A stretch of 64,000 bases of DNA from Aromatoleum evansii. GTDB lineage: Bacteria; Pseudomonadota; Gammaproteobacteria; Burkholderiales; Rhodocyclaceae. Of the stretch, positions 1 through 64,000 are shown one piece after another. The position numbers were made by a program, and so were the translations under genes. The stretch is taken from NCBI RefSeq assembly GCF_012910805.1, contig NZ_WTVK01000005.1, positions 1 through 64,000 of the forward strand, given 5' to 3'. Position 1 is the first letter of the stretch. The number at the start of each line of letters is the position of its first letter. The notes beneath the pieces are model-generated. The model was not told the DNA's origin, made no database searches, and saw only the letters and a program-made list of their open reading frames with translations.

Positions 1-25
1 GTGTTGTGATGGGGTTTTTTTTTTT

Positions 26-95
26 AATGATACGGCGACTACACAGTCCTACACCGTCTAATTCGTCGGCAGCGTCAGATGTTTATAAGAGACAG
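26..95. other. Illumina/Nextera adapter at contig start (not genomic)
   Basis: Bases 26-39 (AATGATACGGCGAC) equal the start of the Illumina P5 oligo. They are followed by TACAC and index-like bases. Bases 63-95 match the Nextera read-1 oligo TCGTCGGCAGCGTC plus the 19-bp Tn5 mosaic end at 77-95, with one mismatch. The T-run at 15-25 in front of it is probably artefact too. The first base that can be trusted as genome is about 96. Any gene prediction reading through this segment is false. Confidence 0.95.
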
Positions 96-97
96 GC

Positions 98-1822
98 CCC
101 ACCACAGCCATCGTCGTCGGCGACTGCGCCGGAACGGGTGAGCCCGCCCCAACCCACACCGACCGCGACCAGCGCATCCGCGTGCAGTTCCACTGGCAAC
201 GCGGCGAACGCTCGGCGAGCCGCCAGCCCCACCCCAGCGGCAGCGACAATGCCCCCGCCAATGCCACCCGCGGCGTATGGCTGCGCCTGCTCTCGCCGAT
301 GGCCGGCGCCGACTGGGGCGGCCACCTCGTCCCTCGTCCCGGCCAGGAAGTGCTCATCGCCTTCCAGCACGGCAACATCGACCGGCCCGTCGTCATCGGC
401 GCCCTCTACAACGGCGAGGGCAACCCGGACGGCGCCGGTAACCGCCTCGCCGGCGGCACCCAGCATGCCACCGCCAACGCCCCGGCCTGGTTCGCCGGCC
501 GTTCGGATCCCGCCCACACCCACCGCGCCAGCCTCTCCGGCATCAAGACGCAGGAACTCTCCGCCAGCCGCAGCGGACAGGGCGGCTACAACCAGCTCGT
601 GTTCGACGACACCGCCAACGAAGCGCGCATCGAACTCTCCACCACCCAGCACGACACCCGTCTGCAACTGGGCCACCTCAAGCAGCAGAGCGGAAACGCC
701 CGCGAGGCCAGCCGCGGACACGGCGCCGAACTCGCCACCCGCGCCGCGCTCGCCACCCGCGCCGGCAGCGGACTGCTCGTCAGCGCCGACGCACGGCCCG
801 GCGCGCACGGCCCCCACCTCGACAGCCGCGAGGCGATCGAGCGCACGGACGAAGCCCGCGACCTCGTACACGGCCTCGCCGCCACCGCCCACAAACACCA
901 CGCGGGCCTGAGCGGCGACGACGCCCCGGACAGCCTCCCCGCCACCACCTCGCTCGAACATGCCCTCGACGTCCTGCGCAGCACCGCCGAACGCCAGGAC
1001 ACCGACGCCGGCGCGAGCCCCAGCGGCTTCCTCGCCGCCGGCGGCGGCACCGGCACCGTCCCCGCCTGGTCCGCCCCCCGTATCCAGCACAGCGCCCCCG
1101 CCGGCATCGCCCAGCTTACCCCGCAAGACGTGATCCTCGCCGCCGGCCAGAACCTCGTCACCGCATCCGGCGACGCACAGTTCGTCAGCCAGGGCAATCA
1201 CGCCATGGCGATCGCGCATGGCCTCGCCCTCTTCACCATCGGCAAGGCCTCGGCCGGGCAGAAACCCAACACCGAAACCGGCATCCACCTGCATGCCGCC
1301 AGCGGGCAGGTCAGCGTGCAAAGCCAGCGCGGCAAGCTCAGCGCCGCCGCCGACAAGCGCGTTACCGTCGCGAGCACCAACGCCGCGCTGTCCGCCAGCG
1401 CCAGGAAGCACATCCTCGCCACCGCGCAGGGGGCGTATCTCAGGATCGAGGGCGGGAACATCCAGCTGCATGCGCCCGGAAAGGTTGCGCTCAAGGCGAG
1501 CAGGAAGAATTTGACGGGACCGAAGGCGGTAGCCGTGACCCTGCCAAGCTCTCCAAAGCCAAATAACCTGAAGTTCTCAGAGAGTGGCCGATACAGCCAG
1601 CGCGTCAATGTTGCCGGATTGATCGGTGGGGACCCGCTAGAGCAGTCGCTCCACGCGAGCCTCCCCTATGAGGCATACAACGAGCAAGGCACATTGATTG
1701 CCGCTGGCCAACTGAACGCGGACGGCACAACTGGAACGCTCTACACACATCAACCGGAGAAGCTCAAAGTCGTAATTTCCCATGGCGACTGGCAGTTTTT
1801 CCTGGATGTAAGTCACCTCTGA
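98..1822 (+). CDS. vgrG: Type VI secretion spike protein VgrG, 5'-truncated
   Basis: VgrG trimers form the tip of the T6SS tube and carry effectors into target cells. The reading frame is open from the adapter junction. The first readable residues contain the family signature DRDQRIRVQFHWQRG of the gp5-like OB-fold, followed by NRLAGGTQHATANAPAW. The DUF2345 region comes next (LVFDDTANEARIELSTT), with the QDVILAAGQNL stretch typical of its beta-helix. The last 90 residues form an adaptor-like tail that probably binds the cargo. Full VgrGs of this class are much longer, so the N-terminal gp27-like part is missing because the contig starts here, not because the gene is broken. It ends 12 bp before the effector gene, so the three genes to 4449 form a vgrG-effector-immunity cassette. 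Confidence 0.93.
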   Translation, partial: PTTAIVVGDCAGTGEPAPTHTDRDQRIRVQFHWQRGERSASRQPHPSGSDNAPANATRGVWLRLLSPMAGADWGGHLVPRPGQEVLIAFQHGNIDRPVVIGALYNGEGNPDGAGNRLAGGTQHATANAPAWFAGRSDPAHTHRASLSGIKTQELSASRSGQGGYNQLVFDDTANEARIELSTTQHDTRLQLGHLKQQSGNAREASRGHGAELATRAALATRAGSGLLVSADARPGAHGPHLDSREAIERTDEARDLVHGLAATAHKHHAGLSGDDAPDSLPATTSLEHALDVLRSTAERQDTDAGASPSGFLAAGGGTGTVPAWSAPRIQHSAPAGIAQLTPQDVILAAGQNLVTASGDAQFVSQGNHAMAIAHGLALFTIGKASAGQKPNTETGIHLHAASGQVSVQSQRGKLSAAADKRVTVASTNAALSASARKHILATAQGAYLRIEGGNIQLHAPGKVALKASRKNLTGPKAVAVTLPSSPKPNNLKFSESGRYSQRVNVAGLIGGDPLEQSLHASLPYEAYNEQGTLIAAGQLNADGTTGTLYTHQPEKLKVVISHGDWQFFLDVSHL

Positions 1823-1834
1823 TCGAGGCCACCC

Positions 1835-3793
1835 ATGAGCTCAGTTAACGACCCCATTGCGGCAGACAACATGCAACCGACGCATGACGAGATTCCGGGA
1901 GACTCAACCCCAACAACTGCAGACACCGAGAGCAAACAAGAGGAGACAATAACGCCTCGCCTCGAAATCGGCTTTCTGGCACTTGACGGAGAACCGATTG
2001 CCAAGATGGGGGTAGCCATCCGCTGGTCTGACGGCGAGCTGATTGCTCGTACTGATGCCGGCGGCAGTATTCCGCCTATCGAAGCGCCGCCCGGGGAAAC
2101 GCTGACCATCTCCGTGCAACGCCTTGATGGCAGCTACAAAGAACTTGGCGAATGCCGAATGCCTTCGAGCGACGGTGTGCTGACCGCGGTCAGTCCGAAT
2201 ATAGTCCTCGAGACCGCCACAGAAAGGCATGAAGGCAAGCCCGGCGATGGGGAAGACCATATCCCTAGACCGGTAGCAGCCGACCGCGGCGACCTGATAG
2301 CACAGGATAAACCTCCCAACGCCCATGATCCCGCTGCTACTCAGGCCGAGCCGGCAAAAACCGATACCGGACCAACAATAACCGTCCCTCCAAAAAGCTC
2401 CTCAATTGAGCGCTCGAGTACAAGTCAGCCTTCCGCCAAGCGACGACCTCCACCGAGCACGGGGCGGAAATCGGACCTCAAACCGAGGGCCCCGTCCGGG
2501 ACGATACCACCCAGAGTCCGGCAGAAAGCCGATAGACCGCCGCAGCACATTTCCGGCAGAACCGGTCATACGCCCACGTTAGAAAAGCGGCGCGACCAAA
2601 ACGGTAACCCTCTCGCGGTCATGCCGGGAAAAGTGTTGGATTGGTGGAACAGTTGGCGAATGCCAACATTTAACCTGTGGGGTGCGAGTACCAGCGAAAC
2701 CAGTACGCAAGCGCACAGCGCTGGCGGCACGACACCCGTGACCGCTGTTGCGGTCAATTCAGTAATGATCAAGCAAGTCCAAACGCTGCTCGAGTTCGCA
2801 CGGGAACAAACCGAGTATGACTATAAAGCAACGGGCGAGAGAACCGCTGATGTGCTGGCGTCTATGAACAAAGGGACATTCAATCACAGACCTGGCGAGA
2901 AAAGAACGGTCGACTCCTCCGGCCTCTGTTACACATATGTGAAGATTGCACTGGCGCGCTGCAAAATCGTTGACGGCATGCTAGTCGGCGAATCTGCCAG
3001 TGGCGCGGCACCTACCTTGCTAGCGAAAGGGTTCAAGGATGTTTCAGACGACGTGCCGGATGCGCGCTGGGCAGCAGCAGGAGACGTGATCGTTTACGAA
3101 TGGACGGAATCCAACTGGGAGAAACGCAAGGCCAAGAATCCAACTATCCCAAACTACGGGCATATCGATATTCGCGACTACGAATTTTATATTAGCGACT
3201 TTATTCCTGCACCACCAAAGCATCCTGGCCACCATCCAGCCTGGAGCAATTATCAGAATATCCGAATTTTCAGAAAGATTTTTGACCCCCTACCTATTCA
3301 ACGTATTAGGGCTTTCCTGCGCTGTATCCGTGACTTCGAATGCCAAGCTGAGAGCGACGACAGCAAACGATATCAGATGCTCAACGCTCCGTTACCTACC
3401 GGCAACAAACGTTTCTCGAGCTATGCCACGCATCCTTGGGAGGGGTTGCAGAAACCGACAAAGGGCTCGACGGCTGCAGGCGCCTATCAGATTATTCACG
3501 GAACGTGGAAAGAGATTTTCGATAAAGGACTGATGCAATACGCGGGCGATCTATTCAGTCCGTTGGTTCAGGACCGACTTGCAGTGATGAAACTTGAGGA
3601 TCGCGGCGCCCTGCATCTGGTACGCACCGGAAAAATCCGGGAGGCAGTTTCCTGCTTGACCTCGGAATGGACAAGCTTGCCGGGGGGCAAGGAGAATGCA
3701 CACCGCACCAGGGGTGGCCACAAACCAATGGACATGGCGTACTTCGAGAGCCTGTTCGAAGAACATTTAAGGCATGAAATTGTAAAATCATGA
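1835..3793 (+). CDS. T6SS peptidoglycan-degrading effector (NlpC/P60-like amidase plus lambda-R-like lysozyme)
   Basis: This is a 652-residue cargo effector directly behind vgrG. Residues 40-130 form a small beta-rich domain (LEIGFLALDGEPIAKMGV) that may be the loading domain. Residues 130-300 are a Pro/Ser/Lys-rich linker. Residues 310-480 look like an NlpC/P60-type cysteine amidase: Cys365 in SSGLCYTYVK, GDVIVYEW, then His443 in YGHIDIR. Residues 490-652 match the phage lambda R muramidase/transglycosylase family (GH104-like): Glu506 in CQAESDD, GSTAAGAYQIIHGTWKEI, and RGALHLVRTGKIREAV as in lambda R. Two different peptidoglycan bonds would be cut in the target periplasm. The effector role is inferred from position and domains. 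The gene overlaps the next one by 4 bp (ATGA), as expected for an effector/immunity pair. Confidence 0.85.
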   Translation: MSSVNDPIAADNMQPTHDEIPGDSTPTTADTESKQEETITPRLEIGFLALDGEPIAKMGVAIRWSDGELIARTDAGGSIPPIEAPPGETLTISVQRLDGSYKELGECRMPSSDGVLTAVSPNIVLETATERHEGKPGDGEDHIPRPVAADRGDLIAQDKPPNAHDPAATQAEPAKTDTGPTITVPPKSSSIERSSTSQPSAKRRPPPSTGRKSDLKPRAPSGTIPPRVRQKADRPPQHISGRTGHTPTLEKRRDQNGNPLAVMPGKVLDWWNSWRMPTFNLWGASTSETSTQAHSAGGTTPVTAVAVNSVMIKQVQTLLEFAREQTEYDYKATGERTADVLASMNKGTFNHRPGEKRTVDSSGLCYTYVKIALARCKIVDGMLVGESASGAAPTLLAKGFKDVSDDVPDARWAAAGDVIVYEWTESNWEKRKAKNPTIPNYGHIDIRDYEFYISDFIPAPPKHPGHHPAWSNYQNIRIFRKIFDPLPIQRIRAFLRCIRDFECQAESDDSKRYQMLNAPLPTGNKRFSSYATHPWEGLQKPTKGSTAAGAYQIIHGTWKEIFDKGLMQYAGDLFSPLVQDRLAVMKLEDRGALHLVRTGKIREAVSCLTSEWTSLPGGKENAHRTRGGHKPMDMAYFESLFEEHLRHEIVKS

Positions 3794-4449
3794 GAATTGC
3801 AGCAGGTTTATTTCTTGGTTTGAGTTTTTCATTGCTCGCGCCAAGCATTGTTCTCGGCGGTAACGACGCGACCGCAGAGCAAGCCGAGGTCACGAAATTC
3901 ATTGAATCAATGTATTCATATGATCCGGACACTTTTTCTCTCGGGAGATTTTCCGACAGCAACGGAGGCCCCTTCTTGATGAATCGCGTTTCGCGATCGA
4001 GTGGCAAATTCAACCCAGCAAGCCATTGCGCTTTGCTGAGGAATTTTTTCGAGGAAGATGCAATTAAGAAACGCCAAACTCGCTCTGGCACGGTCACGTG
4101 TGATGCGGATTACAGATATCCAAACCTGGATGCTGAAAATCTCTCCTCGGCGACTCGCTATATTGAGATTCCGAAACCACGAATCGCCCTCCCCGCGATC
4201 ACTGGAAACAGAGCCCAGGTTTCAGTGCTCACCGGTGAAAAATGGCGAAAAGGAAGCCCGCCCGACATTGAGCTTGCCCGCAGCCTTTACTTCCTGACGA
4301 AAACCGATGCTGGCTGGCGGGTAAGCAACGTCATGGTTCACACGAAGTGGCCAGACCTGGATGACGGAACGCACAACTGCTATTTCAGCTTCGCAAGACC
4401 CCCGTCTGACGAAGAACGGAAGGAAGTTCCACCGCATTGCAGGAACTGA
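3790..4449 (+). CDS. Probable periplasmic immunity protein for the upstream T6SS effector
   Basis: A 219-residue protein whose start overlaps the effector stop by 4 bp, implying translational coupling. The N-terminus is a clear Sec signal peptide (LFLGLSFSLLAPSIVLG, cleavage near residue 23), so the protein acts in the periplasm. That is where an anti-peptidoglycan effector must be neutralised. The rest is a soluble alpha/beta protein with three scattered Cys (HCALL, TVTCDAD, HNCYF) and one near the C-terminus (HCRN), possibly disulfide-bonded. I recognise no named family. The immunity role rests on position, coupling and export. Base composition is lower in GC than vgrG, like the effector, which fits exchange of the toxin/immunity part. 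Confidence 0.7.
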   Translation: MRIAAGLFLGLSFSLLAPSIVLGGNDATAEQAEVTKFIESMYSYDPDTFSLGRFSDSNGGPFLMNRVSRSSGKFNPASHCALLRNFFEEDAIKKRQTRSGTVTCDADYRYPNLDAENLSSATRYIEIPKPRIALPAITGNRAQVSVLTGEKWRKGSPPDIELARSLYFLTKTDAGWRVSNVMVHTKWPDLDDGTHNCYFSFARPPSDEERKEVPPHCRN

Positions 4450-4537
4450 CTTCCATGGGATCGCGCCGTACGGCGGCCCGCATGGAATCATCCGCTCCCC
4501 CAAGCGTCAAACTCCGACCAGAACGAAAGGAGTCGCC

Positions 4538-4900
4538 ATGAACTCCCCCGCATCCCCCAACCGGAGCGCCGTCTCGACGGCGTTCGAACGCGGCCTGCTC
4601 GTGCGGCTTCCCTTCGTGCTGGCCGGCGGGACGCTGATCGCCGCCCTCGCGCCGGCGCTCGCCCGCCTGATGGCGTGGGCCGGCATCGGCCCGGATCCCA
4701 CCGCCAGCATCACCACCGCGGACATCATCGGCCTCAGCATCCTGGGTCTGACCTTCAGCAGTGTGACCGTGCTGGCGATCGGGGCCGTGATCGTGCTGAT
4801 CATGAAGGGGCCGGCCTACTTCGCCGATTCCTATCCGCTGCAGGACGCCGAGCGCCCCGATCCGCCGTCGCAGGCGCGCGCGACGACGCGCGGCCGCTGA
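4538..4900 (+). CDS. Small two-helix membrane protein, unknown function
   Basis: A 120-residue protein. The ATG at 4538 is preceded by GAAAGGAG with good spacing, so it is chosen over upstream in-frame codons. Two hydrophobic segments are visible: about residues 23-45 (LPFVLAGGTLIAALAPALARLMAWAG) and 63-90 (IIGLSILGLTFSSVTVLAIGAVIVLIM). They are separated by a short polar loop and followed by a proline- and charge-rich tail. No catalytic or binding motif is seen. It lies alone between the T6SS cassette and the convergent trmA, and its stop is only a few bases from the trmA stop. Confidence 0.7.
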   Translation: MNSPASPNRSAVSTAFERGLLVRLPFVLAGGTLIAALAPALARLMAWAGIGPDPTASITTADIIGLSILGLTFSSVTVLAIGAVIVLIMKGPAYFADSYPLQDAERPDPPSQARATTRGR

Positions 4901-4904
4901 ACCC

Positions 4905-6008
4905 TCAGCCCGCCAGGTCGCGCCGCGTCAGCAACAGACCGGCCTCGAGGTGGTGCGTGTAGGGGAACTGGTCGAAAACTGCAGCGGCTGAAATCTCGTG
5001 CGAGTCTGCGAGTGCGGCGACGTTGTCGCGCAGCGTGTGGGGGTTGCAGGAGATGTACAGGATGCGGTCGAAGCTGCGCGCGAGCTTAACGGTAGCGTCG
5101 TCGAGGCCGCTGCGCGGGGGATCCACGAACAAGGTCGAGAAGCGGTAGCCGGCGAGGTCGACGTCCTTCATTCGCCGGTATTCGCGTCCACCGGCGAAGG
5201 CGTCGCTGATCTCGTCGCTCGACATGCGCACCATCGTGATGTTGCGGACGCCGTTCGCCTCGATGTTGTAGTGCGCGGCGCGTACCGAGGACTTGCTGAC
5301 CTCGGTCGCGAGGACACGGTCGAACAGCGGCGCCAACGCCATTGTGAAGTTGCCATTACCACAGTAGAGCTCCAGCAGGTCGCCGCCCACACCCACGACC
5401 TGACGCCGCGCCCAGCCCAGCATCTGGCGGTTCACGCCGCCGTTGGGCTGCGTGAAGCTGCCTTCGATCTGCTGGTAACGCAGGGGCCGGCCATCGACCT
5501 CGAACTCCTCCAGCAGCCAGTCGCGGTCGAGCACGATCTTCTGCTTGCGGCTGCGGCCGATGATCTGCACGCCCAGTTCCGCGGCGAGCGCGCGCGCGGC
5601 CGCTTCCCAGGCCGCGTCGAGCGCGCGGTGGTAGACGAGGCTCACCATCAGTTCGCCGCTCAGCGTCGCAAGGAATTCGACCTGGAAGATCTTCTTCCGC
5701 AGCACCTCATTCGCGCGCAGGGCGTCGCGCAGGCGCGGCATCAGGGCGCAGATCGGTGCCGCAGCGGCCGGGAAATCGTCGAGCAGCACCGGCGTCTTGG
5801 GGTCGTCCGAGGCGAACATCGCATAATCGATGAGACCGTCGCCGTGGTGCCACATGCGGAACTCGGCGCGCAGACGGTAGTGCAGCGGCTCGGACGCGAA
5901 CACCTCCGGGGCGGACACGCCCAGCGGGGCGAAATCGTCTGCAAACCGGGCGGTCTTTTCGGCGAGCTGGGCGGAGTATTCGGCGGGATCGAAGCGGGGC
6001 AGTGACAT
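4905..6008 (-). CDS. trmA: tRNA (uracil-5-)-methyltransferase TrmA
   Basis: Makes 5-methyluridine at position 54 of the tRNA T-loop using SAM. The product is 367 residues from the ATG at 6008 (MSLPRFDPAEY), almost the length of E. coli TrmA. An upstream in-frame extension has no ribosome site and is GC-rich shadow. Visible motifs: the SAM site LLELYCGNGNFTMALA, FVDPPRSGLD, the catalytic cysteine in ILYISCNPHTL, and the C-terminal QFPYTHHLEAG with the catalytic glutamate. No iron-sulfur cluster cysteines of the RlmD type are present at the N-terminus, which separates it from RlmC/RlmD. Monocistronic, convergent with the small membrane protein gene. Confidence 0.95.
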   Translation of the reverse strand: MSLPRFDPAEYSAQLAEKTARFADDFAPLGVSAPEVFASEPLHYRLRAEFRMWHHGDGLIDYAMFASDDPKTPVLLDDFPAAAAPICALMPRLRDALRANEVLRKKIFQVEFLATLSGELMVSLVYHRALDAAWEAAARALAAELGVQIIGRSRKQKIVLDRDWLLEEFEVDGRPLRYQQIEGSFTQPNGGVNRQMLGWARRQVVGVGGDLLELYCGNGNFTMALAPLFDRVLATEVSKSSVRAAHYNIEANGVRNITMVRMSSDEISDAFAGGREYRRMKDVDLAGYRFSTLFVDPPRSGLDDATVKLARSFDRILYISCNPHTLRDNVAALADSHEISAAAVFDQFPYTHHLEAGLLLTRRDLAG

Positions 6009-6260
6009 CTTGATTCGGCGGCAGTGGCGCCCCGCGTCGCGGATGGAAGGGAGCGGCGAACGGGGGCGAAAATCGGGCAGGAAAGTGGCAGCTGCGGGGG
6101 GCAATCTGCGGAGACGCGACTATACGCCGCCCGCGCCCGCGATGCAGCCGCCCCGGCCGCGGACAGTCTTGACGGGCATCAAAGCCCGCCGGCCATGACT
6201 GAGTAAAATAGTCGGAAATTCCCAGAATCCGCCACCCAAGCGGTCACGAGGCTCCCCGAC

Positions 6261-6476
6261 ATGGCCAAGAAGTTTCCCCTCCATCCCAAGCACCCCGAAC
6301 GCATCTGCTGGGGCTGCGACAAGTACTGCCCGGCCGATTCGCTGGCCTGCGGCAACGGCTCCGGTCGCACCCTGCACCCGGCCGAGATGCTCGGCGAAGA
6401 CTGGTACGAATACGGCGACTGGGGGCTGGACGTGCCGGAAGAACCGAAGAAACCTGCCGACCCGGCGAGTCGCTGA
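6261..6476 (+). CDS. DUF3079 family small protein
   Basis: A 71-residue cytoplasmic protein beginning MAKKFPLHPKHPERICWGC. This N-terminus with two CxxC-like pairs (CWGCDKYC and LACGNG) is characteristic of the DUF3079 family, common in beta- and gammaproteobacteria. The four cysteines could bind a metal, but that is inference. The second half is acidic and tryptophan-rich (EDWYEYGDWGLDVPEEPKKP). A strong stem-loop follows the stop by four bases, so it appears to be a single-gene transcript. Confidence 0.88.
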   Translation: MAKKFPLHPKHPERICWGCDKYCPADSLACGNGSGRTLHPAEMLGEDWYEYGDWGLDVPEEPKKPADPASR

Positions 6477-6480
6477 CGTG

Positions 6481-6505
6481 GCCTGGGGCGGCAACCGCCC
6501 CAGGC
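6481..6505 (+). terminator. Stem-loop after the DUF3079 gene
   Basis: Perfect 11-bp stem GCCTGGGGCGG/CCGCCCCAGGC with a three-base CAA loop, starting four bases after the DUF3079 stop. There is no clear T-run, so it may be an imperfect intrinsic terminator or a 3'-end stabiliser. Confidence 0.6.
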
Positions 6506-6638
6506 AGGATAATTCCGCCGTGACACGCGGCGGCGAACGCGTACACCGGCATCGCAACGCGCGCTGCCCCGCCCTGAACTTCCTGCGGTACTACACTGCA
6601 GCATGGGGGATTGCCCCGATTCGCGGGAGGCGCGCGGG

Positions 6639-6968
6639 ATGGCTTTCGACGAAGGACTCGCCGAGCGGCTGCGGGACGAACTCAGGGAGCATCACGACAT
6701 CGCCGAAAAGCGCATGTTCGGCGGCCTCGCCTTCATGCTGCGCGGCCACATGTGCGTCGGCATTCTCCGCGACACGCTGGTCGTGCGCGTCGGCGCCGAA
6801 CGGTACGAGGACGCCTTGCGCACGGCCCACGCTCGTCCGATGGACTTCACGGGGCGCCCGCTGACCGGTTTCGTGATGGTCGAACCGCCCGGTTTCGAGT
6901 CGGACGCCGATCTTTCACGCTGGGTCCATCGCGCCTTGCGCTTCAATGCTCTGCTGCCGCCGAAATGA
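6639..6968 (+). CDS. TfoX/Sxy N-terminal domain protein
   Basis: A 109-residue protein matching the N-terminal domain of the competence regulator TfoX/Sxy: RMFGGLAFMLRGHMCVGI, then VVRVGAERYEDAL and TGRPLTGFVMVEP. Only this domain is present. Full-length Sxy has a second C-terminal domain. Such stand-alone domains are widespread and their role is not established. The start at 6639 is chosen because GGGAGG lies at a proper distance, while the upstream ATG at 6603 has no ribosome site. Confidence 0.85.
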   Translation: MAFDEGLAERLRDELREHHDIAEKRMFGGLAFMLRGHMCVGILRDTLVVRVGAERYEDALRTAHARPMDFTGRPLTGFVMVEPPGFESDADLSRWVHRALRFNALLPPK

Positions 6969-7091
6969 TTCGCGACGTGTCGGAACGCCGGGGCCGATCG
7001 CGCCGGAATGCCCGCCGCGGCTCGCCGCAGCCGACCTCCGTTACATCTTCACACGCCGACGTCCGCCCACGGGGCGCCTAGCCTGACTAAG

Positions 7092-7667
7092 ATGGCATCC
7101 ATGTTCCGCCTCGCCACCCCTTCCGCGCACCTGCAGTTGCTGGTCGCGATGCTGCGCAATCCGGGCTCGACGGGCACGCTGCTGCCGTCGTCGCGCGCGC
7201 TCGCGAACGCGCTGGCGAGTGCCGCGGACGGTGCGGACCTCGTGGTTGAACTGGGCGCAGGTACCGGCCCGGTGACCGACGCGCTGCTGGCGAAGCTACC
7301 CGGCGTGCCGCTGATCGCGGTCGAACTGCAGGCCGCCCTCGCGCAGCGCCTGCGCCATCGTTATCCGTCGATGGACGTGCGCGAGGCGACGGCACGGCAG
7401 GTAGTCGATTCGCTGTTCGATCGCCCCGGCCGGATCGTCCTCGTTTCCAGCCTGCCTTTCCGTTCGCTTCCCGCGCATGTTGCGTCCGAGACCGCTCACA
7501 GCCTGTGCCGCTTCCTCGCGCACAGCCCGGAACGCAAGCTGGTGCAGTTCACCTACCATCCGCGTGCGCCCTTCGCGGCGCCGCGCCACCTGCGCTGGAA
7601 GCGGACATCGGTGATCTGGCGCAACACGCCGCCGGCGGGAATCTGGGAGCTGCGTCTGGCCCCTTGA
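7092..7667 (+). CDS. Class I SAM-dependent methyltransferase, phospholipid N-methyltransferase-like
   Basis: About 191 residues (the start could also be the ATG at 7101). It has the Rossmann SAM motif VVELGAGTGPVTDALL and the LLPSSRALANALAS stretch seen in PmtA-like and KsgA-related methyltransferases, then LVSSLPFRSLPAHV, where related enzymes carry their catalytic loop. PmtA proteins methylate phosphatidylethanolamine. The substrate here is inferred only from family resemblance. The C-terminal region is basic and hydrophobic, compatible with membrane-surface binding. The downstream gene is convergent. Confidence 0.75.
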   Translation: MASMFRLATPSAHLQLLVAMLRNPGSTGTLLPSSRALANALASAADGADLVVELGAGTGPVTDALLAKLPGVPLIAVELQAALAQRLRHRYPSMDVREATARQVVDSLFDRPGRIVLVSSLPFRSLPAHVASETAHSLCRFLAHSPERKLVQFTYHPRAPFAAPRHLRWKRTSVIWRNTPPAGIWELRLAP

Positions 7668-7695
7668 GCACGCGGTGCGGACCGATCCGCCGGCC

Positions 7696-9819
7696 TCACC
7701 CTGCGGCCTTCAACGCGCTCCAGCCCACGCTACGGTCCGACGCCAAATTCTCCGCCTCGAAGCGCCGGATCTCGGCGAGCGCGTCTTCCAGCCCCATCTC
7801 GCCGGCCTCCATCAGCTTTCCGGCCAGATGCTCCGTAAGCGGCTTGAGCTCGGCCAGCACCGCCTTGGTCTCGCCATACAGGCGCTCGCTCTGCGCCTCC
7901 ATGATGGCGCGCGTTTCCTCGTCGAGGGCGCGGCTCGGCCCCTGGCCGTCGTTCGCGAGGGCGCCGAAGTTGAGGCGCGTCTTGCGGTACATGCCCATCT
8001 CGCCGACGGCGTGATGCAGGAGCTGGGTGACGCGGGTGATGTCGTTGTGGGCGCCGTTGGTGGTGCCGTCCTCGCCGAAGAAGAGCTCCTCGTTGGCCAT
8101 GCCACCGAGCAGCACACGCACGTCGTGCTCGATATCGCCCTTGGTCTTGAGCAGGTTGGTGCCCTGCTTGTGGAAGACGAAGCCAAGCGCGTTGCTGCGC
8201 GGGATGGCCTTCAGCGAGATCTTGATGGTCTTCATGTCGGCGAGGATGCGGTCCCAGTCGTCGTGCGTGAGCTCGCGCTCGCGCTGCAGATCGACGAGGA
8301 AGTGGCCCCACTCGTGCACGGCGATGATGCGGCGGTCGCGCTCGCGTTCGTCGGTGGTGCTGGAGTTCACGTTGCCGACCAGCACGCGCTCGGCCGCTTG
8401 CATCAGCGTGTCGGCGCCGATCATCTCGCCCGCCTGCACGGCGGTGATGCCGGCCTGGTTCACGATCGTCTCGAGGTCCGCGGGGCTGCGCCCCTCGGTG
8501 ACGCCGACGAGGTGGCTCAGGTCGAGGCCGGGCAGCACCTTGTCGGCGCGCTGGGCAAGGTAGTGCAGGATGATCGCGAGCCGCTCCTCACGGTTGGGCA
8601 GGCGGAAGTCGACCTTCATCTGGAAGCGGCGCAGCATGGCCTCGTCCATCTGCATGGTCTGGCTGTTGAAGTTGCTCGCGACGATCCAGATGATCTCGGC
8701 CTCGTCCTTGCTGCGCACGCCATCGAGCACGGCAAGCAGCGTGTTGGCGGTATCGTCGTCGAACTTGCGCCGTCCGCCGCGCTTCATGAAGAGATCCTGC
8801 GCTTCGTCGAGAAACACGATGCAGCGCTTGCGCCGCTTCGCCATCGATACGATGCGGTTGAGGGTGCTCGCACCGCCGCCGACATAGCCGGTCTCGAGGT
8901 TCGCGGCGGAGTGGAACAGGATGGGCAGGTTCAGCTCCTTCGCCAGATAGCTCGCGAGCTTGGTCTTGCCGGTGCCCGCCGGGCCGCTGAACATCACGTT
9001 GAAGGGTTTGCGGATGCCGTACTCGGCATACAGCGCACGCCTTTCGTACTGATCCTTGATCTGCGCGACCTCGGCCTTGATGTCGTCCATGCCGACCAGC
9101 TCGTCGATGGAGCCGCGTATGTGTCCGGGTTCGATGAACTTCAGCGACTTGAACTGCCCGCGAAGCTGCATGAAGAGGAAGGCCAGCAGGCCCAGCATCA
9201 GCGCCGTCGACAACACCCCGCTCACCGCGGAGCGCCAGCCGTCGTCGGCCGAGCGCGGGCGGCCGTTGGCGAAGCGCTGGTCGAGGCGCTCGAACACCTT
9301 CAAGGCGTTATCGCCGAGTTCCGCGCGAGGCACGAAGGCGAGCCGGGCCGACCACGGCGCGGACACCGCCTTGTCGGCGAAGATCTTCGTCTCCAGGTCG
9401 CTCGGGTAATAGGCGTGCTGCTGCCCCTGCGATTGCACGAGGATGATGCGCTCGGACAGGTTCCACATCAGCGGCTCGTAGATCACCGTGACACGCTCGA
9501 CCGGGTTGGCATCGAGGAAGCCGAGCACCGAGCCGCTGCCGAGCACCACCGGCACGCTTTCGTCGAAGGCCCACACGCCTGCCCCCGGCCCGCCACCAAC
9601 GGCCATCGCCTTGACCTCTTCTGCCAGCGCGGCACGCTTCTGCGAGAGCATCATCGAATAGATGCCGGTGACGGGGATGAGGACGGCCGTAGCGACAATG
9701 AGGATCTTCACCAGTGCGGACTGGATCACGAACCAGTCCTGCAGCCGGCTGGCTGACTTCCTCAGCCTGGACCAGGCGCCGGCCGGAGCGGCGGTGCGGG
9801 AATTCGACTCAGCAGGCAT
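7696..9819 (-). CDS. FtsH-like membrane-anchored AAA+ zinc protease (divergent paralogue)
   Basis: A 707-residue protein with FtsH topology: a membrane helix near residues 34-58, a periplasmic domain of about 140 residues, and a second helix near 200-219. The AAA+ domain follows, with Walker A GPAGTGKT (279-286), pore loop GYVGGGAS (311-318), Walker B CIVFLDEAQD (333-342) and the arginine finger region AMLRRF (395-400). The peptidase domain has zinc motif HEWGH (502-506) and a third-ligand region GGMANEELFFG...HNDI with Asp593. All catalytic residues are present, so it should degrade membrane or cytosolic proteins. It differs from housekeeping FtsH (LDEAQD for IDEIDA, a much larger periplasmic part), so it is a specialised paralogue. 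It is not in an obvious operon. Confidence 0.88.
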   Translation of the reverse strand: MPAESNSRTAAPAGAWSRLRKSASRLQDWFVIQSALVKILIVATAVLIPVTGIYSMMLSQKRAALAEEVKAMAVGGGPGAGVWAFDESVPVVLGSGSVLGFLDANPVERVTVIYEPLMWNLSERIILVQSQGQQHAYYPSDLETKIFADKAVSAPWSARLAFVPRAELGDNALKVFERLDQRFANGRPRSADDGWRSAVSGVLSTALMLGLLAFLFMQLRGQFKSLKFIEPGHIRGSIDELVGMDDIKAEVAQIKDQYERRALYAEYGIRKPFNVMFSGPAGTGKTKLASYLAKELNLPILFHSAANLETGYVGGGASTLNRIVSMAKRRKRCIVFLDEAQDLFMKRGGRRKFDDDTANTLLAVLDGVRSKDEAEIIWIVASNFNSQTMQMDEAMLRRFQMKVDFRLPNREERLAIILHYLAQRADKVLPGLDLSHLVGVTEGRSPADLETIVNQAGITAVQAGEMIGADTLMQAAERVLVGNVNSSTTDERERDRRIIAVHEWGHFLVDLQRERELTHDDWDRILADMKTIKISLKAIPRSNALGFVFHKQGTNLLKTKGDIEHDVRVLLGGMANEELFFGEDGTTNGAHNDITRVTQLLHHAVGEMGMYRKTRLNFGALANDGQGPSRALDEETRAIMEAQSERLYGETKAVLAELKPLTEHLAGKLMEAGEMGLEDALAEIRRFEAENLASDRSVGWSALKAAG

Positions 9820-10024
9820 GGCGGTCCTCCGCTACGGTCGCATCGCATCGTGGCGCGGCGGCGCCCGAAATGGCCGCCCGTGCAGCGGTGCTCGCCCGGG
9901 TGGGCGCACTGGCCGACGCCGGGAGGCTACAGCATAGCGAGGCGCCACACCGGCCCGGCGTGAAGTATTGAACGCAGCCCCGACGATCAAGCCGCCGAGG
10001 CGGACCGCATGGGGTGGAGACCGA

Positions 10025-10543
10025 TCAGCGCACGCCGGGCGGAGGCGGAGGGGGCGTGCCGGCGGGCGGGGGCGGAGGCGTGCTGCGATAGCGGTCCGAG
10101 CGGCCGGGCGAATAGCGGCCCGACACGGGCACGCGGTGGCCGCTCGCGTACATGCACTGCACGTAGGCGTGATCGTAGCGCCGCTGCGCCTCGTAGCCGG
10201 ACACTTCGGCCGCGCCGCTGCCGGCCGCGCTACCGATCAGCAGCCCGGTGCCGGCGCCCACGCCCGCACCACGCCCGCCATCGACCGCGGCGCCCACCGC
10301 CGCACCGATCGCCGTGCCCACGACCGCACTGCGCACGCCCGCATCGGCCGCCGCCTGCCCCGCGGAACGGCCGCCGATGTATTCATACGCATACTGGCGG
10401 CAGGCCGATTCGTCGGCACGGAACTCGTTGAAGCTCGCGCCGGTGCCCGGCAGCACGAGCACGCTCGGCCCGGAGGGCAGCGACACGCAACCCGCGGTGA
10501 CGATGGCCGCCGCGAGCGGAACGAAATGGAAACGGTTCTTCAT
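10025..10543 (-). CDS. Glycine-zipper outer-membrane lipoprotein
   Basis: A 172-residue protein starting MKNRFHF with a lipoprotein signal peptide. The lipobox ends TAGC, so Cys19 would be lipidated. After a short domain with two Cys (ESACRQYA; YVQCMYASGH), residues 80-120 form a glycine/alanine zipper (GTAIGAAVGAAV, GAGVGAGTGLLIGSAAGSGAA). The C-terminus is a proline-rich tail (STPPPPPAG). YMGG/glycine-zipper lipoproteins of this kind are common envelope proteins of unclear role. It lies directly behind the next secreted protein gene (14 bp) on the same strand, probably in one transcript. Confidence 0.85.
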   Translation of the reverse strand: MKNRFHFVPLAAAIVTAGCVSLPSGPSVLVLPGTGASFNEFRADESACRQYAYEYIGGRSAGQAAADAGVRSAVVGTAIGAAVGAAVDGGRGAGVGAGTGLLIGSAAGSGAAEVSGYEAQRRYDHAYVQCMYASGHRVPVSGRYSPGRSDRYRSTPPPPPAGTPPPPPPGVR

Positions 10544-10557
10544 GTTCGGATCCTCCC

Positions 10558-10974
10558 TCAACGCGACGGCCGCGGCGCGACGCGCTCCCACCCGCCGGGG
10601 CATTCCTTGACGTAGGGGTAATAGCCCTCGGGGCGGTCGCAGTAGTACCAGTAGCTGCCGGCGGATTTGCCGTCGTCGTCCGCGTCGTCATCGTCGCGTT
10701 CGATATATACCGGCGGCGACGATGGCGCACTCATGGCCGGCGGATAGGCGTAATACGGCGGGTAGGCGTAGTAGGGGTAAGGCGCGTAATAACGGTAGGG
10801 CGAATAGCCGTAATACGGGCCGGGCCAACCCCAGAACAGCGGGATCCCGATGTGCACGCCCAGGCGCGAGTGGCTGTGGTGCCGGCCGCTGCGGCCGCGA
10901 TCCGCGGATGCCACGTCCGGCAGCGTGGTGCCCACTACCAGGAGCGCCGCAAGTGCAAGTCTGAACCATTTCAT
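10558..10974 (-). CDS. Small secreted Tyr/Pro-rich envelope protein
   Basis: A 138-residue protein from the ATG at 10974 (MKWFRLALAALLVVG). It has a Sec signal peptide ending DVASA. The mature part starts with a His/Arg stretch, has a tyrosine/proline-rich low-complexity segment (YYGYSPYRYYAPYPYYAY), an acidic run (RDDDDADDDG) and a conserved C-terminal motif WYYCDRPEGYYPYVKECPGGW with two cysteines. That ending recurs in many betaproteobacterial periplasmic proteins whose function is unknown to me. It is the first gene of a two-gene unit with the glycine-zipper lipoprotein. Confidence 0.82.
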   Translation of the reverse strand: MKWFRLALAALLVVGTTLPDVASADRGRSGRHHSHSRLGVHIGIPLFWGWPGPYYGYSPYRYYAPYPYYAYPPYYAYPPAMSAPSSPPVYIERDDDDADDDGKSAGSYWYYCDRPEGYYPYVKECPGGWERVAPRPSR

Positions 10975-11246
10975 GGTGGCCTCCCTGTCGACAGGATGAC
11001 ACGTCCATTCAACGTGCAAGCCCATCCGAAAGACCACAAGCGTGCCAAGGAATTCCCGTCCGAGTGTGACGTATTTTTTCATCCGCTTGCGATACGCCGA
11101 CACCGCAACGTCGGCAAGCGTTACGGGGGAAATGCGTTACTAATGTGATACAAATTGCTTGCTGTCCATCAATCAAGATAGTATCGTTTTCGCCAAATGG
11201 GATCGCCCGCCCCCGAGCGAACCCGTCATTCACTGGAGACACACCG

Positions 11247-12653
11247 ATGCAGCAGAAGTCCGCGCCCGTCGATATCGGCGGCATACTCGACTACGGACCA
11301 TTCACGTCGATGCAACGACTCGTCGTGACGCTCGCCGCGCTGGCAATCGTCATGGACGGCTTCGATGGGCAGCTCATCGGCTTCGCCATCCCGGCGCTGA
11401 TCAAGGAATGGGGCATCACCAAGGCCGCCTTCGCGCCCGCGGTCGCCGCGGGCCTGGTCGGCATGGCCGTCGGCAGCGCCTGTGCCGGCATCGTCGCGGA
11501 CCGCATCGGCCGGCGGCTGGTGCTGATCGCCAGCGTGTTCCTGTTCGGCGCGGCCACGATCGCGATCGGCTTCGCGCCCGACGTCACGGCGATCGCCGCA
11601 CTGCGCTTTCTCGCCGGCCTGGGCATCGGCGGCGCACTGCCGAGCGCCTCGACGATGACCGCCGAGTTCACCCCGGCACGCCGTCGCACCCTCGCGGTCA
11701 CCGCGACCATCGTGTGCTATCCCCTCGGCGGCATGCTCGCGGGCCTGTTCGCCGGCGCCGTCCTGCCCGTGCTCGGCTGGCGCGGCCTGTTCTGGATCGG
11801 CGGCGCGGTGCCCGTCGCCTACAGCCTCGTGCTGCTCGCGCTGCTGCCCGAATCCGCCCGCTACCTCGCACGCAAGACCGCCCGCTGGCCCGAGTTGCGG
11901 CGACTGCTCGCGCGCATGGAGCGCCCCGCCGACCCCGGCACGGCCTTCGTCGACGCCGCGGAAACCGGTACCGAGCAGCGCGCCGGCTTCACCGCTCTGT
12001 TCCAGAACGGCCGCACACGCGACACCCTGGCGATCTGGGTCGGCTTTTTCCTCGTCATGCTCGCCACCTACACCGCCTTCAGCTGGCTGCCGACGATGCT
12101 CGCCACCGAAGGCCTGCCTGCCGCCCTCGCCGGTTCCGGCCTCACCGCCTACAACCTTGGCGGCGTGATCGGCTCGCTCGGCTGCGCGCTGGCCATCACG
12201 CGCTACGGCTCGCGCTGGCCGCTGATCCTGTGCAGCCTCGGCGCCGCCGCGAGCGCCTTCGTGCTGCAAGGCGTCGACTTCGCGACGAACACCACCTGGC
12301 TGATGATCGGGTTGGGGGTGCACGGCATGTTCGTGATCGCCGTCCAGGCCACCATGTACGCGCTGTGCGCCTACGTCTACCCGACCATGATGCGCGCCAC
12401 CGGCACCGCCTCCGCCTTGTCCTTCGGCCGCCTCGGCGCGATCCTGAGCTCCTTCGCCGGCGCTGCCGTCATCACCTCGGGCGGCGCAGACAGCTACCTG
12501 TCGCTGCTCGGCAGCGCCATGGTGCTCACCTTCCTCGCATTGGCCGTGGTCAAGCGCCACATCCCGGGGCTGCACACGCAGCATCGCGCCGAACCCGCTA
12601 CGGCCGCCCCCACGCCGTCCCTGGTCGTCGGTACTGCGCGCCCGGGCGCCTGA
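11247..12653 (+). CDS. MFS transporter, AAHS (aromatic acid:H+ symporter) type
   Basis: A 468-residue, 12-helix major facilitator from the ATG at 11247, preceded by TGGAGA. The early segment has VMDGFDGQLIGFAIPAL, with the DGFD motif in helix 1 that is characteristic of aromatic-acid symporters such as PcaK/BenK. The MFS loop 2-3 signature appears as GIVADRIGRRLVL, and RFLAGLGIGGALPSA follows. The likely role is proton-driven uptake of an aromatic or other organic acid across the inner membrane. The exact substrate cannot be read from the sequence. No catabolic genes adjoin it. Confidence 0.88.
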   Translation: MQQKSAPVDIGGILDYGPFTSMQRLVVTLAALAIVMDGFDGQLIGFAIPALIKEWGITKAAFAPAVAAGLVGMAVGSACAGIVADRIGRRLVLIASVFLFGAATIAIGFAPDVTAIAALRFLAGLGIGGALPSASTMTAEFTPARRRTLAVTATIVCYPLGGMLAGLFAGAVLPVLGWRGLFWIGGAVPVAYSLVLLALLPESARYLARKTARWPELRRLLARMERPADPGTAFVDAAETGTEQRAGFTALFQNGRTRDTLAIWVGFFLVMLATYTAFSWLPTMLATEGLPAALAGSGLTAYNLGGVIGSLGCALAITRYGSRWPLILCSLGAAASAFVLQGVDFATNTTWLMIGLGVHGMFVIAVQATMYALCAYVYPTMMRATGTASALSFGRLGAILSSFAGAAVITSGGADSYLSLLGSAMVLTFLALAVVKRHIPGLHTQHRAEPATAAPTPSLVVGTARPGA

Positions 12654-12781
12654 AGCGCCGCGCAATCACGCTCCCGGCCACCCCCGCGCTCGTATTCGGT
12701 TAGGATATGCGCGGGGCAGCCCTCCGCGCAGATCCAGCCGCACGGCGAGGCGCCACCCAGACTCGCCAGGCGGAGACGGAC

Positions 12782-13195
12782 GTGATTGACATCAAGTGGG
12801 ACAGCAAATTCGAGGTCGGCCACCCGCGCATCGACGCCGAGCACCGCGCCTTCATCGACCTGATCCGTGCGGTATCGGTGGAAGCGGACCGACACTGCCC
12901 GAAGGAAAAGGCCATGCGCCTGCTGCTGGAGGTGCGCAAATACGCCGAGTTCCATTTCGTCAGCGAAGAGAACATCATGCTCGACGTCGGCTACGCGGGC
13001 TACGAGGAACACCGCGAGGAACACGCGTGGCTGCTGCGCCGGCTGGAGCACGAAACCAACCTCTATTACACGGACAGCGCGCCCCTCGAGGAACTCGCAC
13101 ACTTCATGTTCGACTGGTTTGCGATGCACACCACCGTGGCCGACAAGAAGCTCGTCGACAGCATTGCCGCGCACGAGGCCATCTCCACACCCTGA
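12782..13195 (+). CDS. Bacteriohemerythrin
   Basis: A 137-residue four-helix O2-binding protein. All di-iron ligands are visible: His in IDAEHRAF, His and Glu in EFHFVSEENIM, two His in YEEHREEHAWL, His in FAMHTTVADKKL, and the following Asp. Start GTG at 12782 (VIDIKWDSKFEVGH) fits the family N-terminus and has GGAGACG upstream. The ATG at 12707 would add a non-conserved basic extension. Likely role: oxygen storage, sensing or delivery in the cytoplasm. The next gene begins about 30 bp downstream. Confidence 0.92.
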   Translation: MIDIKWDSKFEVGHPRIDAEHRAFIDLIRAVSVEADRHCPKEKAMRLLLEVRKYAEFHFVSEENIMLDVGYAGYEEHREEHAWLLRRLEHETNLYYTDSAPLEELAHFMFDWFAMHTTVADKKLVDSIAAHEAISTP

Positions 13196-13226
13196 CCCGC
13201 GCCGGCCCGGACTGGAACTTCTGCAG

Positions 13227-14129
13227 TTGACGCACCCGCATACTCCGGACGAACGCCTCGCCCGCGCCCTAACGGCCGCCAGCGGCATCGACTTCGCCGG
13301 CGCACGCCTGAATCCGGTCAGTGGCGGCTGCATCAATCGCGCGCTGGAAGTGGCGGCGGGCGGCCGGACCTGGTTCCTCAAGCTCAACGACGCCGCCGCG
13401 CTGCCGATGTTCGAGGCCGAAGCCGACGGCCTCGCCGCGCTCGCCGCCTGCGACGCCTTCCGCGTGCCGCGCCCCCTCGCATGGGGCGCCACCGACGACG
13501 AAGCCTTCCTGCTGCTCGAACACCTGCAACTGCGCCCGCTCGCGAGTGCCGAAGACGGTCGGCGCTTCGCCGAGGCGCTCGTCGAACTGCACCGCGATAC
13601 GGGCGAGCAATTCGGCTGGATGCGCGACAACTACATCGGCGCCACTCCGCAGCACAACACACCGCACGACGCCTGGGCGCGGTTCTTCGCCGATTGCCGC
13701 CTCCTGCCGCAACTGCAGATGGCACGCGCGAAGGGCTACGGCGGCCCCCTCGGGCGCGACGCCGACAAGCTCCTCGAACGCATCCCCGCCCTGTTCCTCG
13801 ACTACCGGCCGCGCGCAAGCCTGCTGCACGGCGATCTGTGGAACGGCAACGCCGCGATCGCCGCGGACGGCACCCCCGTCATCTTCGACCCCGCCGTCTA
13901 CCGCGGCGACCGCGACGCCGACCTCGCGATGAGCGAGCTCTTCGGCGGCTTCCCCCCGTCCTTCTACGCCACCTATCGCCGCGCCTGGCCGCCCGCCGAA
14001 GGCTACGAACTGCGCAAGACGCTGTACAACCTGTACCACATCCTCAACCACCTCAACCTCTTCGGCTGCGGCTATCTCGGGCAGGCGGAGCGCATGCTGC
14101 GCACGCTGGCGTCGGAACTGCTGCGCTGA
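13227..14129 (+). CDS. Fructosamine kinase family protein
   Basis: A 300-residue protein of the fructosamine/ketosamine-3-kinase family, which phosphorylates sugar adducts on proteins to trigger deglycation. Motifs: SGGCINRALEVAAGGRTWFLKLND (glycine loop and catalytic lysine), LLLEHL hinge, LLHGDLWNGNAAI with the catalytic aspartate, and IFDPAVYRGDRDADLAMSELFGGF (metal-binding DP and substrate loop). The start is uncertain: TTG at 13227 gives the expected N-terminus (LTHPHTPDERLARAL) and has GGAACTT upstream. No ATG lies close by in frame. Confidence 0.88.
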   Translation: MTHPHTPDERLARALTAASGIDFAGARLNPVSGGCINRALEVAAGGRTWFLKLNDAAALPMFEAEADGLAALAACDAFRVPRPLAWGATDDEAFLLLEHLQLRPLASAEDGRRFAEALVELHRDTGEQFGWMRDNYIGATPQHNTPHDAWARFFADCRLLPQLQMARAKGYGGPLGRDADKLLERIPALFLDYRPRASLLHGDLWNGNAAIAADGTPVIFDPAVYRGDRDADLAMSELFGGFPPSFYATYRRAWPPAEGYELRKTLYNLYHILNHLNLFGCGYLGQAERMLRTLASELLR

Positions 14130-14335
14130 CGGCGGCGACATCTTCCGCATATCCGGCAGGAAGACCAGGCTTCAGCTGAAAAATGTAGTCTGGCCCCGAT
14201 TGTTCGCCGCATCGAGTTGCCCGGACGCTTGCATTGTGCAAGAGGCGAGACTTGACCCCAAGGACCTTCTACTGGCCTTCTACCGTGCACGGATCGGAGG
14301 AAAGGTGGACGCACTTCCCCTGTCGGACGTTGCCA

Positions 14336-15784
14336 TCAGCTTTTCGATCGCAGGAGGTTGCGGGCGATGGTGTAGCAGTGCAGCGCGACGGGCGAGAACT
14401 CGACGGTCATTCCATCGACCTCGGCGCTGCCGGTGTAACTGCGCGTCGTGACGAGCGGCTGGCGTGCCAGGGGATGTTTCGCCGCGAGCTCACGAAGTCC
14501 TCTGAGTTCCTGCAACTGCCCCGGAATCCGATCCGACCATTTGATTTCGACCGCAAAACGCGGCTTTTGCGTGCGCGGATCAATCGAGACGATATCGACC
14601 TCGAGTATCTGGCGACCGGATTTCCATCGTGCATAGTGCAGCGACTGACTGATAGCCGTGTCGTGCAACCACTGACTCCACACGGCCGTCTCGGCCAGAT
14701 TCCCCATCGCCTCGTCGTCCCCGCGGACGAAGCCGAATAGCGCAGCGCGTACCGACGGATTGGTCAAATAGACCTTGAAGGTGCGAGCGCGCTGCAGGCG
14801 AAGGGCGTTCTCGTCCACGCGATGGACGCGGCGGATGAGAAACGCTGCCTCGAGATACTCGAGGTACTCGGCCAGCCTCTGCTTGGAAATGTTCGAATGC
14901 TTCGACAGCGCTTCCAGACCAAGTTCGTCTCCCGTGTTGAATGCCAGGACATTGAAGAAGCGATTGAGCTCTTGTGTATCCGAGATCCCATAAAGACTGG
15001 GCAAATCCTTCAGCAGGACTTTGTCGATGATGTCCTGACGAAGGAAGCGCGACGGGTTCTCGCGCACTGCGGGGTTCATCACCGCCTCGGGAAAGCCGCC
15101 GTAGTTGAGGTAGTTGATGAACTCCTCGTTAAGGGCAGCGATGTCCGCGGCGAGGTATCGGCTGTTACCCGCTGCCTCGTCCTCGCGCTCATTGACGAGT
15201 TCGTCGCGCCCGGCAAAGCTGAGATACTCGGCAAAGGTCAGCGGCGGAAGGATGAACTCGGTGAAGCGGCCGGCACCCGATTCACGGCTTTTCATGCGCA
15301 GGGCGGCGGCCGCAGAGCCGCTCGCAATGAAGCGGATATTGGGGTAGGTATCGACCAGCGACTTGAGATGAACTTCCCAGTCCTTGAGGTACTGCACCTC
15401 GTCGAAAATGACCCAGAGCTGCTGGCCAGCGGGGTGCATATGTTGTTCGGTAAAGGTCCGGACGAGGCCCTCAAGGCTTCGTCCGGAGTAGAGTGGCGTG
15501 TCCAGCGAAGCGAAAAGGATGCGAACGCCCGGCACGCCTTCATCCAGGAGCCGCTGAACGAAGTGCTTGAGCATGACGGTCTTGCCGACCCGGCGGGGGC
15601 CGATGAGAACGACCGCACGTCGAACCCGGGTGTCCAGGGCCAGCCGGCAAAAGGGAGGGAAATAGGCCCGTCGGGGCCAACACGCCTCTTCGGGGTCAAT
15701 GCCCCCGCCCGCTCGCCACCACGGGTTGTCCAGGCTCAACCGCCGCTGCACCTCTTGTATAGGGATTTCAAGCCTGGATGCCAT
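14336..15784 (-). CDS. AAA ATPase with DUF4143 domain
   Basis: A 482-residue protein of the AAA_14/DUF4143 family. The N-terminal ATPase has Walker A LIGPRRVGKTVML, Walker B LWVIFDEVQYL and sensor FIASGSAAAALR. The C-terminal DUF4143 part (about residues 240-480) has a winged-helix-like segment (LSKHSNISKQRLAEYLEYL) and the FAVEIKWSD motif, which resembles a degenerate or real PD-(D/E)XK nuclease core. Such proteins are common and often mobile. Their function is not established. A few hundred bases upstream of the next gene suggest its own promoter. Confidence 0.85.
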   Translation of the reverse strand: MASRLEIPIQEVQRRLSLDNPWWRAGGGIDPEEACWPRRAYFPPFCRLALDTRVRRAVVLIGPRRVGKTVMLKHFVQRLLDEGVPGVRILFASLDTPLYSGRSLEGLVRTFTEQHMHPAGQQLWVIFDEVQYLKDWEVHLKSLVDTYPNIRFIASGSAAAALRMKSRESGAGRFTEFILPPLTFAEYLSFAGRDELVNEREDEAAGNSRYLAADIAALNEEFINYLNYGGFPEAVMNPAVRENPSRFLRQDIIDKVLLKDLPSLYGISDTQELNRFFNVLAFNTGDELGLEALSKHSNISKQRLAEYLEYLEAAFLIRRVHRVDENALRLQRARTFKVYLTNPSVRAALFGFVRGDDEAMGNLAETAVWSQWLHDTAISQSLHYARWKSGRQILEVDIVSIDPRTQKPRFAVEIKWSDRIPGQLQELRGLRELAAKHPLARQPLVTTRSYTGSAEVDGMTVEFSPVALHCYTIARNLLRSKS

Positions 15785-15923
15785 GGGTAGAACCTCGAGC
15801 CTAATGTGTCACTTTAAGTATGCGTTTTTTATCTTATCGTTACGCAGGCCAAAAAATCAATCTGCGTCATGGACTTGCGGCGTGCCTGATCAGCTCAATG
15901 GACGCTGCATCTGCCGTGGGCAA

Positions 15924-18510
15924 TCAAGGACGAATGCACTCGATCTCCGGCAGCACCAGCTCCCAGGATCGGCAGCGCACGTCCTGTTCGTCGTCTCTGG
16001 CATGACGCACGAGCATCACCGCAACCCGTACTGCACCGATCTCGCCCTGCGGCAGCCGGAACTTCGACGACATACGCCCGACCGCCACACCTGCCGCATC
16101 GGTGAGCTCCCACCCCGCCTTTCCATCGCTCCGCGGCCGCAGCGCCAGCGGACTCCCCACATCGAGCGCCGCCAGCGCACGATGAATCGGCGCCGAGGAC
16201 GCGAACTTCCCCGGCCAGGAAAGGTAGACCTTTTCCGGATCCGCGCACCAGGTGCGATGCGCGACACCCGGCTCGGGCGGGCGTGCCTCCGGACGCGAGC
16301 GCAGCGCCAACCCGTCCAGATCCCGCACGAAGGGATGCTGTCCGCCGACCGCCTCGCATAAGGTCAACGACCGCCGCGCCCGCGTCATCGCGACGTAGAA
16401 CAGCCGCCGCTCGTCGTCGCCACGGCCCTGCCAGCCACCGCCGTCGAGGATCAGCACGTGGTCGAATTCCAGGCCCTTCGCGCGGTGCGCGGTCATCAGC
16501 ACGAGCGGCGCGTTGGGGCGGGCGTCGGCGACGGGTTTGCCGATCGCGCCAAACTCGTACAGCGCTTCGACGAGATCGTTGACGACGAGCTGGCGGCCCG
16601 GCGCGGTGGATTTGGCGTCGACGATGAACTGCGCGAGTGCAGCGCGCTGGGGGTGGTCGACGAGGCCGTCGGGCGACGTGTGGAAGCGACGACGGAACCA
16701 GCGCGACAGGACGCCGGTGCGGATCAGCACACGGCGACGCTGGGCACCACGGCGCAGGCCGCGCAGCAGCGTCGCAAGGGCGTCGCCTTCGCGCGTCTGG
16801 TGCAGGCTGACGCTTGCGCCGTCGCGCAGCAGCTGCACGGGGATGCCGCGCAGGCGGGCGAGCGCGGCCATGGGTTCGAGGTCTTCCCAGCGGCGGGCGA
16901 TGACGACGAAGCGGCCCCATTGTCCGGCGGCGCCGTCCTGCGCGATCAGGGCGTGCAGGCGCTGCAGTTCGTCGAGCGCGACCTGCACTTCCTGCAGCGG
17001 GTTGCGCGGAACTTCGAGCACATGCACGCGCCCCTCGCCGAGCGGGTCGAGCGCCGCCTGCTCGCCGCCGTCGGGCTGGTCGCGCCGCGCGTGGTTCACG
17101 CGGATCGCCTGCCCGGCCTTCATCCGCTCGCGGGCGCGCTCGATGACGCGGTTGGCCGCATGGATGATGTGTTTCGTGGAACGGTAGTTCTCGACCAAGG
17201 CATAGCGGCGCGCGGCGTAGTCGGTTTCGAACTGGCGGATGAAACGCACGCTCGCGCCGTCGAAGGCGTAGATGTTCTGGTCGTCGTCGCCGACCACCAT
17301 CAGCGAGACGCGATCTTCCTCGGTCTGCAGCGTACGGCCGGCGACCGCACTGACGAGTTCGTAGTGGTCGCCGTTGATGTCCTGGTATTCGTCGACGAGC
17401 AGGAAGCGCAGGCCGGCGAGCAGGCGGTCGCGCACGATGGAGGGGCCGACGCTTGTTTCCGTCCCCTCGCTGGCATCCTGTTCGGCGGCGCGCAGGCAGC
17501 GGGTGGCCTGGCGGATGACTTCGCCGAAATCGAGCGCCTCGCCGCGCTCGATGGCGACGGCGTAGCTCGTGCCGGTGATGCGCATCGCCAGGCCATGCAG
17601 CGTCTGCACGGTAACGCCGGCCGCGTCCGCGCCCACCAGCGCCCACAGGCGGCGGCGGATCTCGTTGGCCGCGGAGCGGTTGTACGCGAGCACCATGATC
17701 GCCTCGGGCAGCACCATGCATTCGCGCAACAGCCACGAGACGCGGTGCACGATGACTTTCGTCTTGCCCGCGCCGGGGCCGGCGAGCACGAGGTGGTTGC
17801 CGTCGAGCGGCGCGGCGACGATGGACTGCTGAACGGGATCGGCGAGGTCGGTGAGGATGCGCCGGTGCGCGGCCTCGGTGGTCGCCATCTCCAGCACGTC
17901 CTTGCGCCCGGCGAAGTAGCGGCGCACGAATTCGGCGCGGTCGAGGCTGAAGTAGTCGACGATGAAGGCCATCGCCGCCTGGATCTTGCGGATCGCGAGC
18001 CGCGCGTACTCGGCCATCACATGCACCTGGACGATCTTGTCCTTGTAGTGCAGCGCGAGCTCGGCGTAGTCGGATTTCCTGAACTGGCGGCGGCGCGCCT
18101 CGGCGTTGAGCTCGATGCTCATCGCGGAGCGGAACACGGCCTTGCCGCGTGCCAGATGCAGGACTTCGTTGGCGTCGAGGTAGAGCAGCGCCGCGGACAG
18201 GGCCGTGTCCCATTTCTCGCTGCCGACGTCGGCGAGCGTGGTGTCGACCTGCAGCGCGGCTTCGAGCTCGCCCTGCTTGGCGGTGACGAGCAGGGTGTTG
18301 CCCTGGCGGCGGCGCTGGAATTCCTGCACCAGCGCGCGACGCGCATGCGCCGTTCGCGGATGGTCTCGATGTCCTGCCACGGGCGCAGCAGCTTGAATCG
18401 AGATCCGGCCGGAACACGCCCAGCTCGCGCAGGGCCATGCGGTCCTGGCGAGCGGTTTCGATGTCGAGACACAGGCACCGCGCGCGGGGCGCGGCGGGCG
18501 AAGCGGCCAT
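15924..18510 (-). pseudogene. RecQ/UvrD-type fused DNA helicase, internally deleted and frameshifted
   Basis: The C-terminal SF1 helicase is intact: LAGPGAGKTKV, FLLVDEYQD, VGDDDQNIYAFDGASV, VENYRST, LMTAHRAKGLEFDHV and LFYVAMTRARRSL, with a conserved tail to 15924. Upstream the frame breaks. Codons from the ATG at 18510 read RARCLCLDIETARQDR, the exonuclease-like N-terminus of a large family that carries DnaQ-like, RecQ and UvrD-like parts in one chain. About 38 codons later, near 18396, homologous sequence continues in another frame (FKLLRPWQDIETIRERR). A third frame begins near 18345, in an alternating GC run. The whole RecQ core between these pieces is absent. I infer a large deletion plus a 1-base indel. 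The C-terminal part might still be translated from an internal start. The family assignment is from memory. Confidence 0.65.
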
Positions 18511-18845
18511 GCAGGGCGGTCGGGAGAAATGGAGTCGTCCCCGATTCTATCCGGATGCGGGCTCTTGCCCCCCTGCATATGACGACGCGGGCCAACGCCG
18601 CACGAGGCGGGTTGGCCCGGACCGATTCATCGCACGCCGGTGGGCGCAGCGTCCGGCAGGCAGCATTCCGGTAGGAAGGCCGGGCCGAGGCATCCTGGCG
18701 AGATGTCGCCGGAAGCCCGTCGCTCGTGGCGGCGGGGGGATGCGTCGGCTGCGGATGGGTCCATTAGACCCGCCGGGCGACGATCTGGAAAATACAGAAT
18801 CACGATCATTCCATCTGTTTTTCAGATCGCACTACAATCCACCAC

Positions 18846-19799
18846 ATGGAACTGCGCCAGCTGCGTTACGTCCTCGCGATCGCCCGCTGCGGCAGCCTGT
18901 CGAAGGCTGCCGAGCAGGTGTTCGTCGCGCAGTCGGCGCTGAGCCACCAGCTCGCCCAGCTCGAGGAAGAGCTGGGGACGCCGCTGTTCCACCGCTCGCG
19001 GCGCGGCGTGGAGCCAACCGAAGCGGGGCGCATCTTTCTCGCCCATGCGACGGCGATCCTGCGGCAGGTCGAGGACGCGCGCGTCGCGGTGCAGACGGCG
19101 CGCGGCGAGCCTACGGGCAAGGTGGTGTTCGGCATCCCGCACAGCATCTCTGCCGCGCTCGCGCTGCCGTTGCTGCAGGCGGTGCGCGAGCGCCTGCCGA
19201 AAGTCGAACTGGAGCTGACCGAGGAGCTCACCGGCAACCTCGTGCCCCAGCTGCGCAGCGGCCAACTCCACCTCGCGGTGCTCTTCGACGACGGCCTGAT
19301 CGGGGAATTCACGCAGCAGCCCTTGCTCGACGAGCGCCTGATGCTGATCTCCCCCGCGCAGGCGCCCGACCGGCCGCACCGAAAAACCGTGCCGCTTGCC
19401 GCCGCGCTGGCGCTGCCGCTGATCCTTCCCGCGCCACCTCATGGCGTAAGGCCCATCATCGAACAGGCCGCACGGGAACATGGCCTGCCGCCTCCAAACG
19501 TCGTTGCGGACATCAGTTCGATCAGCATCCTGCGCACCAGCCTGCTCGCCGGTCTCGGCCATACGCTGCTGCCCCCGATGCCGCTGCGCCACGAGCTGGA
19601 CACCGGGCTGCTGAAAGGCTGCGAGGTGACCCGCCCGACGCTCAGCCGGCGTGTCGTGCTGTGCGCATCGCGCCACCTCCCCTTGTCCGTGGCAGCCGAC
19701 GCGGTGGCTGCGCTCGTTGCCCCCTTGTGCCGGGAACTCGCGCATTCGGGACGATGGCAGGGTGCGACGCCGGTAGTCAGCCCGGATCAGGTGTCTTGA
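18846..19799 (+). CDS. LysR-family transcriptional regulator (Nac/Cbl-like)
   Basis: A 317-residue LTTR. The N-terminal winged helix is MELRQLRYVLAIARCGSLSKAAEQVFVAQSALSHQLAQLE, and the periplasmic-binding-like effector domain spans about residues 90-300 (TGKVVFGIPHS; LLAGLGHTLLP). The pattern resembles the nitrogen-assimilation control proteins of the Nac/Cbl group, but the target cannot be read from the sequence. Its promoter lies in 18511-18845, which otherwise contains no gene. The neighbour on the left is the broken helicase gene, and on the right the convergent sodium channel gene. Confidence 0.88.
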   Translation: MELRQLRYVLAIARCGSLSKAAEQVFVAQSALSHQLAQLEEELGTPLFHRSRRGVEPTEAGRIFLAHATAILRQVEDARVAVQTARGEPTGKVVFGIPHSISAALALPLLQAVRERLPKVELELTEELTGNLVPQLRSGQLHLAVLFDDGLIGEFTQQPLLDERLMLISPAQAPDRPHRKTVPLAAALALPLILPAPPHGVRPIIEQAAREHGLPPPNVVADISSISILRTSLLAGLGHTLLPPMPLRHELDTGLLKGCEVTRPTLSRRVVLCASRHLPLSVAADAVAALVAPLCRELAHSGRWQGATPVVSPDQVS

Positions 19800-19862
19800 C
19801 CGTCATGAACGGCAGCATTCAAGCATCCGGTCACTGAAGTGACGCTCGGCAGCGGAAGGAGG

Positions 19863-20717
19863 TCATGTCGATCGTCTGGCAGCCTCCGGTTCGATTCCTG
19901 ACGGGTGTTCCAGCGGGCGCGTCGCCCGAAGATCACGGCGCAATGCGGCGATCTCGACTCGCAGCTGCGCGAGCTCGTCGCCGGCAGCGGAGGCGGAGGC
20001 GGACTCGCCCGCATGCTCGTTCTGGATCGCATTGACGATGACTGCGATGAACAGGTTGAGCAGCGTAAAGGTCGAGGAGAGGATGAAGACGAGGAAGAAG
20101 ATCCACGCCAGCGGATACACCTCCATCACCGGTCGGACGATGCCCATCGCCCAGCTTTCCAAGGTCATGACCTGGAAGAGCGTGAAGGCACTGCTGGCGA
20201 GCGAGCCGAACCAATCCGGGAAAGCAGCCCCGAACAACTTGGTAGCGATCACTGCGGCGACATAAAAGATGATGCCGATGATGGCGCTGACCGAGCCAAG
20301 CCCCGGCAAGGCTGAAAACAGGCCGCCGACAACGCGTTTCATGCTCGGCACCAGCGTAAGCAGGCGCAATACGCGCAGCACGCGCAAGGCGCGCAGGACG
20401 GCGAGCGGTCCCGAGGCCGGAATCAGCGCGATGGCGACGACGGTGAAATCGAACACGCTCCATGGGTCGCGGAAGAACGCAAGGCGATGCACGGCCACGC
20501 GGAGCGCGATTTCGACCACGAAAACGAACAGGATGGCGCGATCGGCGGCATGCAGCCAGGTTCCCCAATCGGTCATCAGCTGCGGGCTCGTTTCCAAGCC
20601 GAGAAGGGCCGCATTGACGAGGATCAGCCCGATCAGGCTGCGCTGCACCGTGGCACTCTCGAGCCAGGCCCCGGCGCGCTGGCGCCAGGGCAAAGGGGCC
20701 TTGAGGACGAGTTCCAT
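19863..20717 (-). CDS. Bacterial voltage-gated sodium channel (NaChBac-type ion transporter)
   Basis: A 284-residue six-helix channel of the BacNav family (NaChBac is 274 residues). The S4 voltage sensor is visible as regularly spaced arginines (VLRALRVLRVLRLLTLV, then KR). The pore selectivity filter is TLESWAM, identical to NaChBac TLESWA. S6 is FILSSTFTLLNLFIAVIVNAI. A coiled-coil C-terminal tail (AGDELAQLRVEIAALRRDLRA) would assemble the tetramer. It sits 13 bp behind terC on the same strand, so the two are cotranscribed. Inner membrane; role in Na+ entry, motility or pH response is inferred from the family. Confidence 0.93.
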   Translation of the reverse strand: MELVLKAPLPWRQRAGAWLESATVQRSLIGLILVNAALLGLETSPQLMTDWGTWLHAADRAILFVFVVEIALRVAVHRLAFFRDPWSVFDFTVVAIALIPASGPLAVLRALRVLRVLRLLTLVPSMKRVVGGLFSALPGLGSVSAIIGIIFYVAAVIATKLFGAAFPDWFGSLASSAFTLFQVMTLESWAMGIVRPVMEVYPLAWIFFLVFILSSTFTLLNLFIAVIVNAIQNEHAGESASASAAGDELAQLRVEIAALRRDLRATRPLEHPSGIEPEAARRST

Positions 20718-20730
20718 GATCGTTTCCCGA

Positions 20731-21741
20731 TCAGTTGCTTGAGTCGTTCAGCACGTGCCGGGTACTTGCCGGCTCGCACCTGTTCCGGCGCAGCGAGAGC
20801 ACGATCGAAGTCGCGATGATCGTGGCCACGACGCCGAGCGAGACGGCCACCGGGATCTTGATCAGGTCGATCAACAGCATCTTGACGCCGATGAACATCA
20901 GCACGATCGCCAGGCCGTACTTGAGCAGCGAGAAGCGGTCCGCCATGTCGGCGAGCAGGAAGTACATCGCGCGCAGCCCGAGGATGGCAAAGACGTTGGA
21001 CGTGAGCACGATGAATGGATCGGTGGTGATGGCGAAGATCGCGGGAATCGAATCGACGGCAAAGATCAGGTCCGACAGCTCCACGAGAATGAGGACCAGG
21101 AACAAGGGGGTCGCGTAACGGACGGCCCGGGTCACGCCGTCGATGGTCTCCTCGCGCATGACGAAGAAGCGCTCGCCCTCGAGTCTTTCCGTGATCTTGA
21201 GGTGCCCCTTGAGCCAGTTGATCACCGGATTCCTTGCCAGGTCCGGCTTCTCGTCGGCGAACCACCACATCTTGATGCCGGTCACCAGCAGGAAGGCACC
21301 GAAAACGTAGAGCAGCCAGTGGAACTGGGCGATCAGCCAGACGCCGGCAAAGACCATGACGGTGCGCATGACGATGGCGCCGAGGATACCGAAGAGCAGG
21401 ACGCGCTTCTGGAGTTCGAGTGGCACCGCGAAGAAGCCGAACAGCATCAGCCAGACGAAGACGTTGTCGATCGCCAAGGATTTCTCGATCAGGTAGCCGG
21501 TAATGAACTCAAGCGACTTGGCGTTGGCGACCTCACGCCCGGCGGCGCCGTCGAGGTAGAACCACAACGCACCGGCAAAGGCCAGCGAGACACCGACCCA
21601 GATGCCCGACCAGGTCGCGGCTTCCTTGAAAGACACACGATGCTGCTTGCCGCCGCCGACTACAAACAGGTCGATTGCCAGCATGACCAGGACGATGGCG
21701 AAAAACGCCGTCCAGAGCCAGGGGGTGCCGATGCTTTCCAT
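20731..21741 (-). CDS. TerC/Alx family integral membrane protein
   Basis: A 336-residue protein with about nine hydrophobic helices and the TerC signatures: [19 protein letters not shown] (acidic membrane motif EKSLAIDN) and [21 protein letters not shown] (the repeated [11 protein letters not shown] motif). The family exports Mn2+ and possibly other ions, or is linked to tellurite and alkaline stress. It is the middle gene of the unit small protein (21832-22017), TerC, sodium channel. I looked for a manganese (yybP-ykoY) riboswitch upstream and did not see one. Confidence 0.93.
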
Positions 21742-21831
21742 AATGGTTGCTCTTTCGCGTCAGTGTTCGTTGAATCGATATCAGGCAAAGGCGGAGGCCG
21801 GGGCCAACTGCCAGCGCCGCAGCTCTTCTCC

Positions 21832-22017
21832 TCAAGCGGCCAAACGGGACGGTTCCGGCGCACATGCGCCGGCCGTGCGGTCATCGGCTGTTCCGGCCAG
21901 TCGCTCGTGCGCATAGGCACACGCCAGAACGAGCGGAAGGCCATGTTCTTCTGCGACTTTTTCCACCACGACGGCGGGTATTTCGCAAAAAGCGAAGCAG
22001 TCATCGAGGGTGATCAT
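21832..22017 (-). CDS. Conserved small acidic protein upstream of terC
   Basis: A 61-residue protein, MITLDDCFAFCEIPAVVVEKVAEEHGLPLVLACAYAHERL in outline, with a good ribosome site (CTGGAGACAAAAA before the ATG at 22017). Similar short proteins starting MITLDDC are scattered in betaproteobacteria, but I know no function. The second half is proline/alanine-rich and may be disordered. It is 90 bp from terC on the same strand, so probably the first gene of the terC/channel operon, and it lies divergent to the LysR regulator at 22144. Confidence 0.6.
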   Translation of the reverse strand: MITLDDCFAFCEIPAVVVEKVAEEHGLPLVLACAYAHERLAGTADDRTAGACAPEPSRLAA

Positions 22018-22119
22018 TTTTTGTCTCCAGATTTGGTGTCGGCGGGAAATCCGTGCCCGACGGAGCGAACTCTAGGCGGACAGACGTATCGAATAAATGG
22101 ATTAATATAGATATGTCTC

Positions 22120-22135
22120 TTCCAAAAAAATGGAA
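22120..22135. promoter_or_regulatory. Candidate LysR operator between the small-protein gene and the nhaR-like gene
   Basis: Inverted repeat TTCCA-(6 A)-TGGAA, flanked by ATAT on both sides, just before the GTG start of the LysR gene and facing the divergent operon. It has the dyad shape of a LysR binding box and sits where autoregulation plus control of the divergent genes would be expected. Inference only. Confidence 0.4.
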
Positions 22136-22143
22136 ATATCACT

Positions 22144-23046
22144 GTGCACCCCGCCGACCTTAACTTTCGTCATCTGATGTATTTCTGGATGGTTGCCAAA
22201 GAAGGCAGCATTACGCGGGCAGCCGAGCGCTTGGGCTTGTCGGTGCAAACGATCAGTACGCAGTTGGGGCAACTGGAGCGGCAGCTCGGCTATGCACTGC
22301 TGGCCCCGCAAGGCCGCTCGCTGACCCTCACCGACGCCGGCCGGACCGCGCTGGGGTACGCCGAGCAGATTTTTCACCTGGGTGCCGAGCTGCGCCGCGG
22401 CCTTGCCGAAACCCGAACGGCGAGGCCGCATCTGACGGTCGGAGTGACAGACGGAATCCCGAAACTGCTCGCCTTCCGGCTACTGGCCGATGTCGTGCGA
22501 GCGCCGCTGTCCGTGCGGCTGGAATGTCGCGAAGGCGATTTCGACAACTTGCTGGGCGAGCTGGCCTTGAATCGCCTGGATCTGGTGATCGCGGACCGAT
22601 CGGCGCCACAGCTCGCCAATCTCAAGCTGCATTCACATCTGTTGGCGACGCAAGGAATCGATCTTTATGGGACCGAAGACTTCCATCGGGTCTATGCCGC
22701 AGGTTTTCCAGGAAGCATCAATGGCGCGCCCATCCTCCTGCCAATACGCGGCGATCCCTTGCGCCCTGCGATCGATGCCTGGTTCGAAGCCCGGGATTTG
22801 CGGCCGGAGGTCGTGGGCGAATTCAGCGACAGCGCCTTGTTGAAAACTTTTGGTCGGGCGGGCGTCGGGTTGTTTCCCGCACCCGCCGGCATGAGCGAAG
22901 AGATTGCGGCGCAATATCGCGCCCGACCGATCGGAAAGCTGCAGGGCGTGAGCGAGACCTGGTACGCGATTTCGACGCAACGAAGAATTCAGCATCCAGC
23001 GATCAGCGCCATTGTGGCGGCCGGACAGAGCAGCTTGCCGACATGA
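22144..23046 (+). CDS. LysR-family regulator, NhaR-like
   Basis: A 300-residue LTTR with the NhaR-type start: NFRHLMYFWMVAKEGSITRAA resembles the NhaR pattern YNHLYYFWHVYKEGSV. QTISTQLGQLE forms the recognition helix, and the effector domain ends with RRIQHPAISAIVAAG, where NhaR has ERMIQHPAV. NhaR senses Na+ and activates the nhaA antiporter. No nhaA is here, but the divergent unit encodes a sodium channel, which makes a sodium-linked role attractive. The start is GTG at 22144 with a weak ribosome site. Confidence 0.87.
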   Translation: MHPADLNFRHLMYFWMVAKEGSITRAAERLGLSVQTISTQLGQLERQLGYALLAPQGRSLTLTDAGRTALGYAEQIFHLGAELRRGLAETRTARPHLTVGVTDGIPKLLAFRLLADVVRAPLSVRLECREGDFDNLLGELALNRLDLVIADRSAPQLANLKLHSHLLATQGIDLYGTEDFHRVYAAGFPGSINGAPILLPIRGDPLRPAIDAWFEARDLRPEVVGEFSDSALLKTFGRAGVGLFPAPAGMSEEIAAQYRARPIGKLQGVSETWYAISTQRRIQHPAISAIVAAGQSSLPT

Positions 23047-23105
23047 TCTGGCCGGCTCGTTCCTGCACGACGTGGGCAAGATCGGGATCCCGGATGCGAT
23101 CCCAC
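23045..23105 (+). pseudogene. Remnant of an HD-GYP phosphodiesterase gene
   Basis: About 20 codons read DLAGSFLHDVGKIGIPDAI, matching the catalytic core LHDxGKIGIPDxI of HD-GYP c-di-GMP phosphodiesterases, including the HD pair. Nothing of the rest of the gene is present on either side. The piece begins at the nhaR-like stop and ends just before the terminator/tRNA remnant, so it looks like debris at an island boundary. Confidence 0.5.
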
Positions 23106-23118
23106 GAAAAGAAAAAAG

Positions 23119-23136
23119 GGCCATCCGGAGATGGCC
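23119..23136 (-). terminator. Intrinsic terminator for minus-strand transcription (former tRNA-Arg terminator)
   Basis: A 7-bp perfect stem GGCCATC/GATGGCC with loop CGGA. On the minus strand it is followed by a run of six T. It lies just beyond the CCA end of the tRNA-Arg 3' remnant at 23153, as a tRNA terminator would. Confidence 0.65.
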
Positions 23137-23152
23137 TAAGTCCTTGAAATAT

Positions 23153-23169
23153 TGGCGCGCCCGAGACGA
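23153..23169 (-). repeat. tRNA-Arg 3'-end remnant / candidate attachment core (left copy)
   Basis: Plus strand TGGCGCGCCCGAGACGA. Read on the minus strand this is TCGTCTCGGGCGCGCCA, the 3' half of a T-stem, the acceptor strand CGGGCGC, discriminator G and CCA, as in tRNA-Arg genes with acceptor GCGCCCG/CGGGCGC. The T-loop sequence that should follow is absent. The first 13 bases recur at 28025-28037. Together with the flanking terminators this looks like an att-type direct repeat. Confidence 0.6.
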
Positions 23170-23321
23170 CGAGCATGGGCACTGGGTCGAAGTGGCGGAA
23201 TTGCCTGCCCGCTTGCCCTTACCAACGATGCTCGCGGTCGAGGGCCCGATCCAGACGGGCCGAAGCAATCCGGATGAAGAAGGCCGCTTGCCTTGGTTCC
23301 ATTTTTCGATACCATAAACAA

Positions 23322-23576
23322 ATGAATGCTACGCACCGCAAGACCCTGATCGCCATTTTCACGGACCCGGTTTCCAAGTCGCTGGAATGGCGGCGCATTG
23401 AGGCGTTGCTGGTGGCGATTGGTTGTCAGGTAATCGAGGGTAACGGCTCGCGGGTACGGTTCGAGAAGGACGGCATCATCGGCACCTTCCACCGCCCCCA
23501 CCCGGAGAAGGAAGCGAAGCCCTATCAGGTGCGCGATGCGCGCCAATTTCTGGAGAATCTTGGGGTGAAACCATGA
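23322..23576 (+). CDS. hicA: HicA-like toxin of a HicAB toxin-antitoxin pair
   Basis: An 84-residue HicA family protein: WRRIEALLVAIGCQVIEGNGSRVRF, then GIIGTFHRPHPEKEAKPYQV. HicA has a double-stranded-RNA-binding-like fold and cleaves mRNA. The usual catalytic histidine in the GSH motif (GSHxxF/Y) is Arg here (GSRVRF). The FHRPHP stretch is retained, so activity is likely but not certain. The start is the ATG at 23322. It overlaps the antitoxin gene by 4 bp (ATGA). First gene of the short island, just inside the left tRNA remnant, a typical position for an addiction module. Confidence 0.85.
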   Translation: MNATHRKTLIAIFTDPVSKSLEWRRIEALLVAIGCQVIEGNGSRVRFEKDGIIGTFHRPHPEKEAKPYQVRDARQFLENLGVKP

Positions 23577-23908
23577 ACACGATGACGCACAAGGGCTATG
23601 CGGCTCGCGTGGAATACAGCGAGGAAGACGGCTGCTTCGTCGGACACATCGCCGGCATCCGGGACGTGATCGGCTTTCACGGCGAAAGCGTTGCAGAACT
23701 GCGGGCCGCGTTCGAGGAAGCCGTCGATGACTACCTCGAAACCTGCGAGAAGCTGAACCGGGAACCGAACCATCCGTATTCCGGGCAGTTTCGCTTGCGG
23801 CTGTCGCCGGAGTTGCACGCCCGCGCCGCGATGGCGGCGGAAACGAAAGGCAAGAGCCTGAACGCTTGGGTTACTGATGCAATTGAAAGGAGTATTGCCG
23901 CCGCATGA
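23573..23908 (+). CDS. hicB: HicB-like antitoxin
   Basis: A 111-residue HicB. The N-terminal partial RNase-H-like domain reads YAARVEYSEEDGCFVGHIAGI, then FHGESVAELRAAFEEAVDDYLE. The C-terminal ribbon-helix-helix DNA-binding part reads FRLRLSPELHARAAMAAETKGKSLNAWVTDAIERSI. It should neutralise HicA and repress the operon promoter. The start codon overlaps the hicA stop. About 110 bp separate it from the methyltransferase-helicase gene on the same strand. Confidence 0.88.
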   Translation: MNTMTHKGYAARVEYSEEDGCFVGHIAGIRDVIGFHGESVAELRAAFEEAVDDYLETCEKLNREPNHPYSGQFRLRLSPELHARAAMAAETKGKSLNAWVTDAIERSIAAA

Positions 23909-24019
23909 CGGTTTCAGGCAATCCGGGCCGAGCCGAAGCAGGCTGAAGCCGGTCAGAGTCGGTTGCGCTCCGCGCCTGGTACGCTATGCGAAGTTTATGC
24001 ATAACAGCCAGCACCTTGC

Positions 24020-27000
24020 ATGTCCGATTCCATCGACTACTACGACCGGAACGCCGATCGCTTCTTCACGGAAACCGTCGATGTCGACATGACATCGCTG
24101 TATGGGCGCTTTCTGGCAACCATTCCGAAAGACGGTCTCATTCTGGATGCTGGCTGCGGATCGGGCCGTGATGCGAAAGCCTTCACCGACCGTGGCTACC
24201 GCGTCGCCGCCTTCGACGCATCGGCGGAGTTGGCGCGTCGTGCAAGCGCCTATGCCGGCCAACCCGTCGCCGTACGTGATTTTGCAGAGATCACCGAGAC
24301 GGCGTGCTACGACGGCATCTGGGCATGCGCGAGCTTGCTCCACTTGCGCGAGGCAGCCCTTGCAGACGCCATCGCTCGTCTGTGGCGCACACTCAAGAGC
24401 GGCGGCGTGTTCTACCTCAGCTTCAAACTCGGCGACGGCGAACGCATTCAGGACGGCCGCCACTTCACCGACGCCACTGATGCTCGCCTACGCAGCTGGG
24501 TCGACTCGCTTCCCGATCTCGACGCGATCGAAACATGGATCACGTCGGATCAACGCCCCGGCCGCAACGAACAATGGCTCAACGCGCTCGTCCGACACAA
24601 GCACTGCGGCCACGAGAAACTTGTCACCGGGGGTGAGCATCCCTTCCTGCCCCACCTGTGCGATGCGATTACCCAAGCCGACGAAATCGACATGGCCGTC
24701 GCCTTCATCAAGGTCACGGGCCTACGCCTGCTGCTACCCGATCTCCACGACGCGGTCAGTGCCGAAGCCGCGCCCTCCAGGAGACCGGCGCGCCTGCGAA
24801 TCGTCACGAGCGATTATCTCGATCTCACCGATCCGGAAGCCCTCCGGCTCCTGATGTTGCTACAGGAGCAGGGCGCGCAGGTCCGCGTGTTCGAGGCTAC
24901 GAGCTGCAGCTTTCACATGAAGGCCTATTTGTTTGCCCATTTCACGGATAACGGACAGCACGGAGGAGGCCTGCGTGGCACCGCTTTCATTGGTTCCAGC
25001 AACATCAGCCGGCAGGCGCTGAAGAACGGCCTCGAATGGAATTACCGCGTCGACTACCCCGGTGATAACGGATTTCTCGAAGCACGCGCGCGCTTCGAGG
25101 CCTTGTTCCACGACCCACGCACCATCGAACTCGACGACGCGTGGATCGACCGCTACGAAGCGCGGCGCATCCCGCCTCCACGCGCTATCGCCCCGGGGAG
25201 CACGGAGACCGAGCCCCCACCTACGCCCACTCCAGTGCAGCTCGAAGCCCTCGAAGCGCTCGCCGGCACGCGTCGTGAAGGCTACCGCCGTGGCCTCGTC
25301 GTGCTCGCCACGGGCCTGGGCAAAACCTGGCTCGCTGCCTTCGATGCGCACGCCTTCGGCGCGCGCCGCGTGCTGTTCGTCGCACACCGCGAGGAGATCC
25401 TCAATCAGGCGGCAGAAACCTTCCTGCGCATGCGGCCCAATGCGCGCATCGGCTTCTACAGGGGACAAACCCGGGACAGTCAGGTCGACGTGCTGTGCGC
25501 CTCGGTGCAGACGCTCAGCCGGGCAGCCCACCTGGAACGTTTCGCCGCACATCATTTCGATTACATCGTCATCGACGAGTTTCACCACGCGGCAGCCGCC
25601 ACCTACCGACGCCTGCTCAACTACTTCGCCCCGCGGTTCCTGCTCGGACTGACCGCAACGCCCGATCGCAGCGACCAGTCGGACATCCTCTCGCTGTGTG
25701 ACGACAATCTCATCTTCACCTGCAATCTGTTCGCGGGTATCGCCGCCGCGCTGCTCGTGCCGTTCCACTATTACGGCATTCACGACACCTCCGTCGATTA
25801 TCGCGAAATTCCGTGGCGCAACGGCCGCTTCGATCCCGAGCAGCTCGCCAACAAACTCGCCACCCTGGCACGGGCCCGACACGCGCTGAAACAGTGGCGC
25901 GATCGCGCACAGCAGCGCACTTTGGCCTTCTGCGCGTCCATCCGCCATGCGGAATACATGGCAGAGCAATTCGGCCGCGCCGGCGTGGCGGCCGCAGCCG
26001 TGTACGCCGGCTCGCACATCAGCCGTGCCGATGCGCTCGGTCGACTCGCCGATCGAAGCCTGCAGGTCATCTTCGCGGTCGACCTCTTCAACGAAGGTGT
26101 CGACCTGCCGGAGATCGACACTGTGATGATGCTGCGCCCGACCGAATCCAAGATCTTGTTCCTGCAGCAACTCGGCCGCGGCTTACGCAAAGCCGACGGC
26201 AAGGACAAGCTCGTCGTGCTCGATTTCATCGGCAACCATCACAGCTTCCTGCATAAACCGCAGGCACTCCTGGGAGTTGGCGCAAGTTACCGGCAACTCG
26301 CCGAGTTCGCCCGCAAGGTGGAGCAGGGGCGGCTAGCACTGCCTGATGGCTGTTTCGTCAATTACGACCTCGCGCTCATCGATTTCCTCAAATCGCTCGA
26401 CACCGATGGGGTCGCAAAGGAATTTGAGGCCCTGCGCAATGGCCTGGGAAGACGACCGACGCTGGCCGAGTTCTATCGCGCGGGGGCAAACGTCGCGGGG
26501 ATGCGCAGACAATACGGCAGCTGGTTCGAGTTCATCGCCACGATGGGCGAGCTCGCAGCGCACGAGGCGGACGCCGCGACCGCGCACCGCGAATTCCTCC
26601 GCGAAGTCGAAACGACAGCGATGACGAAGAGCTTCAAGATGGTGCTCCTCGAAGCGCTGCAGGAACTCGGCGGCTGGCGCACGCCCCCCGCTCTCACTGA
26701 ACTCGCATCGCGGTCCTGGCAAGTGCTGCAACGTCGCAGGCCGCTGCTGAGCGATCTCTCCGACGCCGTGCGCGCGGTGGGTGACGGCACTGCCGAATCC
26801 TGGCAGCGTTACTGGCGCGACAATCCCGTGAACGCCTGGGTCGGCGTCAAGCAGTCCGCAGGCTCGGCCACGTTCTTCCACGTTCGGGAACAACGCTTCG
26901 AACCGACCTTCGCAGTCATGCCGGAACACCACGACGTCTTCAGTGCGTTCGTTCAGGAACTCGTCGACTATCGACTCGCTGCGTATGAAGTACGACGCAT

Positions 27001-27883
27001 CACTAACACTGGCGGGACCAACGTCATCCCATTCAAGCGCGAGCGGCCGGAGCGCACCGAACTGGCATATTTTCCCAACCTTCGCATCGCCTGCGGCCAC
27101 TTCAGGACCGGCACGACGGATTCCGAAGAGCACCGCAGCCTCGGCAGCGGCTATGGTCGCCTGGACCCCGGACGTCATTTCATCGCCCGCGCGTCGGGCA
27201 ACTCGATGAACGGCGGCAAGAATCCGATCCGAGATGGCGACTACCTGCTGCTGGAGCTCATCACGCCAGGCAACGCGGGCTCGATCACCGGCACCATCAT
27301 GGCAATCGAAAGGCAGGACGAGGCAGGAGACAATCAATACCTGCTGCGCGTCGTATCGAAAATGTCCGACGGGACCTATGTCCTGAAGGCCAACAATCCC
27401 GACTACGATGACCTCGTCGCCACCGACAACATGCGCACACTGGCTCGCTTAAAGGCCGTCATCGACCCGCTGGAACTCGCAATCGGCGAAGCGTTCATGC
27501 GGGAAGACATCCCCGCGCTATTCGGGGAGACATTCAACCCGGGCAACTGGAACAGTGGGCACGTTGTGCTCGACGACGGTGCCACGCATGTCTTGCTCGT
27601 CACCCTGAACAAGCAGGGGAAGGCCGAGGATCATCGCTACCTCGATCACTGGATCGACGATCACAGCTTCCACTGGCAGAGCCAAAATTCAACAACGCCA
27701 GAGAGCAAGCGCGGCCGTGAACTCGTCGAACAGCGTCAGCGTAGCATCGTGATTCACCTGTTCGTACGCGACACGAAGCTCGCAGCAGGAAAAGCCGCAC
27801 CATTCGTGTATCACGGCCCGGTCAGCTACCGCAGTCATAGCGGCAGCGCGCCCATGAGTGTGATCTTCGACGTTGTCCGCTGA
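24020..27883 (+). CDS. Methyltransferase-PLD-SF2 helicase-S24-like-DUF3427 fusion protein
   Basis: A single uninterrupted 1287-residue chain. Residues 1-195: class I SAM methyltransferase (LILDAGCGSGRDAKAF). Residues 196-385: phospholipase-D-type nuclease domain with H299-M-K301 and GTAFIGSSNIS as HKD-like parts. Residues 405-790: SF2 helicase with Walker A LATGLGKTW, DEFHH (519-523), LTATPDRSD, then FNEGVDLPEID and QLGRGLRK. Residues about 1010-1140: S24/LexA-like fold (ARASGNSMN, IRDGDYLLLEL). The rest is DUF3427 (NPGNWNSGHVVL). PLD-helicase-DUF3427 proteins are restriction-like, phage-defence-linked enzymes. The methyltransferase at the front of the same chain is the unusual part and suggests modification and cleavage in one molecule, like a compact type ISP or IIG enzyme. 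It is bracketed by tRNA-Arg remnants together with hicAB. Confidence 0.88.
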   Translation: MSDSIDYYDRNADRFFTETVDVDMTSLYGRFLATIPKDGLILDAGCGSGRDAKAFTDRGYRVAAFDASAELARRASAYAGQPVAVRDFAEITETACYDGIWACASLLHLREAALADAIARLWRTLKSGGVFYLSFKLGDGERIQDGRHFTDATDARLRSWVDSLPDLDAIETWITSDQRPGRNEQWLNALVRHKHCGHEKLVTGGEHPFLPHLCDAITQADEIDMAVAFIKVTGLRLLLPDLHDAVSAEAAPSRRPARLRIVTSDYLDLTDPEALRLLMLLQEQGAQVRVFEATSCSFHMKAYLFAHFTDNGQHGGGLRGTAFIGSSNISRQALKNGLEWNYRVDYPGDNGFLEARARFEALFHDPRTIELDDAWIDRYEARRIPPPRAIAPGSTETEPPPTPTPVQLEALEALAGTRREGYRRGLVVLATGLGKTWLAAFDAHAFGARRVLFVAHREEILNQAAETFLRMRPNARIGFYRGQTRDSQVDVLCASVQTLSRAAHLERFAAHHFDYIVIDEFHHAAAATYRRLLNYFAPRFLLGLTATPDRSDQSDILSLCDDNLIFTCNLFAGIAAALLVPFHYYGIHDTSVDYREIPWRNGRFDPEQLANKLATLARARHALKQWRDRAQQRTLAFCASIRHAEYMAEQFGRAGVAAAAVYAGSHISRADALGRLADRSLQVIFAVDLFNEGVDLPEIDTVMMLRPTESKILFLQQLGRGLRKADGKDKLVVLDFIGNHHSFLHKPQALLGVGASYRQLAEFARKVEQGRLALPDGCFVNYDLALIDFLKSLDTDGVAKEFEALRNGLGRRPTLAEFYRAGANVAGMRRQYGSWFEFIATMGELAAHEADAATAHREFLREVETTAMTKSFKMVLLEALQELGGWRTPPALTELASRSWQVLQRRRPLLSDLSDAVRAVGDGTAESWQRYWRDNPVNAWVGVKQSAGSATFFHVREQRFEPTFAVMPEHHDVFSAFVQELVDYRLAAYEVRRITNTGGTNVIPFKRERPERTELAYFPNLRIACGHFRTGTTDSEEHRSLGSGYGRLDPGRHFIARASGNSMNGGKNPIRDGDYLLLELITPGNAGSITGTIMAIERQDEAGDNQYLLRVVSKMSDGTYVLKANNPDYDDLVATDNMRTLARLKAVIDPLELAIGEAFMREDIPALFGETFNPGNWNSGHVVLDDGATHVLLVTLNKQGKAEDHRYLDHWIDDHSFHWQSQNSTTPESKRGRELVEQRQRSIVIHLFVRDTKLAAGKAAPFVYHGPVSYRSHSGSAPMSVIFDVVR

Positions 27884-27982
27884 GCGCAACCTGATAAGGG
27901 CTGGGCGGTATTGAGCGCCCATGAATAATGAGTTCGGGACGACACACTAAGTGCCCAGATTCGTCCGGCCCGGAGATATGAA

Positions 27983-28017
27983 AAAAGCCCTGATTTCATA
28001 GGGAAATCAGGGCTTTT
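27983..28017. terminator. Bidirectional intrinsic terminator
   Basis: Long near-perfect stem AAAAGCCCTGATTTC pairing with GAAATCAGGGCTTTT, with a short loop (ATAGG region). A-rich on the left and T-rich on the right, so it can work in both directions. It follows the fusion gene by about 100 bp. On the minus strand it lies just beyond the right tRNA-Arg CCA remnant. Confidence 0.85.
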
Positions 28018-28024
28018 CGATATC

Positions 28025-28037
28025 TGGCGCGCCCGAG
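28025..28037 (-). repeat. tRNA-Arg 3'-end remnant / candidate attachment core (right copy)
   Basis: Plus strand TGGCGCGCCCGAG, identical to 23153-23165, in the same orientation and again preceded by an intrinsic terminator. Read on the minus strand it is the acceptor strand, discriminator and CCA of a tRNA-Arg. The tRNA body is missing. With the left copy it brackets a segment of about 4.9 kb. Confidence 0.6.
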
Positions 28038-28181
28038 GCCTTCGGAGGGAACCCAATAACATTGATGCTATATGTACAAATTTTGGCCATACAGGTCTCT
28101 TTAGTGGAAAAACAACGCTTTCCAGCACATCCAAGAATGGTGGCATGATCGACTCCATTCCAATATTCATCGCACTAAGCC

Positions 28182-31100
28182 ATGTCGCACCTACTGGCTG
28201 CCCGCCAAACCCCAGACGTACGAACGACCTCTGCCCTCCCGCAGGGGTGGGGGCCGGCGCTTCGATGGGCAGAGGCTGGAGATTGCACTCCCTCTCTCCT
28301 GCTACTGGTGCACGCGTGCCGGATGCGCGAACATCCTCGGTGGTTCGGATCCGCCATCGCCGTTCTGGGGCGCCCACACTCACTTGAGCTCCTCCGTCTC
28401 TGGCAGCACGACGCACCCGAGCTTCACGCTCTTGCCGAACTCGCCGAGTACCTTACCACTCCGTCCGGCTCCTGGCTGCTGAACGAATATCCTCCCCTTT
28501 CGCCTGCGATCCCCGCCTCGAAGCACTTCCCCGGCAAGTTGTCCTGGGCGTACATGATCGCGCTGTTGACTCAGCGCGCCCCGATCGTCACCTCTCGGAG
28601 GGTTGGAAATGAGGCAATGGAACGCTGGTTCGAGCGGTTCCAGTTGTGGCTACTCGCGCACAGCGTGGTCCGATGCGTCGCAGGTCATCCACTAGACCGC
28701 CATATCCGGACGGCCGCCCAGTTCCTTAGGCTCGCGTCTGCCGACAATCCAAGATGGTTGGCGTTTGTGGAGCGGCTAGTCGCCGCGCTTCCCTCGCAGT
28801 TCGTGTCGATCAACCAGTATGTTGTTCGCCAAGCCCAACACATGCTGGCCAACCCCGAGGAGACCGAGCGAACCGAGCTCTCCGCATTGGGCAAGGTCGG
28901 CTCATGCGAAATCGGGGAAATTCAACTCGAAGCAGACGCCGATTGGAACCTGCCTGACTTTCCCGGCTGGCAGCCCGTATCTGATCCCAAAGCTTGTCCT
29001 GCCGAACCGCCACGCTGGCTCATCGATGACGATCTGCAACTTTCTGCGGTGCTTCTTGAGCCTCAACCGAACACCGATGGCACCGTTCAAGAAACGCTTC
29101 TGGGCTGCGATGCCGACCCCGAGGAAAACCTCACGCGGCAGCTCGGCAGCGCACACACGGTTCTGCTCCTCGGACGCGAGGAAGCACAGTTTCTGCCGTG
29201 GTCCTGGCAGCAGATGCTCCCGCATGAATACGCTGCTGTCGGATCCTGGATTAACGAGGCTTCCGTGGATGCGCCGACCAAGCCTCAACGCCTCCTTGCA
29301 GTACTGGTATGGCTTGCGATCACGACGCACCGCTCGCTCGAGCAGACGTTGGATATTCCGATAAGCGACAACGCCGCAGAAGACTGGGTATTGAGCGGCG
29401 CCTGCACCGACTTGCGACGGCGGCCCCCGCGGCCACGATCCGGATGGCGGGCGCAACCAACACACGCGGAACTCCTGGCGAGTCCCTGCTCGGAGCTCAA
29501 GATTTCCCTGCCCGACTGGGCAACATCGACACTTCAGGCACACACCGGTGCAGCTGCTCCTTCCGGGACGCTCAGACAGTACTGGCCTACAAACTGGGCC
29601 TCCGCCACGTCCTTGTTCCGGGATGCTGCCCGGGAAGCCGGGTTCAGCCGCGTCATGCCTTCGATGCTCGGGAGGTGGCTTCCAACCACGCTCTTCGCGG
29701 GGGGCAACGACGCGTTGTTCGCGGCAATGGCCTGCTCGCGTCCGAACAGCGGCCTACCTGGAGCAACCGCCTACCCCTCCTGGAGTGCTGGGTCAGTAGT
29801 CGACGCGTACGCAAGATGCGGCGTCGAACTGAGGACTGATTGCGAACCGGAATCGAACGCGCTCGGCAGTCACCTCAGTCCCATCGACGTCGCGCTGCGC
29901 CAGCAACTCCACAGTGCCGGCGCGAAACTGCGAGGTAGAGTCGCAGGGGGCATCTCGTTTGCCCTAAAGCATAATGCCTTTGCGTGCCACCTTGTCCTGC
30001 TGCTCCTTGCAGCAACCGGCAGCAGACCCGTCACCGACCCCTTCGAGTCGATCAGCCACTTCGACCTCGACAGGGGTCGTGTCTTCATTGCGGACAAACT
30101 CGCGGGCGTAAATCGCATGGGGCGACTCGTCCCGCTACCGACGTCAGTGACGAACTACATCAGGGAGACTTACCTCCCCTACCTGGAACGGCTCGCAGAA
30201 AACCTAAAGGCAACCCGACCGTGGCTGGCAGAGCAGATACGTGCGACGCAATCGCTGCACGCACCCCGCACCATGCCTTTCTTCTTCCTGCTGAGGGAAG
30301 ACGTGTCGGATTGGGTCTCCCTTTCGGAAAAGGCCATCGAGCTGGAGATCGGCGAGACGTTTGCGCTGCCACTGAACTGCTTCCGGCATCGCTACTCGCA
30401 GCGCTTGCGGCACAATGGCGCCGACCCTGAACTCATCGACTCACTGCTCGGACACGCATACGCGGGCTGTGTCACCCACGGAGATCATTCCTTACGGACG
30501 TGGGAACTCGACGTGCAACAGCTGCGCCCGGCGATCGAGGGGTTATTCGCGGATCTGGACGTTCAATGGCCCGAGCCGCCGAGCATAGACGCGGAAGCGC
30601 TGCCCCTCCGACCTTCGGCCCATTCCGGCGGTGCGATCCGAAACTTCGGGCTCGCTGCTCGCGAGGAAGCGCAGCGTCAGCGTCAAACCATCGGGCGGCG
30701 CCAGGCGCGGCAAGTGATGGAGAAGCATCTTCGCGGGCGCGAACTCCATCAACTTGATGACGAAGAGATAAACTCGCTCGAGCGGGAACTGCTGTTTATG
30801 CCGGGCGGACTTCCTCACGCACTCGGCGGTCTGCGCTACCGGTTCTACCTTCGAGTGGCCCAGCGCGTGGCGCGCCGAAAAAGCGTTCATCTGAAGCGCC
30901 GCCGCGTCTACGTTCCGCTGAACGAAGAGGTTCCGTTCTTTCGCGAATCAGCTGTCTGGGCTCAACAAGGGCGCGACATGCTGCGAGAGGGTCTGCCGCG
31001 ACTACGGCGTTTCAAGCCCCCCGCCAAAGCGAGCGTTGCAGATGCCGCGCTGATGTGCGCATTGCACCTGGCAGTCGAGAGTCGCCTTTCGAACCCGAAA

Positions 31101-33584
31101 ATCCTGTGGGCTTTGGAGCGCCCCGGCGCGACAAGGCTGATCTTCCATCAGCGTCGTTACTGGCTGGAATTCCTTCCAAACGTCACGGTGGATGAGGCGG
31201 AGGACGAGCCCCGGTCAGATCGCGCACCCACGGGAGCTCCAACGATACGACTACCGATGTCGCGTTCCGCTGCGACTTATTTCTCGCGCCTTAGGGCGAA
31301 GAAGGGGCGCCACCAATCGGACAACGCGCTCCTGGAGCGAATTTCCGATTTGCTGATTGATGCCGGCGCTCGTCACGAGGGCTACAACACGCGGGACATT
31401 GTTGCCGCGTTCACCGAGGTGACCGACCAAGCCAACGCTATCGAGCTCCCGGGCGCACTCGCCGCGTTCCTCGCAGGTCGTGTCGCTTCCTATAGTCTCG
31501 GTTGGCATGACCTCGTCCGCGTGGACACAGGCAAATTCCTCGCACTACCGTGCGAAGGCGAGGACGAGACCTGGCATGACTTGGCGATGGTCGAACGGGA
31601 AGCCAAGGTCGCCCCCACCGACAGACCGGCCCTGCAACAGCGTGTGCACGCATTCTTTCGTGCACTGAGGGAACATCTCGAGGCCTCCGACACCGGACCA
31701 CGTACCCACGCACGGCGCGACCTGGTCGGCAAACTCCGGTGGGAACTCAAGCGTTGCAGCCCTGATCTGCCATCGGCCATACGGATCGCGGGGGCCTGGG
31801 TTGCACATCTTGCCGCAACGGTTTCCAAGCTCTCCAGCGTCAGGCGTTACTTCAATACGCTCTCCGGAGCAATCGAAGACGTGTGGTACGACGAGGAGCT
31901 CGTCGGCGCCGACGAGGAGGAACTCACCGAGTTGTACAGGCAGATCCTCGAAGTGCGCACCGACCGTGACCTGTCGATCGTCGGCAAGCAACTCCACCGC
32001 TTTCACGCCTTCGCACGCGAGCATTTTGCCTTGGTGGAGCCATATTGGGACGAATTGCCAATACCCCCCAGAGGTGCTCAGGTATCCGCCGGCTACATCC
32101 GCGAAACGGATTATGTTCGTGCACTTGCGCTGCTTTCCAAGAGAGCCCTTCCAGCCGGGGAGCAATGCATTGCGTGCAGTATCCTGATTCTGTGCTATCG
32201 CTTCGGGCTTCGGGCTGGCGAGGCTTTTGCACTGCAGCGGGAGGATTGGGTCGAGTTGGGCGCAGAAACCTATATTGCCGTCCGCAACAATCGTCACCGC
32301 AAACTGAAAACACAGGCATCCAGGCGGCTCGTTCCCCTCCTCTTCGACCTGACGGAGCCGGAGCGTACCTCCATAAAGCAGGCACTCGCGACTAGCGAGG
32401 CGGATGCCGGCGACACCGCTGCGGCGCCCCTCCTCGGAGCGGCCTCAGTGTCCGGTGCCCGCCGTCGAGTGATTCACCGCGAAATCATTCGCGCCCTGCG
32501 GCAAGCCACCACTAGCCCAAGCACGACCCTGCACCATGCCAGGCACACGTTTGCCATGCGGGTTCTCGACGGCCTGCTCTCAGGCTATCCGTCGTACCGG
32601 TCGGTCCTGCCGGATCCATCGCCGCACGCCATCGCACACCACCTCCTGGGAGCGCCAGGTTCTACTCGACGTACCTTATGGGCACTCGCCCGCATCCTGG
32701 GCCACGCCGGGCCTTCAACCACTTTGACGAGTTACATCCACGTCCTGGATCGTTGGGCCGAATCGTTCGCCGATCCCGCCGTTCGCCGTCCCGTGAAGCA
32801 CCGGATGCTCGCCTGCGACGATCTCGACAGCCTTCCCCGGCAGCGCGGCAGCCTACACACTCCGGAAGCGCCAACGCCGCGCAGTCCAGGTTGCCGGGAT
32901 CTCCTTCGACTGCTAAGGCTGTTGGCGCGTGGCACCCCATGGCAAGCGGCGTCCCGTCACCTCGATTTGGAGGAGTCGGGCTGCGCTCGCATTTACCAAG
33001 CGCTATTGTGCATTTCGAGACACCACAGCACCCCGAAAATCAGCAATGAGGAGGCGGCCCGACTTCTGCTCGGTGCCGTCACGGAGGAGCAGTGGAAAGC
33101 GTTGTTGTCCTGTGCCGAGCGGATCGACGCCCTCTGCCCTGCCTGGCCGTCCGATCTGGAGGCGCCGACCTCCGCCAGCGTCGCATCGCTCATAAGCCGC
33201 CAACGCCAAGTCTTGCTCGCGAAGCCGGCCCATTTTGTGTGGATGCGCCTGTTCCTCGACGCGGCGACCATCGACGGCTCGCACTACGAACTCACGGCCA
33301 CCGCCCCCGAACATCCCAACCTCCGCGAGTACGCGAAGGAACAGCAGTTCACTATCAGACCCCGCACGGACGTGACCAAGGGTGGCAACCCATTTCAGAT
33401 CGATCCGCTCACGCTTGACGACGGATTCAGCACGGTCAGCCACCGCTGCGCTCTGATCTTCAAGGAGAACCGAAGTTTCGCGATCCGAAACCGGATTGGA
33501 TTCGCTCTCCTGCTGCTCTGTTGGGCGGAAGGGGGCGCTAAAACAGCGGGAAAATCGCCTTTTAAGAGCGCACATTCGAGTTGA
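28182..33584 (+). CDS. Giant protein with two tyrosine-recombinase-like domains
   Basis: An open frame of 1800 residues. The second domain (about 1270-1530) keeps every catalytic residue of tyrosine recombinases: R1344 in FGLRAGEAF, a basic beta-turn (RHRKLKTQASRR), H1451-x-x-R1454 in LHHARHTF, H1508 in ILGHAGPSTT and nucleophile Y1518 in TSYIHVLDRW. The first domain (about 560-790) has the same fold pattern but is degenerate: R615 in TGSRPVTD and R735-H736 in NCFRHRY are present, Asn732 replaces the box-II His, H758 is present, and no Tyr follows. Residues 1-550 and 1570-1800 match nothing I recognise. It probably acts as the integrase/excisionase of a mobile element, with the dead domain for structure or DNA binding. 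It starts 145 bp past the right tRNA-Arg remnant, as an integrase should. A small companion gene follows. Confidence 0.8.
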   Translation: MSHLLAARQTPDVRTTSALPQGWGPALRWAEAGDCTPSLLLLVHACRMREHPRWFGSAIAVLGRPHSLELLRLWQHDAPELHALAELAEYLTTPSGSWLLNEYPPLSPAIPASKHFPGKLSWAYMIALLTQRAPIVTSRRVGNEAMERWFERFQLWLLAHSVVRCVAGHPLDRHIRTAAQFLRLASADNPRWLAFVERLVAALPSQFVSINQYVVRQAQHMLANPEETERTELSALGKVGSCEIGEIQLEADADWNLPDFPGWQPVSDPKACPAEPPRWLIDDDLQLSAVLLEPQPNTDGTVQETLLGCDADPEENLTRQLGSAHTVLLLGREEAQFLPWSWQQMLPHEYAAVGSWINEASVDAPTKPQRLLAVLVWLAITTHRSLEQTLDIPISDNAAEDWVLSGACTDLRRRPPRPRSGWRAQPTHAELLASPCSELKISLPDWATSTLQAHTGAAAPSGTLRQYWPTNWASATSLFRDAAREAGFSRVMPSMLGRWLPTTLFAGGNDALFAAMACSRPNSGLPGATAYPSWSAGSVVDAYARCGVELRTDCEPESNALGSHLSPIDVALRQQLHSAGAKLRGRVAGGISFALKHNAFACHLVLLLLAATGSRPVTDPFESISHFDLDRGRVFIADKLAGVNRMGRLVPLPTSVTNYIRETYLPYLERLAENLKATRPWLAEQIRATQSLHAPRTMPFFFLLREDVSDWVSLSEKAIELEIGETFALPLNCFRHRYSQRLRHNGADPELIDSLLGHAYAGCVTHGDHSLRTWELDVQQLRPAIEGLFADLDVQWPEPPSIDAEALPLRPSAHSGGAIRNFGLAAREEAQRQRQTIGRRQARQVMEKHLRGRELHQLDDEEINSLERELLFMPGGLPHALGGLRYRFYLRVAQRVARRKSVHLKRRRVYVPLNEEVPFFRESAVWAQQGRDMLREGLPRLRRFKPPAKASVADAALMCALHLAVESRLSNPKILWALERPGATRLIFHQRRYWLEFLPNVTVDEAEDEPRSDRAPTGAPTIRLPMSRSAATYFSRLRAKKGRHQSDNALLERISDLLIDAGARHEGYNTRDIVAAFTEVTDQANAIELPGALAAFLAGRVASYSLGWHDLVRVDTGKFLALPCEGEDETWHDLAMVEREAKVAPTDRPALQQRVHAFFRALREHLEASDTGPRTHARRDLVGKLRWELKRCSPDLPSAIRIAGAWVAHLAATVSKLSSVRRYFNTLSGAIEDVWYDEELVGADEEELTELYRQILEVRTDRDLSIVGKQLHRFHAFAREHFALVEPYWDELPIPPRGAQVSAGYIRETDYVRALALLSKRALPAGEQCIACSILILCYRFGLRAGEAFALQREDWVELGAETYIAVRNNRHRKLKTQASRRLVPLLFDLTEPERTSIKQALATSEADAGDTAAAPLLGAASVSGARRRVIHREIIRALRQATTSPSTTLHHARHTFAMRVLDGLLSGYPSYRSVLPDPSPHAIAHHLLGAPGSTRRTLWALARILGHAGPSTTLTSYIHVLDRWAESFADPAVRRPVKHRMLACDDLDSLPRQRGSLHTPEAPTPRSPGCRDLLRLLRLLARGTPWQAASRHLDLEESGCARIYQALLCISRHHSTPKISNEEAARLLLGAVTEEQWKALLSCAERIDALCPAWPSDLEAPTSASVASLISRQRQVLLAKPAHFVWMRLFLDAATIDGSHYELTATAPEHPNLREYAKEQQFTIRPRTDVTKGGNPFQIDPLTLDDGFSTVSHRCALIFKENRSFAIRNRIGFALLLLCWAEGGAKTAGKSPFKSAHSS

Positions 33585-33633
33585 GGAGGTGTAACACTCT
33601 GGACATCGAACGACCGGTGTGAGGCCAGACTCC

Positions 33634-34395
33634 ATGGAAAACCAGAATCAGTATTTTGTTATCGTCGCAGAGTCGCCCTACCCAATCGCATTGTTGGACA
33701 GCGAGCTCGCAATCCAGTGGGATGCAATGCCGGCGGGGATCTCGGACGTCTGCAGCGACCTCCGAGATCTACTCGTCGCCTTGGGCGCGGTTGACCAGCA
33801 CGAATCTTGGGTACCATTCCTAAAGCTCGACAAATCGATTGGCTACCCTGCAAAAAAAATTCGTCTGCAAAACGGCGCCAGCACGAGATGTACTCAGGCC
33901 ATCGCGGCGTACGCCAGAGGGATCAGAGGGGAAGAGAGCACTTCGCTATATCTCGAGCCTGATCTTGAGCCCGCCCAGGCCGACATGGCCCTTATCGAAG
34001 ACGCAGTACTTAGAACGCAAAAATCATGTGGTGGAGATTTACTCGCCGTTCCCCTGAACCTATCGTCGGGCGGCAACGATGTGTGCCAGATATCGGGAAA
34101 AATCGCCAAGTTTCGGAAACTTCCACCGGTTCCGCAATCCGATCTCAAGCAGATCATTGCTTACGTCGACGAACCGTCGATGAAAAATCATCGGTTAATG
34201 GCGAGACCCCTGGACGGCTCTAGTGCGATGTCACTGAACATCGATACACGGAAATTCTTCGACCGGATCTGCGCCGCAATGAACGGGCCCTGTCCGTGCA
34301 TCTTGACTGTTCAGGAGCAGCTCGACGGCAACGAAAAACTTGCGCACGTCGTCGTCGACCTCGAACTTCATAGAGGCTTCGACAGACTGACTTAG
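33634..34395 (+). CDS. Unknown protein downstream of the giant recombinase
   Basis: A 253-residue soluble protein from the ATG at 33634 (MENQNQYFVIVAESPYP). The GTG at 33619 is an alternative. I recognise no family. It has no signal peptide, membrane helix or cysteine cluster. Hydrophobic beta-strand and helix patches alternate, and a KLPPVPQSDLKQIIAYVDEP segment is present. It starts 49 bp after the recombinase stop on the same strand and is less GC-rich than that gene. I infer a mobile-element companion of the recombinase. The 285 bp after it hold only a G-rich tract. Confidence 0.6.
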   Translation: MENQNQYFVIVAESPYPIALLDSELAIQWDAMPAGISDVCSDLRDLLVALGAVDQHESWVPFLKLDKSIGYPAKKIRLQNGASTRCTQAIAAYARGIRGEESTSLYLEPDLEPAQADMALIEDAVLRTQKSCGGDLLAVPLNLSSGGNDVCQISGKIAKFRKLPPVPQSDLKQIIAYVDEPSMKNHRLMARPLDGSSAMSLNIDTRKFFDRICAAMNGPCPCILTVQEQLDGNEKLAHVVVDLELHRGFDRLT

Positions 34396-34573
34396 CGGCC
34401 GGCGACATGAACGAACCGAAACTTTATCGTATCGTGGATGGCAAAGACGTTCACACGCCGACTTCGACGAGGACCACGATAGATCGTGCCCGCCTGCGGA
34501 CGCCAGCTCCTCGGTCTTTGCGGACAACTTGCGCAAGACTTGCATAAGTTGAGGCGGTAATGACGCATAAGTA

Positions 34574-34591
34574 GGGGGGGAGGGGGGGGGG
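34574..34591. repeat. Poly-G tract (G7-A-G10)
   Basis: Seven G, one A, ten G in the intergenic space between the unknown gene and the HNH gene. The tract is very unusual in this window. It could be a slippage-prone spacer or a G-quadruplex former, or partly a sequencing artefact. No gene reads through it. Confidence 0.9.
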
Positions 34592-34680
34592 TACCCACCA
34601 GCTGCCGTTTGTCGGCCAAAGCCGTCGTCCATCGTTCTTGCACGATTGGGCTGGCTTCGCTCTCAGAGCGGACTCTCAAG

Positions 34681-35547
34681 TTAGCCGAGCGGGCTATCTG
34701 GAACCCGGCCGGGCATCGAAAGCCTTTCAGCCAACCAAGTCAGCACGATTGGATCTAGCAGGCCGGAAACGAAGATTGAGTTCCAGTTATTCTTACCCTT
34801 GTGCAAGTCGTCCAGGGCGTCACGCTCCTCTTCGAGCAGGGCCTGAACCTGGTCTTGCGTCGCGATGTTTTCGGCAAGAGCACGCACCACCCGACTGGGT
34901 TTGCGAAACAGCGAACTCCATCGATCAGCCAAGTACCGTACAACGGCTGTCCTTTGAATAATTGACCGGAAGTGGAAGTTGATTGCCGAATGCTGAGGAT
35001 GCGTGTTCGAAATCATCAGCACGACAGAGACCCTCGGCACCTCGCCCAAGTCCTCGAAACGAGCGCTCACCAGTCGCTCACCGAGACAGTCATCGAAGTA
35101 CGGGTGCAAGACACGCTCGCCCGGGTTGGCACCCAGTAGCGTCTCCTTGCGTTTGCTGTTGCACTTGCAAGCAGGAACCAAGTTCTTTGAAAAGACGGAG
35201 AAAATTGGAAATCCGTTCTTCGGCAGGTAGTGATCCAGCGTCCCGCTATGCATCGACCCACACATTGGGCACACCAAGTGTTCTGTAGACTCCCGCATCT
35301 TGGTGATGTGTTCCAAATCTGTCGGAGGGGACGCGTAGTGTCCCTTCAGGAAGGCTGCCGCAGTTGCTGAGATTGGCTGATTATGTACAAGCGTCGGTGC
35401 GCCGTTGACGGCCATATACTGATCGTAGCTTGCTTGGACCGTTCCGACCAAAGGCTGAAGCTGCGGATAGCTGCCTAGCCGATTGTTCTTCGACAGTTTG
35501 TCAAACGCAGCCGAGTCATCGTACGCGGGCAACTGCACTTTGTTCAT
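34681..35547 (-). CDS. HNH endonuclease of a Septu-like pair
   Basis: A 288-residue protein with a zinc-stabilised HNH nuclease: C93PMC96, then LDHYLPK (D105-H106), N122 in SKNLVPAC, and C127-K-C129-N130 before KRKE. VLHPYFD follows, a motif often seen behind such HNH domains. The C-terminal half is helical and uncharacterised. Its start overlaps the stop of the ABC-type ATPase by 4 bp, so they are translated together. An ATPase followed by an HNH nuclease is the gene order of the Septu anti-phage system (PtuA/PtuB). The assignment is by architecture only. Confidence 0.82.
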   Translation of the reverse strand: MNKVQLPAYDDSAAFDKLSKNNRLGSYPQLQPLVGTVQASYDQYMAVNGAPTLVHNQPISATAAAFLKGHYASPPTDLEHITKMRESTEHLVCPMCGSMHSGTLDHYLPKNGFPIFSVFSKNLVPACKCNSKRKETLLGANPGERVLHPYFDDCLGERLVSARFEDLGEVPRVSVVLMISNTHPQHSAINFHFRSIIQRTAVVRYLADRWSSLFRKPSRVVRALAENIATQDQVQALLEEERDALDDLHKGKNNWNSIFVSGLLDPIVLTWLAERLSMPGRVPDSPLG

Positions 35548-37202
35548 GGGCGCCCTTTGCCCTCAATTGCCGCGCGAAGTCCATTCAACATCTCTAACGA
35601 AAGTTCGTCCTTGTATTCCTCATAGATCTGTGGCCAAGGAGCCCCCTTCGCAGTCAATCTTCGCTCGACTTCTCCGGCCAACTTTGACGGCTCATCCTCC
35701 CCGAACACGAAGTAGGAAATCGCACCCACTTCAGCGCCAAAGGTTCGCAACTTCGGTTGCTGCGCTTGCACCAAGCTCTCGCTGTCCACGCTCAATACTG
35801 TAACCTGCTCGCGGAATACCTCGCGCACGAAGTACACCGAGTGTGTTGCGATAATGGCCGCGGACCCGGTCGCCTCTAGCAGACCGTCCAAGAGCGAAAC
35901 GAACCTATTGATGAAGTTCGGGTGAAGGTGCGTTTCTGGCTCATCAAGCAGTAGCAGTGAGCCGTTCTCAATATGCAAGCTGACCTGAGCTGCAAACTTG
36001 AGAAACGAAATCTCTCCGCTGCTCAGGGGGTAGCCCTTGCCGTCCACTACGCGCACAGGCTCCTTCTTGACGTCGATCGAAGCGAAGCGCTCTAGGACAC
36101 GTTGCTCTGCTCCCTTGGGTAGCTTGGCCAGCGGCACGTAGGCGCCCAATGTTGAGCGAGTCGGAAGATGAAGTTCGTCCGCCTTGGTAATGGCACTGAG
36201 CGCTTCGGTGAATATTTCCCACCGCGACTTTGACGCAACCATTTGCCTAGATCTGGCAACCTGCACGATCAGGTCGGATAAATAGTCATTTCGGCGCGAT
36301 CGGCGCGACCGATTCATCGAGTACCGCCGGTACCAAATTCTCGGCCACTTTCTCTTGTCCGTTGGGAAAACTGATTCGGCCTCGTTCGTTGGCGCAAAAG
36401 CGAGCAGCCGGTTTATCAGCGGTCGCCCGCCATCGGTCCCGTCCGTGAGGGCTGCTGTTCCGTCGATGGCAGCGCGTGCAATGCGGCCTAGTGTCTGGCT
36501 CTTGCCAACACCGTTCTTCCCAATGACAACGGCGATACGCTTCGGCAGGTCAGCGGAATGGTCGAAGCTGAATCTGAGATCGTGCTCGTTCTGTCGCCCC
36601 GGCAACTGAAACCGAATTGCCAACGTCGGTGACAAGATGCCCGTCTGCTCGCTTGAAAGCCCTCGTAGTAGCGGGCCTGCGTTTTTGTATGCGAAGTAGG
36701 AGTCTGTGCTTCGCATAAAGGACAGTGAGAACACCTCCGATTGGACTGCCAGATCAAGAATGTCCGCGGTCGACTCAAATTCGTTCAAGGTCACTAGGTC
36801 GTTTAACGCGGTTAGCACTTCCGTTGCGTCGCTAGCATCGAGTATTTGGACGAGTCTCCGATAAGCCTCCATGTCTGGCAGCATCGTGAAGAAGCGGTGG
36901 TCGGGCGTTGCTGTGACCGTTAGCTCACCCAGGGGCGAGATCAACTGCTTCAGTAAATCCTTGCCGTTCTGTTCTGTATCCGAATTTATGAACCCGATGA
37001 AGCCGCTTGCATCAACAAGCTCTCTAGCCGAACGCATGCGAATCCGGTAGCTAACACGCGTGTGATGGCCGAAGTCGTTCCATCCGTCTGACGACGGCAC
37101 GACGAGGATGGTATCCGGCGGCAAGTCCATTTCCAGCGCCTCACGCCGCCCAAAGAGGACACGTAAGCGAGGGGGGCCACTCTCGGTCGATTGCTTCTGC
37201 AC
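35544..37202 (-). CDS. ABC/SMC-type AAA ATPase of a Septu-like pair (PtuA-like)
   Basis: A 552-residue ATPase. An N-terminal region of about 200 residues has no recognised motif. Walker A follows (IGKNGVGKSQTL, residues 227-238), then a long insert, the ABC signature YPLSSGEISFLKFA, Walker B LLLLDEPETHLHP, and the H-loop IIATHSVYFV. The C-terminal tail of about 90 residues lacks a Toprim acidic cluster, so it is not an OLD nuclease. It probably senses phage and controls the HNH partner encoded next. The start is GTG at 37202 with AGGA upstream. 559 bp of non-coding sequence precede it. Confidence 0.83.
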   Translation of the reverse strand: MQKQSTESGPPRLRVLFGRREALEMDLPPDTILVVPSSDGWNDFGHHTRVSYRIRMRSARELVDASGFIGFINSDTEQNGKDLLKQLISPLGELTVTATPDHRFFTMLPDMEAYRRLVQILDASDATEVLTALNDLVTLNEFESTADILDLAVQSEVFSLSFMRSTDSYFAYKNAGPLLRGLSSEQTGILSPTLAIRFQLPGRQNEHDLRFSFDHSADLPKRIAVVIGKNGVGKSQTLGRIARAAIDGTAALTDGTDGGRPLINRLLAFAPTNEAESVFPTDKRKWPRIWYRRYSMNRSRRSRRNDYLSDLIVQVARSRQMVASKSRWEIFTEALSAITKADELHLPTRSTLGAYVPLAKLPKGAEQRVLERFASIDVKKEPVRVVDGKGYPLSSGEISFLKFAAQVSLHIENGSLLLLDEPETHLHPNFINRFVSLLDGLLEATGSAAIIATHSVYFVREVFREQVTVLSVDSESLVQAQQPKLRTFGAEVGAISYFVFGEDEPSKLAGEVERRLTAKGAPWPQIYEEYKDELSLEMLNGLRAAIEGKGRP

Positions 37203-37761
37203 TATTGTCTTTTCCTAGATACCTACTTAGGCACTACTCGCAAATCGATCGCGTAACGACCATCAACGACCTAGCGCCCACATGATCATGGCCCGTACCC
37301 GCGCTGGTAAGCGGGGATGAAGAACGCCCCCCTTTATAAGCTCGCTAACCGAGCCTAATTGAAGATCACCAGCGCTCACGCATTTCCCAAGGAGTGTGCG
37401 ACGCAGGTGCGAGCCGCAATGTGTGCTGCCGAGCAGCCGATGTCTCACCCAGGCGGAATTATGCCACTTGTCGTGCAGTCGACATCTCACTTGATTGTCA
37501 TCTTTTCCGGTGAAAGCCCTGGAACTAGCTCTTGGAGTCTTGTGTCGGTGAAGGGCCGGGTTGGGCCGAGAGTTCGCATTCGCTAGTCAGGAAGGGAGAC
37601 CTTCGCAACTGCGCTGGCCTGTAGGTCCGTTGTTCGCAGAACACCTGTCGCCCATCTGTCTAAAGTCTGTACGGCAGCTAAGCAGACGCTCAACGACCAA
37701 GAAGCCGAGTTGTACTTGATGAAGGCAATCGCGGTGGTATTGACCTTGGGACCTACACGAA
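37203..37761. other. Intergenic region without a recognisable gene
   Basis: Only short, unconvincing open frames without ribosome sites. It must hold the promoter of the ATPase/HNH pair (minus strand, near 37203-37300). The HicB-like gene on its right has no HicA partner in this stretch, so the toxin may have been lost here. Composition is lower in GC than the neighbouring core genes. Confidence 0.5.
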
Positions 37762-37983
37762 CTACCCCTTGGCGTGGATAGCCACCTGCCCAAACCGATA
37801 GCTTCGACACGGCAACTCCATCAATGCGTCCTTGTGACCATCGAAGTAGAGTTCAAGAGCCTCTTTCAGACTCACCACGGCTTCCTGTTCTGTCGGTCCA
37901 TCGCTTGCCACGTCAATGTCAAGGCAGCGCGCAACGAAGGCGCCCTCTTCCCAGAAAACCACGTAACTCAGCTTGCGTTCCAT
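37762..37983 (-). CDS. Orphan HicB-like antitoxin
   Basis: A 73-residue HicB/UPF0150 domain: MERKLSYVVFWEEGAFVARC, then DVASDGPTEQEAVVSLKEALELYF. The C-terminal DNA-binding part of longer HicBs is absent, as in the short single-domain class, which normally lies next to hicA. No hicA-like frame is found on either side. It is either a remnant or a solitary antitoxin. It marks the right edge of the accessory stretch that starts at 28182. Confidence 0.75.
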   Translation of the reverse strand: MERKLSYVVFWEEGAFVARCLDIDVASDGPTEQEAVVSLKEALELYFDGHKDALMELPCRSYRFGQVAIHAKG

Positions 37984-38022
37984 GAGAGATCGTATTCCTG
38001 AATGGTTTTTTGGAAAGCCGCC

Positions 38023-38631
38023 TCAACCCGATCCCCGCTCGTTCAACCACCACCGTGCGAAGTCGGCGAGGTTTGCGTGTTGCGAATCCACGCGCGACAG
38101 CCCGTCTCCACGGTTCGGGGATCCATTCGGCTCACGCAGCACGAGCGCCGCGTGGATGTCCTCCGGGATTCCGCGCAGGTAGGGCAGATAGTCGTCCACG
38201 AAGGCCACGGGCCTCAATTCGCGCAGGGCCGCGGCCTTGGGGCTGACCTTGGCCGCCGCGTTCGCGGTCGCGATCACACGCGAGATGGGAAAGCCGTGAC
38301 TGTGCAGGTTGTGAAGACGCGCGGTTTCGAAGTGCAGCTCCATGGCAGTCACACAGACCAGTTCGTAGCCGGCCGCCACCAACTCGTGGCAGGCCTCGAC
38401 CGCCCCCGCCATCGCGGGAATGGACGACCAGAACGCTGCATCGAAGCACGCCCGAAACGCCTCGAGCTCGTCGCCGTCCAGCCGACGAACCTGCCAGCGG
38501 TCCATCGGCCAATACGCCTCGGGATCGCGCACGGCGGGCCGCGCGCCGAAGGCGCGGGCCCACGCGTCGGCATACGCATGGTGGTAATTGACCAGTACCC
38601 CGTCGGCGTCCAGCGCGATGATCGGTTTCAT
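38023..38631 (-). CDS. HAD-superfamily hydrolase
   Basis: A 202-residue protein from the ATG at 38631 (MKPIIALDADGVLVNYHHAY). Motif I DADGV holds the nucleophile and acid/base Asp, LVCVTAME is motif II (Thr), a lysine lies in KVSPKAAALREL, and motif IV is FVDDYLPYL. A cap of about 60 residues lies between motifs I and II. It is a phosphatase of unknown substrate. Its composition is that of the core genes to the right, with which it is probably cotranscribed (12 bp from the next gene). Confidence 0.85.
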   Translation of the reverse strand: MKPIIALDADGVLVNYHHAYADAWARAFGARPAVRDPEAYWPMDRWQVRRLDGDELEAFRACFDAAFWSSIPAMAGAVEACHELVAAGYELVCVTAMELHFETARLHNLHSHGFPISRVIATANAAAKVSPKAAALRELRPVAFVDDYLPYLRGIPEDIHAALVLREPNGSPNRGDGLSRVDSQHANLADFARWWLNERGSG

Positions 38632-38642
38632 GACGCGCCCTC

Positions 38643-38909
38643 TCAAGTGCAATGGAGCGTCGATGAAGGCCGGTTACGGCCCGCCCCACGGCTCGCCAGT
38701 CGCGCCTTGAAACGGGCCAGACGTGCCTCCTGCGGAGTGGGACGCCGCGCGATCACCAGACGATGCCCGTCCTGGTCAATCATGAGTTCCGCCGGGTCGG
38801 CACCGAGCATCCGCAACAGCGGTGGCCGGATCACGATCATTCGGCCGGGCCGGATGCGAACAATCGCCCGGGCGGCCTTTCGCGGAGTGCGTGTGATGCC
38901 CTGCTGCAT
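38643..38909 (-). CDS. Small basic protein with AbrB-like segment
   Basis: An 88-residue protein from the ATG at 38909, preceded by a strong purine-rich site (GAGGGGG). The middle (GRMIVIRPPLLRMLGADPAE, then GHRLVIARR) has the strand-loop-strand pattern of SpoVT/AbrB-type swapped-hairpin DNA-binding domains (GRIVIP...LRELLG...G..I.I). Both ends are rich in Arg. A DNA-binding or antitoxin-like role is a guess from that pattern. No toxin partner is adjacent. Confidence 0.55.
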   Translation of the reverse strand: MQQGITRTPRKAARAIVRIRPGRMIVIRPPLLRMLGADPAELMIDQDGHRLVIARRPTPQEARLARFKARLASRGAGRNRPSSTLHCT

Positions 38910-38988
38910 GCGTCCCCCTCCCCCAATCTCGTTCAACGGCCCCTCTCGAGCGCCCTGTTGCTCCACCTTACACGCAAGCCTGCGCACT

Positions 38989-39930
38989 TCAAGTGATCAA
39001 CGCGCCACGGTGCGCCGCAAGTCCGACGTGTGCCTCGACGCCCGCGGTAAAGCGCAGGTAGTCCGCCTCGATCCCGTCGCTGAAGATCACCCCTTCTTCA
39101 GGCATCAGGGAACGCAGACGCAACTCGCACCCGGCTTCGACCGTCCCGAAGACCAGCCCGGTCTGGCTGGCGATGCTCGGGAAGGGTTCGCGCACCGCGA
39201 AGAGCAGCCGGTCGGTGTCCCACGCCAGCGGTGCGTAGGCCTCCGCCAGTGCCGTCGAGGCGGCGCCCAGCCCCGCCGCGATCGCGCGCGCGCCGGTGAT
39301 GATGCTCTTCATCCACGCGGTCGAGCCGAGCCCCGTCGAGATGATCAGTCCGCTCGAGGACTGGGTCTCGCGCCGCTCGCCCAGCGTGATCTCGTAACGG
39401 GCGGAGGTATGCGTGCGCGCACCGACGAAGAGGTCGTTTACGGCATGAAGGACCTGCCCGTCCGACAGCCTCGCCCGCGCCAGGGTGACGGCACGCGCAC
39501 CGCGACGGTCGGCGATGACATCGGCGAGCACGGCACCCAGATCCCCGGGCACGAAGGGCAGCAACACCCCGTCATGGCGCGTCGGATCGGGATTCACCCC
39601 GATGAGGGGTTGCCCGGTGAGGTACTTCATGGTGTTCGCGACGAGTCCGTCCTGCCCGAGCGCAACGACGATGTCGTCCGGGCCGAAGAGGAAATTGGGC
39701 AGGAACTGGCGATCCAGCGTCTGGCGTCGCGGAAACGCTGCCACCGCCTGCATCACGACGTCGTGCGCGGCGCGGTAGGTGTCATGCTCGCGCTGATAGC
39801 CGGCGAAGTCGGCACCGAGGTGTTCGAGGTAGAAGCGCGCCTGGGCGAGCGAGTTGAAGCGCTGCACCAGTTCTTCGAGACGCGTCTTGCGCGTGACGAG
39901 AATGATCTTGCGATCGAGGATGGTCGCCAT
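38989..39930 (-). CDS. NAD kinase-like protein
   Basis: A 313-residue protein from the ATG at 39930 (MATILDRKIILVTRKTRL). It matches the NAD kinase/diacylglycerol-kinase fold: DDIVVALGQDGLVANTMKYL is the substrate-loop equivalent of GGDGT, and LIISTGLGSTAWMKSI is the second conserved glycine loop. The GGDG motif is changed to GQDG, so it is a divergent homologue that may act on NAD(P) or a sugar. It lies 16 bp after the SPFH gene in an operon divergent from nrtR, which supports a link to NAD metabolism. Confidence 0.8.
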   Translation of the reverse strand: MATILDRKIILVTRKTRLEELVQRFNSLAQARFYLEHLGADFAGYQREHDTYRAAHDVVMQAVAAFPRRQTLDRQFLPNFLFGPDDIVVALGQDGLVANTMKYLTGQPLIGVNPDPTRHDGVLLPFVPGDLGAVLADVIADRRGARAVTLARARLSDGQVLHAVNDLFVGARTHTSARYEITLGERRETQSSSGLIISTGLGSTAWMKSIITGARAIAAGLGAASTALAEAYAPLAWDTDRLLFAVREPFPSIASQTGLVFGTVEAGCELRLRSLMPEEGVIFSDGIEADYLRFTAGVEAHVGLAAHRGALIT

Positions 39931-39946
39931 GACCGGCGAGCCTCGC

Positions 39947-40969
39947 CTACTTCGCGCCGCCTGCGCCCAGCAGCGACTGCAGCAGGTCTGGCGACAGGTT
40001 GAGCTGACCGATGCGCTCGGCCTTCTCGGCGATGCCGCCGAAGGCGAGTGCGATGAGTTGGGCCGGCGCCATCCCGGCCGAGGCGAGCGCCTGCACGATC
40101 CGGGGATCGGCACTGCCGACCGCCTTCATGGCTTCCGCAATCCGGTAGGCTTCAGCCTCGGCGCGGGTGCGGGTGTTGTCCGCTTCGAGGCTGACGAATT
40201 CCTTCCGACGACCTTCGAGCGCGATCCGCGCCTCGAGATCGGCCGCCTGCAGCGCGGCCTCGCGTTCGCGGATGGAGGCTTCGGCGGCCATGCGGGTCTC
40301 GCGGATGGTGCGCTGCTTCAGTTCCACCGCAACCTCGGTGTCGAGCTCGCTTTCGCGGATCGCACGCTCGTTCTCGACGGCAGCGTTGCGTCGCGCGTAG
40401 ATCGCATCGTCAGCCGCCTTCAGGATCGTCTCGCGCACCTCCGCCTCCAGCGCCCGCGCGGTCTCCGCCTTGGGGCGCACAGCCACCACGGCGAAGGAGA
40501 GGATCTCCAGGCCCAGCGCGACGATGTCGCCGCGCACACGAAGCGCCGCCTCGACCTCGCCCGCGATCGCTTCCGCGCCCTGCAGGCAGTCGCGCAGGCT
40601 GCGCCGGCTCACGGCCTGCTGCACGAGCACCTCGACCGCACCTTCGACGCGGCCGCGCAGGTGCTCCGGATCCTCCGCGGCATAGCGGCGGCCGTCGGCG
40701 GCGAGGGTAAAGTTGAGCATGGCGGCGATCTTCTTGGGGTCCGCGATGCGGTAAGAGAGACATCCCTGCACCGTCGCCGCCTGAAAGTCCGCGCTGGTCT
40801 GCTCGAAGATGAAGGGCAACAACTGGCTGCCGACCGGCACCGCCACCAGCGAACTCGCCGGCGCGTAGTAGAAGAAGGACTGCCCCGCGCCCTCGCGCAC
40901 GATGCGGCCGCCGCGCACCTGCATCAGGTAGGTGGTGGGATCGGCCTTGATGAAGCGGATTCCGAACAT
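39947..40969 (-). CDS. SPFH/band-7 domain protein
   Basis: A 340-residue protein from the ATG at 40969 with GGAGGG upstream. The N-terminal SPFH domain (residues 1-200; FIKADPTTYLMQV, VQGCLSYRIADPKK) is followed by a long coiled coil rich in Glu/Ala/Arg (AVENERAIRESELDTEVAVE) and a short Gly/Leu tail, as in flotillin-like proteins. No N-terminal membrane helix is obvious, so membrane contact would be peripheral. It is the first gene of the operon with the NAD-kinase-like gene. SPFH-NAD kinase-NrtR neighbourhoods suggest a role tied to NAD state, still undefined. Confidence 0.85.
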   Translation of the reverse strand: MFGIRFIKADPTTYLMQVRGGRIVREGAGQSFFYYAPASSLVAVPVGSQLLPFIFEQTSADFQAATVQGCLSYRIADPKKIAAMLNFTLAADGRRYAAEDPEHLRGRVEGAVEVLVQQAVSRRSLRDCLQGAEAIAGEVEAALRVRGDIVALGLEILSFAVVAVRPKAETARALEAEVRETILKAADDAIYARRNAAVENERAIRESELDTEVAVELKQRTIRETRMAAEASIREREAALQAADLEARIALEGRRKEFVSLEADNTRTRAEAEAYRIAEAMKAVGSADPRIVQALASAGMAPAQLIALAFGGIAEKAERIGQLNLSPDLLQSLLGAGGAK

Positions 40970-41010
40970 GATGCCCTCCGTTTCGCGCATCCTGCGCATA
41001 AAGTGTTTCT

Positions 41011-41047
41011 GTACCACTAATTTAGGTGGCACAGTCCCACCTGTCAA
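41011..41047 (-). promoter_or_regulatory. Promoter of the SPFH operon with overlapping NrtR-type operator
   Basis: On the minus strand, TTGACA (41047-41042), a 17-base spacer and TAAATT (41024-41019) form a near-consensus sigma70 promoter. An inverted repeat GTACCAC..GGTGGCAC (41011-41032) covers the -10 box, so a bound repressor would block it. NrtR is encoded divergently from 41088. Together this suggests NrtR control of both units. Confidence 0.7.
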
Positions 41048-41087
41048 GCGCTACAATGACGCGGACCCTCACTGAGGATATGTCGCC

Positions 41088-41846
41088 ATGGCGAAACACA
41101 ACGCGGCCCCCGCCGCATGCGAACCCTACCCGCGCCCCTTGTGCACGGTGGATGTCATCATCCTCACGCTCCTCGACGCCACGCTGCAGGTACTGTTGGT
41201 GCAGCGCGAGGACGCCCCCGGGGAACCCTTCCCCGGTCGGTGGGCACTGCCAGGGGGTATCGTCGACACACAACACGATCGCAGTCTCGAGGACTGCGCG
41301 CGGCGCAAACTGCTGGACAAGACCGGGGTGGTCGCGCCCCATCTGGAGCAGATCGGTAGCTGGGGCGATGCCGTGCGCGATCCGCGCGGATGGTCGACGA
41401 CGCATGTGTACCTGGCCCTTCTGCCGGCCGCGACGCTCCATCCTCGCCGCGGGGGCAATGCTGCCGACCTCAGGTGGTTCCCGCTCGAGCCCCCGGCGGG
41501 CGGTCCTGCCCTGCCACCGCTCGCCTTCGACCACGCACGCCTGCTCGGCGCAGGGCTCGCACGGCTGCGCGGCAAGGCGGAATACACGTCGCTACCGATC
41601 TATCTGCTGCCGCAGACCTTCACGCTGAGCGAGTTGCAGGCGGTTTTCCAGGTGGTGCTGGGCCGGTCGCTGGAAAAGAAGGCGTTTCGCACACGCATCC
41701 TCGCGTCAGGCCTGGTCGAGGAGCTCGACGAGATGAAGGAGACGAGCCGGCGGCCGGCGCGGCTGTACCGGCGCAAGACCGACGAGGGACTGCACTACTT
41801 CCCCCGGGCGCTGGAGTCGCATGGCGGGAGTGTCGGACCGAGCTGA
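41088..41846 (+). CDS. nrtR: NrtR-type NAD-responsive repressor (NUDIX plus winged helix)
   Basis: A 252-residue protein. Residues 15-150 form a NUDIX-fold domain (VDVIILTLLDATLQVLLVQR, then GRWALPGGIVD). The NUDIX box (LEDCARRKLLDKTGV) lacks the catalytic REUXEE glutamates, so this is an ADP-ribose sensor, not a hydrolase. The C-terminal winged helix (FTLSELQAVFQVVLGRSLEKKAFRTRI) is that of NrtR regulators. NrtR represses NAD-metabolism genes and is released by ADP-ribose. The divergent SPFH/NAD-kinase-like operon with a palindrome over its promoter is the obvious target. Confidence 0.9.
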   Translation: MAKHNAAPAACEPYPRPLCTVDVIILTLLDATLQVLLVQREDAPGEPFPGRWALPGGIVDTQHDRSLEDCARRKLLDKTGVVAPHLEQIGSWGDAVRDPRGWSTTHVYLALLPAATLHPRRGGNAADLRWFPLEPPAGGPALPPLAFDHARLLGAGLARLRGKAEYTSLPIYLLPQTFTLSELQAVFQVVLGRSLEKKAFRTRILASGLVEELDEMKETSRRPARLYRRKTDEGLHYFPRALESHGGSVGPS

Positions 41847-42367
41847 GGGATCGTCCTCGCCAAATCACGCCTTCGACACGCTCGCGGACGGTTCGCCCCG
41901 ATGCGCCGGCGAGGCCTTGTGGATTGCACAATCCACGAGGTTGCAGCCCAGCCGGCGTGCGGAACACCAACCTTGGCGACCGGATGCCAGCCGCTCAGGG
42001 GCCATGACGATGCTGCATGCGGCCGCGTTCAAGCCTCGTGCAGGACCGGATATTTCCTTTTGTCATTGCGCCGCCTCGCAGCCGCTTCCAGTCGCGCCCG
42101 ATCCTCGGCCGTCCGTACAGGCACTCCCCCTGGCGGGAGGGGAATCACGCGGCCTTCACGGCCCGCGATCAGCGATCGATTGGCAATTTTGGCGATGGTC
42201 AGCTTCATCGAGCAACTCGGTCAGTCGTTCGTCTTATCCACGCTAGCAGTCTTCGACCGCAGCCGCCACCCCAACGGGACAACAGCGACCGGACGTCCGC
42301 AGATCCCGCCCTCCGGCCAGAAACGGGGCCAACGCATCGAAGCCTTCAGTAACGTATCGCCGCGATT
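41847..42367. other. Intergenic region with a hairpin at 41915-41940
   Basis: No convincing gene. An 11-bp stem with loop GCAC (core GTGGATT/AATCCAC, one G-T pair) lies at 41915-41940, without a T-run. It could be a REP-like element or regulator site near the 3' end of nrtR. The rest looks like decayed coding sequence of mixed composition at the border of the defence island. Confidence 0.45.
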
Positions 42368-43885
42368 TCAGGTGTCACGCCCCCCTACGATCCACCGGCT
42401 GATCGACGCATCCACGTTGGCGTCCACAATCATCTGCTCGCGCAGGCAAAGTGACCGGACGTTGTCCGCCGTCTTGCGGGCGAGCGTGACGTGGTCGTCC
42501 TGCCCGCCACCAAATTGGTGCCCGCGAAGAAGAAGCCCGAGCAGAATCCAGCTCACCTGACTGCGATTGATCGGTCGCCCCTCCGCACGAACCTTGTCGC
42601 GCAGCCTCTTCCCGGTTTCATTTAGATCAAACGGGTGCTCGACAAGGTCCGCTGCGAGCAGTCGGAACAGGGCCTGATAATTGGCAGGCGGAAACAATGG
42701 CGCATTGATCACGTCATGAATCTGTGTTGCGAGGGGGAGAAGGTCCGCATCCTTCCCCCAATCCGCTACGCCTCCCCCAACGGCCTTGGCACCGTTCGCG
42801 GATGCAAGAGAATGGCGCGAAGGCTCGTAGATGCGGCCACCCGCCCCGCTCCAGTCAATCGCCAACGGCGATAGATCGAGCGATTCAATCATCTTCCGGA
42901 ATGAGCCCGATCCGTTCCAGTCTTCCGCAATGGCTCCGTGGCGCACGGTGATCAGTTGGGCGATGCGCCCGCACGGAACCGGCTGAGGCGATGCCGCCAC
43001 CTCCGTCCGGATCAGCCGAATGACCGCATCGAGCTCGTCCTCGACTCTGACCTTGGACGCGGTCGCCTTGGGCGGGGCGTGCCGCCGCGGATCGTGGATG
43101 ACGCCCCCTCCGTCCCAACAAACGACGCAGGGCGCGAAATCCGATGCCTCGACCAACTTGCGGAAGCTGCCGAATCCCGCCCAGCTCGTGGCGTCCATTC
43201 CCTCGACTTCCTTGAGGATGGTCGAGGCCAGCAGCGACAGGGCGATCGGCGCCGAGGACTCCGCGACCTTGCGCCGAATCAGTTGCTGGGCAGCACCCAC
43301 CACGTGCGCGGCCCCCGCAGGGGACGTCGGCGAGGGCCCGGACTCCACGGCCGCCCCTTCCTCGTCTCGGAAGCCCAGGGCGTCCCGGACAAAACTGTCC
43401 TGATCGATCAGCAGATCTGCCGATGCCCGGTAGGCCGCCGACGGAAATCCGATGGCCAGCACTGTCGTGCGACGATCCCACCGGCGCAGCTTGCGCAGCA
43501 CTGGCGTGAAGTCGGCATCAGCCGAGAAGACGATGAACTCGTCGTAGTGCGCCTCATGCTGCAGCAGATCCACGATGTCGAGCACCATATGGATGTCGGT
43601 GCTGGTCTTGCCCTCGCTCGTCAGCGCCGGGCAGTCGATGATCTCGAACCCGGCCAGATTGAATGACGGCCGGAAACGCTGATAGACCTGCGGGTTGAGA
43701 TAGCAGCGTCGCACCAGCACACGGCGCCGGGCGTCCGCCGGGGCGTGTTCGGGCAACTCGAGCGACGAGACGAGCCACTGCATCCAGCGCTGCGGCTTCT
43801 GTGCAAACTGTTCCGCCATGGCCGGATCAAGCTTGCGCAAGCCCGAATACACGTTGTCGAAATCCACAAAGAGGGCGCTTTTCAA
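42368..43885 (-). CDS. NYN-domain protein with two OST-HTH/LOTUS domains
   Basis: About 505 residues from a TTG at 43885, placed six bases behind GGAG. That start puts the NYN core (KSALFVDFDNVYSGL) at the N-terminus. The longer frame to 44092 has no ribosome site. The NYN (PIN-like) domain shows the acidic pairs FVDFDN, STDIHMVLDIVDLL and FSADADFTPVLRKL, as in LabA-like RNA-binding or RNA-cleaving proteins. Two repeats end in GSFRKLVEASD and GSFRKMIESLD; these are OST-HTH (LOTUS) RNA-binding domains. A third helical domain of about 130 residues follows. It is divergent from the ankyrin-sigma operon and likely belongs to the same defence locus. Confidence 0.83.
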   Translation of the reverse strand: MKSALFVDFDNVYSGLRKLDPAMAEQFAQKPQRWMQWLVSSLELPEHAPADARRRVLVRRCYLNPQVYQRFRPSFNLAGFEIIDCPALTSEGKTSTDIHMVLDIVDLLQHEAHYDEFIVFSADADFTPVLRKLRRWDRRTTVLAIGFPSAAYRASADLLIDQDSFVRDALGFRDEEGAAVESGPSPTSPAGAAHVVGAAQQLIRRKVAESSAPIALSLLASTILKEVEGMDATSWAGFGSFRKLVEASDFAPCVVCWDGGGVIHDPRRHAPPKATASKVRVEDELDAVIRLIRTEVAASPQPVPCGRIAQLITVRHGAIAEDWNGSGSFRKMIESLDLSPLAIDWSGAGGRIYEPSRHSLASANGAKAVGGGVADWGKDADLLPLATQIHDVINAPLFPPANYQALFRLLAADLVEHPFDLNETGKRLRDKVRAEGRPINRSQVSWILLGLLLRGHQFGGGQDDHVTLARKTADNVRSLCLREQMIVDANVDASISRWIVGGRDT

Positions 43886-43930
43886 GCGTAGCTCCGTTCT
43901 ACCCAAGTCGAGCGATGAGCATATCAAAAA

Positions 43931-43962
43931 TGCATGGCACCAAAGTCCATTCGGACCATGCA
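43931..43962. promoter_or_regulatory. Inverted repeat upstream of the NYN gene
   Basis: TGCATGG and CCATGCA, 18 bases apart, lie about 50 bp upstream of the TTG start of the NYN gene in the 320-bp divergent intergenic region. It may be an operator. No regulator is identified. Confidence 0.4.
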
Positions 43963-44132
43963 CGGACATCGTGAGCAAACAGGTCGCTGGCGGTCGATGA
44001 TGCGTAACGCCCGCGCTCGGGGCTGAGAGCGCACCGCAGGCAGAGCACTCGCGCACTGCTACACATTCGCCCAAACACAAGACATGCCCCACCGATCGCC
44101 TTTGCCGATAAACTCTGTTTCATATGCCGTTG

Positions 44133-44152
44133 GTGAATGCCGCATTATTCAC
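44133..44152. promoter_or_regulatory. Inverted repeat upstream of the ankyrin-sigma gene
   Basis: GTGAAT-(8 bases)-ATTCAC, a perfect dyad about 55 bp before the proposed sigma-factor start. It is in the position of an operator for the MORC/Z1 operon. Inference only. Confidence 0.4.
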
Positions 44153-44206
44153 ATGCCTGTCATGGGTTGCGCCCCTCTCGGACCGCAACCGGAATATCTA
44201 GAGGAA

Positions 44207-46729
44207 ATGGTCTTGAACGATCCGGGCCCCTTCCGGAAGAAGTCACTGAATCCGCTGCTCAGGATGGCCGCCGTCGCCGGCGTGCAAACGGCCATTCGCC
44301 TGCATATCCGCCGAGGTGACGATCTGGATGCCGTTGACGAACACGGTCGGACTCCGCTGATGCTCGCGGCAGAGCGAGGTCACGCGGAGGCCTGCAGACT
44401 GCTTCTCGAGGCAGGGGCCGACCCCACCATCACGGATCCCGGCGGGCTGGATGCCACTCACCTTGCCCTCGCCGCAGGCAAGGAGGAGATTGCCGCCAAT
44501 TTGCGTCGGTTCCTCACAAAAAAGATGGACGAAGAAGAAGCGAACGGCTTGCCTGCAATTGGCCAGGATTCAGACGCAGAAAAGCCGGCGCCCCCGGATG
44601 CGGAAGCGGCGGACGACAGCCCATTCGACAGTTGGGAGGCGGAGACGGAGGCAGTCGCCCCGCCCAACGACTCGCGACATGCCGAGGCTGCAAGATGCAT
44701 CCAGCAGGCAATCTCCGCGCATGCGGCAACAAGCGCCGACGAAGACTGGTCCGACATTGAGATCGATCTGCCGGAGATTCGCACTGACCATCGGCGCGAA
44801 CGGCGACTGGACGAGGAGGATCTTGAACGTCTCCGCATGCTGCTGCTTCGGGGATTGTCGGTTGGTTACGTAAGCCGATCGGATGTCTTGGAGGCATGCA
44901 GCGACGAGGCGGAAGTTCCGGATCAGGACCTCGCGAGACATCTCGAGCGGCTGATTGACGACCTCGGTCTCTATCTTGAAGACACGGCGCCCGATTTCAG
45001 CTCCGAGGCACACGGTTGCGAAGCATTGAATGCGGGAGACGAAGATGCGGCGGAGGAGGCCCTCCGGTTTTTCCGCGAAGTCTGCTCGGACAACACCGAT
45101 CCCCTCAAACTGTACATCCGGGACATTGGCCCCCATCATGCGCTCACTCGCGAAGATGAAGCCGACATCGCGTGTCGGATGGAGGCAGGCGTATCCGACG
45201 CGATCGACGCGGTAGCCTCGTGCAGAGCTGCAGTCGAAGTGGTTCTCGCGGCCGCTGACGCCATCCGTCGTGGCGAGGCTGACGGCCGTTCGATGTTTGG
45301 CCGACAGGGAGGCAATTCGGATGATGAGGCCCTCGACGCGGCACTCGATGATTCATCCGCGTCCTCCGATGACGACGACAATCAATCATCGGAGGATGAA
45401 GCAGGCGGCATACAGGCGCTAACACCAGAACTCGACGCGACACTTGTCGCACTTCGGAGCCTTGTGAACGCCTCCACGGGGACACCCGAAATTCCCGCCC
45501 CGCTTCAGGAGCAGATTGCCACCCTTCTCAGGGCATTGGGCCTGAACATCAACTTCCTGGCGCAAGTGGGCGACGCCATCATTCAGTCGTCTGGCCACAC
45601 GGACGTCGCCACGCGGATTGCTGCAGGCCTCGGGTCGATGATGGAGGCACGCAAAACGATGATCGAGGCAAACCTGAGGCTGGTCGTTTCGATCGCCAAA
45701 AAGTACACCTACACAGGTTTTCCGTTCGCCGACCTGATCCAGGAAGGCAACCTTGGCCTCATTCGGGCCGTCGAGAAATTCGACTATCGACGCGGGTTCA
45801 AATTTTCCACCTATGCAACCTGGTGGATCAGGCAGGCAATAACGCGCGGCATCGCCGATCAGCAGCGCCTCGTCAGAGTGCCCGTCCATATGGTCGAGTC
45901 GATCAACAAAGTGGCACGAGTACGACGCACACTTGAGGCACGGGGACTTCCGGCCGGAGCGGCAGAAATAGCCGCCAGCGCAGGCATGAAGGAGGAAACG
46001 GTACGAAAGGCCCTCACGGTCGATCGGAGCAGCATATCCCTCGACGATCCGATGAATGACGCGCCCGGGGCAACGAGCATCGCCGAGTGGCTTCAATCCG
46101 CCAATCCGGGCCCCGAAGAAATTGCCATGCAGGGAGCGCTTGGTCGCGTCCTGCGCTCCATGATGGACGAACTCGATCCACGTATGGTCGAGGTGCTTGA
46201 AATGCGCTTCGGCCTGAAGAACGGGGATGACGAGACACTCGAGAGCGTCGGTCAGGCATTTGGCGTTACACGCGAACGCATACGACAGATCGAATCCAAG
46301 GCACTCGGTCGCCTCAGGCACCCCTCGCGCAGCGAAACCCTAAGGCATTTCCTCGACTGCATTCCGCGTCCTGCCTTGAAACCGCCGGCCGCGAGCAATG
46401 GAACAGCAGCCATGCGCAGCTTGCCAGCCGAGACGCAGGAGCAGATCGCAACACCTTCGTCTCTCCATCCAAATCTGCAGCCCCCCCCGAGAACGACCTT
46501 GCCAACCGCCCCCGAGAAGGAAGCGACCGGCGAATCAAATATCGACCGTGCCATTCGACTCGCGCGGAAATCGGGCGTCAGGGTTGACGACCAACGCAAA
46601 GAGGATGGAACCGGGCAGGTCTGGATTCGGGTGAAGACCCAGAAGACGCCCGAAGAGCGCGCTCTCGTGAAGGAACTGACGCGCCTCGGATTCCGGTGGG
46701 TCACCAGACTGGGCTTTGTAAATGTCTAG
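44207..46729 (+). CDS. Ankyrin-repeat RpoD-like sigma-70 factor heading the MORC/Z1 operon
   Basis: About 840 residues. The start is uncertain: the ATG at 44207 touches GAGGAA, and the TTG at 44213 has ideal spacing. Residues 20-105 carry ankyrin-like repeats ([30 protein letters not shown]). An acidic linker follows. Region 1.2 is [11 protein letters not shown] (near 298). Region 2 is [21 protein letters not shown] through [27 protein letters not shown] and [11 protein letters not shown] (about 483-575). Region 4 has the helix-turn-helix [20 protein letters not shown] (about 651-714). These are close to housekeeping RpoD, so -10/-35 preference should be similar. A 120-residue C-terminal extension is unique. 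It overlaps the MORC gene by 8 bp. A sigma factor inside a restriction-like operon with a protein-interaction module is striking. Confidence 0.9.
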
Positions 46730-48245
46730 ATCTCAGCCCCCAATGACCATGAGATCGAGACACGCACCGCCCCGCGCTGGCGCCATGATTGAGGCGCTCC
46801 GCGGTCTCGGATACTCGGCCGCCACAGCATTGGCCGATATCATCGACAACAGCATCGCAGCCCGCGCAACCAATGTTGACCTGACCTTCAATTGGAATGG
46901 CTCAGGAAGTGCCATCACGATCCTGGACGACGGAGAGGGGATGGACGCCGACATGCTCGATCGGGCCATGCGCCTCGGTGAGATCAACCCCCTCGCCGAG
47001 CGAAGCCCGCAGGATCTCGGGCGTTTCGGACTCGGACTCAAGACCGCCTCGTTCTCCCAGTGCCGGCGACTGACCGTTGCAAGTCGCCGCACAGGCCAGA
47101 CTGAATGCCTTCGCTGGGATCTGGACGTGATCGCAGCCAGCACAGATGATGGATGGCATCTCCTCGAAGGCCCGGCCGAAGGGTCGAGTCACTTCCTGAC
47201 CCGGCTGGATTCGGTGAAGAGCGGGACCCTCGTGCTCTGGGAGCATCTTGACCGCATCGTCACGCCTGGATGCAGCGAGCAGGAATTTCTGGACCTCATC
47301 GATCGCGTCCAGCAGCACCTCGCGATGGTCTTTCACCGGTTTCTGGCCGGTCCCGCACCGAAGCTCAGGCTCAGCATCAATGGCCGCCCTGTGTCGCCGT
47401 GGAACCCCTTCATGCCGCACCACCCGGCGACTTGGTCATCGCCGACCGAACGGATCCCGACGGACGCAGGGATCATCGAGGTGCAGTGTCATGTGCTGCC
47501 TCACAAGGATCGCCTCGATGCGAAGGAGCATGAAGTCATGGCGGGTCCGGATGGGTGGACCTCACAGCAGGGCTTTTACGTCTACCGCAATGAGCGACTG
47601 CTCGTCGCCGGAGGATGGCTGGGGCTTGGCCGTGGCCGGGCATGGACGAAGGAGGAGGCACATCGCCTTGCCCGCATCAGGCTCGACATTCCCAACACCG
47701 CCGACGCCGACTGGAAGATCGACATCCGGAAGTCGACCGCCCGTCCGCCCCTCTGCGCACGGGAGCGCCTGACCCGTCTCGCCGAGGACACGCGGGCGCG
47801 AGCCCGCAAGGTTTTTGCCCACCGCGGCCAATCCGTGCGCGACGCCGTCGGCGGCGACCCGATCATGCAGGCCTGGGTGGCGGAACACTTTTCCGGCGGA
47901 ATGCGCTACCGAATCGACCAGGATCATCCCGCAGTGAAAGCCGTCCTCGAGAACGCCGGCACGCTCGCGCCGGACATTCTCGCGATGCTCCGCGTCATCC
48001 AGGAAACAGTCCCTGTGCAGCGAATCTGGCTTGACACAGCCGAGGGGCGCGAGACACCGCGCACGGGGTTCGCCGGAGAGGTTCCCAGTGAAGTGCACGC
48101 GGTTCTCGAGGTCATGTACCGCAACCTTGTGGCCCGCAAGTCCGTGCCACCCGAGCAGGCCCGACTGCAGCTTCTGCGCACCGATCCGTTCCACCTGTAC
48201 CCGGATCTGGTGGCTGCACTGCCCGACGTTCCTGCCGCACCCTGA
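46722..48245 (+). CDS. MORC/MutL-type GHKL ATPase
   Basis: A 507-residue protein. The GHKL motifs are clear: N-box [17 protein letters not shown] (Asp where MutL has the catalytic Glu, as often in prokaryotic MORC), G1 [13 protein letters not shown] and G2 [16 protein letters not shown] transducer-like S5 domain comes next ([20 protein letters not shown]). The last 130 residues are helical and specific to this group. Such ATPases dimerise around DNA on ATP binding and serve as clamps in MutL/MORC-containing restriction systems. Its start overlaps the sigma-factor stop, and the Z1 gene starts 27 bp after it. Confidence 0.9.
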
Positions 48246-48272
48246 CATTTCATCCGAACTTCCTGAAATCAT

Positions 48273-51116
48273 ATGGCTGACACTTCCAGCGACAACACTC
48301 AGCGCGTCATCAAGTTTGTGCAGGAACTCCTTCTTGACGAGGAGGACCGCTCATCGATCACACCGGCACTGATCGCCGAGAAGATTGACATGGTCGTGGC
48401 AATGAAACGCTCCTGGGGAGAGGGGCTCGACCGCGACGCGGTGACCGACGAGCTGATCAGGCGTTTCAGCGTGTGGATCGGACAGGACACCACCCTGAGC
48501 AACGATGTCGGACACATCCCCTGGCTCACCGTCGACCGGAAAAGGGACTGGCGCTACTGGCAGAGGTACCGCGACTGGCTGGAGGGAAAACTGTCATGGA
48601 AGGCTGTGGATGCCCTCGATCAGTCAACGGACACCGTCCTCGGCTTCCTCGAGGATCCGCAACGCACGGATCCTTGGGACCGCAGGGGGCTCGTCGTCGG
48701 GCATGTGCAGTCCGGAAAGACCGGCAGCTACACCGGGCTGATCTGCAAGGCAGCCGACGCCGGATACAAGATCATCATCGTTTTGGCAGGTCTGCACAAC
48801 AACCTGCGCTCGCAGACCCAGATACGCCTCGACGAGGGCTTCCTCGGCTTCGCGACCAACCCGAACCCCGAAGTGGTCGAGTACATCGGGGCAGGAGCCG
48901 ACGGACGCGATGCAGCGATCCGGCCGAATTGCGCGACGACGCGGGCAGACAACGGCGACTTCAACACCAAGGTGGCCAAGCACCTCGCGATCACACCGGA
49001 ACAGCGGCCGTGGCTGTTCGTCGTGAAGAAGAACAAGACGGTGCTGACCCGACTGCTGCACTGGATCCGCAATCATGCAGCCAACACGCACGATCCCGAA
49101 ACCGGACGAAAGATCGTCACGCATCTGCCCCTGCTGATCATTGACGACGAAGCGGACCACGCATCGGTCGATACCGGCGAGCAGATGTTCGACGAAAACG
49201 GGATGCCCGACGAGGAGCACCAGCCGAAGGCGATCAACAGCCTGATCCGTCAGATCCTCCATGCGTTTTCCAGATCGGCGTATGTCGGCTACACCGCCAC
49301 TCCCTTTGCGAACATCTTCATTCACGAACGGGGAATCACGCGCGAGGAGGGCCCTGACATCTTCCCGGCTGCCTTCATCGTGAATCTGGCAGCACCGTCA
49401 AACTATGTCGGCCCGACACGGGTATTCGGCCTGACGTCGGCGGATGGGCGCACCGGCGGTCTGCCGCTCGTGCGCGAGGTGACGGACCACGCAACGCCCG
49501 ACGGCCGCAGCGGCTGGATGCCCCAAGGGCACAAGAATGGTCACCGGCCTCGGCACGACAGCCCCGAGAAGATTCCCTCCTCGCTTGTAGAGGCGATCGA
49601 CTGCTTCCTGATCACATGCGCGGTCAGACGTCTGCGCGGGCAGGCGCGGGAACACGCGTCGATGCTGATCCATGTGACACGCTTCAACAATGTGCAGCAG
49701 GCCGTGCTGGAACAGGTGGATGGGCACCTGAGCCACCTTCGCCAGAGGATCTGCCGAAACATCGACGCGGACCATATCCTGGGACGGCTGCAGGCGCTGT
49801 GGGAGCGCGACTTCGTGCCAACCTCGTCGCAAATTCCGGACTCCCCCCCTCTGCCCGCCTGGGGCGACGTTGCCGCCCAGCTTGCGGATGCCGTATCGGA
49901 AATCGACGTCAGGATGATCAACGGCACCGCCAAGGATGCGCTCGACTACGCGGAACACAACGCTACCGGACTCAAGGTGATCGCGATTGGCGGGGACAAG
50001 CTCGCACGCGGACTGACCCTTGAAGGGCTTTGCGTAAGTTACTTCCTTCGAGCCTCGAAGATGTACGACACCCTGATGCAGATGGGCCGCTGGTTCGGAT
50101 ACCGTCCAGGCTATCTGGATCTCTGCCGACTTTACACGACCGACGAACTGATCGAGTGGTTCGGCCATATCGCGGATGCATCGGAGGAACTGCGCGAGGA
50201 GTTCGACCTCATGGCTGCAAGTGGGGCAACGCCGCGTGACTACGGGCTCAAGGTGCAGTCGCATCCGGTGCTCATGGTCACATCCAGACTCAAGATGCGG
50301 GCGGCAAGGAATCTTCTCCTGTCATTCAGCGGGCAGGTTCTCGAAACCGTTTCCCTGTACCGCGAGGCCTCAAGACTCGAGGCGAACCTGCGAGCAACCA
50401 GGCGGCTCGTGGAAGCGATGGGCGGGCCCACCGAACCAAACCCCAAGCGTTCGCGGGGAGAACGCATCGACAGCTGGACCGGATTCCTCTGGAATGACGT
50501 GCCGGCAACAACGATCATTGATTTCCTCGGTTCGTATCAGACGCACCCGGCGGCCTACAAGGTCAACAGTGCAATGCTCGCCGAATTCGTCGGATCGATG
50601 GCCCGCATCGGCGAACTGACCAAATGGACGGTGATGGTGATGGGCAGCGGCTCCGGGGCGGAAAAGGAGCTTGCCCCGGGCTATCGGATCAGGATGAACA
50701 AGCGCACGGGTGACAAGGCTGTCGCCGATCGCTATTCGATCGGCAGACTTCTCGACCCCAAGGACGAGGCGATCGATCTTGGCCAGTCCGAATGGGAAGC
50801 GGCACTCGCACTGACACGTGCAGCGCGCAAGCCCGATCCGGCACGGCTTCAGGAGCAGAAGCTTCCCGAACTTCCGAACGGACCGTCGATCCGGAGGATT
50901 CGCGGCTTCGGGGCAGAGGGGGTCGCCGCCCATCCGGAGCGCGGCGTGCTTCTCATCTACACGCTGGATCCGAAGGAAAGCGAACTCGGTCTCGACGAGG
51001 ATACTCCGCCCATAGTGGCCTTCGGCATCAGCTTCCCGGGCAGCGATTCCGGCGTGAAGATCGAATACAAGGTGAACAACGTCCTATGGGAGCAGGAATA
51101 TGGCCCTGCAGAGTGA
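48273..51116 (+). CDS. Z1-domain helicase-like ATPase
   Basis: A 947-residue protein of the Z1 family, a P-loop SF2-helicase-like group found only in MORC-associated restriction loci. Walker A is VVGHVQSGKTGSYTGLI (about residues 141-157), the Walker B/DEAD-like box is LLIIDDEADHASVDT (about 287), and GYTATPFANIFIHER (about 339) matches helicase motif III. The Z1 domain proper continues through VIAIGGDKLARGLTLEGL and MQMGRWFGYRPGYLDLCR (motifs V and VI). It probably translocates on or remodels DNA with the MORC clamp. The downstream gene overlaps it by 17 bp. Confidence 0.92.
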   Translation: MADTSSDNTQRVIKFVQELLLDEEDRSSITPALIAEKIDMVVAMKRSWGEGLDRDAVTDELIRRFSVWIGQDTTLSNDVGHIPWLTVDRKRDWRYWQRYRDWLEGKLSWKAVDALDQSTDTVLGFLEDPQRTDPWDRRGLVVGHVQSGKTGSYTGLICKAADAGYKIIIVLAGLHNNLRSQTQIRLDEGFLGFATNPNPEVVEYIGAGADGRDAAIRPNCATTRADNGDFNTKVAKHLAITPEQRPWLFVVKKNKTVLTRLLHWIRNHAANTHDPETGRKIVTHLPLLIIDDEADHASVDTGEQMFDENGMPDEEHQPKAINSLIRQILHAFSRSAYVGYTATPFANIFIHERGITREEGPDIFPAAFIVNLAAPSNYVGPTRVFGLTSADGRTGGLPLVREVTDHATPDGRSGWMPQGHKNGHRPRHDSPEKIPSSLVEAIDCFLITCAVRRLRGQAREHASMLIHVTRFNNVQQAVLEQVDGHLSHLRQRICRNIDADHILGRLQALWERDFVPTSSQIPDSPPLPAWGDVAAQLADAVSEIDVRMINGTAKDALDYAEHNATGLKVIAIGGDKLARGLTLEGLCVSYFLRASKMYDTLMQMGRWFGYRPGYLDLCRLYTTDELIEWFGHIADASEELREEFDLMAASGATPRDYGLKVQSHPVLMVTSRLKMRAARNLLLSFSGQVLETVSLYREASRLEANLRATRRLVEAMGGPTEPNPKRSRGERIDSWTGFLWNDVPATTIIDFLGSYQTHPAAYKVNSAMLAEFVGSMARIGELTKWTVMVMGSGSGAEKELAPGYRIRMNKRTGDKAVADRYSIGRLLDPKDEAIDLGQSEWEAALALTRAARKPDPARLQEQKLPELPNGPSIRRIRGFGAEGVAAHPERGVLLIYTLDPKESELGLDEDTPPIVAFGISFPGSDSGVKIEYKVNNVLWEQEYGPAE

Positions 51117-52119
51117 GCGCGAGGAGCTGCAGGCTGCTTGGCGTGCGCTGGCCGGCCACCCCGAAAGTGAAGGCTGGCGGACAATCCCGATCGCCCGCAA
51201 GAGCCCCTGCAAGGTTCTCGCCGGCAGGCACTTCCCGGGCAATGAGGAGGCACTGCTCGTCGGCTTCGCTCCTACCAGACTGCCGCCACCCAACCTGCTG
51301 CCGCAGGGACGCGGCTTCCTTGTTTCGCGGGAAGAAGTACCCGGGCAACCGGGGCATGTCTGGGTTGCATTACGCCGCCAACAGGCGGGCCGTCTGGATC
51401 TGTTCGCGATGATGGCACTGGACGTGCTCGGCACACTCGAACAGCTGCGTGACGCATCCAATGAACGCCTCGTGGAGGTTTTTCTCTCCAGAATAGCGGC
51501 GTGGCAGGAATTCATGCGGCGCGACTCGGACGGTGTACTGAGTCCCGAGGCAGAAGTCGGACTCGCCGGGGAGCTTGAGCTCCTCAACGGGCTCCTTGAC
51601 GCGAACCTTCCTGCACCAGTCGTGCTAAAGGCCTGGCAGGGCCCCCTCGACGGCCTGCACGATTTCACCTTCGGCACGGGCGCGATCGAGGTGAAGTCGA
51701 CGATCTCTCCGGCAGGATTCCCCGCCAAAGTCAGCTCGCTTGACCAGCTTGACGACACGATTGCGAGTCCGCTGTTCCTGGCCGGAGTCAGACTCGCGCT
51801 GGATCCCTTGGGAAACTCGCTGCCGGATACGGTCAGTGCCCTTCGCACCCGTCTTGCGGAGGGCCCCGCGGCACTCGTCACATTCAATACCCGACTCTTG
51901 CATGCCGGATACCTAGATGACGTGGCGGATCGATACACCCGCCGCTTCAAGCCGGCAGGCACCCGGTTTCTCCTCGTGTCGGAAGGTTTTCCGCGGCTGA
52001 CCCGCGCCACCACGCCAGCCGAGATCCGCGCCGCACGCTATGAACTCGATCTGGACCTCATCTCTGGTATCCCGCATCAGCTGGATGATGTCCTCGCACA
52101 ACTTGGATTGACCGAATAA
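51100..52119 (+). CDS. PD-(D/E)XK-motif protein (DUF4420-like)
   Basis: A 339-residue protein, the usual third partner of MORC and Z1 genes. The nuclease signature is D188 in HDFTFGTGAIEVKST with E197-V-K199, preceded by GLAGELELLNGLL, which supplies the helix-borne Glu. All acidic and lysine residues of an active PD-(D/E)XK site are present, so it is the likely DNA-cleaving subunit of the locus. The gene overlaps Z1 by 17 bp and AIPR by 1 bp (TAATG), so expression is coupled. Confidence 0.88.
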   Translation: MALQSEREELQAAWRALAGHPESEGWRTIPIARKSPCKVLAGRHFPGNEEALLVGFAPTRLPPPNLLPQGRGFLVSREEVPGQPGHVWVALRRQQAGRLDLFAMMALDVLGTLEQLRDASNERLVEVFLSRIAAWQEFMRRDSDGVLSPEAEVGLAGELELLNGLLDANLPAPVVLKAWQGPLDGLHDFTFGTGAIEVKSTISPAGFPAKVSSLDQLDDTIASPLFLAGVRLALDPLGNSLPDTVSALRTRLAEGPAALVTFNTRLLHAGYLDDVADRYTRRFKPAGTRFLLVSEGFPRLTRATTPAEIRAARYELDLDLISGIPHQLDDVLAQLGLTE

Positions 52120-53912
52120 TGGAACTTGAGGAATTTCTTCAACAGACCCAGGCAGAGGTTCGCGCCGAGATCGGCGAGCGGCTCAATTCGGCTGGCACGG
52201 CATATCCCTATCCTGAGTCGGTGTTTGCCGAGGTCGTCATGCAGCACATGTCCGAGATCGGCATGACCTTCGAACCCAACATCTGCCACTACTCGGCCAA
52301 GGTGGGCAACGCAAACGTGCGCCTCAGCGGCTTTGCGATCTCCGACGAGTCCGACCAGCTGGACCTCTTCGTGAGTCTCTATTCCGGTTCCGACACTATT
52401 GAATCCATCACCGACACGGAGACGAAAACCGCGGCAGACCAGTGTCTCCGCTTCCTGTCGACCTGCGCGGAAGGCAAGCTCTCCAGAACCATGGACGAGT
52501 CGAACGACGCCTACCTGCTTGCCCTGAACATCGAAGGGGCATACGCCACACTCGACCAGATCCGGATCTACGTTCTGACGGACCGCAAGGCAAAGGCAAA
52601 ATACTTCAAGGCGCGCGAGGTCGGCGGGAAGACCATCAAGCTCGAGGTGATGGACATCGAGCGGCTTCACCGGCACTGGTCCGAGGGAAAACCCCGCGAC
52701 GAGCTCGTCGTCAACTTCGAGGAAGTTTCGGGAACCGCACTGCCCTGCGTCTATGTTCCCTCGGAAATGAGCGACTACGACTATGCCCTCACCGTCATAC
52801 CCGGCGAGGCCCTGCGATTCATCTATGAGAAGTACGGTGCACGACTGCTCGAAGCAAACGTCCGGTCATTCCTCAGTGCAGCCGGCAAGGTCAATCGCGG
52901 CATCCGGGATACCCTGAAGAACGACCCCGAACGGTTCATGGCCTACAACAACGGAATCGTGGTCGTCGCCGACGAGGCCCATTTCGGCACGACGGCAGAC
53001 GGCGGGCCCGGTCTGCTCTGGCTGAAGGGGATGCAGATCGTGAATGGCGGCCAGACGACGGCGTCGATCTATTTCTCGAAGAAGAAGTCTCCCGAAATCG
53101 ACCTGAGAGGAGTCCGGGTGCCGGCAAAGGTCATCATTCTCCGCTCGACCGATGCCGCCGCCGAGGAAGCACTGATCTCCGACATCTCCCGTTATGCAAA
53201 CAGCCAGAACTCGGTGCGTCAGTCGGATCTGTCGGCAAACAAGCCATTCCACATCGAAATCGAAAAGCTTTCACAGACCACCTACTGTCCGGACGGCGTC
53301 GGGCGGTGGTTCTACGAGCGCGCTGCAGGAAGCTACAACACGATGCTTGCCCGCGAGGGCAACACACCCGCGCGGCTGAAGCACATCAAGACAAACGTCA
53401 CCCCGCCTGCACGAAAGATCACCAAGACGGATCTCGCAAAATACCTGAACGCTTGGGACTGCCGTCCGGATCTCGTCAGCCTCGGCTCGCAAAAGAACTT
53501 CGAACGCTTCATGGACAGCATTCGCGATCAAGAGGACCAGCCCCCGCGGCCCCTGCCCGACGTTCGCGAGTACAAGTCCATGATCGCAAAGGCCATCCTC
53601 TTCAAGCGTACCAGCGCACTCGTCCGCCCGATGTTTCCTGCCTTCCAGGGTAATGTCGCCGCATATCTCGTCTCGGTGCTGGCCGCCAAACTGGGCGACC
53701 GGATTGACCTGGATCGAATCTGGAACCAGCAGGACATCTCGAAGCAACTGCGTCAGCAACTTGCGACCTGGGCTGTCGAAGTCAACGACGCCCTGCACAG
53801 GAGCTCCGGCGGCCGGATGATTTCCGAATGGGCAAAGAAGCCCGAGTGCTGGGACAGGGTGCGCGTCGCAGCCTATTCGAAGCCGCAGTCGGATATTCCC
53901 GAAGTTCGATGA
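52119..53912 (+). CDS. AIPR family protein
   Basis: A 597-residue AIPR (abortive-infection phage-resistance) protein. The core signatures are VRSFLSAAGKVNRGIRDTL, ERFMAYNNGIVVVADEA, MQIVNGGQTTASIYF and SRYANSQNSVRQSDL. AIPR proteins were first linked to phage resistance in Lactococcus AbiR-type loci and accompany MORC/Z1 genes. Their biochemical role is unclear. It is coupled to the PD-(D/E)XK gene by a TAATG overlap, and vsr follows after 10 bp. Confidence 0.92.
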   Translation: MELEEFLQQTQAEVRAEIGERLNSAGTAYPYPESVFAEVVMQHMSEIGMTFEPNICHYSAKVGNANVRLSGFAISDESDQLDLFVSLYSGSDTIESITDTETKTAADQCLRFLSTCAEGKLSRTMDESNDAYLLALNIEGAYATLDQIRIYVLTDRKAKAKYFKAREVGGKTIKLEVMDIERLHRHWSEGKPRDELVVNFEEVSGTALPCVYVPSEMSDYDYALTVIPGEALRFIYEKYGARLLEANVRSFLSAAGKVNRGIRDTLKNDPERFMAYNNGIVVVADEAHFGTTADGGPGLLWLKGMQIVNGGQTTASIYFSKKKSPEIDLRGVRVPAKVIILRSTDAAAEEALISDISRYANSQNSVRQSDLSANKPFHIEIEKLSQTTYCPDGVGRWFYERAAGSYNTMLAREGNTPARLKHIKTNVTPPARKITKTDLAKYLNAWDCRPDLVSLGSQKNFERFMDSIRDQEDQPPRPLPDVREYKSMIAKAILFKRTSALVRPMFPAFQGNVAAYLVSVLAAKLGDRIDLDRIWNQQDISKQLRQQLATWAVEVNDALHRSSGGRMISEWAKKPECWDRVRVAAYSKPQSDIPEVR

Positions 53913-53922
53913 TGGCCGCACC

Positions 53923-54363
53923 GTGACAGACATCGTCCCGCCCGAAACCCGCAGTCGCATGATGGCCGGAATCCGGGGCAAGAACACCGCTCCGGAGCTC
54001 GCTGTCCGGCGGGCCCTGTTTGCTGCGGGCCTGCGCTTCCGACTCCACCGAAAAGACCTGCCAGGCAAACCCGATATCGTCTTGCCGGCGCGAAAGGTCG
54101 CAATCTTTGTGCACGGCTGCTTCTGGCACCAGCATGCCGGATGTCCCTATGCCAAGATGCCAACCTCGAATCGCGAATTCTGGGCCAAGAAGCTTCTAGC
54201 AAATGTCGAGCGTGATCAGAAAGCCGTGCACGAACTCCGAATGGCAGGCTGGCGCGTCCTCACTGTTTGGGAGTGCTCCATCCGCAACAAGGAGAGCGAG
54301 TCATCGCTGCGGGCTGCGCTCCGAGCATGGATCGATCGAGAGTCCGGGTACGGCGAGCTGTAA
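53923..54363 (+). CDS. vsr: Very short patch repair endonuclease Vsr
   Basis: A 146-residue Vsr starting GTG at 53923 (V/MTDIVPPETRSRMMAGI). The numbering matches E. coli Vsr well: catalytic D51 in PGKPDIVLP, H64 and W68-H69 in VHGCFWHQH, and zinc ligands C66, H71, C74 and C118. Vsr nicks T:G mismatches arising from deamination of 5-methylcytosine, so it goes with the cytosine-5 methyltransferase at 59103-60680. In MORC/Z1 loci a Vsr-fold enzyme may instead serve as a restriction nuclease. Last gene of the long operon. Confidence 0.95.
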   Translation: MTDIVPPETRSRMMAGIRGKNTAPELAVRRALFAAGLRFRLHRKDLPGKPDIVLPARKVAIFVHGCFWHQHAGCPYAKMPTSNREFWAKKLLANVERDQKAVHELRMAGWRVLTVWECSIRNKESESSLRAALRAWIDRESGYGEL

Positions 54364-54555
54364 AACAGGGAGGCCTGAACTCGCAGATCGAACATGACGC
54401 CCCCGAACATATGTGGGTCATGATTTCGCCCGATGCGGTCACGACCGACGCGAACGAGAGGCAGCTAACAGACGTACAGCTGACCTCAAGGCAATTTGGC
54501 TGCCAAGGTTGATACATCGTTAGTCTCCGTCGAGCTAAAATATCCAAAAATGCCT

Positions 54556-54584
54556 GTGACGTATCTGCATGCCATTTCTATAAT
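54556..54584 (+). promoter_or_regulatory. Promoter for the three-gene module
   Basis: A perfect -10 TATAAT (54579-54584) with a -35-like GTGACG (54556-54561) at 17 bases, in the 329-bp gap after vsr. AT content rises sharply here. A leader of about 100 bases precedes the ATG at 54693. It indicates that the following module is transcribed on its own. Confidence 0.6.
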
Positions 54585-54692
54585 AAATGTGTGGTCATAG
54601 GAGAATAACAAGAGTTGTGCATGAGAAAGGAATGATGCAGGCAGTCACAGGCCTCGCAGATTTGCCGCATACGAAATAGGGAGTTAAATAGC

Positions 54693-56306
54693 ATGACCGA
54701 AACCCAAACAACCGAACTCAAACACCGTTCTGAAACCATGAACGCGCTCGCCCATCGCATTGAGGAAGACGCAGAGCATCCCGAGGTTGTGGCTGATATC
54801 GTCGAAAAGGCATTGGAGATAGAAACGGCGGGTGAAAACCATCAAAAGGCGCGCAATACCGTTCTGTCCTTTGTCCACTCCTATAGCCACAAGTCTGAGG
54901 AGATGTCAGATACAGCTTGGCTGGATAGCGAGTTTTCCAATTATCCGGAGATATGGAAAGACGCTGATGAGCGCAAAAGCACCGCACAAACTATTGTTGC
55001 GCGGGTGCAGCGATTCGAGGAAGAAAAAAAGAAACTCGCCGAATACCGTGATCGGGGAATGTCGCGGGAAAATTATCTCAAATCCGCTATTGAGAGCGGC
55101 GCGAAGGCTCAGGGTGTGAACAATGTTGGAAGCTATGCTGCCGAAATCGACTACGCCCTCGATCAGGCGAACAAAGACAACATTGACCTGATGTATCGCA
55201 GGGACGGCGGAATCAACCAGTCACGGCATCTCGATGGCTTCATCGCCGAACAACACCACGTTGAGAGCTTCAATATGGAAGCCGCGGCACAGGGAAGCCC
55301 TTACCGCGCTGAAGTACTCAAGCCTGCTCCGGGTGAAACCTATGGCAAGAATTCTGTCGATATTGTTATCCGAGACGGCAACGGTAAGATTGTCAAGCGC
55401 TATCAGTCAAAATACGGCTCCGATGCGGAATCCACCAAAGAGCTCTTTGAAAAGGGCGACTATCGGGGTCAAAGAAAGCTGGTCCCAGAGGGGCATGGGA
55501 AAGCCATCAAGAACAGCACCGAGGTTATCGAACATGAAGACGTAAAATCAAAGCCTTTGTCTAAAGAGGAAGCAAAGGAGCGCCAGCGTAAAATTCAAGA
55601 AGAAGAGGAGGCAAAGCAGTATGAGTGGAACGACGTTAACAGCAAAGCTATTGCCAAGAACATCGGCCAGAAGGCTGGTGTCGCCGCGATGCTGGCAATT
55701 GGCTTCCAAGGCGCACGCATTCTTGGGCGACGTATCTGGAACGGCCTGACCGGACAGACTAACAGTAGCATTGAGGAAGACGCCGCAGAGTTTGCGGAAA
55801 GCGCGCTAAAGTCAGGTGCAAGTGCTGGATTCACTGTGTCCGTGACCGGCGGCATGGTCGTGGCCTGCAAAAGCGGCTGGCTTGGCGCGGTATTGAAGCG
55901 CACGCCTGCGGGTCAAATTGCTAATGCAGTATGCGTCGGGATCGAAAATGTCAAAGTGCTTGCTGACTTTGCATCTGGAAAAATCAGCGATGAGGAAGCC
56001 GTGGATCGCGCAGGGGACGCTACCTGCAGCTTGATTGGCTCCTTGGCACTTGGAGTTGAGGGAGCATCCTTGGGGGCTACTATTGGGTCCGTACTCGGGC
56101 CGCTCGGCACATTTATTGGTGGCATTGCCGGTGGTCTTGTGGGAGGAATTGCTGGCAGCACTATCGGCCGCGCCGTTTGGGAGGGCGGCAAGGCCATTGC
56201 TAAGACCGTGGCGAATCGCGTCAGATCCGCTGCATCCAGTCTATGGGAAGGAACAAAAAGCGTAGCCAGTCGTGTGGGTAATTTTATCGGTAGTATTTTC
56301 AGCTAG
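54693..56306 (+). CDS. Nuclease-like protein with C-terminal glycine-zipper membrane domain (module gene 1)
   Basis: A 537-residue protein, GGGAG ahead of the ATG. Residues 1-125 are helical and charged. Residues 180-268 look like a restriction-endonuclease-fold domain: E186 in FIAEQHHVESFN, D223 in KNSVDIVIRDGNG, and Q238-x-K240 in KRYQSKYG, fitting the E-D-QxK variant of PD-(D/E)XK, then YRGQRKLVPEGHG. Residues 285-310 form a Lys/Glu-rich coiled coil. Residues 320-500 are hydrophobic and small-residue-rich, ending in a glycine zipper (GTFIGGIAGGLVGGIAG, 472-488) that could insert into a membrane. Nuclease plus pore-like segment suggests a toxin or abortive-infection effector. The family is unknown to me. 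Module gene 2 starts 20 bp downstream. Confidence 0.65.
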   Translation: MTETQTTELKHRSETMNALAHRIEEDAEHPEVVADIVEKALEIETAGENHQKARNTVLSFVHSYSHKSEEMSDTAWLDSEFSNYPEIWKDADERKSTAQTIVARVQRFEEEKKKLAEYRDRGMSRENYLKSAIESGAKAQGVNNVGSYAAEIDYALDQANKDNIDLMYRRDGGINQSRHLDGFIAEQHHVESFNMEAAAQGSPYRAEVLKPAPGETYGKNSVDIVIRDGNGKIVKRYQSKYGSDAESTKELFEKGDYRGQRKLVPEGHGKAIKNSTEVIEHEDVKSKPLSKEEAKERQRKIQEEEEAKQYEWNDVNSKAIAKNIGQKAGVAAMLAIGFQGARILGRRIWNGLTGQTNSSIEEDAAEFAESALKSGASAGFTVSVTGGMVVACKSGWLGAVLKRTPAGQIANAVCVGIENVKVLADFASGKISDEEAVDRAGDATCSLIGSLALGVEGASLGATIGSVLGPLGTFIGGIAGGLVGGIAGSTIGRAVWEGGKAIAKTVANRVRSAASSLWEGTKSVASRVGNFIGSIFS

Positions 56307-56326
56307 TAAATGCGGGGGGCCATAGA

Positions 56327-57172
56327 ATGACCAAGGCTATAAAATTCAATCTGATTCTCGACGGCCATCCGGTTCGCAACCTTGACGAACTTCGAGATAA
56401 CTTCAATATAGAAGACATTCTTTCTTCCTACAGGAATGGCTTACTGAAACGCTGGCTTGAAACGCGCAGGCTGACCGAAGAGATTGCCGAACTCGAAAGA
56501 ATACCGGATGACGATATAGATGCGGCAAAGGCACTGTGCCGTATTTTTCATGGCGACGCCACCAATAAACAGATCGAAATTGCTGCCTACCCATTCGCGT
56601 TTCGGAGAAGAGAAGCAGAGCGATTGGAGCGCTATGAAAATCTAGAAATAAAGAGAAAAGAAATAATACTTGCGTACCACGGGAATTACACGAAGCTTCT
56701 TTCAAGCATTGAGGAGCGAAGCGGTGACTATCCCTTTATCAAATCCGCCGTAGCAGAGATTTTCTCGCGCTATTTTGAACTTTATATACTTGATGCGCGT
56801 GCATTCTACGAACGCTTTATCAAGTCGCACCCAATGGTCATTCTGGCAACTTTGGCGAATTCTGACATGCGTCCTCACATTGCCAAGGAACTTTCTCAAG
56901 TTAAGCAAGACATGTCCATTGCATGGCCAGATCCCACCCTACCGCACATCCAAGCCTTTGCAGGAGAAACAGAAGGCTATTGGAAAGACTTGAAACCCAG
57001 AGGGACCCGCTATCTCATAATTCAGATGAATGATAATAATCTCATACGCAATTGCGGAATACACGGTGAGGAACTGAAAGCGGATGATGTAAACGGCAAA
57101 TTCCCCATCCTCGACGGTATTGACTACAAGAGCAACAGCTCGGTTGATAAACTCATATACATGGAAGTTTGA
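56327..57172 (+). CDS. Unknown protein (module gene 2)
   Basis: A 281-residue protein. The N-terminus KFNLILDGHPVRNLDELRDN, then FNIEDILSSYRNGLLKRWLE, is a compact acidic/hydrophobic module that I associate, from memory only, with N-termini of uncharacterised bacterial signalling or conflict proteins. The middle is helical and rich in Arg/Glu (RRREAERLERYENLEIKRKE). The last 70 residues look beta-rich (TRYLIIQMNDNNLIRNCGIHG). It has no membrane helix and no nuclease or ATPase motif. It ends two bases before the ATPase start, so the two are coupled. It may be an adaptor or sensor between the effector and the ATPase. Confidence 0.65.
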   Translation: MTKAIKFNLILDGHPVRNLDELRDNFNIEDILSSYRNGLLKRWLETRRLTEEIAELERIPDDDIDAAKALCRIFHGDATNKQIEIAAYPFAFRRREAERLERYENLEIKRKEIILAYHGNYTKLLSSIEERSGDYPFIKSAVAEIFSRYFELYILDARAFYERFIKSHPMVILATLANSDMRPHIAKELSQVKQDMSIAWPDPTLPHIQAFAGETEGYWKDLKPRGTRYLIIQMNDNNLIRNCGIHGEELKADDVNGKFPILDGIDYKSNSSVDKLIYMEV

Positions 57173-57174
57173 CG

Positions 57175-58704
57175 ATGGGCAGGGAAGACAATCCGCAATT
57201 CGCTACAAAGCTAGCCGCATATGTTTCTGCTTTGCGCCCAATCATTTACATCAATCACTTTGATTCCCATGCAGTAGACTCACTGATAGCAAGCATCGCA
57301 GAAAAAGATACCAAAATTTATGAATACAACGAAGCCGGACACCACGTTGATTTTCGGCACAAAGTTTCAGCGGGCGCGCACCCCGGCAGCGACAACCTGA
57401 ACAGTTTCCTCTCCGCCTTTGACGACAACGAACCAAAAAATGCATTTCTGGTGTTAAAGGATGTGCATCGTCAGTTCCGCCCCGAAAGCGCCGATGCCAC
57501 CATTATTGCCCGGTTGAAGTCAATCGCTGATCGCACGATGTTCCGTGAGGGTGTCTATGTCACGGTCTTTCTGGTTTGCTCTGAACTAGTAATTCCGTCT
57601 GAGCTGGAAAAGATGGTAACGGTTTTCGACATCCCCCTGCCGGGATCCCGCGAAATCGAGAGCATCATCCGCGATTACGCCGATGGATTTCAAATCCCCA
57701 TCCCGCCGGAAGATATCAACGAGCTGTGCGTATCCTTCAAAGGATTGAGCGATTTCGAAATTCGGCAAATCCTAAACCTTGCTTATCAGCGTTCAGGACT
57801 AATCGCAGCAGCGGATAAGAAATTGATTCTGGAGGAGAAGGAACAGATCATCAAGAAAACTGGCATCCTCGAAATCCTGTCCTTCGACTCCACGCTCAGC
57901 GACGTTGGCGGCCTGGACAACCTCAAGAAGTATCTTCAGGACAAGTCTCATATCTTCACCCATTTGGGCGAGGCGCGCCGATTTGGCATTGATCTGCCTA
58001 AGGGTCTTCTCATCGTCGGCATGCCCGGTTGCGGCAAGAGCCTAACCGCCAAAGCCACAGCGAGTCAGTTCAACGTACCGCTATTGCGTCTGGACGTTGG
58101 CAAGCTGATGGGCAAATACGTTGGTGAGAGCGAAAATAATATGCGGCGCGCGATCAAGACCGCCGAAGCGGTCTCGCCCTGTGTGCTATGGATTGACGAA
58201 CTGGAAAAAGCTTTCTCGGGTCTCGGTGGATATGGCGGTGGTAGCGACGTGACCACACGGCTGTTCGGACAATTCTTAACTTGGCTTCAGGAAAAAGAAA
58301 GCTCAGTTTATGTCGTCGCCACCTCGAACGACATATCGGCTCTGCCGCCTGAATTCTTACGTAAGGGGCGCTTTGACGAACTCTTTATCGTCGATCTTCC
58401 CTCGCCCGAGGAAAGACGGCGTATTTTTGAGATACACTTGAAAAAGCGAGGAAAGCTTGGCGATCAAGTTGATGTACTCAAACTTCTCAAAGACACTGAG
58501 GGCTACAGCGGTGCGGACATCGAGTCGCTGGTAAAGGAAACAGTTGAGATCGCTTTTATTTCTGATGACAAAGCCGTAACCACGGAAAAACTGAAAGCGG
58601 TGATAAAAACCAGTAAATCTATTTCCGTTACGCTGAAGGACAAAATTGCGCAACTGAAGACGGTCTATGACAAATACGATTTTCAGAAGGCAAGTCGCGA
58701 CTGA
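57175..58704 (+). CDS. Ycf46-like AAA+ ATPase (module gene 3)
   Basis: About 509 residues from the ATG at 57175 (a TTG at 57169 is an alternative). An N-terminal degenerate P-loop-like domain (ALRPIIYINHFDSHAVDSLI, AFLVLKDVHRQF) and a helical bundle precede the classical AAA+ domain, as in Ycf46 proteins. Walker A LIVGMPGCGKSLTAKA is near residues 282-297, the pore loop is GKYVGESENN, Walker B is CVLWIDELEKAF, sensor 1 is VVATSND, and the arginine finger region is FLRKGRFDELF. All elements for ATP hydrolysis and substrate threading are present. As the only energy-using member of the module it would activate or restrain the nuclease/membrane protein. Confidence 0.88.
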   Translation: MGREDNPQFATKLAAYVSALRPIIYINHFDSHAVDSLIASIAEKDTKIYEYNEAGHHVDFRHKVSAGAHPGSDNLNSFLSAFDDNEPKNAFLVLKDVHRQFRPESADATIIARLKSIADRTMFREGVYVTVFLVCSELVIPSELEKMVTVFDIPLPGSREIESIIRDYADGFQIPIPPEDINELCVSFKGLSDFEIRQILNLAYQRSGLIAAADKKLILEEKEQIIKKTGILEILSFDSTLSDVGGLDNLKKYLQDKSHIFTHLGEARRFGIDLPKGLLIVGMPGCGKSLTAKATASQFNVPLLRLDVGKLMGKYVGESENNMRRAIKTAEAVSPCVLWIDELEKAFSGLGGYGGGSDVTTRLFGQFLTWLQEKESSVYVVATSNDISALPPEFLRKGRFDELFIVDLPSPEERRRIFEIHLKKRGKLGDQVDVLKLLKDTEGYSGADIESLVKETVEIAFISDDKAVTTEKLKAVIKTSKSISVTLKDKIAQLKTVYDKYDFQKASRD

Positions 58705-59102
58705 CCATCAATACTAATTGATCTCGCACGCAATCAGGTCGGTAGTTATGGGAATGAGGCTGCATGTTTACTTATGGGAGGCAGCCCGTACGAACCATCA
58801 GTCGTAATAGGTCGAGGACGGAAGTCGGCGGCAAGACCGCTTGGCTCTTAATCAAAGACCAGCGACCACGCGGACGGCTTCGTAGGATCGCTGCAAGGTG
58901 TGCGTGGAGATCACGCTGTAACTGCCAAATCGCTAAGCCGTGGCTAGAGCCCATTTCAACAGCTTCGCTCCTACCGTAGAGGTTCAGATGGATAGACTGG
59001 CTGTTCAGCAGCACCGGTATCGCCGGCGACAATGGGCAAATAGCTGAAGAAAAGGGAAGAGTGAGAATGCAGGAGCTGGCCGTATGATTGATCGAATAAA
59101 TG
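58705..59102. other. Intergenic region between convergent module and methyltransferase genes
   Basis: About 400 bp between two converging genes with no convincing frame. No reverse transcriptase, tRNA or strong T-tailed hairpin is seen. It probably contains the right boundary of the inserted module. GC content rises again towards 59100. Confidence 0.45.
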
Positions 59103-60680
59103 TTATAGCGCGTTATTGCACAAATCCTGTTTGATTTTTTCTGAACGAGGCCGTGCCTCTTCGACAAATCGTCCTACTACTTCCGCAATCTGGCGCGCGA
59201 GGTAGGGCGGGACTGCATTCCCGACCTGCGTGTACTGCTGAGTACGATTGCCCTCGAAGAAATAGTTATCGGGAAAGGTCTGAAGACGTGCCGCCTCACG
59301 TACCGTGAGGCTCCGACATTGGGACGGATCGGGATGGATGTAGTAGTGCCCGTCCTTTGCAATGTGCGATACGACGGTTGTCGACGGTAGCCGCGCGAGC
59401 TGCACGCGGAACCTGTCGGCGAACGGAGGATCCTCGTCATCAACATTGCCGTGCTTCGGAAGTAGAGCTTCCGGAAAGTGCGACAGCTTCGGCGCCATAC
59501 CGAACTCCGCCGCATAACATGACGCAAACAGATACCGATGCAGATCAGGACGCATGTGTGAGCGTGCCTCGTGGAGGGTTACACCGCCCAGTCGGCCGTC
59601 TTCATACCAACGCCTAAGTTCAGGCGGAAGGGTGCGTCCCGTTTGAACGAATCCCATTGTGTAAGGCGCGCCGTGTGAGCGATGCGCCTCGGCAATTCTC
59701 TTGGCCGAGCGCATGCGCTCCTCCACTCGGGTCCGGACTTCACCTCTCCACCCCTTGAGGCTCCGTGCAGCGGTCCGGAACACATCCAGCCACGATTCAA
59801 ACGAATCCGGCTCCCTGGAAAGACGACTTCGGAGCGGGGGCAGTCCCGCGATAGCCTCGCTCACCGAAACGGGTGGCACCGGCGCCCGCGCGAGCGTTTC
59901 ATGCGCCTGCCACGTCAAGTCCTTGCGGATTCCGAAGAGTATTACCCTATGGCGCATCTGCGGGACGCCATGCTCCTCCGCCCTGATCACGAAATCGCTT
60001 GGCGCAAGACTCCCCGCCGCACCGGGAACGACGAAAGATCGGATTTCATAGTCGCAGTCCCCACCGGGACTCGCCAGATCCTCCAATATGCGCTCGAAGA
60101 TCAGACCACCGCCATGCGTCGATGAAAGAATGCCCTTGACGTTCTCCATGACGAATATGGCGGGGCTGAATCTGCGGATGATGCGCAGATACTCCCGGTA
60201 GAGGAAATGACGCTTGTCCTCTTCGAACGCCTTTGGATCGGCCCCACGCATACGGGAGCGACCGACGAGCGAGTATGCCTGGCACGGAGGGCCGCCAATC
60301 AGCACCCATGGATCCACTCCACCAACGGCCCGTTGGATCCATTCGTCAATTTCCGCCGCAGGTGTCTCGCCAAGGATCGCATTCCTTGCTTCCTGCGCGG
60401 CGCGCTGCGCTTCGCGGGCCACAGCCGGGCTCGCGAGAAATTCATCCCGCGAGATCGAACCGCGAATGTAGTCGTAATAGGCGTCGGGAGCTCCCCCTTC
60501 GGGAAAGCCTCGGTAAAGGGCTCGCAAGGAAAGCGTGCGATGGGCAACCGGGTCCTTCTCGATCGAGACGCGAACATCGAATAGCCGTTCGCCACTGGCG
60601 TTCCTTACGGCCGAAAAGCCCTCGGCCAACCCTCCGGGGCCGGCAAACAGATCGATCACTGGGATGCTTACTTGCTTCAT
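59103..60680 (-). CDS. DNA (cytosine-5) methyltransferase
   Basis: About 525 residues from the ATG at 60680 (a GTG at 60710 is possible). All C5-methyltransferase motifs are visible: I IDLFAGPGGLAEGF, IV GGPPCQAYSLVGRSR with the catalytic Cys, VI FVMENVKGILSS, VIII PQMRHRVILFG (QxRxR), IX REAARLQTFPDNYFF, and X QYTQVGNAVPPYLA. The target-recognition region between VIII and IX is long (about 200 residues). Motif IV to VI spacing is larger than in Dcm, with an extra helical insert after motif I. It protects host DNA for the MORC/Z1/Vsr locus, although it is on the opposite strand and separated from vsr by the inserted module. Confidence 0.93.
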   Translation of the reverse strand: MKQVSIPVIDLFAGPGGLAEGFSAVRNASGERLFDVRVSIEKDPVAHRTLSLRALYRGFPEGGAPDAYYDYIRGSISRDEFLASPAVAREAQRAAQEARNAILGETPAAEIDEWIQRAVGGVDPWVLIGGPPCQAYSLVGRSRMRGADPKAFEEDKRHFLYREYLRIIRRFSPAIFVMENVKGILSSTHGGGLIFERILEDLASPGGDCDYEIRSFVVPGAAGSLAPSDFVIRAEEHGVPQMRHRVILFGIRKDLTWQAHETLARAPVPPVSVSEAIAGLPPLRSRLSREPDSFESWLDVFRTAARSLKGWRGEVRTRVEERMRSAKRIAEAHRSHGAPYTMGFVQTGRTLPPELRRWYEDGRLGGVTLHEARSHMRPDLHRYLFASCYAAEFGMAPKLSHFPEALLPKHGNVDDEDPPFADRFRVQLARLPSTTVVSHIAKDGHYYIHPDPSQCRSLTVREAARLQTFPDNYFFEGNRTQQYTQVGNAVPPYLARQIAEVVGRFVEEARPRSEKIKQDLCNNAL

Positions 60681-60828
60681 GAAAACCCTGATTTGTGCGG
60701 AAACGTGCACGTTCCCGATTTACCGGTGAAGAGTAGAGACAAAGCCCTCCGCGGCGTACTGTATCCGTCTGGAATTGCCTCATCACCGTGGGCCGATCCA
60801 TCCGCCCGCAAGGCGAGGCAGGCCGCAA

Positions 60829-61167
60829 TCATCTGATGGCCAGGCTCACGATCTCCGATGTTGGCAGTTCGACTTTGAATAAACCGCTGTCGGTTTCAAC
60901 GCTCACTTGAGCCATCCTGCCATGCTCTGGCTCACGAAAACTGGTGCGCATGACGCACAAATTCGTCCCCTCGATGCGCTCGACCTTCCCTCCGTGGTAC
61001 TTGATCACTTTGCAGGCCGTGTCGACCAGGATCAGCTGACCATCGACAGGCTGCATATCATACCAGGCGGCCAGCACGGCGACCGCTAGCGACCCCATGA
61101 ATGCAAGGGGGAAGAGTCGGTCATCCAAAGGCCGGTGTGGTTCGTTGTTCGACTGCTGTTCGGTCAT
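60829..61167 (-). CDS. Small single-pass membrane protein
   Basis: A 112-residue protein from the ATG at 61167 with GAGGAAATC before it. One membrane helix (LFPLAFMGSLAVAVLAAWY, about residues 19-37) is followed by a beta-rich outside or inside domain (DGQLILVDTACKVIKYHGGKVERIEG) ending in FKVELPTSEIVS. It is a paralogue of the next gene (compare ARGCRVMAHHGVTVQAIDEEG). No known family. It could be part of the mobile element carrying the integrase to the right. Confidence 0.65.
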   Translation of the reverse strand: MTEQQSNNEPHRPLDDRLFPLAFMGSLAVAVLAAWYDMQPVDGQLILVDTACKVIKYHGGKVERIEGTNLCVMRTSFREPEHGRMAQVSVETDSGLFKVELPTSEIVSLAIR

Positions 61168-61225
61168 GATTTCCTCGGATTTGGTTGTCTGTGACCTCTC
61201 GGCCCCTTGCGAAGCCGCCGGCCCC

Positions 61226-61582
61226 TCATCCCTCAATCGGCCTGCCTGCGCGGCACTTCACTCGCCGGCATGTCGATGTCGATTTGTCCCCTGGGGGTAT
61301 CGATCCGGATCGTGCCGAAACGGTTCGTATCCGACGCGAAGTGAAACCGGGCACGGAAAGCCCCTCCTCGTCGATCGCCTGGACCGTCACGCCGTGATGC
61401 GCCATTACGCGACAGCCGCGAGCGGTCAGAAGCAACTCACCTTTCTCGAAATACGTGATTGACATGCCTCCGACGATCACGGCGAGCGGCAACAGCAGGG
61501 CAAGCAAGAGCAGCGACCAGCTGTGGTCGGCGTTGCGAGCGCCGGCACCCTTGTCAGGATCCGGTTTGCCGGTTTCAGTCAT
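61226..61582 (-). pseudogene. Paralogous single-pass membrane protein with a probable frameshift near 61343
   Basis: The ATG at 61582 has AAAGGA upstream. The frame gives a membrane helix (SLLLLALLLPLAVIVGGMSI) and TARGCRVMAHHGVTVQAIDEEGLSVPG, parallel to its left-hand neighbour. From about 61343 the open frame reads Arg/Ser-rich sequence without homology. The alternative frame continues the family (ASDTNRFGTIRIDTPRGQID, then IDMPASEV) to a stop at 61233, like LPTSEIV in the paralogue. So one base is gained or lost in GTGAAACC: either real decay or a sequencing error. Confidence 0.6.
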
Positions 61583-61604
61583 GGGATATGTCCTTTCGTT
61601 GAGT

Positions 61605-61621
61605 GGCGGCGCGTTGCCGCC
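61605..61621. terminator. GC hairpin between the HD gene and the membrane protein genes
   Basis: Stem GGCGGC/GCCGCC with loop GCGTT just upstream of the membrane protein start on the minus strand and downstream of the HD gene. There is no T-run, so it is a weak terminator or attenuator candidate. Confidence 0.35.
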
Positions 61622-61731
61622 CTGTATGCGATGAGCGAAGCGCCGCGAGGAAGGTGGGCGGGCTTGAAACACAGGCTATGCCGCTTTACTACCGGTTCAA
61701 GCCCCAAGAATGCGTAGCTCGTCGCAGCGTC

Positions 61732-62694
61732 CTAAACAGCCGGTCGGACGGCAAAGGGTCTCGCCCCGAGATGCGGGTGGTAGCGAGCGAATCCAATGTC
61801 CGGCGGGATGTGGCGACCAATCAGATCGCTCCGCGTCAAACGCCCGTCCGCAAACTGCAGGATGGTCGCGTCGAGGCTTTGCGGCTCGCGCAGGCCCACG
61901 TTGGGCGGCACTCCCTTGGCACTGGTGAGCGCATGCATGAGCGCCAGGTAATCCGCGTCAGACACGATGACGCGATGACATGCACGGGCGACGGCGATCC
62001 ATTCGACGACCGTGTGGCGATAACCGACAAGGCGACCACGCGCGGAAAGCTCGACGTGTCCGCCGGCGAGGCGGTACTCGTCGGCCTTGCCGGCGTCATG
62101 CAGCAAGCTCGCGAGGATCAGCACCTGCATGTGCGCCGCGGGGTAAGCGGCCGCAACCTCCATGGCCCGCCCAGCGACATCGATGCTGTGTCGCAGGTTG
62201 CCATTTCGGACATGATGGTCGCCGTTGATTGCACTCGGCCCCTCCACGAAGCGGCGAAAACGCCCGCCGTCCCAAAAGATCGCATTGAAGAGGTGCTGGA
62301 ACCCGCGCGGCAACTCCTTCCACAGCGCGGCTCCGCGTTTGGCGAGTTCGCGATCACGCAGCCACCGATGGGGGATCGTATCGAAGAGATTCAGCGCGGG
62401 GACAGGCTTTTCGATGAGCACGAGGCGCGCAATGCGCACTGCACCATCGAAGGTGACCGCCCGGCCGGACCAGCGGATCGAAACGAGACTGCCCACGGTG
62501 AGACGCACATCCGGGTGCTGCGACAGCCATTCGACCCGGATCGTTGCCCGCTCATGAAAGAGCGTTGCGCACGTGCGGATGGCCTTGGCGTCGAATGGCA
62601 GACGTGCGATCGACTGGATGCGGAAGACCAGCGGCAGCCTCTCGACGAGGAGATCCTTCGCGGCGCTGGGGACAGGAAGTTGTTGCTCATTCAT
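61732..62694 (-). CDS. HD-domain phosphohydrolase with N-terminal OB-like domain (mobile-element type)
   Basis: A 320-residue protein from the ATG at 62694, overlapping the integrase stop by 8 bp. Residues 1-110 look like an OB fold (LTVGSLVSIRWSGRAVTFDGAV). The HD domain shows RHSIDVAGRAMEV, LILASLLHDAGKADEY with the HD pair, and ARGRLVGYRHTVVEWIA. This arrangement resembles YhaM-type 3'-5' exoribonucleases and the HD proteins that accompany integrases or MobH relaxases in genomic islands. The coupling to the integrase suggests an element function. Confidence 0.8.
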   Translation of the reverse strand: MNEQQLPVPSAAKDLLVERLPLVFRIQSIARLPFDAKAIRTCATLFHERATIRVEWLSQHPDVRLTVGSLVSIRWSGRAVTFDGAVRIARLVLIEKPVPALNLFDTIPHRWLRDRELAKRGAALWKELPRGFQHLFNAIFWDGGRFRRFVEGPSAINGDHHVRNGNLRHSIDVAGRAMEVAAAYPAAHMQVLILASLLHDAGKADEYRLAGGHVELSARGRLVGYRHTVVEWIAVARACHRVIVSDADYLALMHALTSAKGVPPNVGLREPQSLDATILQFADGRLTRSDLIGRHIPPDIGFARYHPHLGARPFAVRPAV

Positions 62695-63949
62695 GGCAGT
62701 TCTCCTCGGTTTGCGCAGCATCGACAGCGACGACATCGAGCGGTTTGTCGGCGATCGCGCCCGTGATGAGGCGCTCGAAAGCCGAGCCGTCACGCCGCGT
62801 GAGGTTGGGGACGTAGCGGCTATAGACGCGGAAGAGCATCTCCGTGGTGGTATGCCCGAGTTGCCGCGCGATCCACTCGGGTGACTCTCCGGCTGCGAGC
62901 CAGAGGGTCGCGGCGGTATGCCGGCACTGGTATGGGCGTCTCGGTTTGAGGCCGAGATGCCGCAGCAGCGGGTACCACACGCGCTGAGTGACGTTGCGGT
63001 GCTCGAGCGGTTTGCCGTGCCGGTTGCAGAAGACGTAAGGCGAGAGCTTCCCGGTGGCCGCGTGCTGGCGTTCGAGCGCTTCGAACACAAGCAGGCTCAT
63101 CTGGATCTCGCGCTGGCTACCGTCGGTCTTGGTGTATTCGTCCTCGCCATTGACTACGGTCTCGCGCACGAGGATGAGGCGCCGATCGAAGTCGACGTAT
63201 TTCCACTTGAGGCCATCGACCTCGCCGGTGCGCATCCCGGTGAAGAAGCGCACCGTGAAGTAGTCGCGGAAGTCCGGGCGCACCGTCTGGAGGATGAGTT
63301 TGACCTCCTCGATCGAAAACGGCTCGACATCGACACGCTTGATGCGCAGCTGTTTGATACTGTCGAAGGGCGTGCGAAAATCGAATCGGTCGGCCGCTTC
63401 GTTGAGGATCTGGCGCAGCGGATTCAGCATCTTGTTGATCCGTGCCGCAGACAGAGTGGTTCGCTTGCCCCGCGCGGTGACTTTGCCGAGTTCGGCGCGG
63501 TAGGCAAGTACGTCAGCCTTGGTGATTCTGCCGACCTCCGTCTCCCCGAAACGCGGGATCAGGCACAGGTCGAGCGCGCGGCGCATCGTGGTGCGATAGC
63601 TCCTGCGCCACTCCACCTCCTTCTCCGCGTACCAGATCTCCGCGAAGTCGCGGAAGAGCGGTGTTCCAGGCACGGACGACGCTGCGGAGCCCTTCAGTTC
63701 CGTGGCGACGGTGCTCGCTGCCGCCGGCTGCGCATCGAACTTCGCCGCGTTGCGGCTCGCCGGGAAGTAACGGCGGTAGTCGAAGGTGCCGGCAGCGATG
63801 TCGGCTTCGATCCGTTCAAGCACCTTCTGCAGGCGCTTGCGGTTCGTCTGGTTGTCGGACAGTGCGGTTTGTTCCCTGCACCGAACATCCCGAAAACGGA
63901 AGTCCAAGAACAACAGCCCGTTGTCTTTCCGACAGCGGATGCTACCCAT
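62687..63949 (-). CDS. int: Phage-type tyrosine integrase
   Basis: A 420-residue integrase from the ATG at 63949 (GGAGGGG upstream; an ATG at 63964 is less likely). The N-terminal arm-type domain is GSIRCRKDNGLLFLDFRFRD (DUF3596-like), then a SAM-like core-binding domain (FRDFAEIWYAEKEVEW). The catalytic domain has Arg in FFTGMRTGEVDGL, Lys in EYTKTDGSQRE, box II PYQCRHTAATLW (Tyr in place of the first His, Arg and His kept), His in ARQLGHTTTEM and nucleophile Tyr in FRVYSRYV. It should integrate a genomic island. The att site is not in the window and probably lies past the right end. Confidence 0.93.
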   Translation of the reverse strand: MGSIRCRKDNGLLFLDFRFRDVRCREQTALSDNQTNRKRLQKVLERIEADIAAGTFDYRRYFPASRNAAKFDAQPAAASTVATELKGSAASSVPGTPLFRDFAEIWYAEKEVEWRRSYRTTMRRALDLCLIPRFGETEVGRITKADVLAYRAELGKVTARGKRTTLSAARINKMLNPLRQILNEAADRFDFRTPFDSIKQLRIKRVDVEPFSIEEVKLILQTVRPDFRDYFTVRFFTGMRTGEVDGLKWKYVDFDRRLILVRETVVNGEDEYTKTDGSQREIQMSLLVFEALERQHAATGKLSPYVFCNRHGKPLEHRNVTQRVWYPLLRHLGLKPRRPYQCRHTAATLWLAAGESPEWIARQLGHTTTEMLFRVYSRYVPNLTRRDGSAFERLITGAIADKPLDVVAVDAAQTEENCHE

Positions 63950-64000
63950 GGCAGACCCCTCCATTTGCCATCGGAATCGCGAAAGACTGCTCGGACGCGC

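Follow-up and report, generated by a model that had tools for sequence, protein, structure and literature searches.

In the genome of Aromatoleum evansii we have found a gene whose single 1,800-residue product carries two domains related to tyrosine recombinases (YRs), an earlier one that appears to be catalytically dead and a later one that looks catalytically active. The gene is probably a natural fusion of a two-component module, in which a pseudo-recombinase that would hold DNA and not cut it (N-terminal half) is joined to a large active YR (C-terminal half). It resides in a stretch of 64,000 nucleotides (contig NZ_WTVK01000005.1, positions 1 to 64,000), referred to below as the window, whose features are listed in Table 1. 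In the literature that we searched, a YR pair fused in this way is nowhere described. Such fusions are also unmentioned in what we could draw on of a survey of YRs (PMC8138268), the main text of which lacks the words "inactive" and "fusion".

Table 1. Features of the window that bear on the giant recombinase gene.
Feature	Coordinates	Strand	Basis or remark
First tRNA-Arg 3'-end remnant, outer end of the island	23153..23169	+	All 17 bp match the intact tRNA
Second tRNA-Arg remnant, 132 bp before the ATG	28025..28049	+	3'-terminal 13 bp of the tRNA, followed by 12 bp matching the anticodon arm
1,800-aa fusion of a dead YR half and an active-looking YR half	28182..33584	+	Single ORF; Pfam Phage_integrase 1.9e-9
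Predicted pseudo-recombinase domain, residues 550-809	29829..30608	+	26-row alignment, PDB profile, AlphaFold, VIA
Active-looking YR catalytic domain, residues ~1309-1523	32106..32750	+	Pfam PF00589, PHROG integrase, residue counts
C-terminal extension past the catalytic Tyr, residues ~1524-1800	32751..33581	+	Long post-YR stretch also in split relatives
253-aa downstream ORF, candidate accessory gene	33634..34395	+	Lacks a meaningful family match
Arm-domain integrase next to the intact tRNA-Arg	62687..63964	-	Pfam Arm-DNA-bind_2 5.2e-22, Phage_integrase 2.6e-18

The open reading frame starts with ATG and runs through 1,800 codons with no internal stop. Its halves are alike in GC content by codon position (0.675/0.499/0.697 for residues 1-870 and 0.670/0.501/0.696 for residues 871-1800). 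An initial annotation, made from the sequence alone, had described a 1,800-residue protein with one active and one dead YR domain, and this description was borne out by the single frame and by both folds. The same annotation had considered that the gene might really be two genes separated by stops; the frame is uninterrupted here, though many relatives do have two genes. The ORF that follows gave nothing at a meaningful level in a family scan. The idea that it represents a shared downstream third gene was rejected, since the candidates compared (L010, L072, L080 and L081) reach 13-22% identity to the first row, and homology was not accepted. In the gap after this ORF (34574-34591) lies a run of seventeen G interrupted by one A.

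The C-terminal half can be placed, by its sequence, in the tyrosine recombinase superfamily: it carries an R-K-H-R-H-Y set in a YR fold, and activity is predicted. The Pfam Phage_integrase model (PF00589) matches the protein above its gathering score (E 1.9e-9), with the best stretch at residues 1309-1461 and a second stretch also counted within the protein; a PHROG integrase match spans residues 1333-1523, and a profile of the C halves searched against solved structures retrieved YRs down to E 1.1e-11. The catalytic set is complete (R1344, K1376, H1451, R1454, H1508 and Y1518), R1382 also being present, and the five of these residues named in the initial annotation (R1344, H1451, R1454, H1508, Y1518) are all where it had placed them. 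In an alignment of 25 C halves, from which the short-contig loci as well as L008, L076 and L080 were left out, Y1518, R1454 and K1376 are invariant (25/25), while R1344 and R1382 are each found in 23 rows, H1508 in 22 and H1451 in 18, with Tyr instead in four. In four of the 25, at least two of the six catalytic residues are changed relative to the window protein, three of these C halves coming from fused proteins (L079, L081, L082) and one, perhaps misaligned, from a split pair (L072). The C halves of relatives share 13-22% identity with the window protein. AlphaFold produced no usable model of the active part (mean pLDDT only 35). On the residue pattern, the later domain looks catalytically active.

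The earlier domain retains R615, K639, R648, R735 and H758, its box-II His is replaced by Asn732, and it has no Tyr at the usual place. The initial annotation had listed Arg615, Arg735, His736 and His758 as kept and the box-II His and the Tyr as missing; these residues are all in place and both absences stand, with the qualification that H736 directly follows the box-II Arg and must not be taken for the box-II His. In an alignment of 26 dead domains, R615, K639, R648 and R735 are each conserved in every row and H758 in 25. The box-II column contains Asn in 22 rows and His in none, and the usual Tyr position, nine residues after H758, is never occupied by Tyr (0/26), stray Tyr residues occurring at +8 in two rows and at +11 in seven. 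These domains share 17-35% identity with that of the window. The alignment omits four of the 23 matches from the order-level search described below, namely L053, L055 and L056 (among the four lowest-scoring) and L041 (the window itself); L042 and L043 show no difference over the rows compared. Most rows were retrieved with a profile, and part of this conservation therefore reflects the mode of retrieval. With the box-II His and the nucleophilic Tyr missing at their usual positions in all 26 domains, the N-terminal half does not appear to be an active YR, and these comparisons support the view that its dead state is a conserved feature of the family and not decay. A Ser at +12 after H758 is kept in 25 of the 26 domains; in the boldest form of the doubtful extension given further below, this residue might give the "dead" half some chemistry of its own.

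Several lines of analysis indicate that the N-terminal half has the fold of a YR catalytic domain. A profile of the 26 aligned dead domains, searched against the PDB, matched XerD (E 1.5e-9) and an archaeal Xer protein (1.9e-7), and all four matches better than 0.01 were Xer proteins. The XerD model TIGR02225 scored far under its curated cut-off on the 1,800-aa protein (2.7e-6), its best stretch (711-759) falling in the dead domain. NCBIfam and PHROGs searches with the whole protein gave generic YR matches only, and a PDB search with the single 1,800-aa sequence returned nothing meaningful. AlphaFold was run on residues 550-809 with three sequences (the window and two loci); the best of five models had a mean pLDDT of 71.9 and a pTM of 0.77, and the other four were poor (46-50). 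VIA-align superimposed this model on the archaeal Xer structure 4a8e over 168 residues (Z 13.4, rmsd 2.9); helical folds can give Z values up to about 13, and here the sequence profile agrees with the fold. In a Foldseek search the top 19 rows were YRs or type IB topoisomerases, with low TM-scores and none at E <=0.001. The profile, the AlphaFold model and the VIA alignment thus answer the doubt raised in the initial annotation that residues 560-790 might have no recombinase fold. Descent of both halves from one duplication is not claimed, the alignment of dead and active profiles being weak (probability 9.6, E 0.0033).

Apart from one phage repressor complex (9rgl, SroF-Sar, Z 6.3), the 50 VIA rows listed were all recombinases or topoisomerases sharing their fold. 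MrpR-type phage repressors have a recombinase fold. The dead half could accordingly be read as a targeting or regulatory DNA-binding domain and not as a protomer of the synapse, the C halves alone carrying out symmetric recombination; the retention of R, K, R, R and H with loss of the His and the Tyr would also suit this role. We regard this reading as rather unlikely, because the pocket retained is fuller than DNA binding alone seems to require, and the two halves are adjacent or fused in the loci read, which favours a fixed stoichiometry.

Relatives of the gene occur in two forms. None of the 16 other genomes of the same genus carries it, and a search of 60 other genomes with the full protein found two relatives, both through the C half: one a fused frame of 1,798 aa (G040), the other split into genes of 842 and 1,083 aa (G024). 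Searched with dead-domain profiles, 17 of 399 genomes of the order gave a total of 23 matches (E up to 1e-6), and 28 of 297 family genomes, for which the 26-row alignment was used, gave 32 (E up to 1e-8), the genome under study being included in both counts. Of the fused forms in the family set, those in G776, G665 and G790 come nearest to the window protein. As this genome (G000) is the sole matching genome common to both sets, there are 54 distinct matches. Classified by the size of the open frame, as fused (at least 1,500 aa) or split (650-920 aa), the order-level matches comprise 10 of fused size, 10 of split size and three of other sizes, and the family-level matches 17, 10 and five, respectively, which makes 26 fused-size and 20 split-size among the distinct matches. 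All 10 aligned fused-size rows of the order set have Tyr in the Y1518 column.

Among the 10 split-size rows of the order set, a large second gene follows immediately 3' in eight; in one the contig ends there, and the remaining row is a short contig (L063). The catalytic motif of the second gene was checked in six of those eight loci. The split pairs (dead + active, aa) measure 840+1,098, 862+1,059, 837+1,041, 887+1,102, 863+1,023 and 860+1,067, with two further pairs of 899+1,060 (the second gene cut by the contig end) and 664+935. For the family-level split-size rows, the reading of loci covered G024. Plasmids also carry split pairs, of 744+996 in Vibrio, 739+1,015 in Ketogulonicigenium, and 756+1,063, 726+1,020 and 759+1,062 codons in Acinetobacter. 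In every split locus read, including G024 and the plasmid records, the gene for the dead half precedes a large second gene, and the former is frequently annotated as hypothetical (Ketogulonicigenium and Acinetobacter records). In one locus (L066; 775 + 1,320) the break lies elsewhere, upstream of the dead domain, and in Sphingobium the upstream gene, of 306 aa, looks on visual inspection like the final part of a dead half.

The relatives that bear names belong to the Alpha-, Beta- and Gammaproteobacteria. A scan of named genome contigs with the whole protein revealed no relative and one with a three-row alignment two, of which one is a Zoogloea metagenome-assembled genome (L100) with just a 1,161-aa frame at that place. 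A phage origin was considered and rejected, as two scans of viral contigs gave no relative.

In several split loci (L005, L007, L068, L070, L072 and L073) a small gene of about 170-320 aa stands before the dead gene. Several of these small genes share, by eye, a ParB-like GFRxF pattern, and Pfam searches with three of them gave no support for a ParB-like reading. The small upstream gene of several split pairs is absent beside the fused gene of the window, and therefore the unit present here may be truncated. A search for inverted repeats near the gene found no element ends, the best 19-bp pairs having four mismatches, as against three to five in 20 shuffles. Taking into account these absences, and the fact that the island described below has an integrase of its own, the giant protein might be a nonfunctional relic or passenger, moving nothing now. 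We hold this possibility to be about as unlikely as that of a targeting or regulatory dead half: 1,800 stop-free codons, a full catalytic set and a codon-position GC pattern that stays even throughout speak against a relic.

Our preferred reading, the fused two-component module, suggests a way of working. At each core site the dead half would occupy one half-site and the active half would cut the other, and a synapse of two molecules would thus contain two cutting and two non-cutting protomers. One strand would then be exchanged per site, and replication or repair would complete the move. The fold, the residues and their conservation, and the existence of both gene forms come from the data; DNA binding by the dead half, the geometry of the tetramer, the exchange of one strand and mobility itself are what we infer. 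Going further, such proteins could form a distinct class of mobile elements in which the entire transposase is one giant protein, the fusion forcing half-dead synapses, one-strand exchange and copy-out, and which spread defence genes with no second active recombinase; we consider this extension doubtful, slightly more so than either of the alternatives weighed above.

The gene lies in an island bounded by tRNA-Arg sequences. The initial annotation had noted a tRNA-Arg remnant, and two copies do exist within the window (starting at 23153 and 28025), the second having the appearance of a 3'-end piece joined to an anticodon-arm piece, as if the intervening part had been deleted. The intact tRNA-Arg(CCG) lies just beyond the window (contig 64688-64764), and ARAGORN and Rfam detected no tRNA within the window. 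With one mismatch allowed, about two occurrences of the 12-base tRNA motif would be expected in the window by chance; both copies match it exactly, the identity continuing to 13 and 17 bases, and genome-wide there are 8 exact occurrences against 3 for a reversed control. The statistical case for the remnants is modest, and the reading therefore rests also on their position. Beside the intact tRNA lies an Arm-domain integrase, which we take to be of the P4 type and whose frame could start as far out as contig 64081. An integrase adjoining an intact tRNA, together with a repeat of the tRNA 3' end at the far end, is what characterizes a tRNA island; both are present here, and it is likely that this integrase drives the island.

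The initial annotation had instead connected the giant protein with the tRNA-Arg remnant, suggesting that a built-in pseudo-protomer could allow asymmetric or directional recombination there. On such a reading the giant protein would itself insert the entire island at tRNA-Arg, with the direction set from within. Its ATG does lie 132 bp from a remnant, and the sharing of an island may be a habit, because dead-active pairs in two other loci (L075, L073) are also found within a few kb of an Arm-domain integrase. Nevertheless, the connection is not supported: the remnants pair with the intact tRNA, and the Arm-domain integrase that adjoins it, at the far end of the island, can account for the island unaided, which leaves this proposal highly improbable. 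With the tRNA repeats explicable by that integrase, the giant protein is most readily viewed as cargo or as a nested element. It may mark the left end of such an element, within a tRNA-Arg island that is rich in defence genes and probably moved by the separate integrase.

The two remnants, 4.9 kb apart, enclose hicA, hicB and a gene for a 1,287-aa methyltransferase-PLD-helicase restriction enzyme. The latter protein (24020-27883) has methyltransferase, PLD nuclease, ResIII/Helicase_C, S24-like and DUF3427 regions, and its top PADLOC match is mREase_IV (2e-116). On the other side of the giant gene there is a PDC-M01A/PDC-M01B candidate defence pair (34681-37202, minus strand), and further along (44084-53912) a cluster encoding a sigma-70-like protein with N-terminal ankyrin repeats, an unusual fusion, together with HATPase, Z1, DUF4420 and AIPR proteins; this cluster is presumably an MZA-type defence system.

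The surroundings of the relatives are more varied. Arm-domain integrases occur within a few kb of the dead-active pair, as in the island of the window, at L073:13730-15127 and L075:2302-3615. Conflict genes near other relatives (L074:12206-14605, L070:3023-6349 and 13704-14903, L085:1-2345) include TOTE primase-helicase, HEPN_Swt1-DUF499, DUF6791-ThiF and Cas3/Cas1f genes. Among 10 neighbours of relatives that were scanned, two were of conflict type and the others were an efflux pump, an Arm-domain integrase, signalling, helicase or metabolic genes, or were unmatched; with two of 10, we do not propose that the family as a whole is tied to defence.

Several mobile systems use more than one YR. 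In Tn554 (TnpA-TnpB-TnpC) and in RIT elements, as in our proposal, several YRs act together. According to PMC10214605, TnpA and TnpB keep the motif or the catalytic Tyr, as do all three YRs of the archetypal RIT, so that there is no dead partner, and RITs consist of three active YRs of about 315-410 aa. The gene described here, one 1,800-aa protein with one domain dead, was accordingly not assigned to the RITs.

The gamma-mobile-trio (GmtX/Y/Z), with which a comparison had been suggested in the initial annotation, resembles our case in having a large YR and occurring in defence-rich islands, as far as the text at hand (PMC12715929) describes it. The comparison did not lead to a match: no Gmt NCBIfam model is among the matches of the 1,800-aa protein (E up to 1), and none by that name matched ten related proteins (E up to 0.1). 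The models concerned are NF040693 (GmtY) and NF040692, which is printed as recomb_assoc and which we take to be GmtX. The genome of A. evansii contains one sub-threshold GmtY match (9.9e-5), as do most genomes. In size, too, the systems differ from the giant protein, the GmtY model having 441 positions and the sole locus above the cut-off containing genes of 441, 908 and 200 aa, of which the last two are, by their position, presumably GmtZ and GmtX.

GInt islands (ginABCD) have three separate YR-type genes and ginD, and GinC has a YR fold that lacks catalytic residues, according to the portion of PMC5385486 used here. The likeness lies in a multi-YR unit with a dead member of YR fold, and in islands with cargo. 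GinC is, however, described as lacking the Tyr (PMC10214605) and also the first Arg (PMC5385486). By contrast, R615 is kept here in 26 of 26 domains. Having two YR domains in one gene, and not three YR-type genes plus ginD, the present gene was not classed as a GInt.

Among known systems the closest is the Tfp-IntB pair of the SEs (strand-biased circularizing elements), a likeness of architecture set against descriptions of the SE proteins. As reported in the accessible text of PMC10214605 and PMC9345347, these elements carry intA-tfp-intB-srap, and their ends are 13-19 bp imperfect inverted repeats with a 6-bp footprint. The dead YR-fold protein Tfp is encoded directly before IntB, an active YR whose N-terminal part is exceptionally long, the two being operon-coupled (PMC10214605). 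There are differences. The dead and the active YR, separate in SEs, form one polypeptide here, and nothing was recognised as Srap, the 253-aa downstream ORF having no meaningful family match. Tfp is described, in what we could draw on, as lacking the RHRY motif, while the dead half here keeps R, K, R, R and H. The SE authors did not detect Tfp or Srap in either the Alpha- or the Betaproteobacteria, and the present family has relatives in the Alpha-, Beta- and Gammaproteobacteria. A second active YR comparable to IntA was not found, the adjoining ORFs that were scanned giving no integrase match and the single further integrase detected in the window lying about 29 kb downstream on the opposite strand; with no IntA-like gene, the fused protein is not assigned to the SEs. 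No SE operon was seen in the annotation of pAQU1 (150 of 204 kb, in three stretches).

Dead partners encoded in operons whose genes are required for recombination are thus already represented by Tfp and GinC (PMC10214605, PMC5385486, as far as these sources were available), and tfp could not be knocked out by the SE authors, as the part of PMC10214605 at hand reports. Why a dead recombinase should be required in SE and GInt elements is the question that the fused protein addresses, as a single chain would fix the stoichiometry of dead to active domains, and the role of the dead half could be tested by point mutations in one gene. Dead-plus-active recombinase pairs evidently occur beyond the SEs described so far. 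The tfp-intB order is repeated in the present family, often fused, a dead YR fold preceding a large active YR. From the descriptions available, SEs appear to exchange one strand per site with a dead Tfp and a large IntB. We propose the same for the fused protein, for which one-strand or directional recombination is, by this analogy, plausible.
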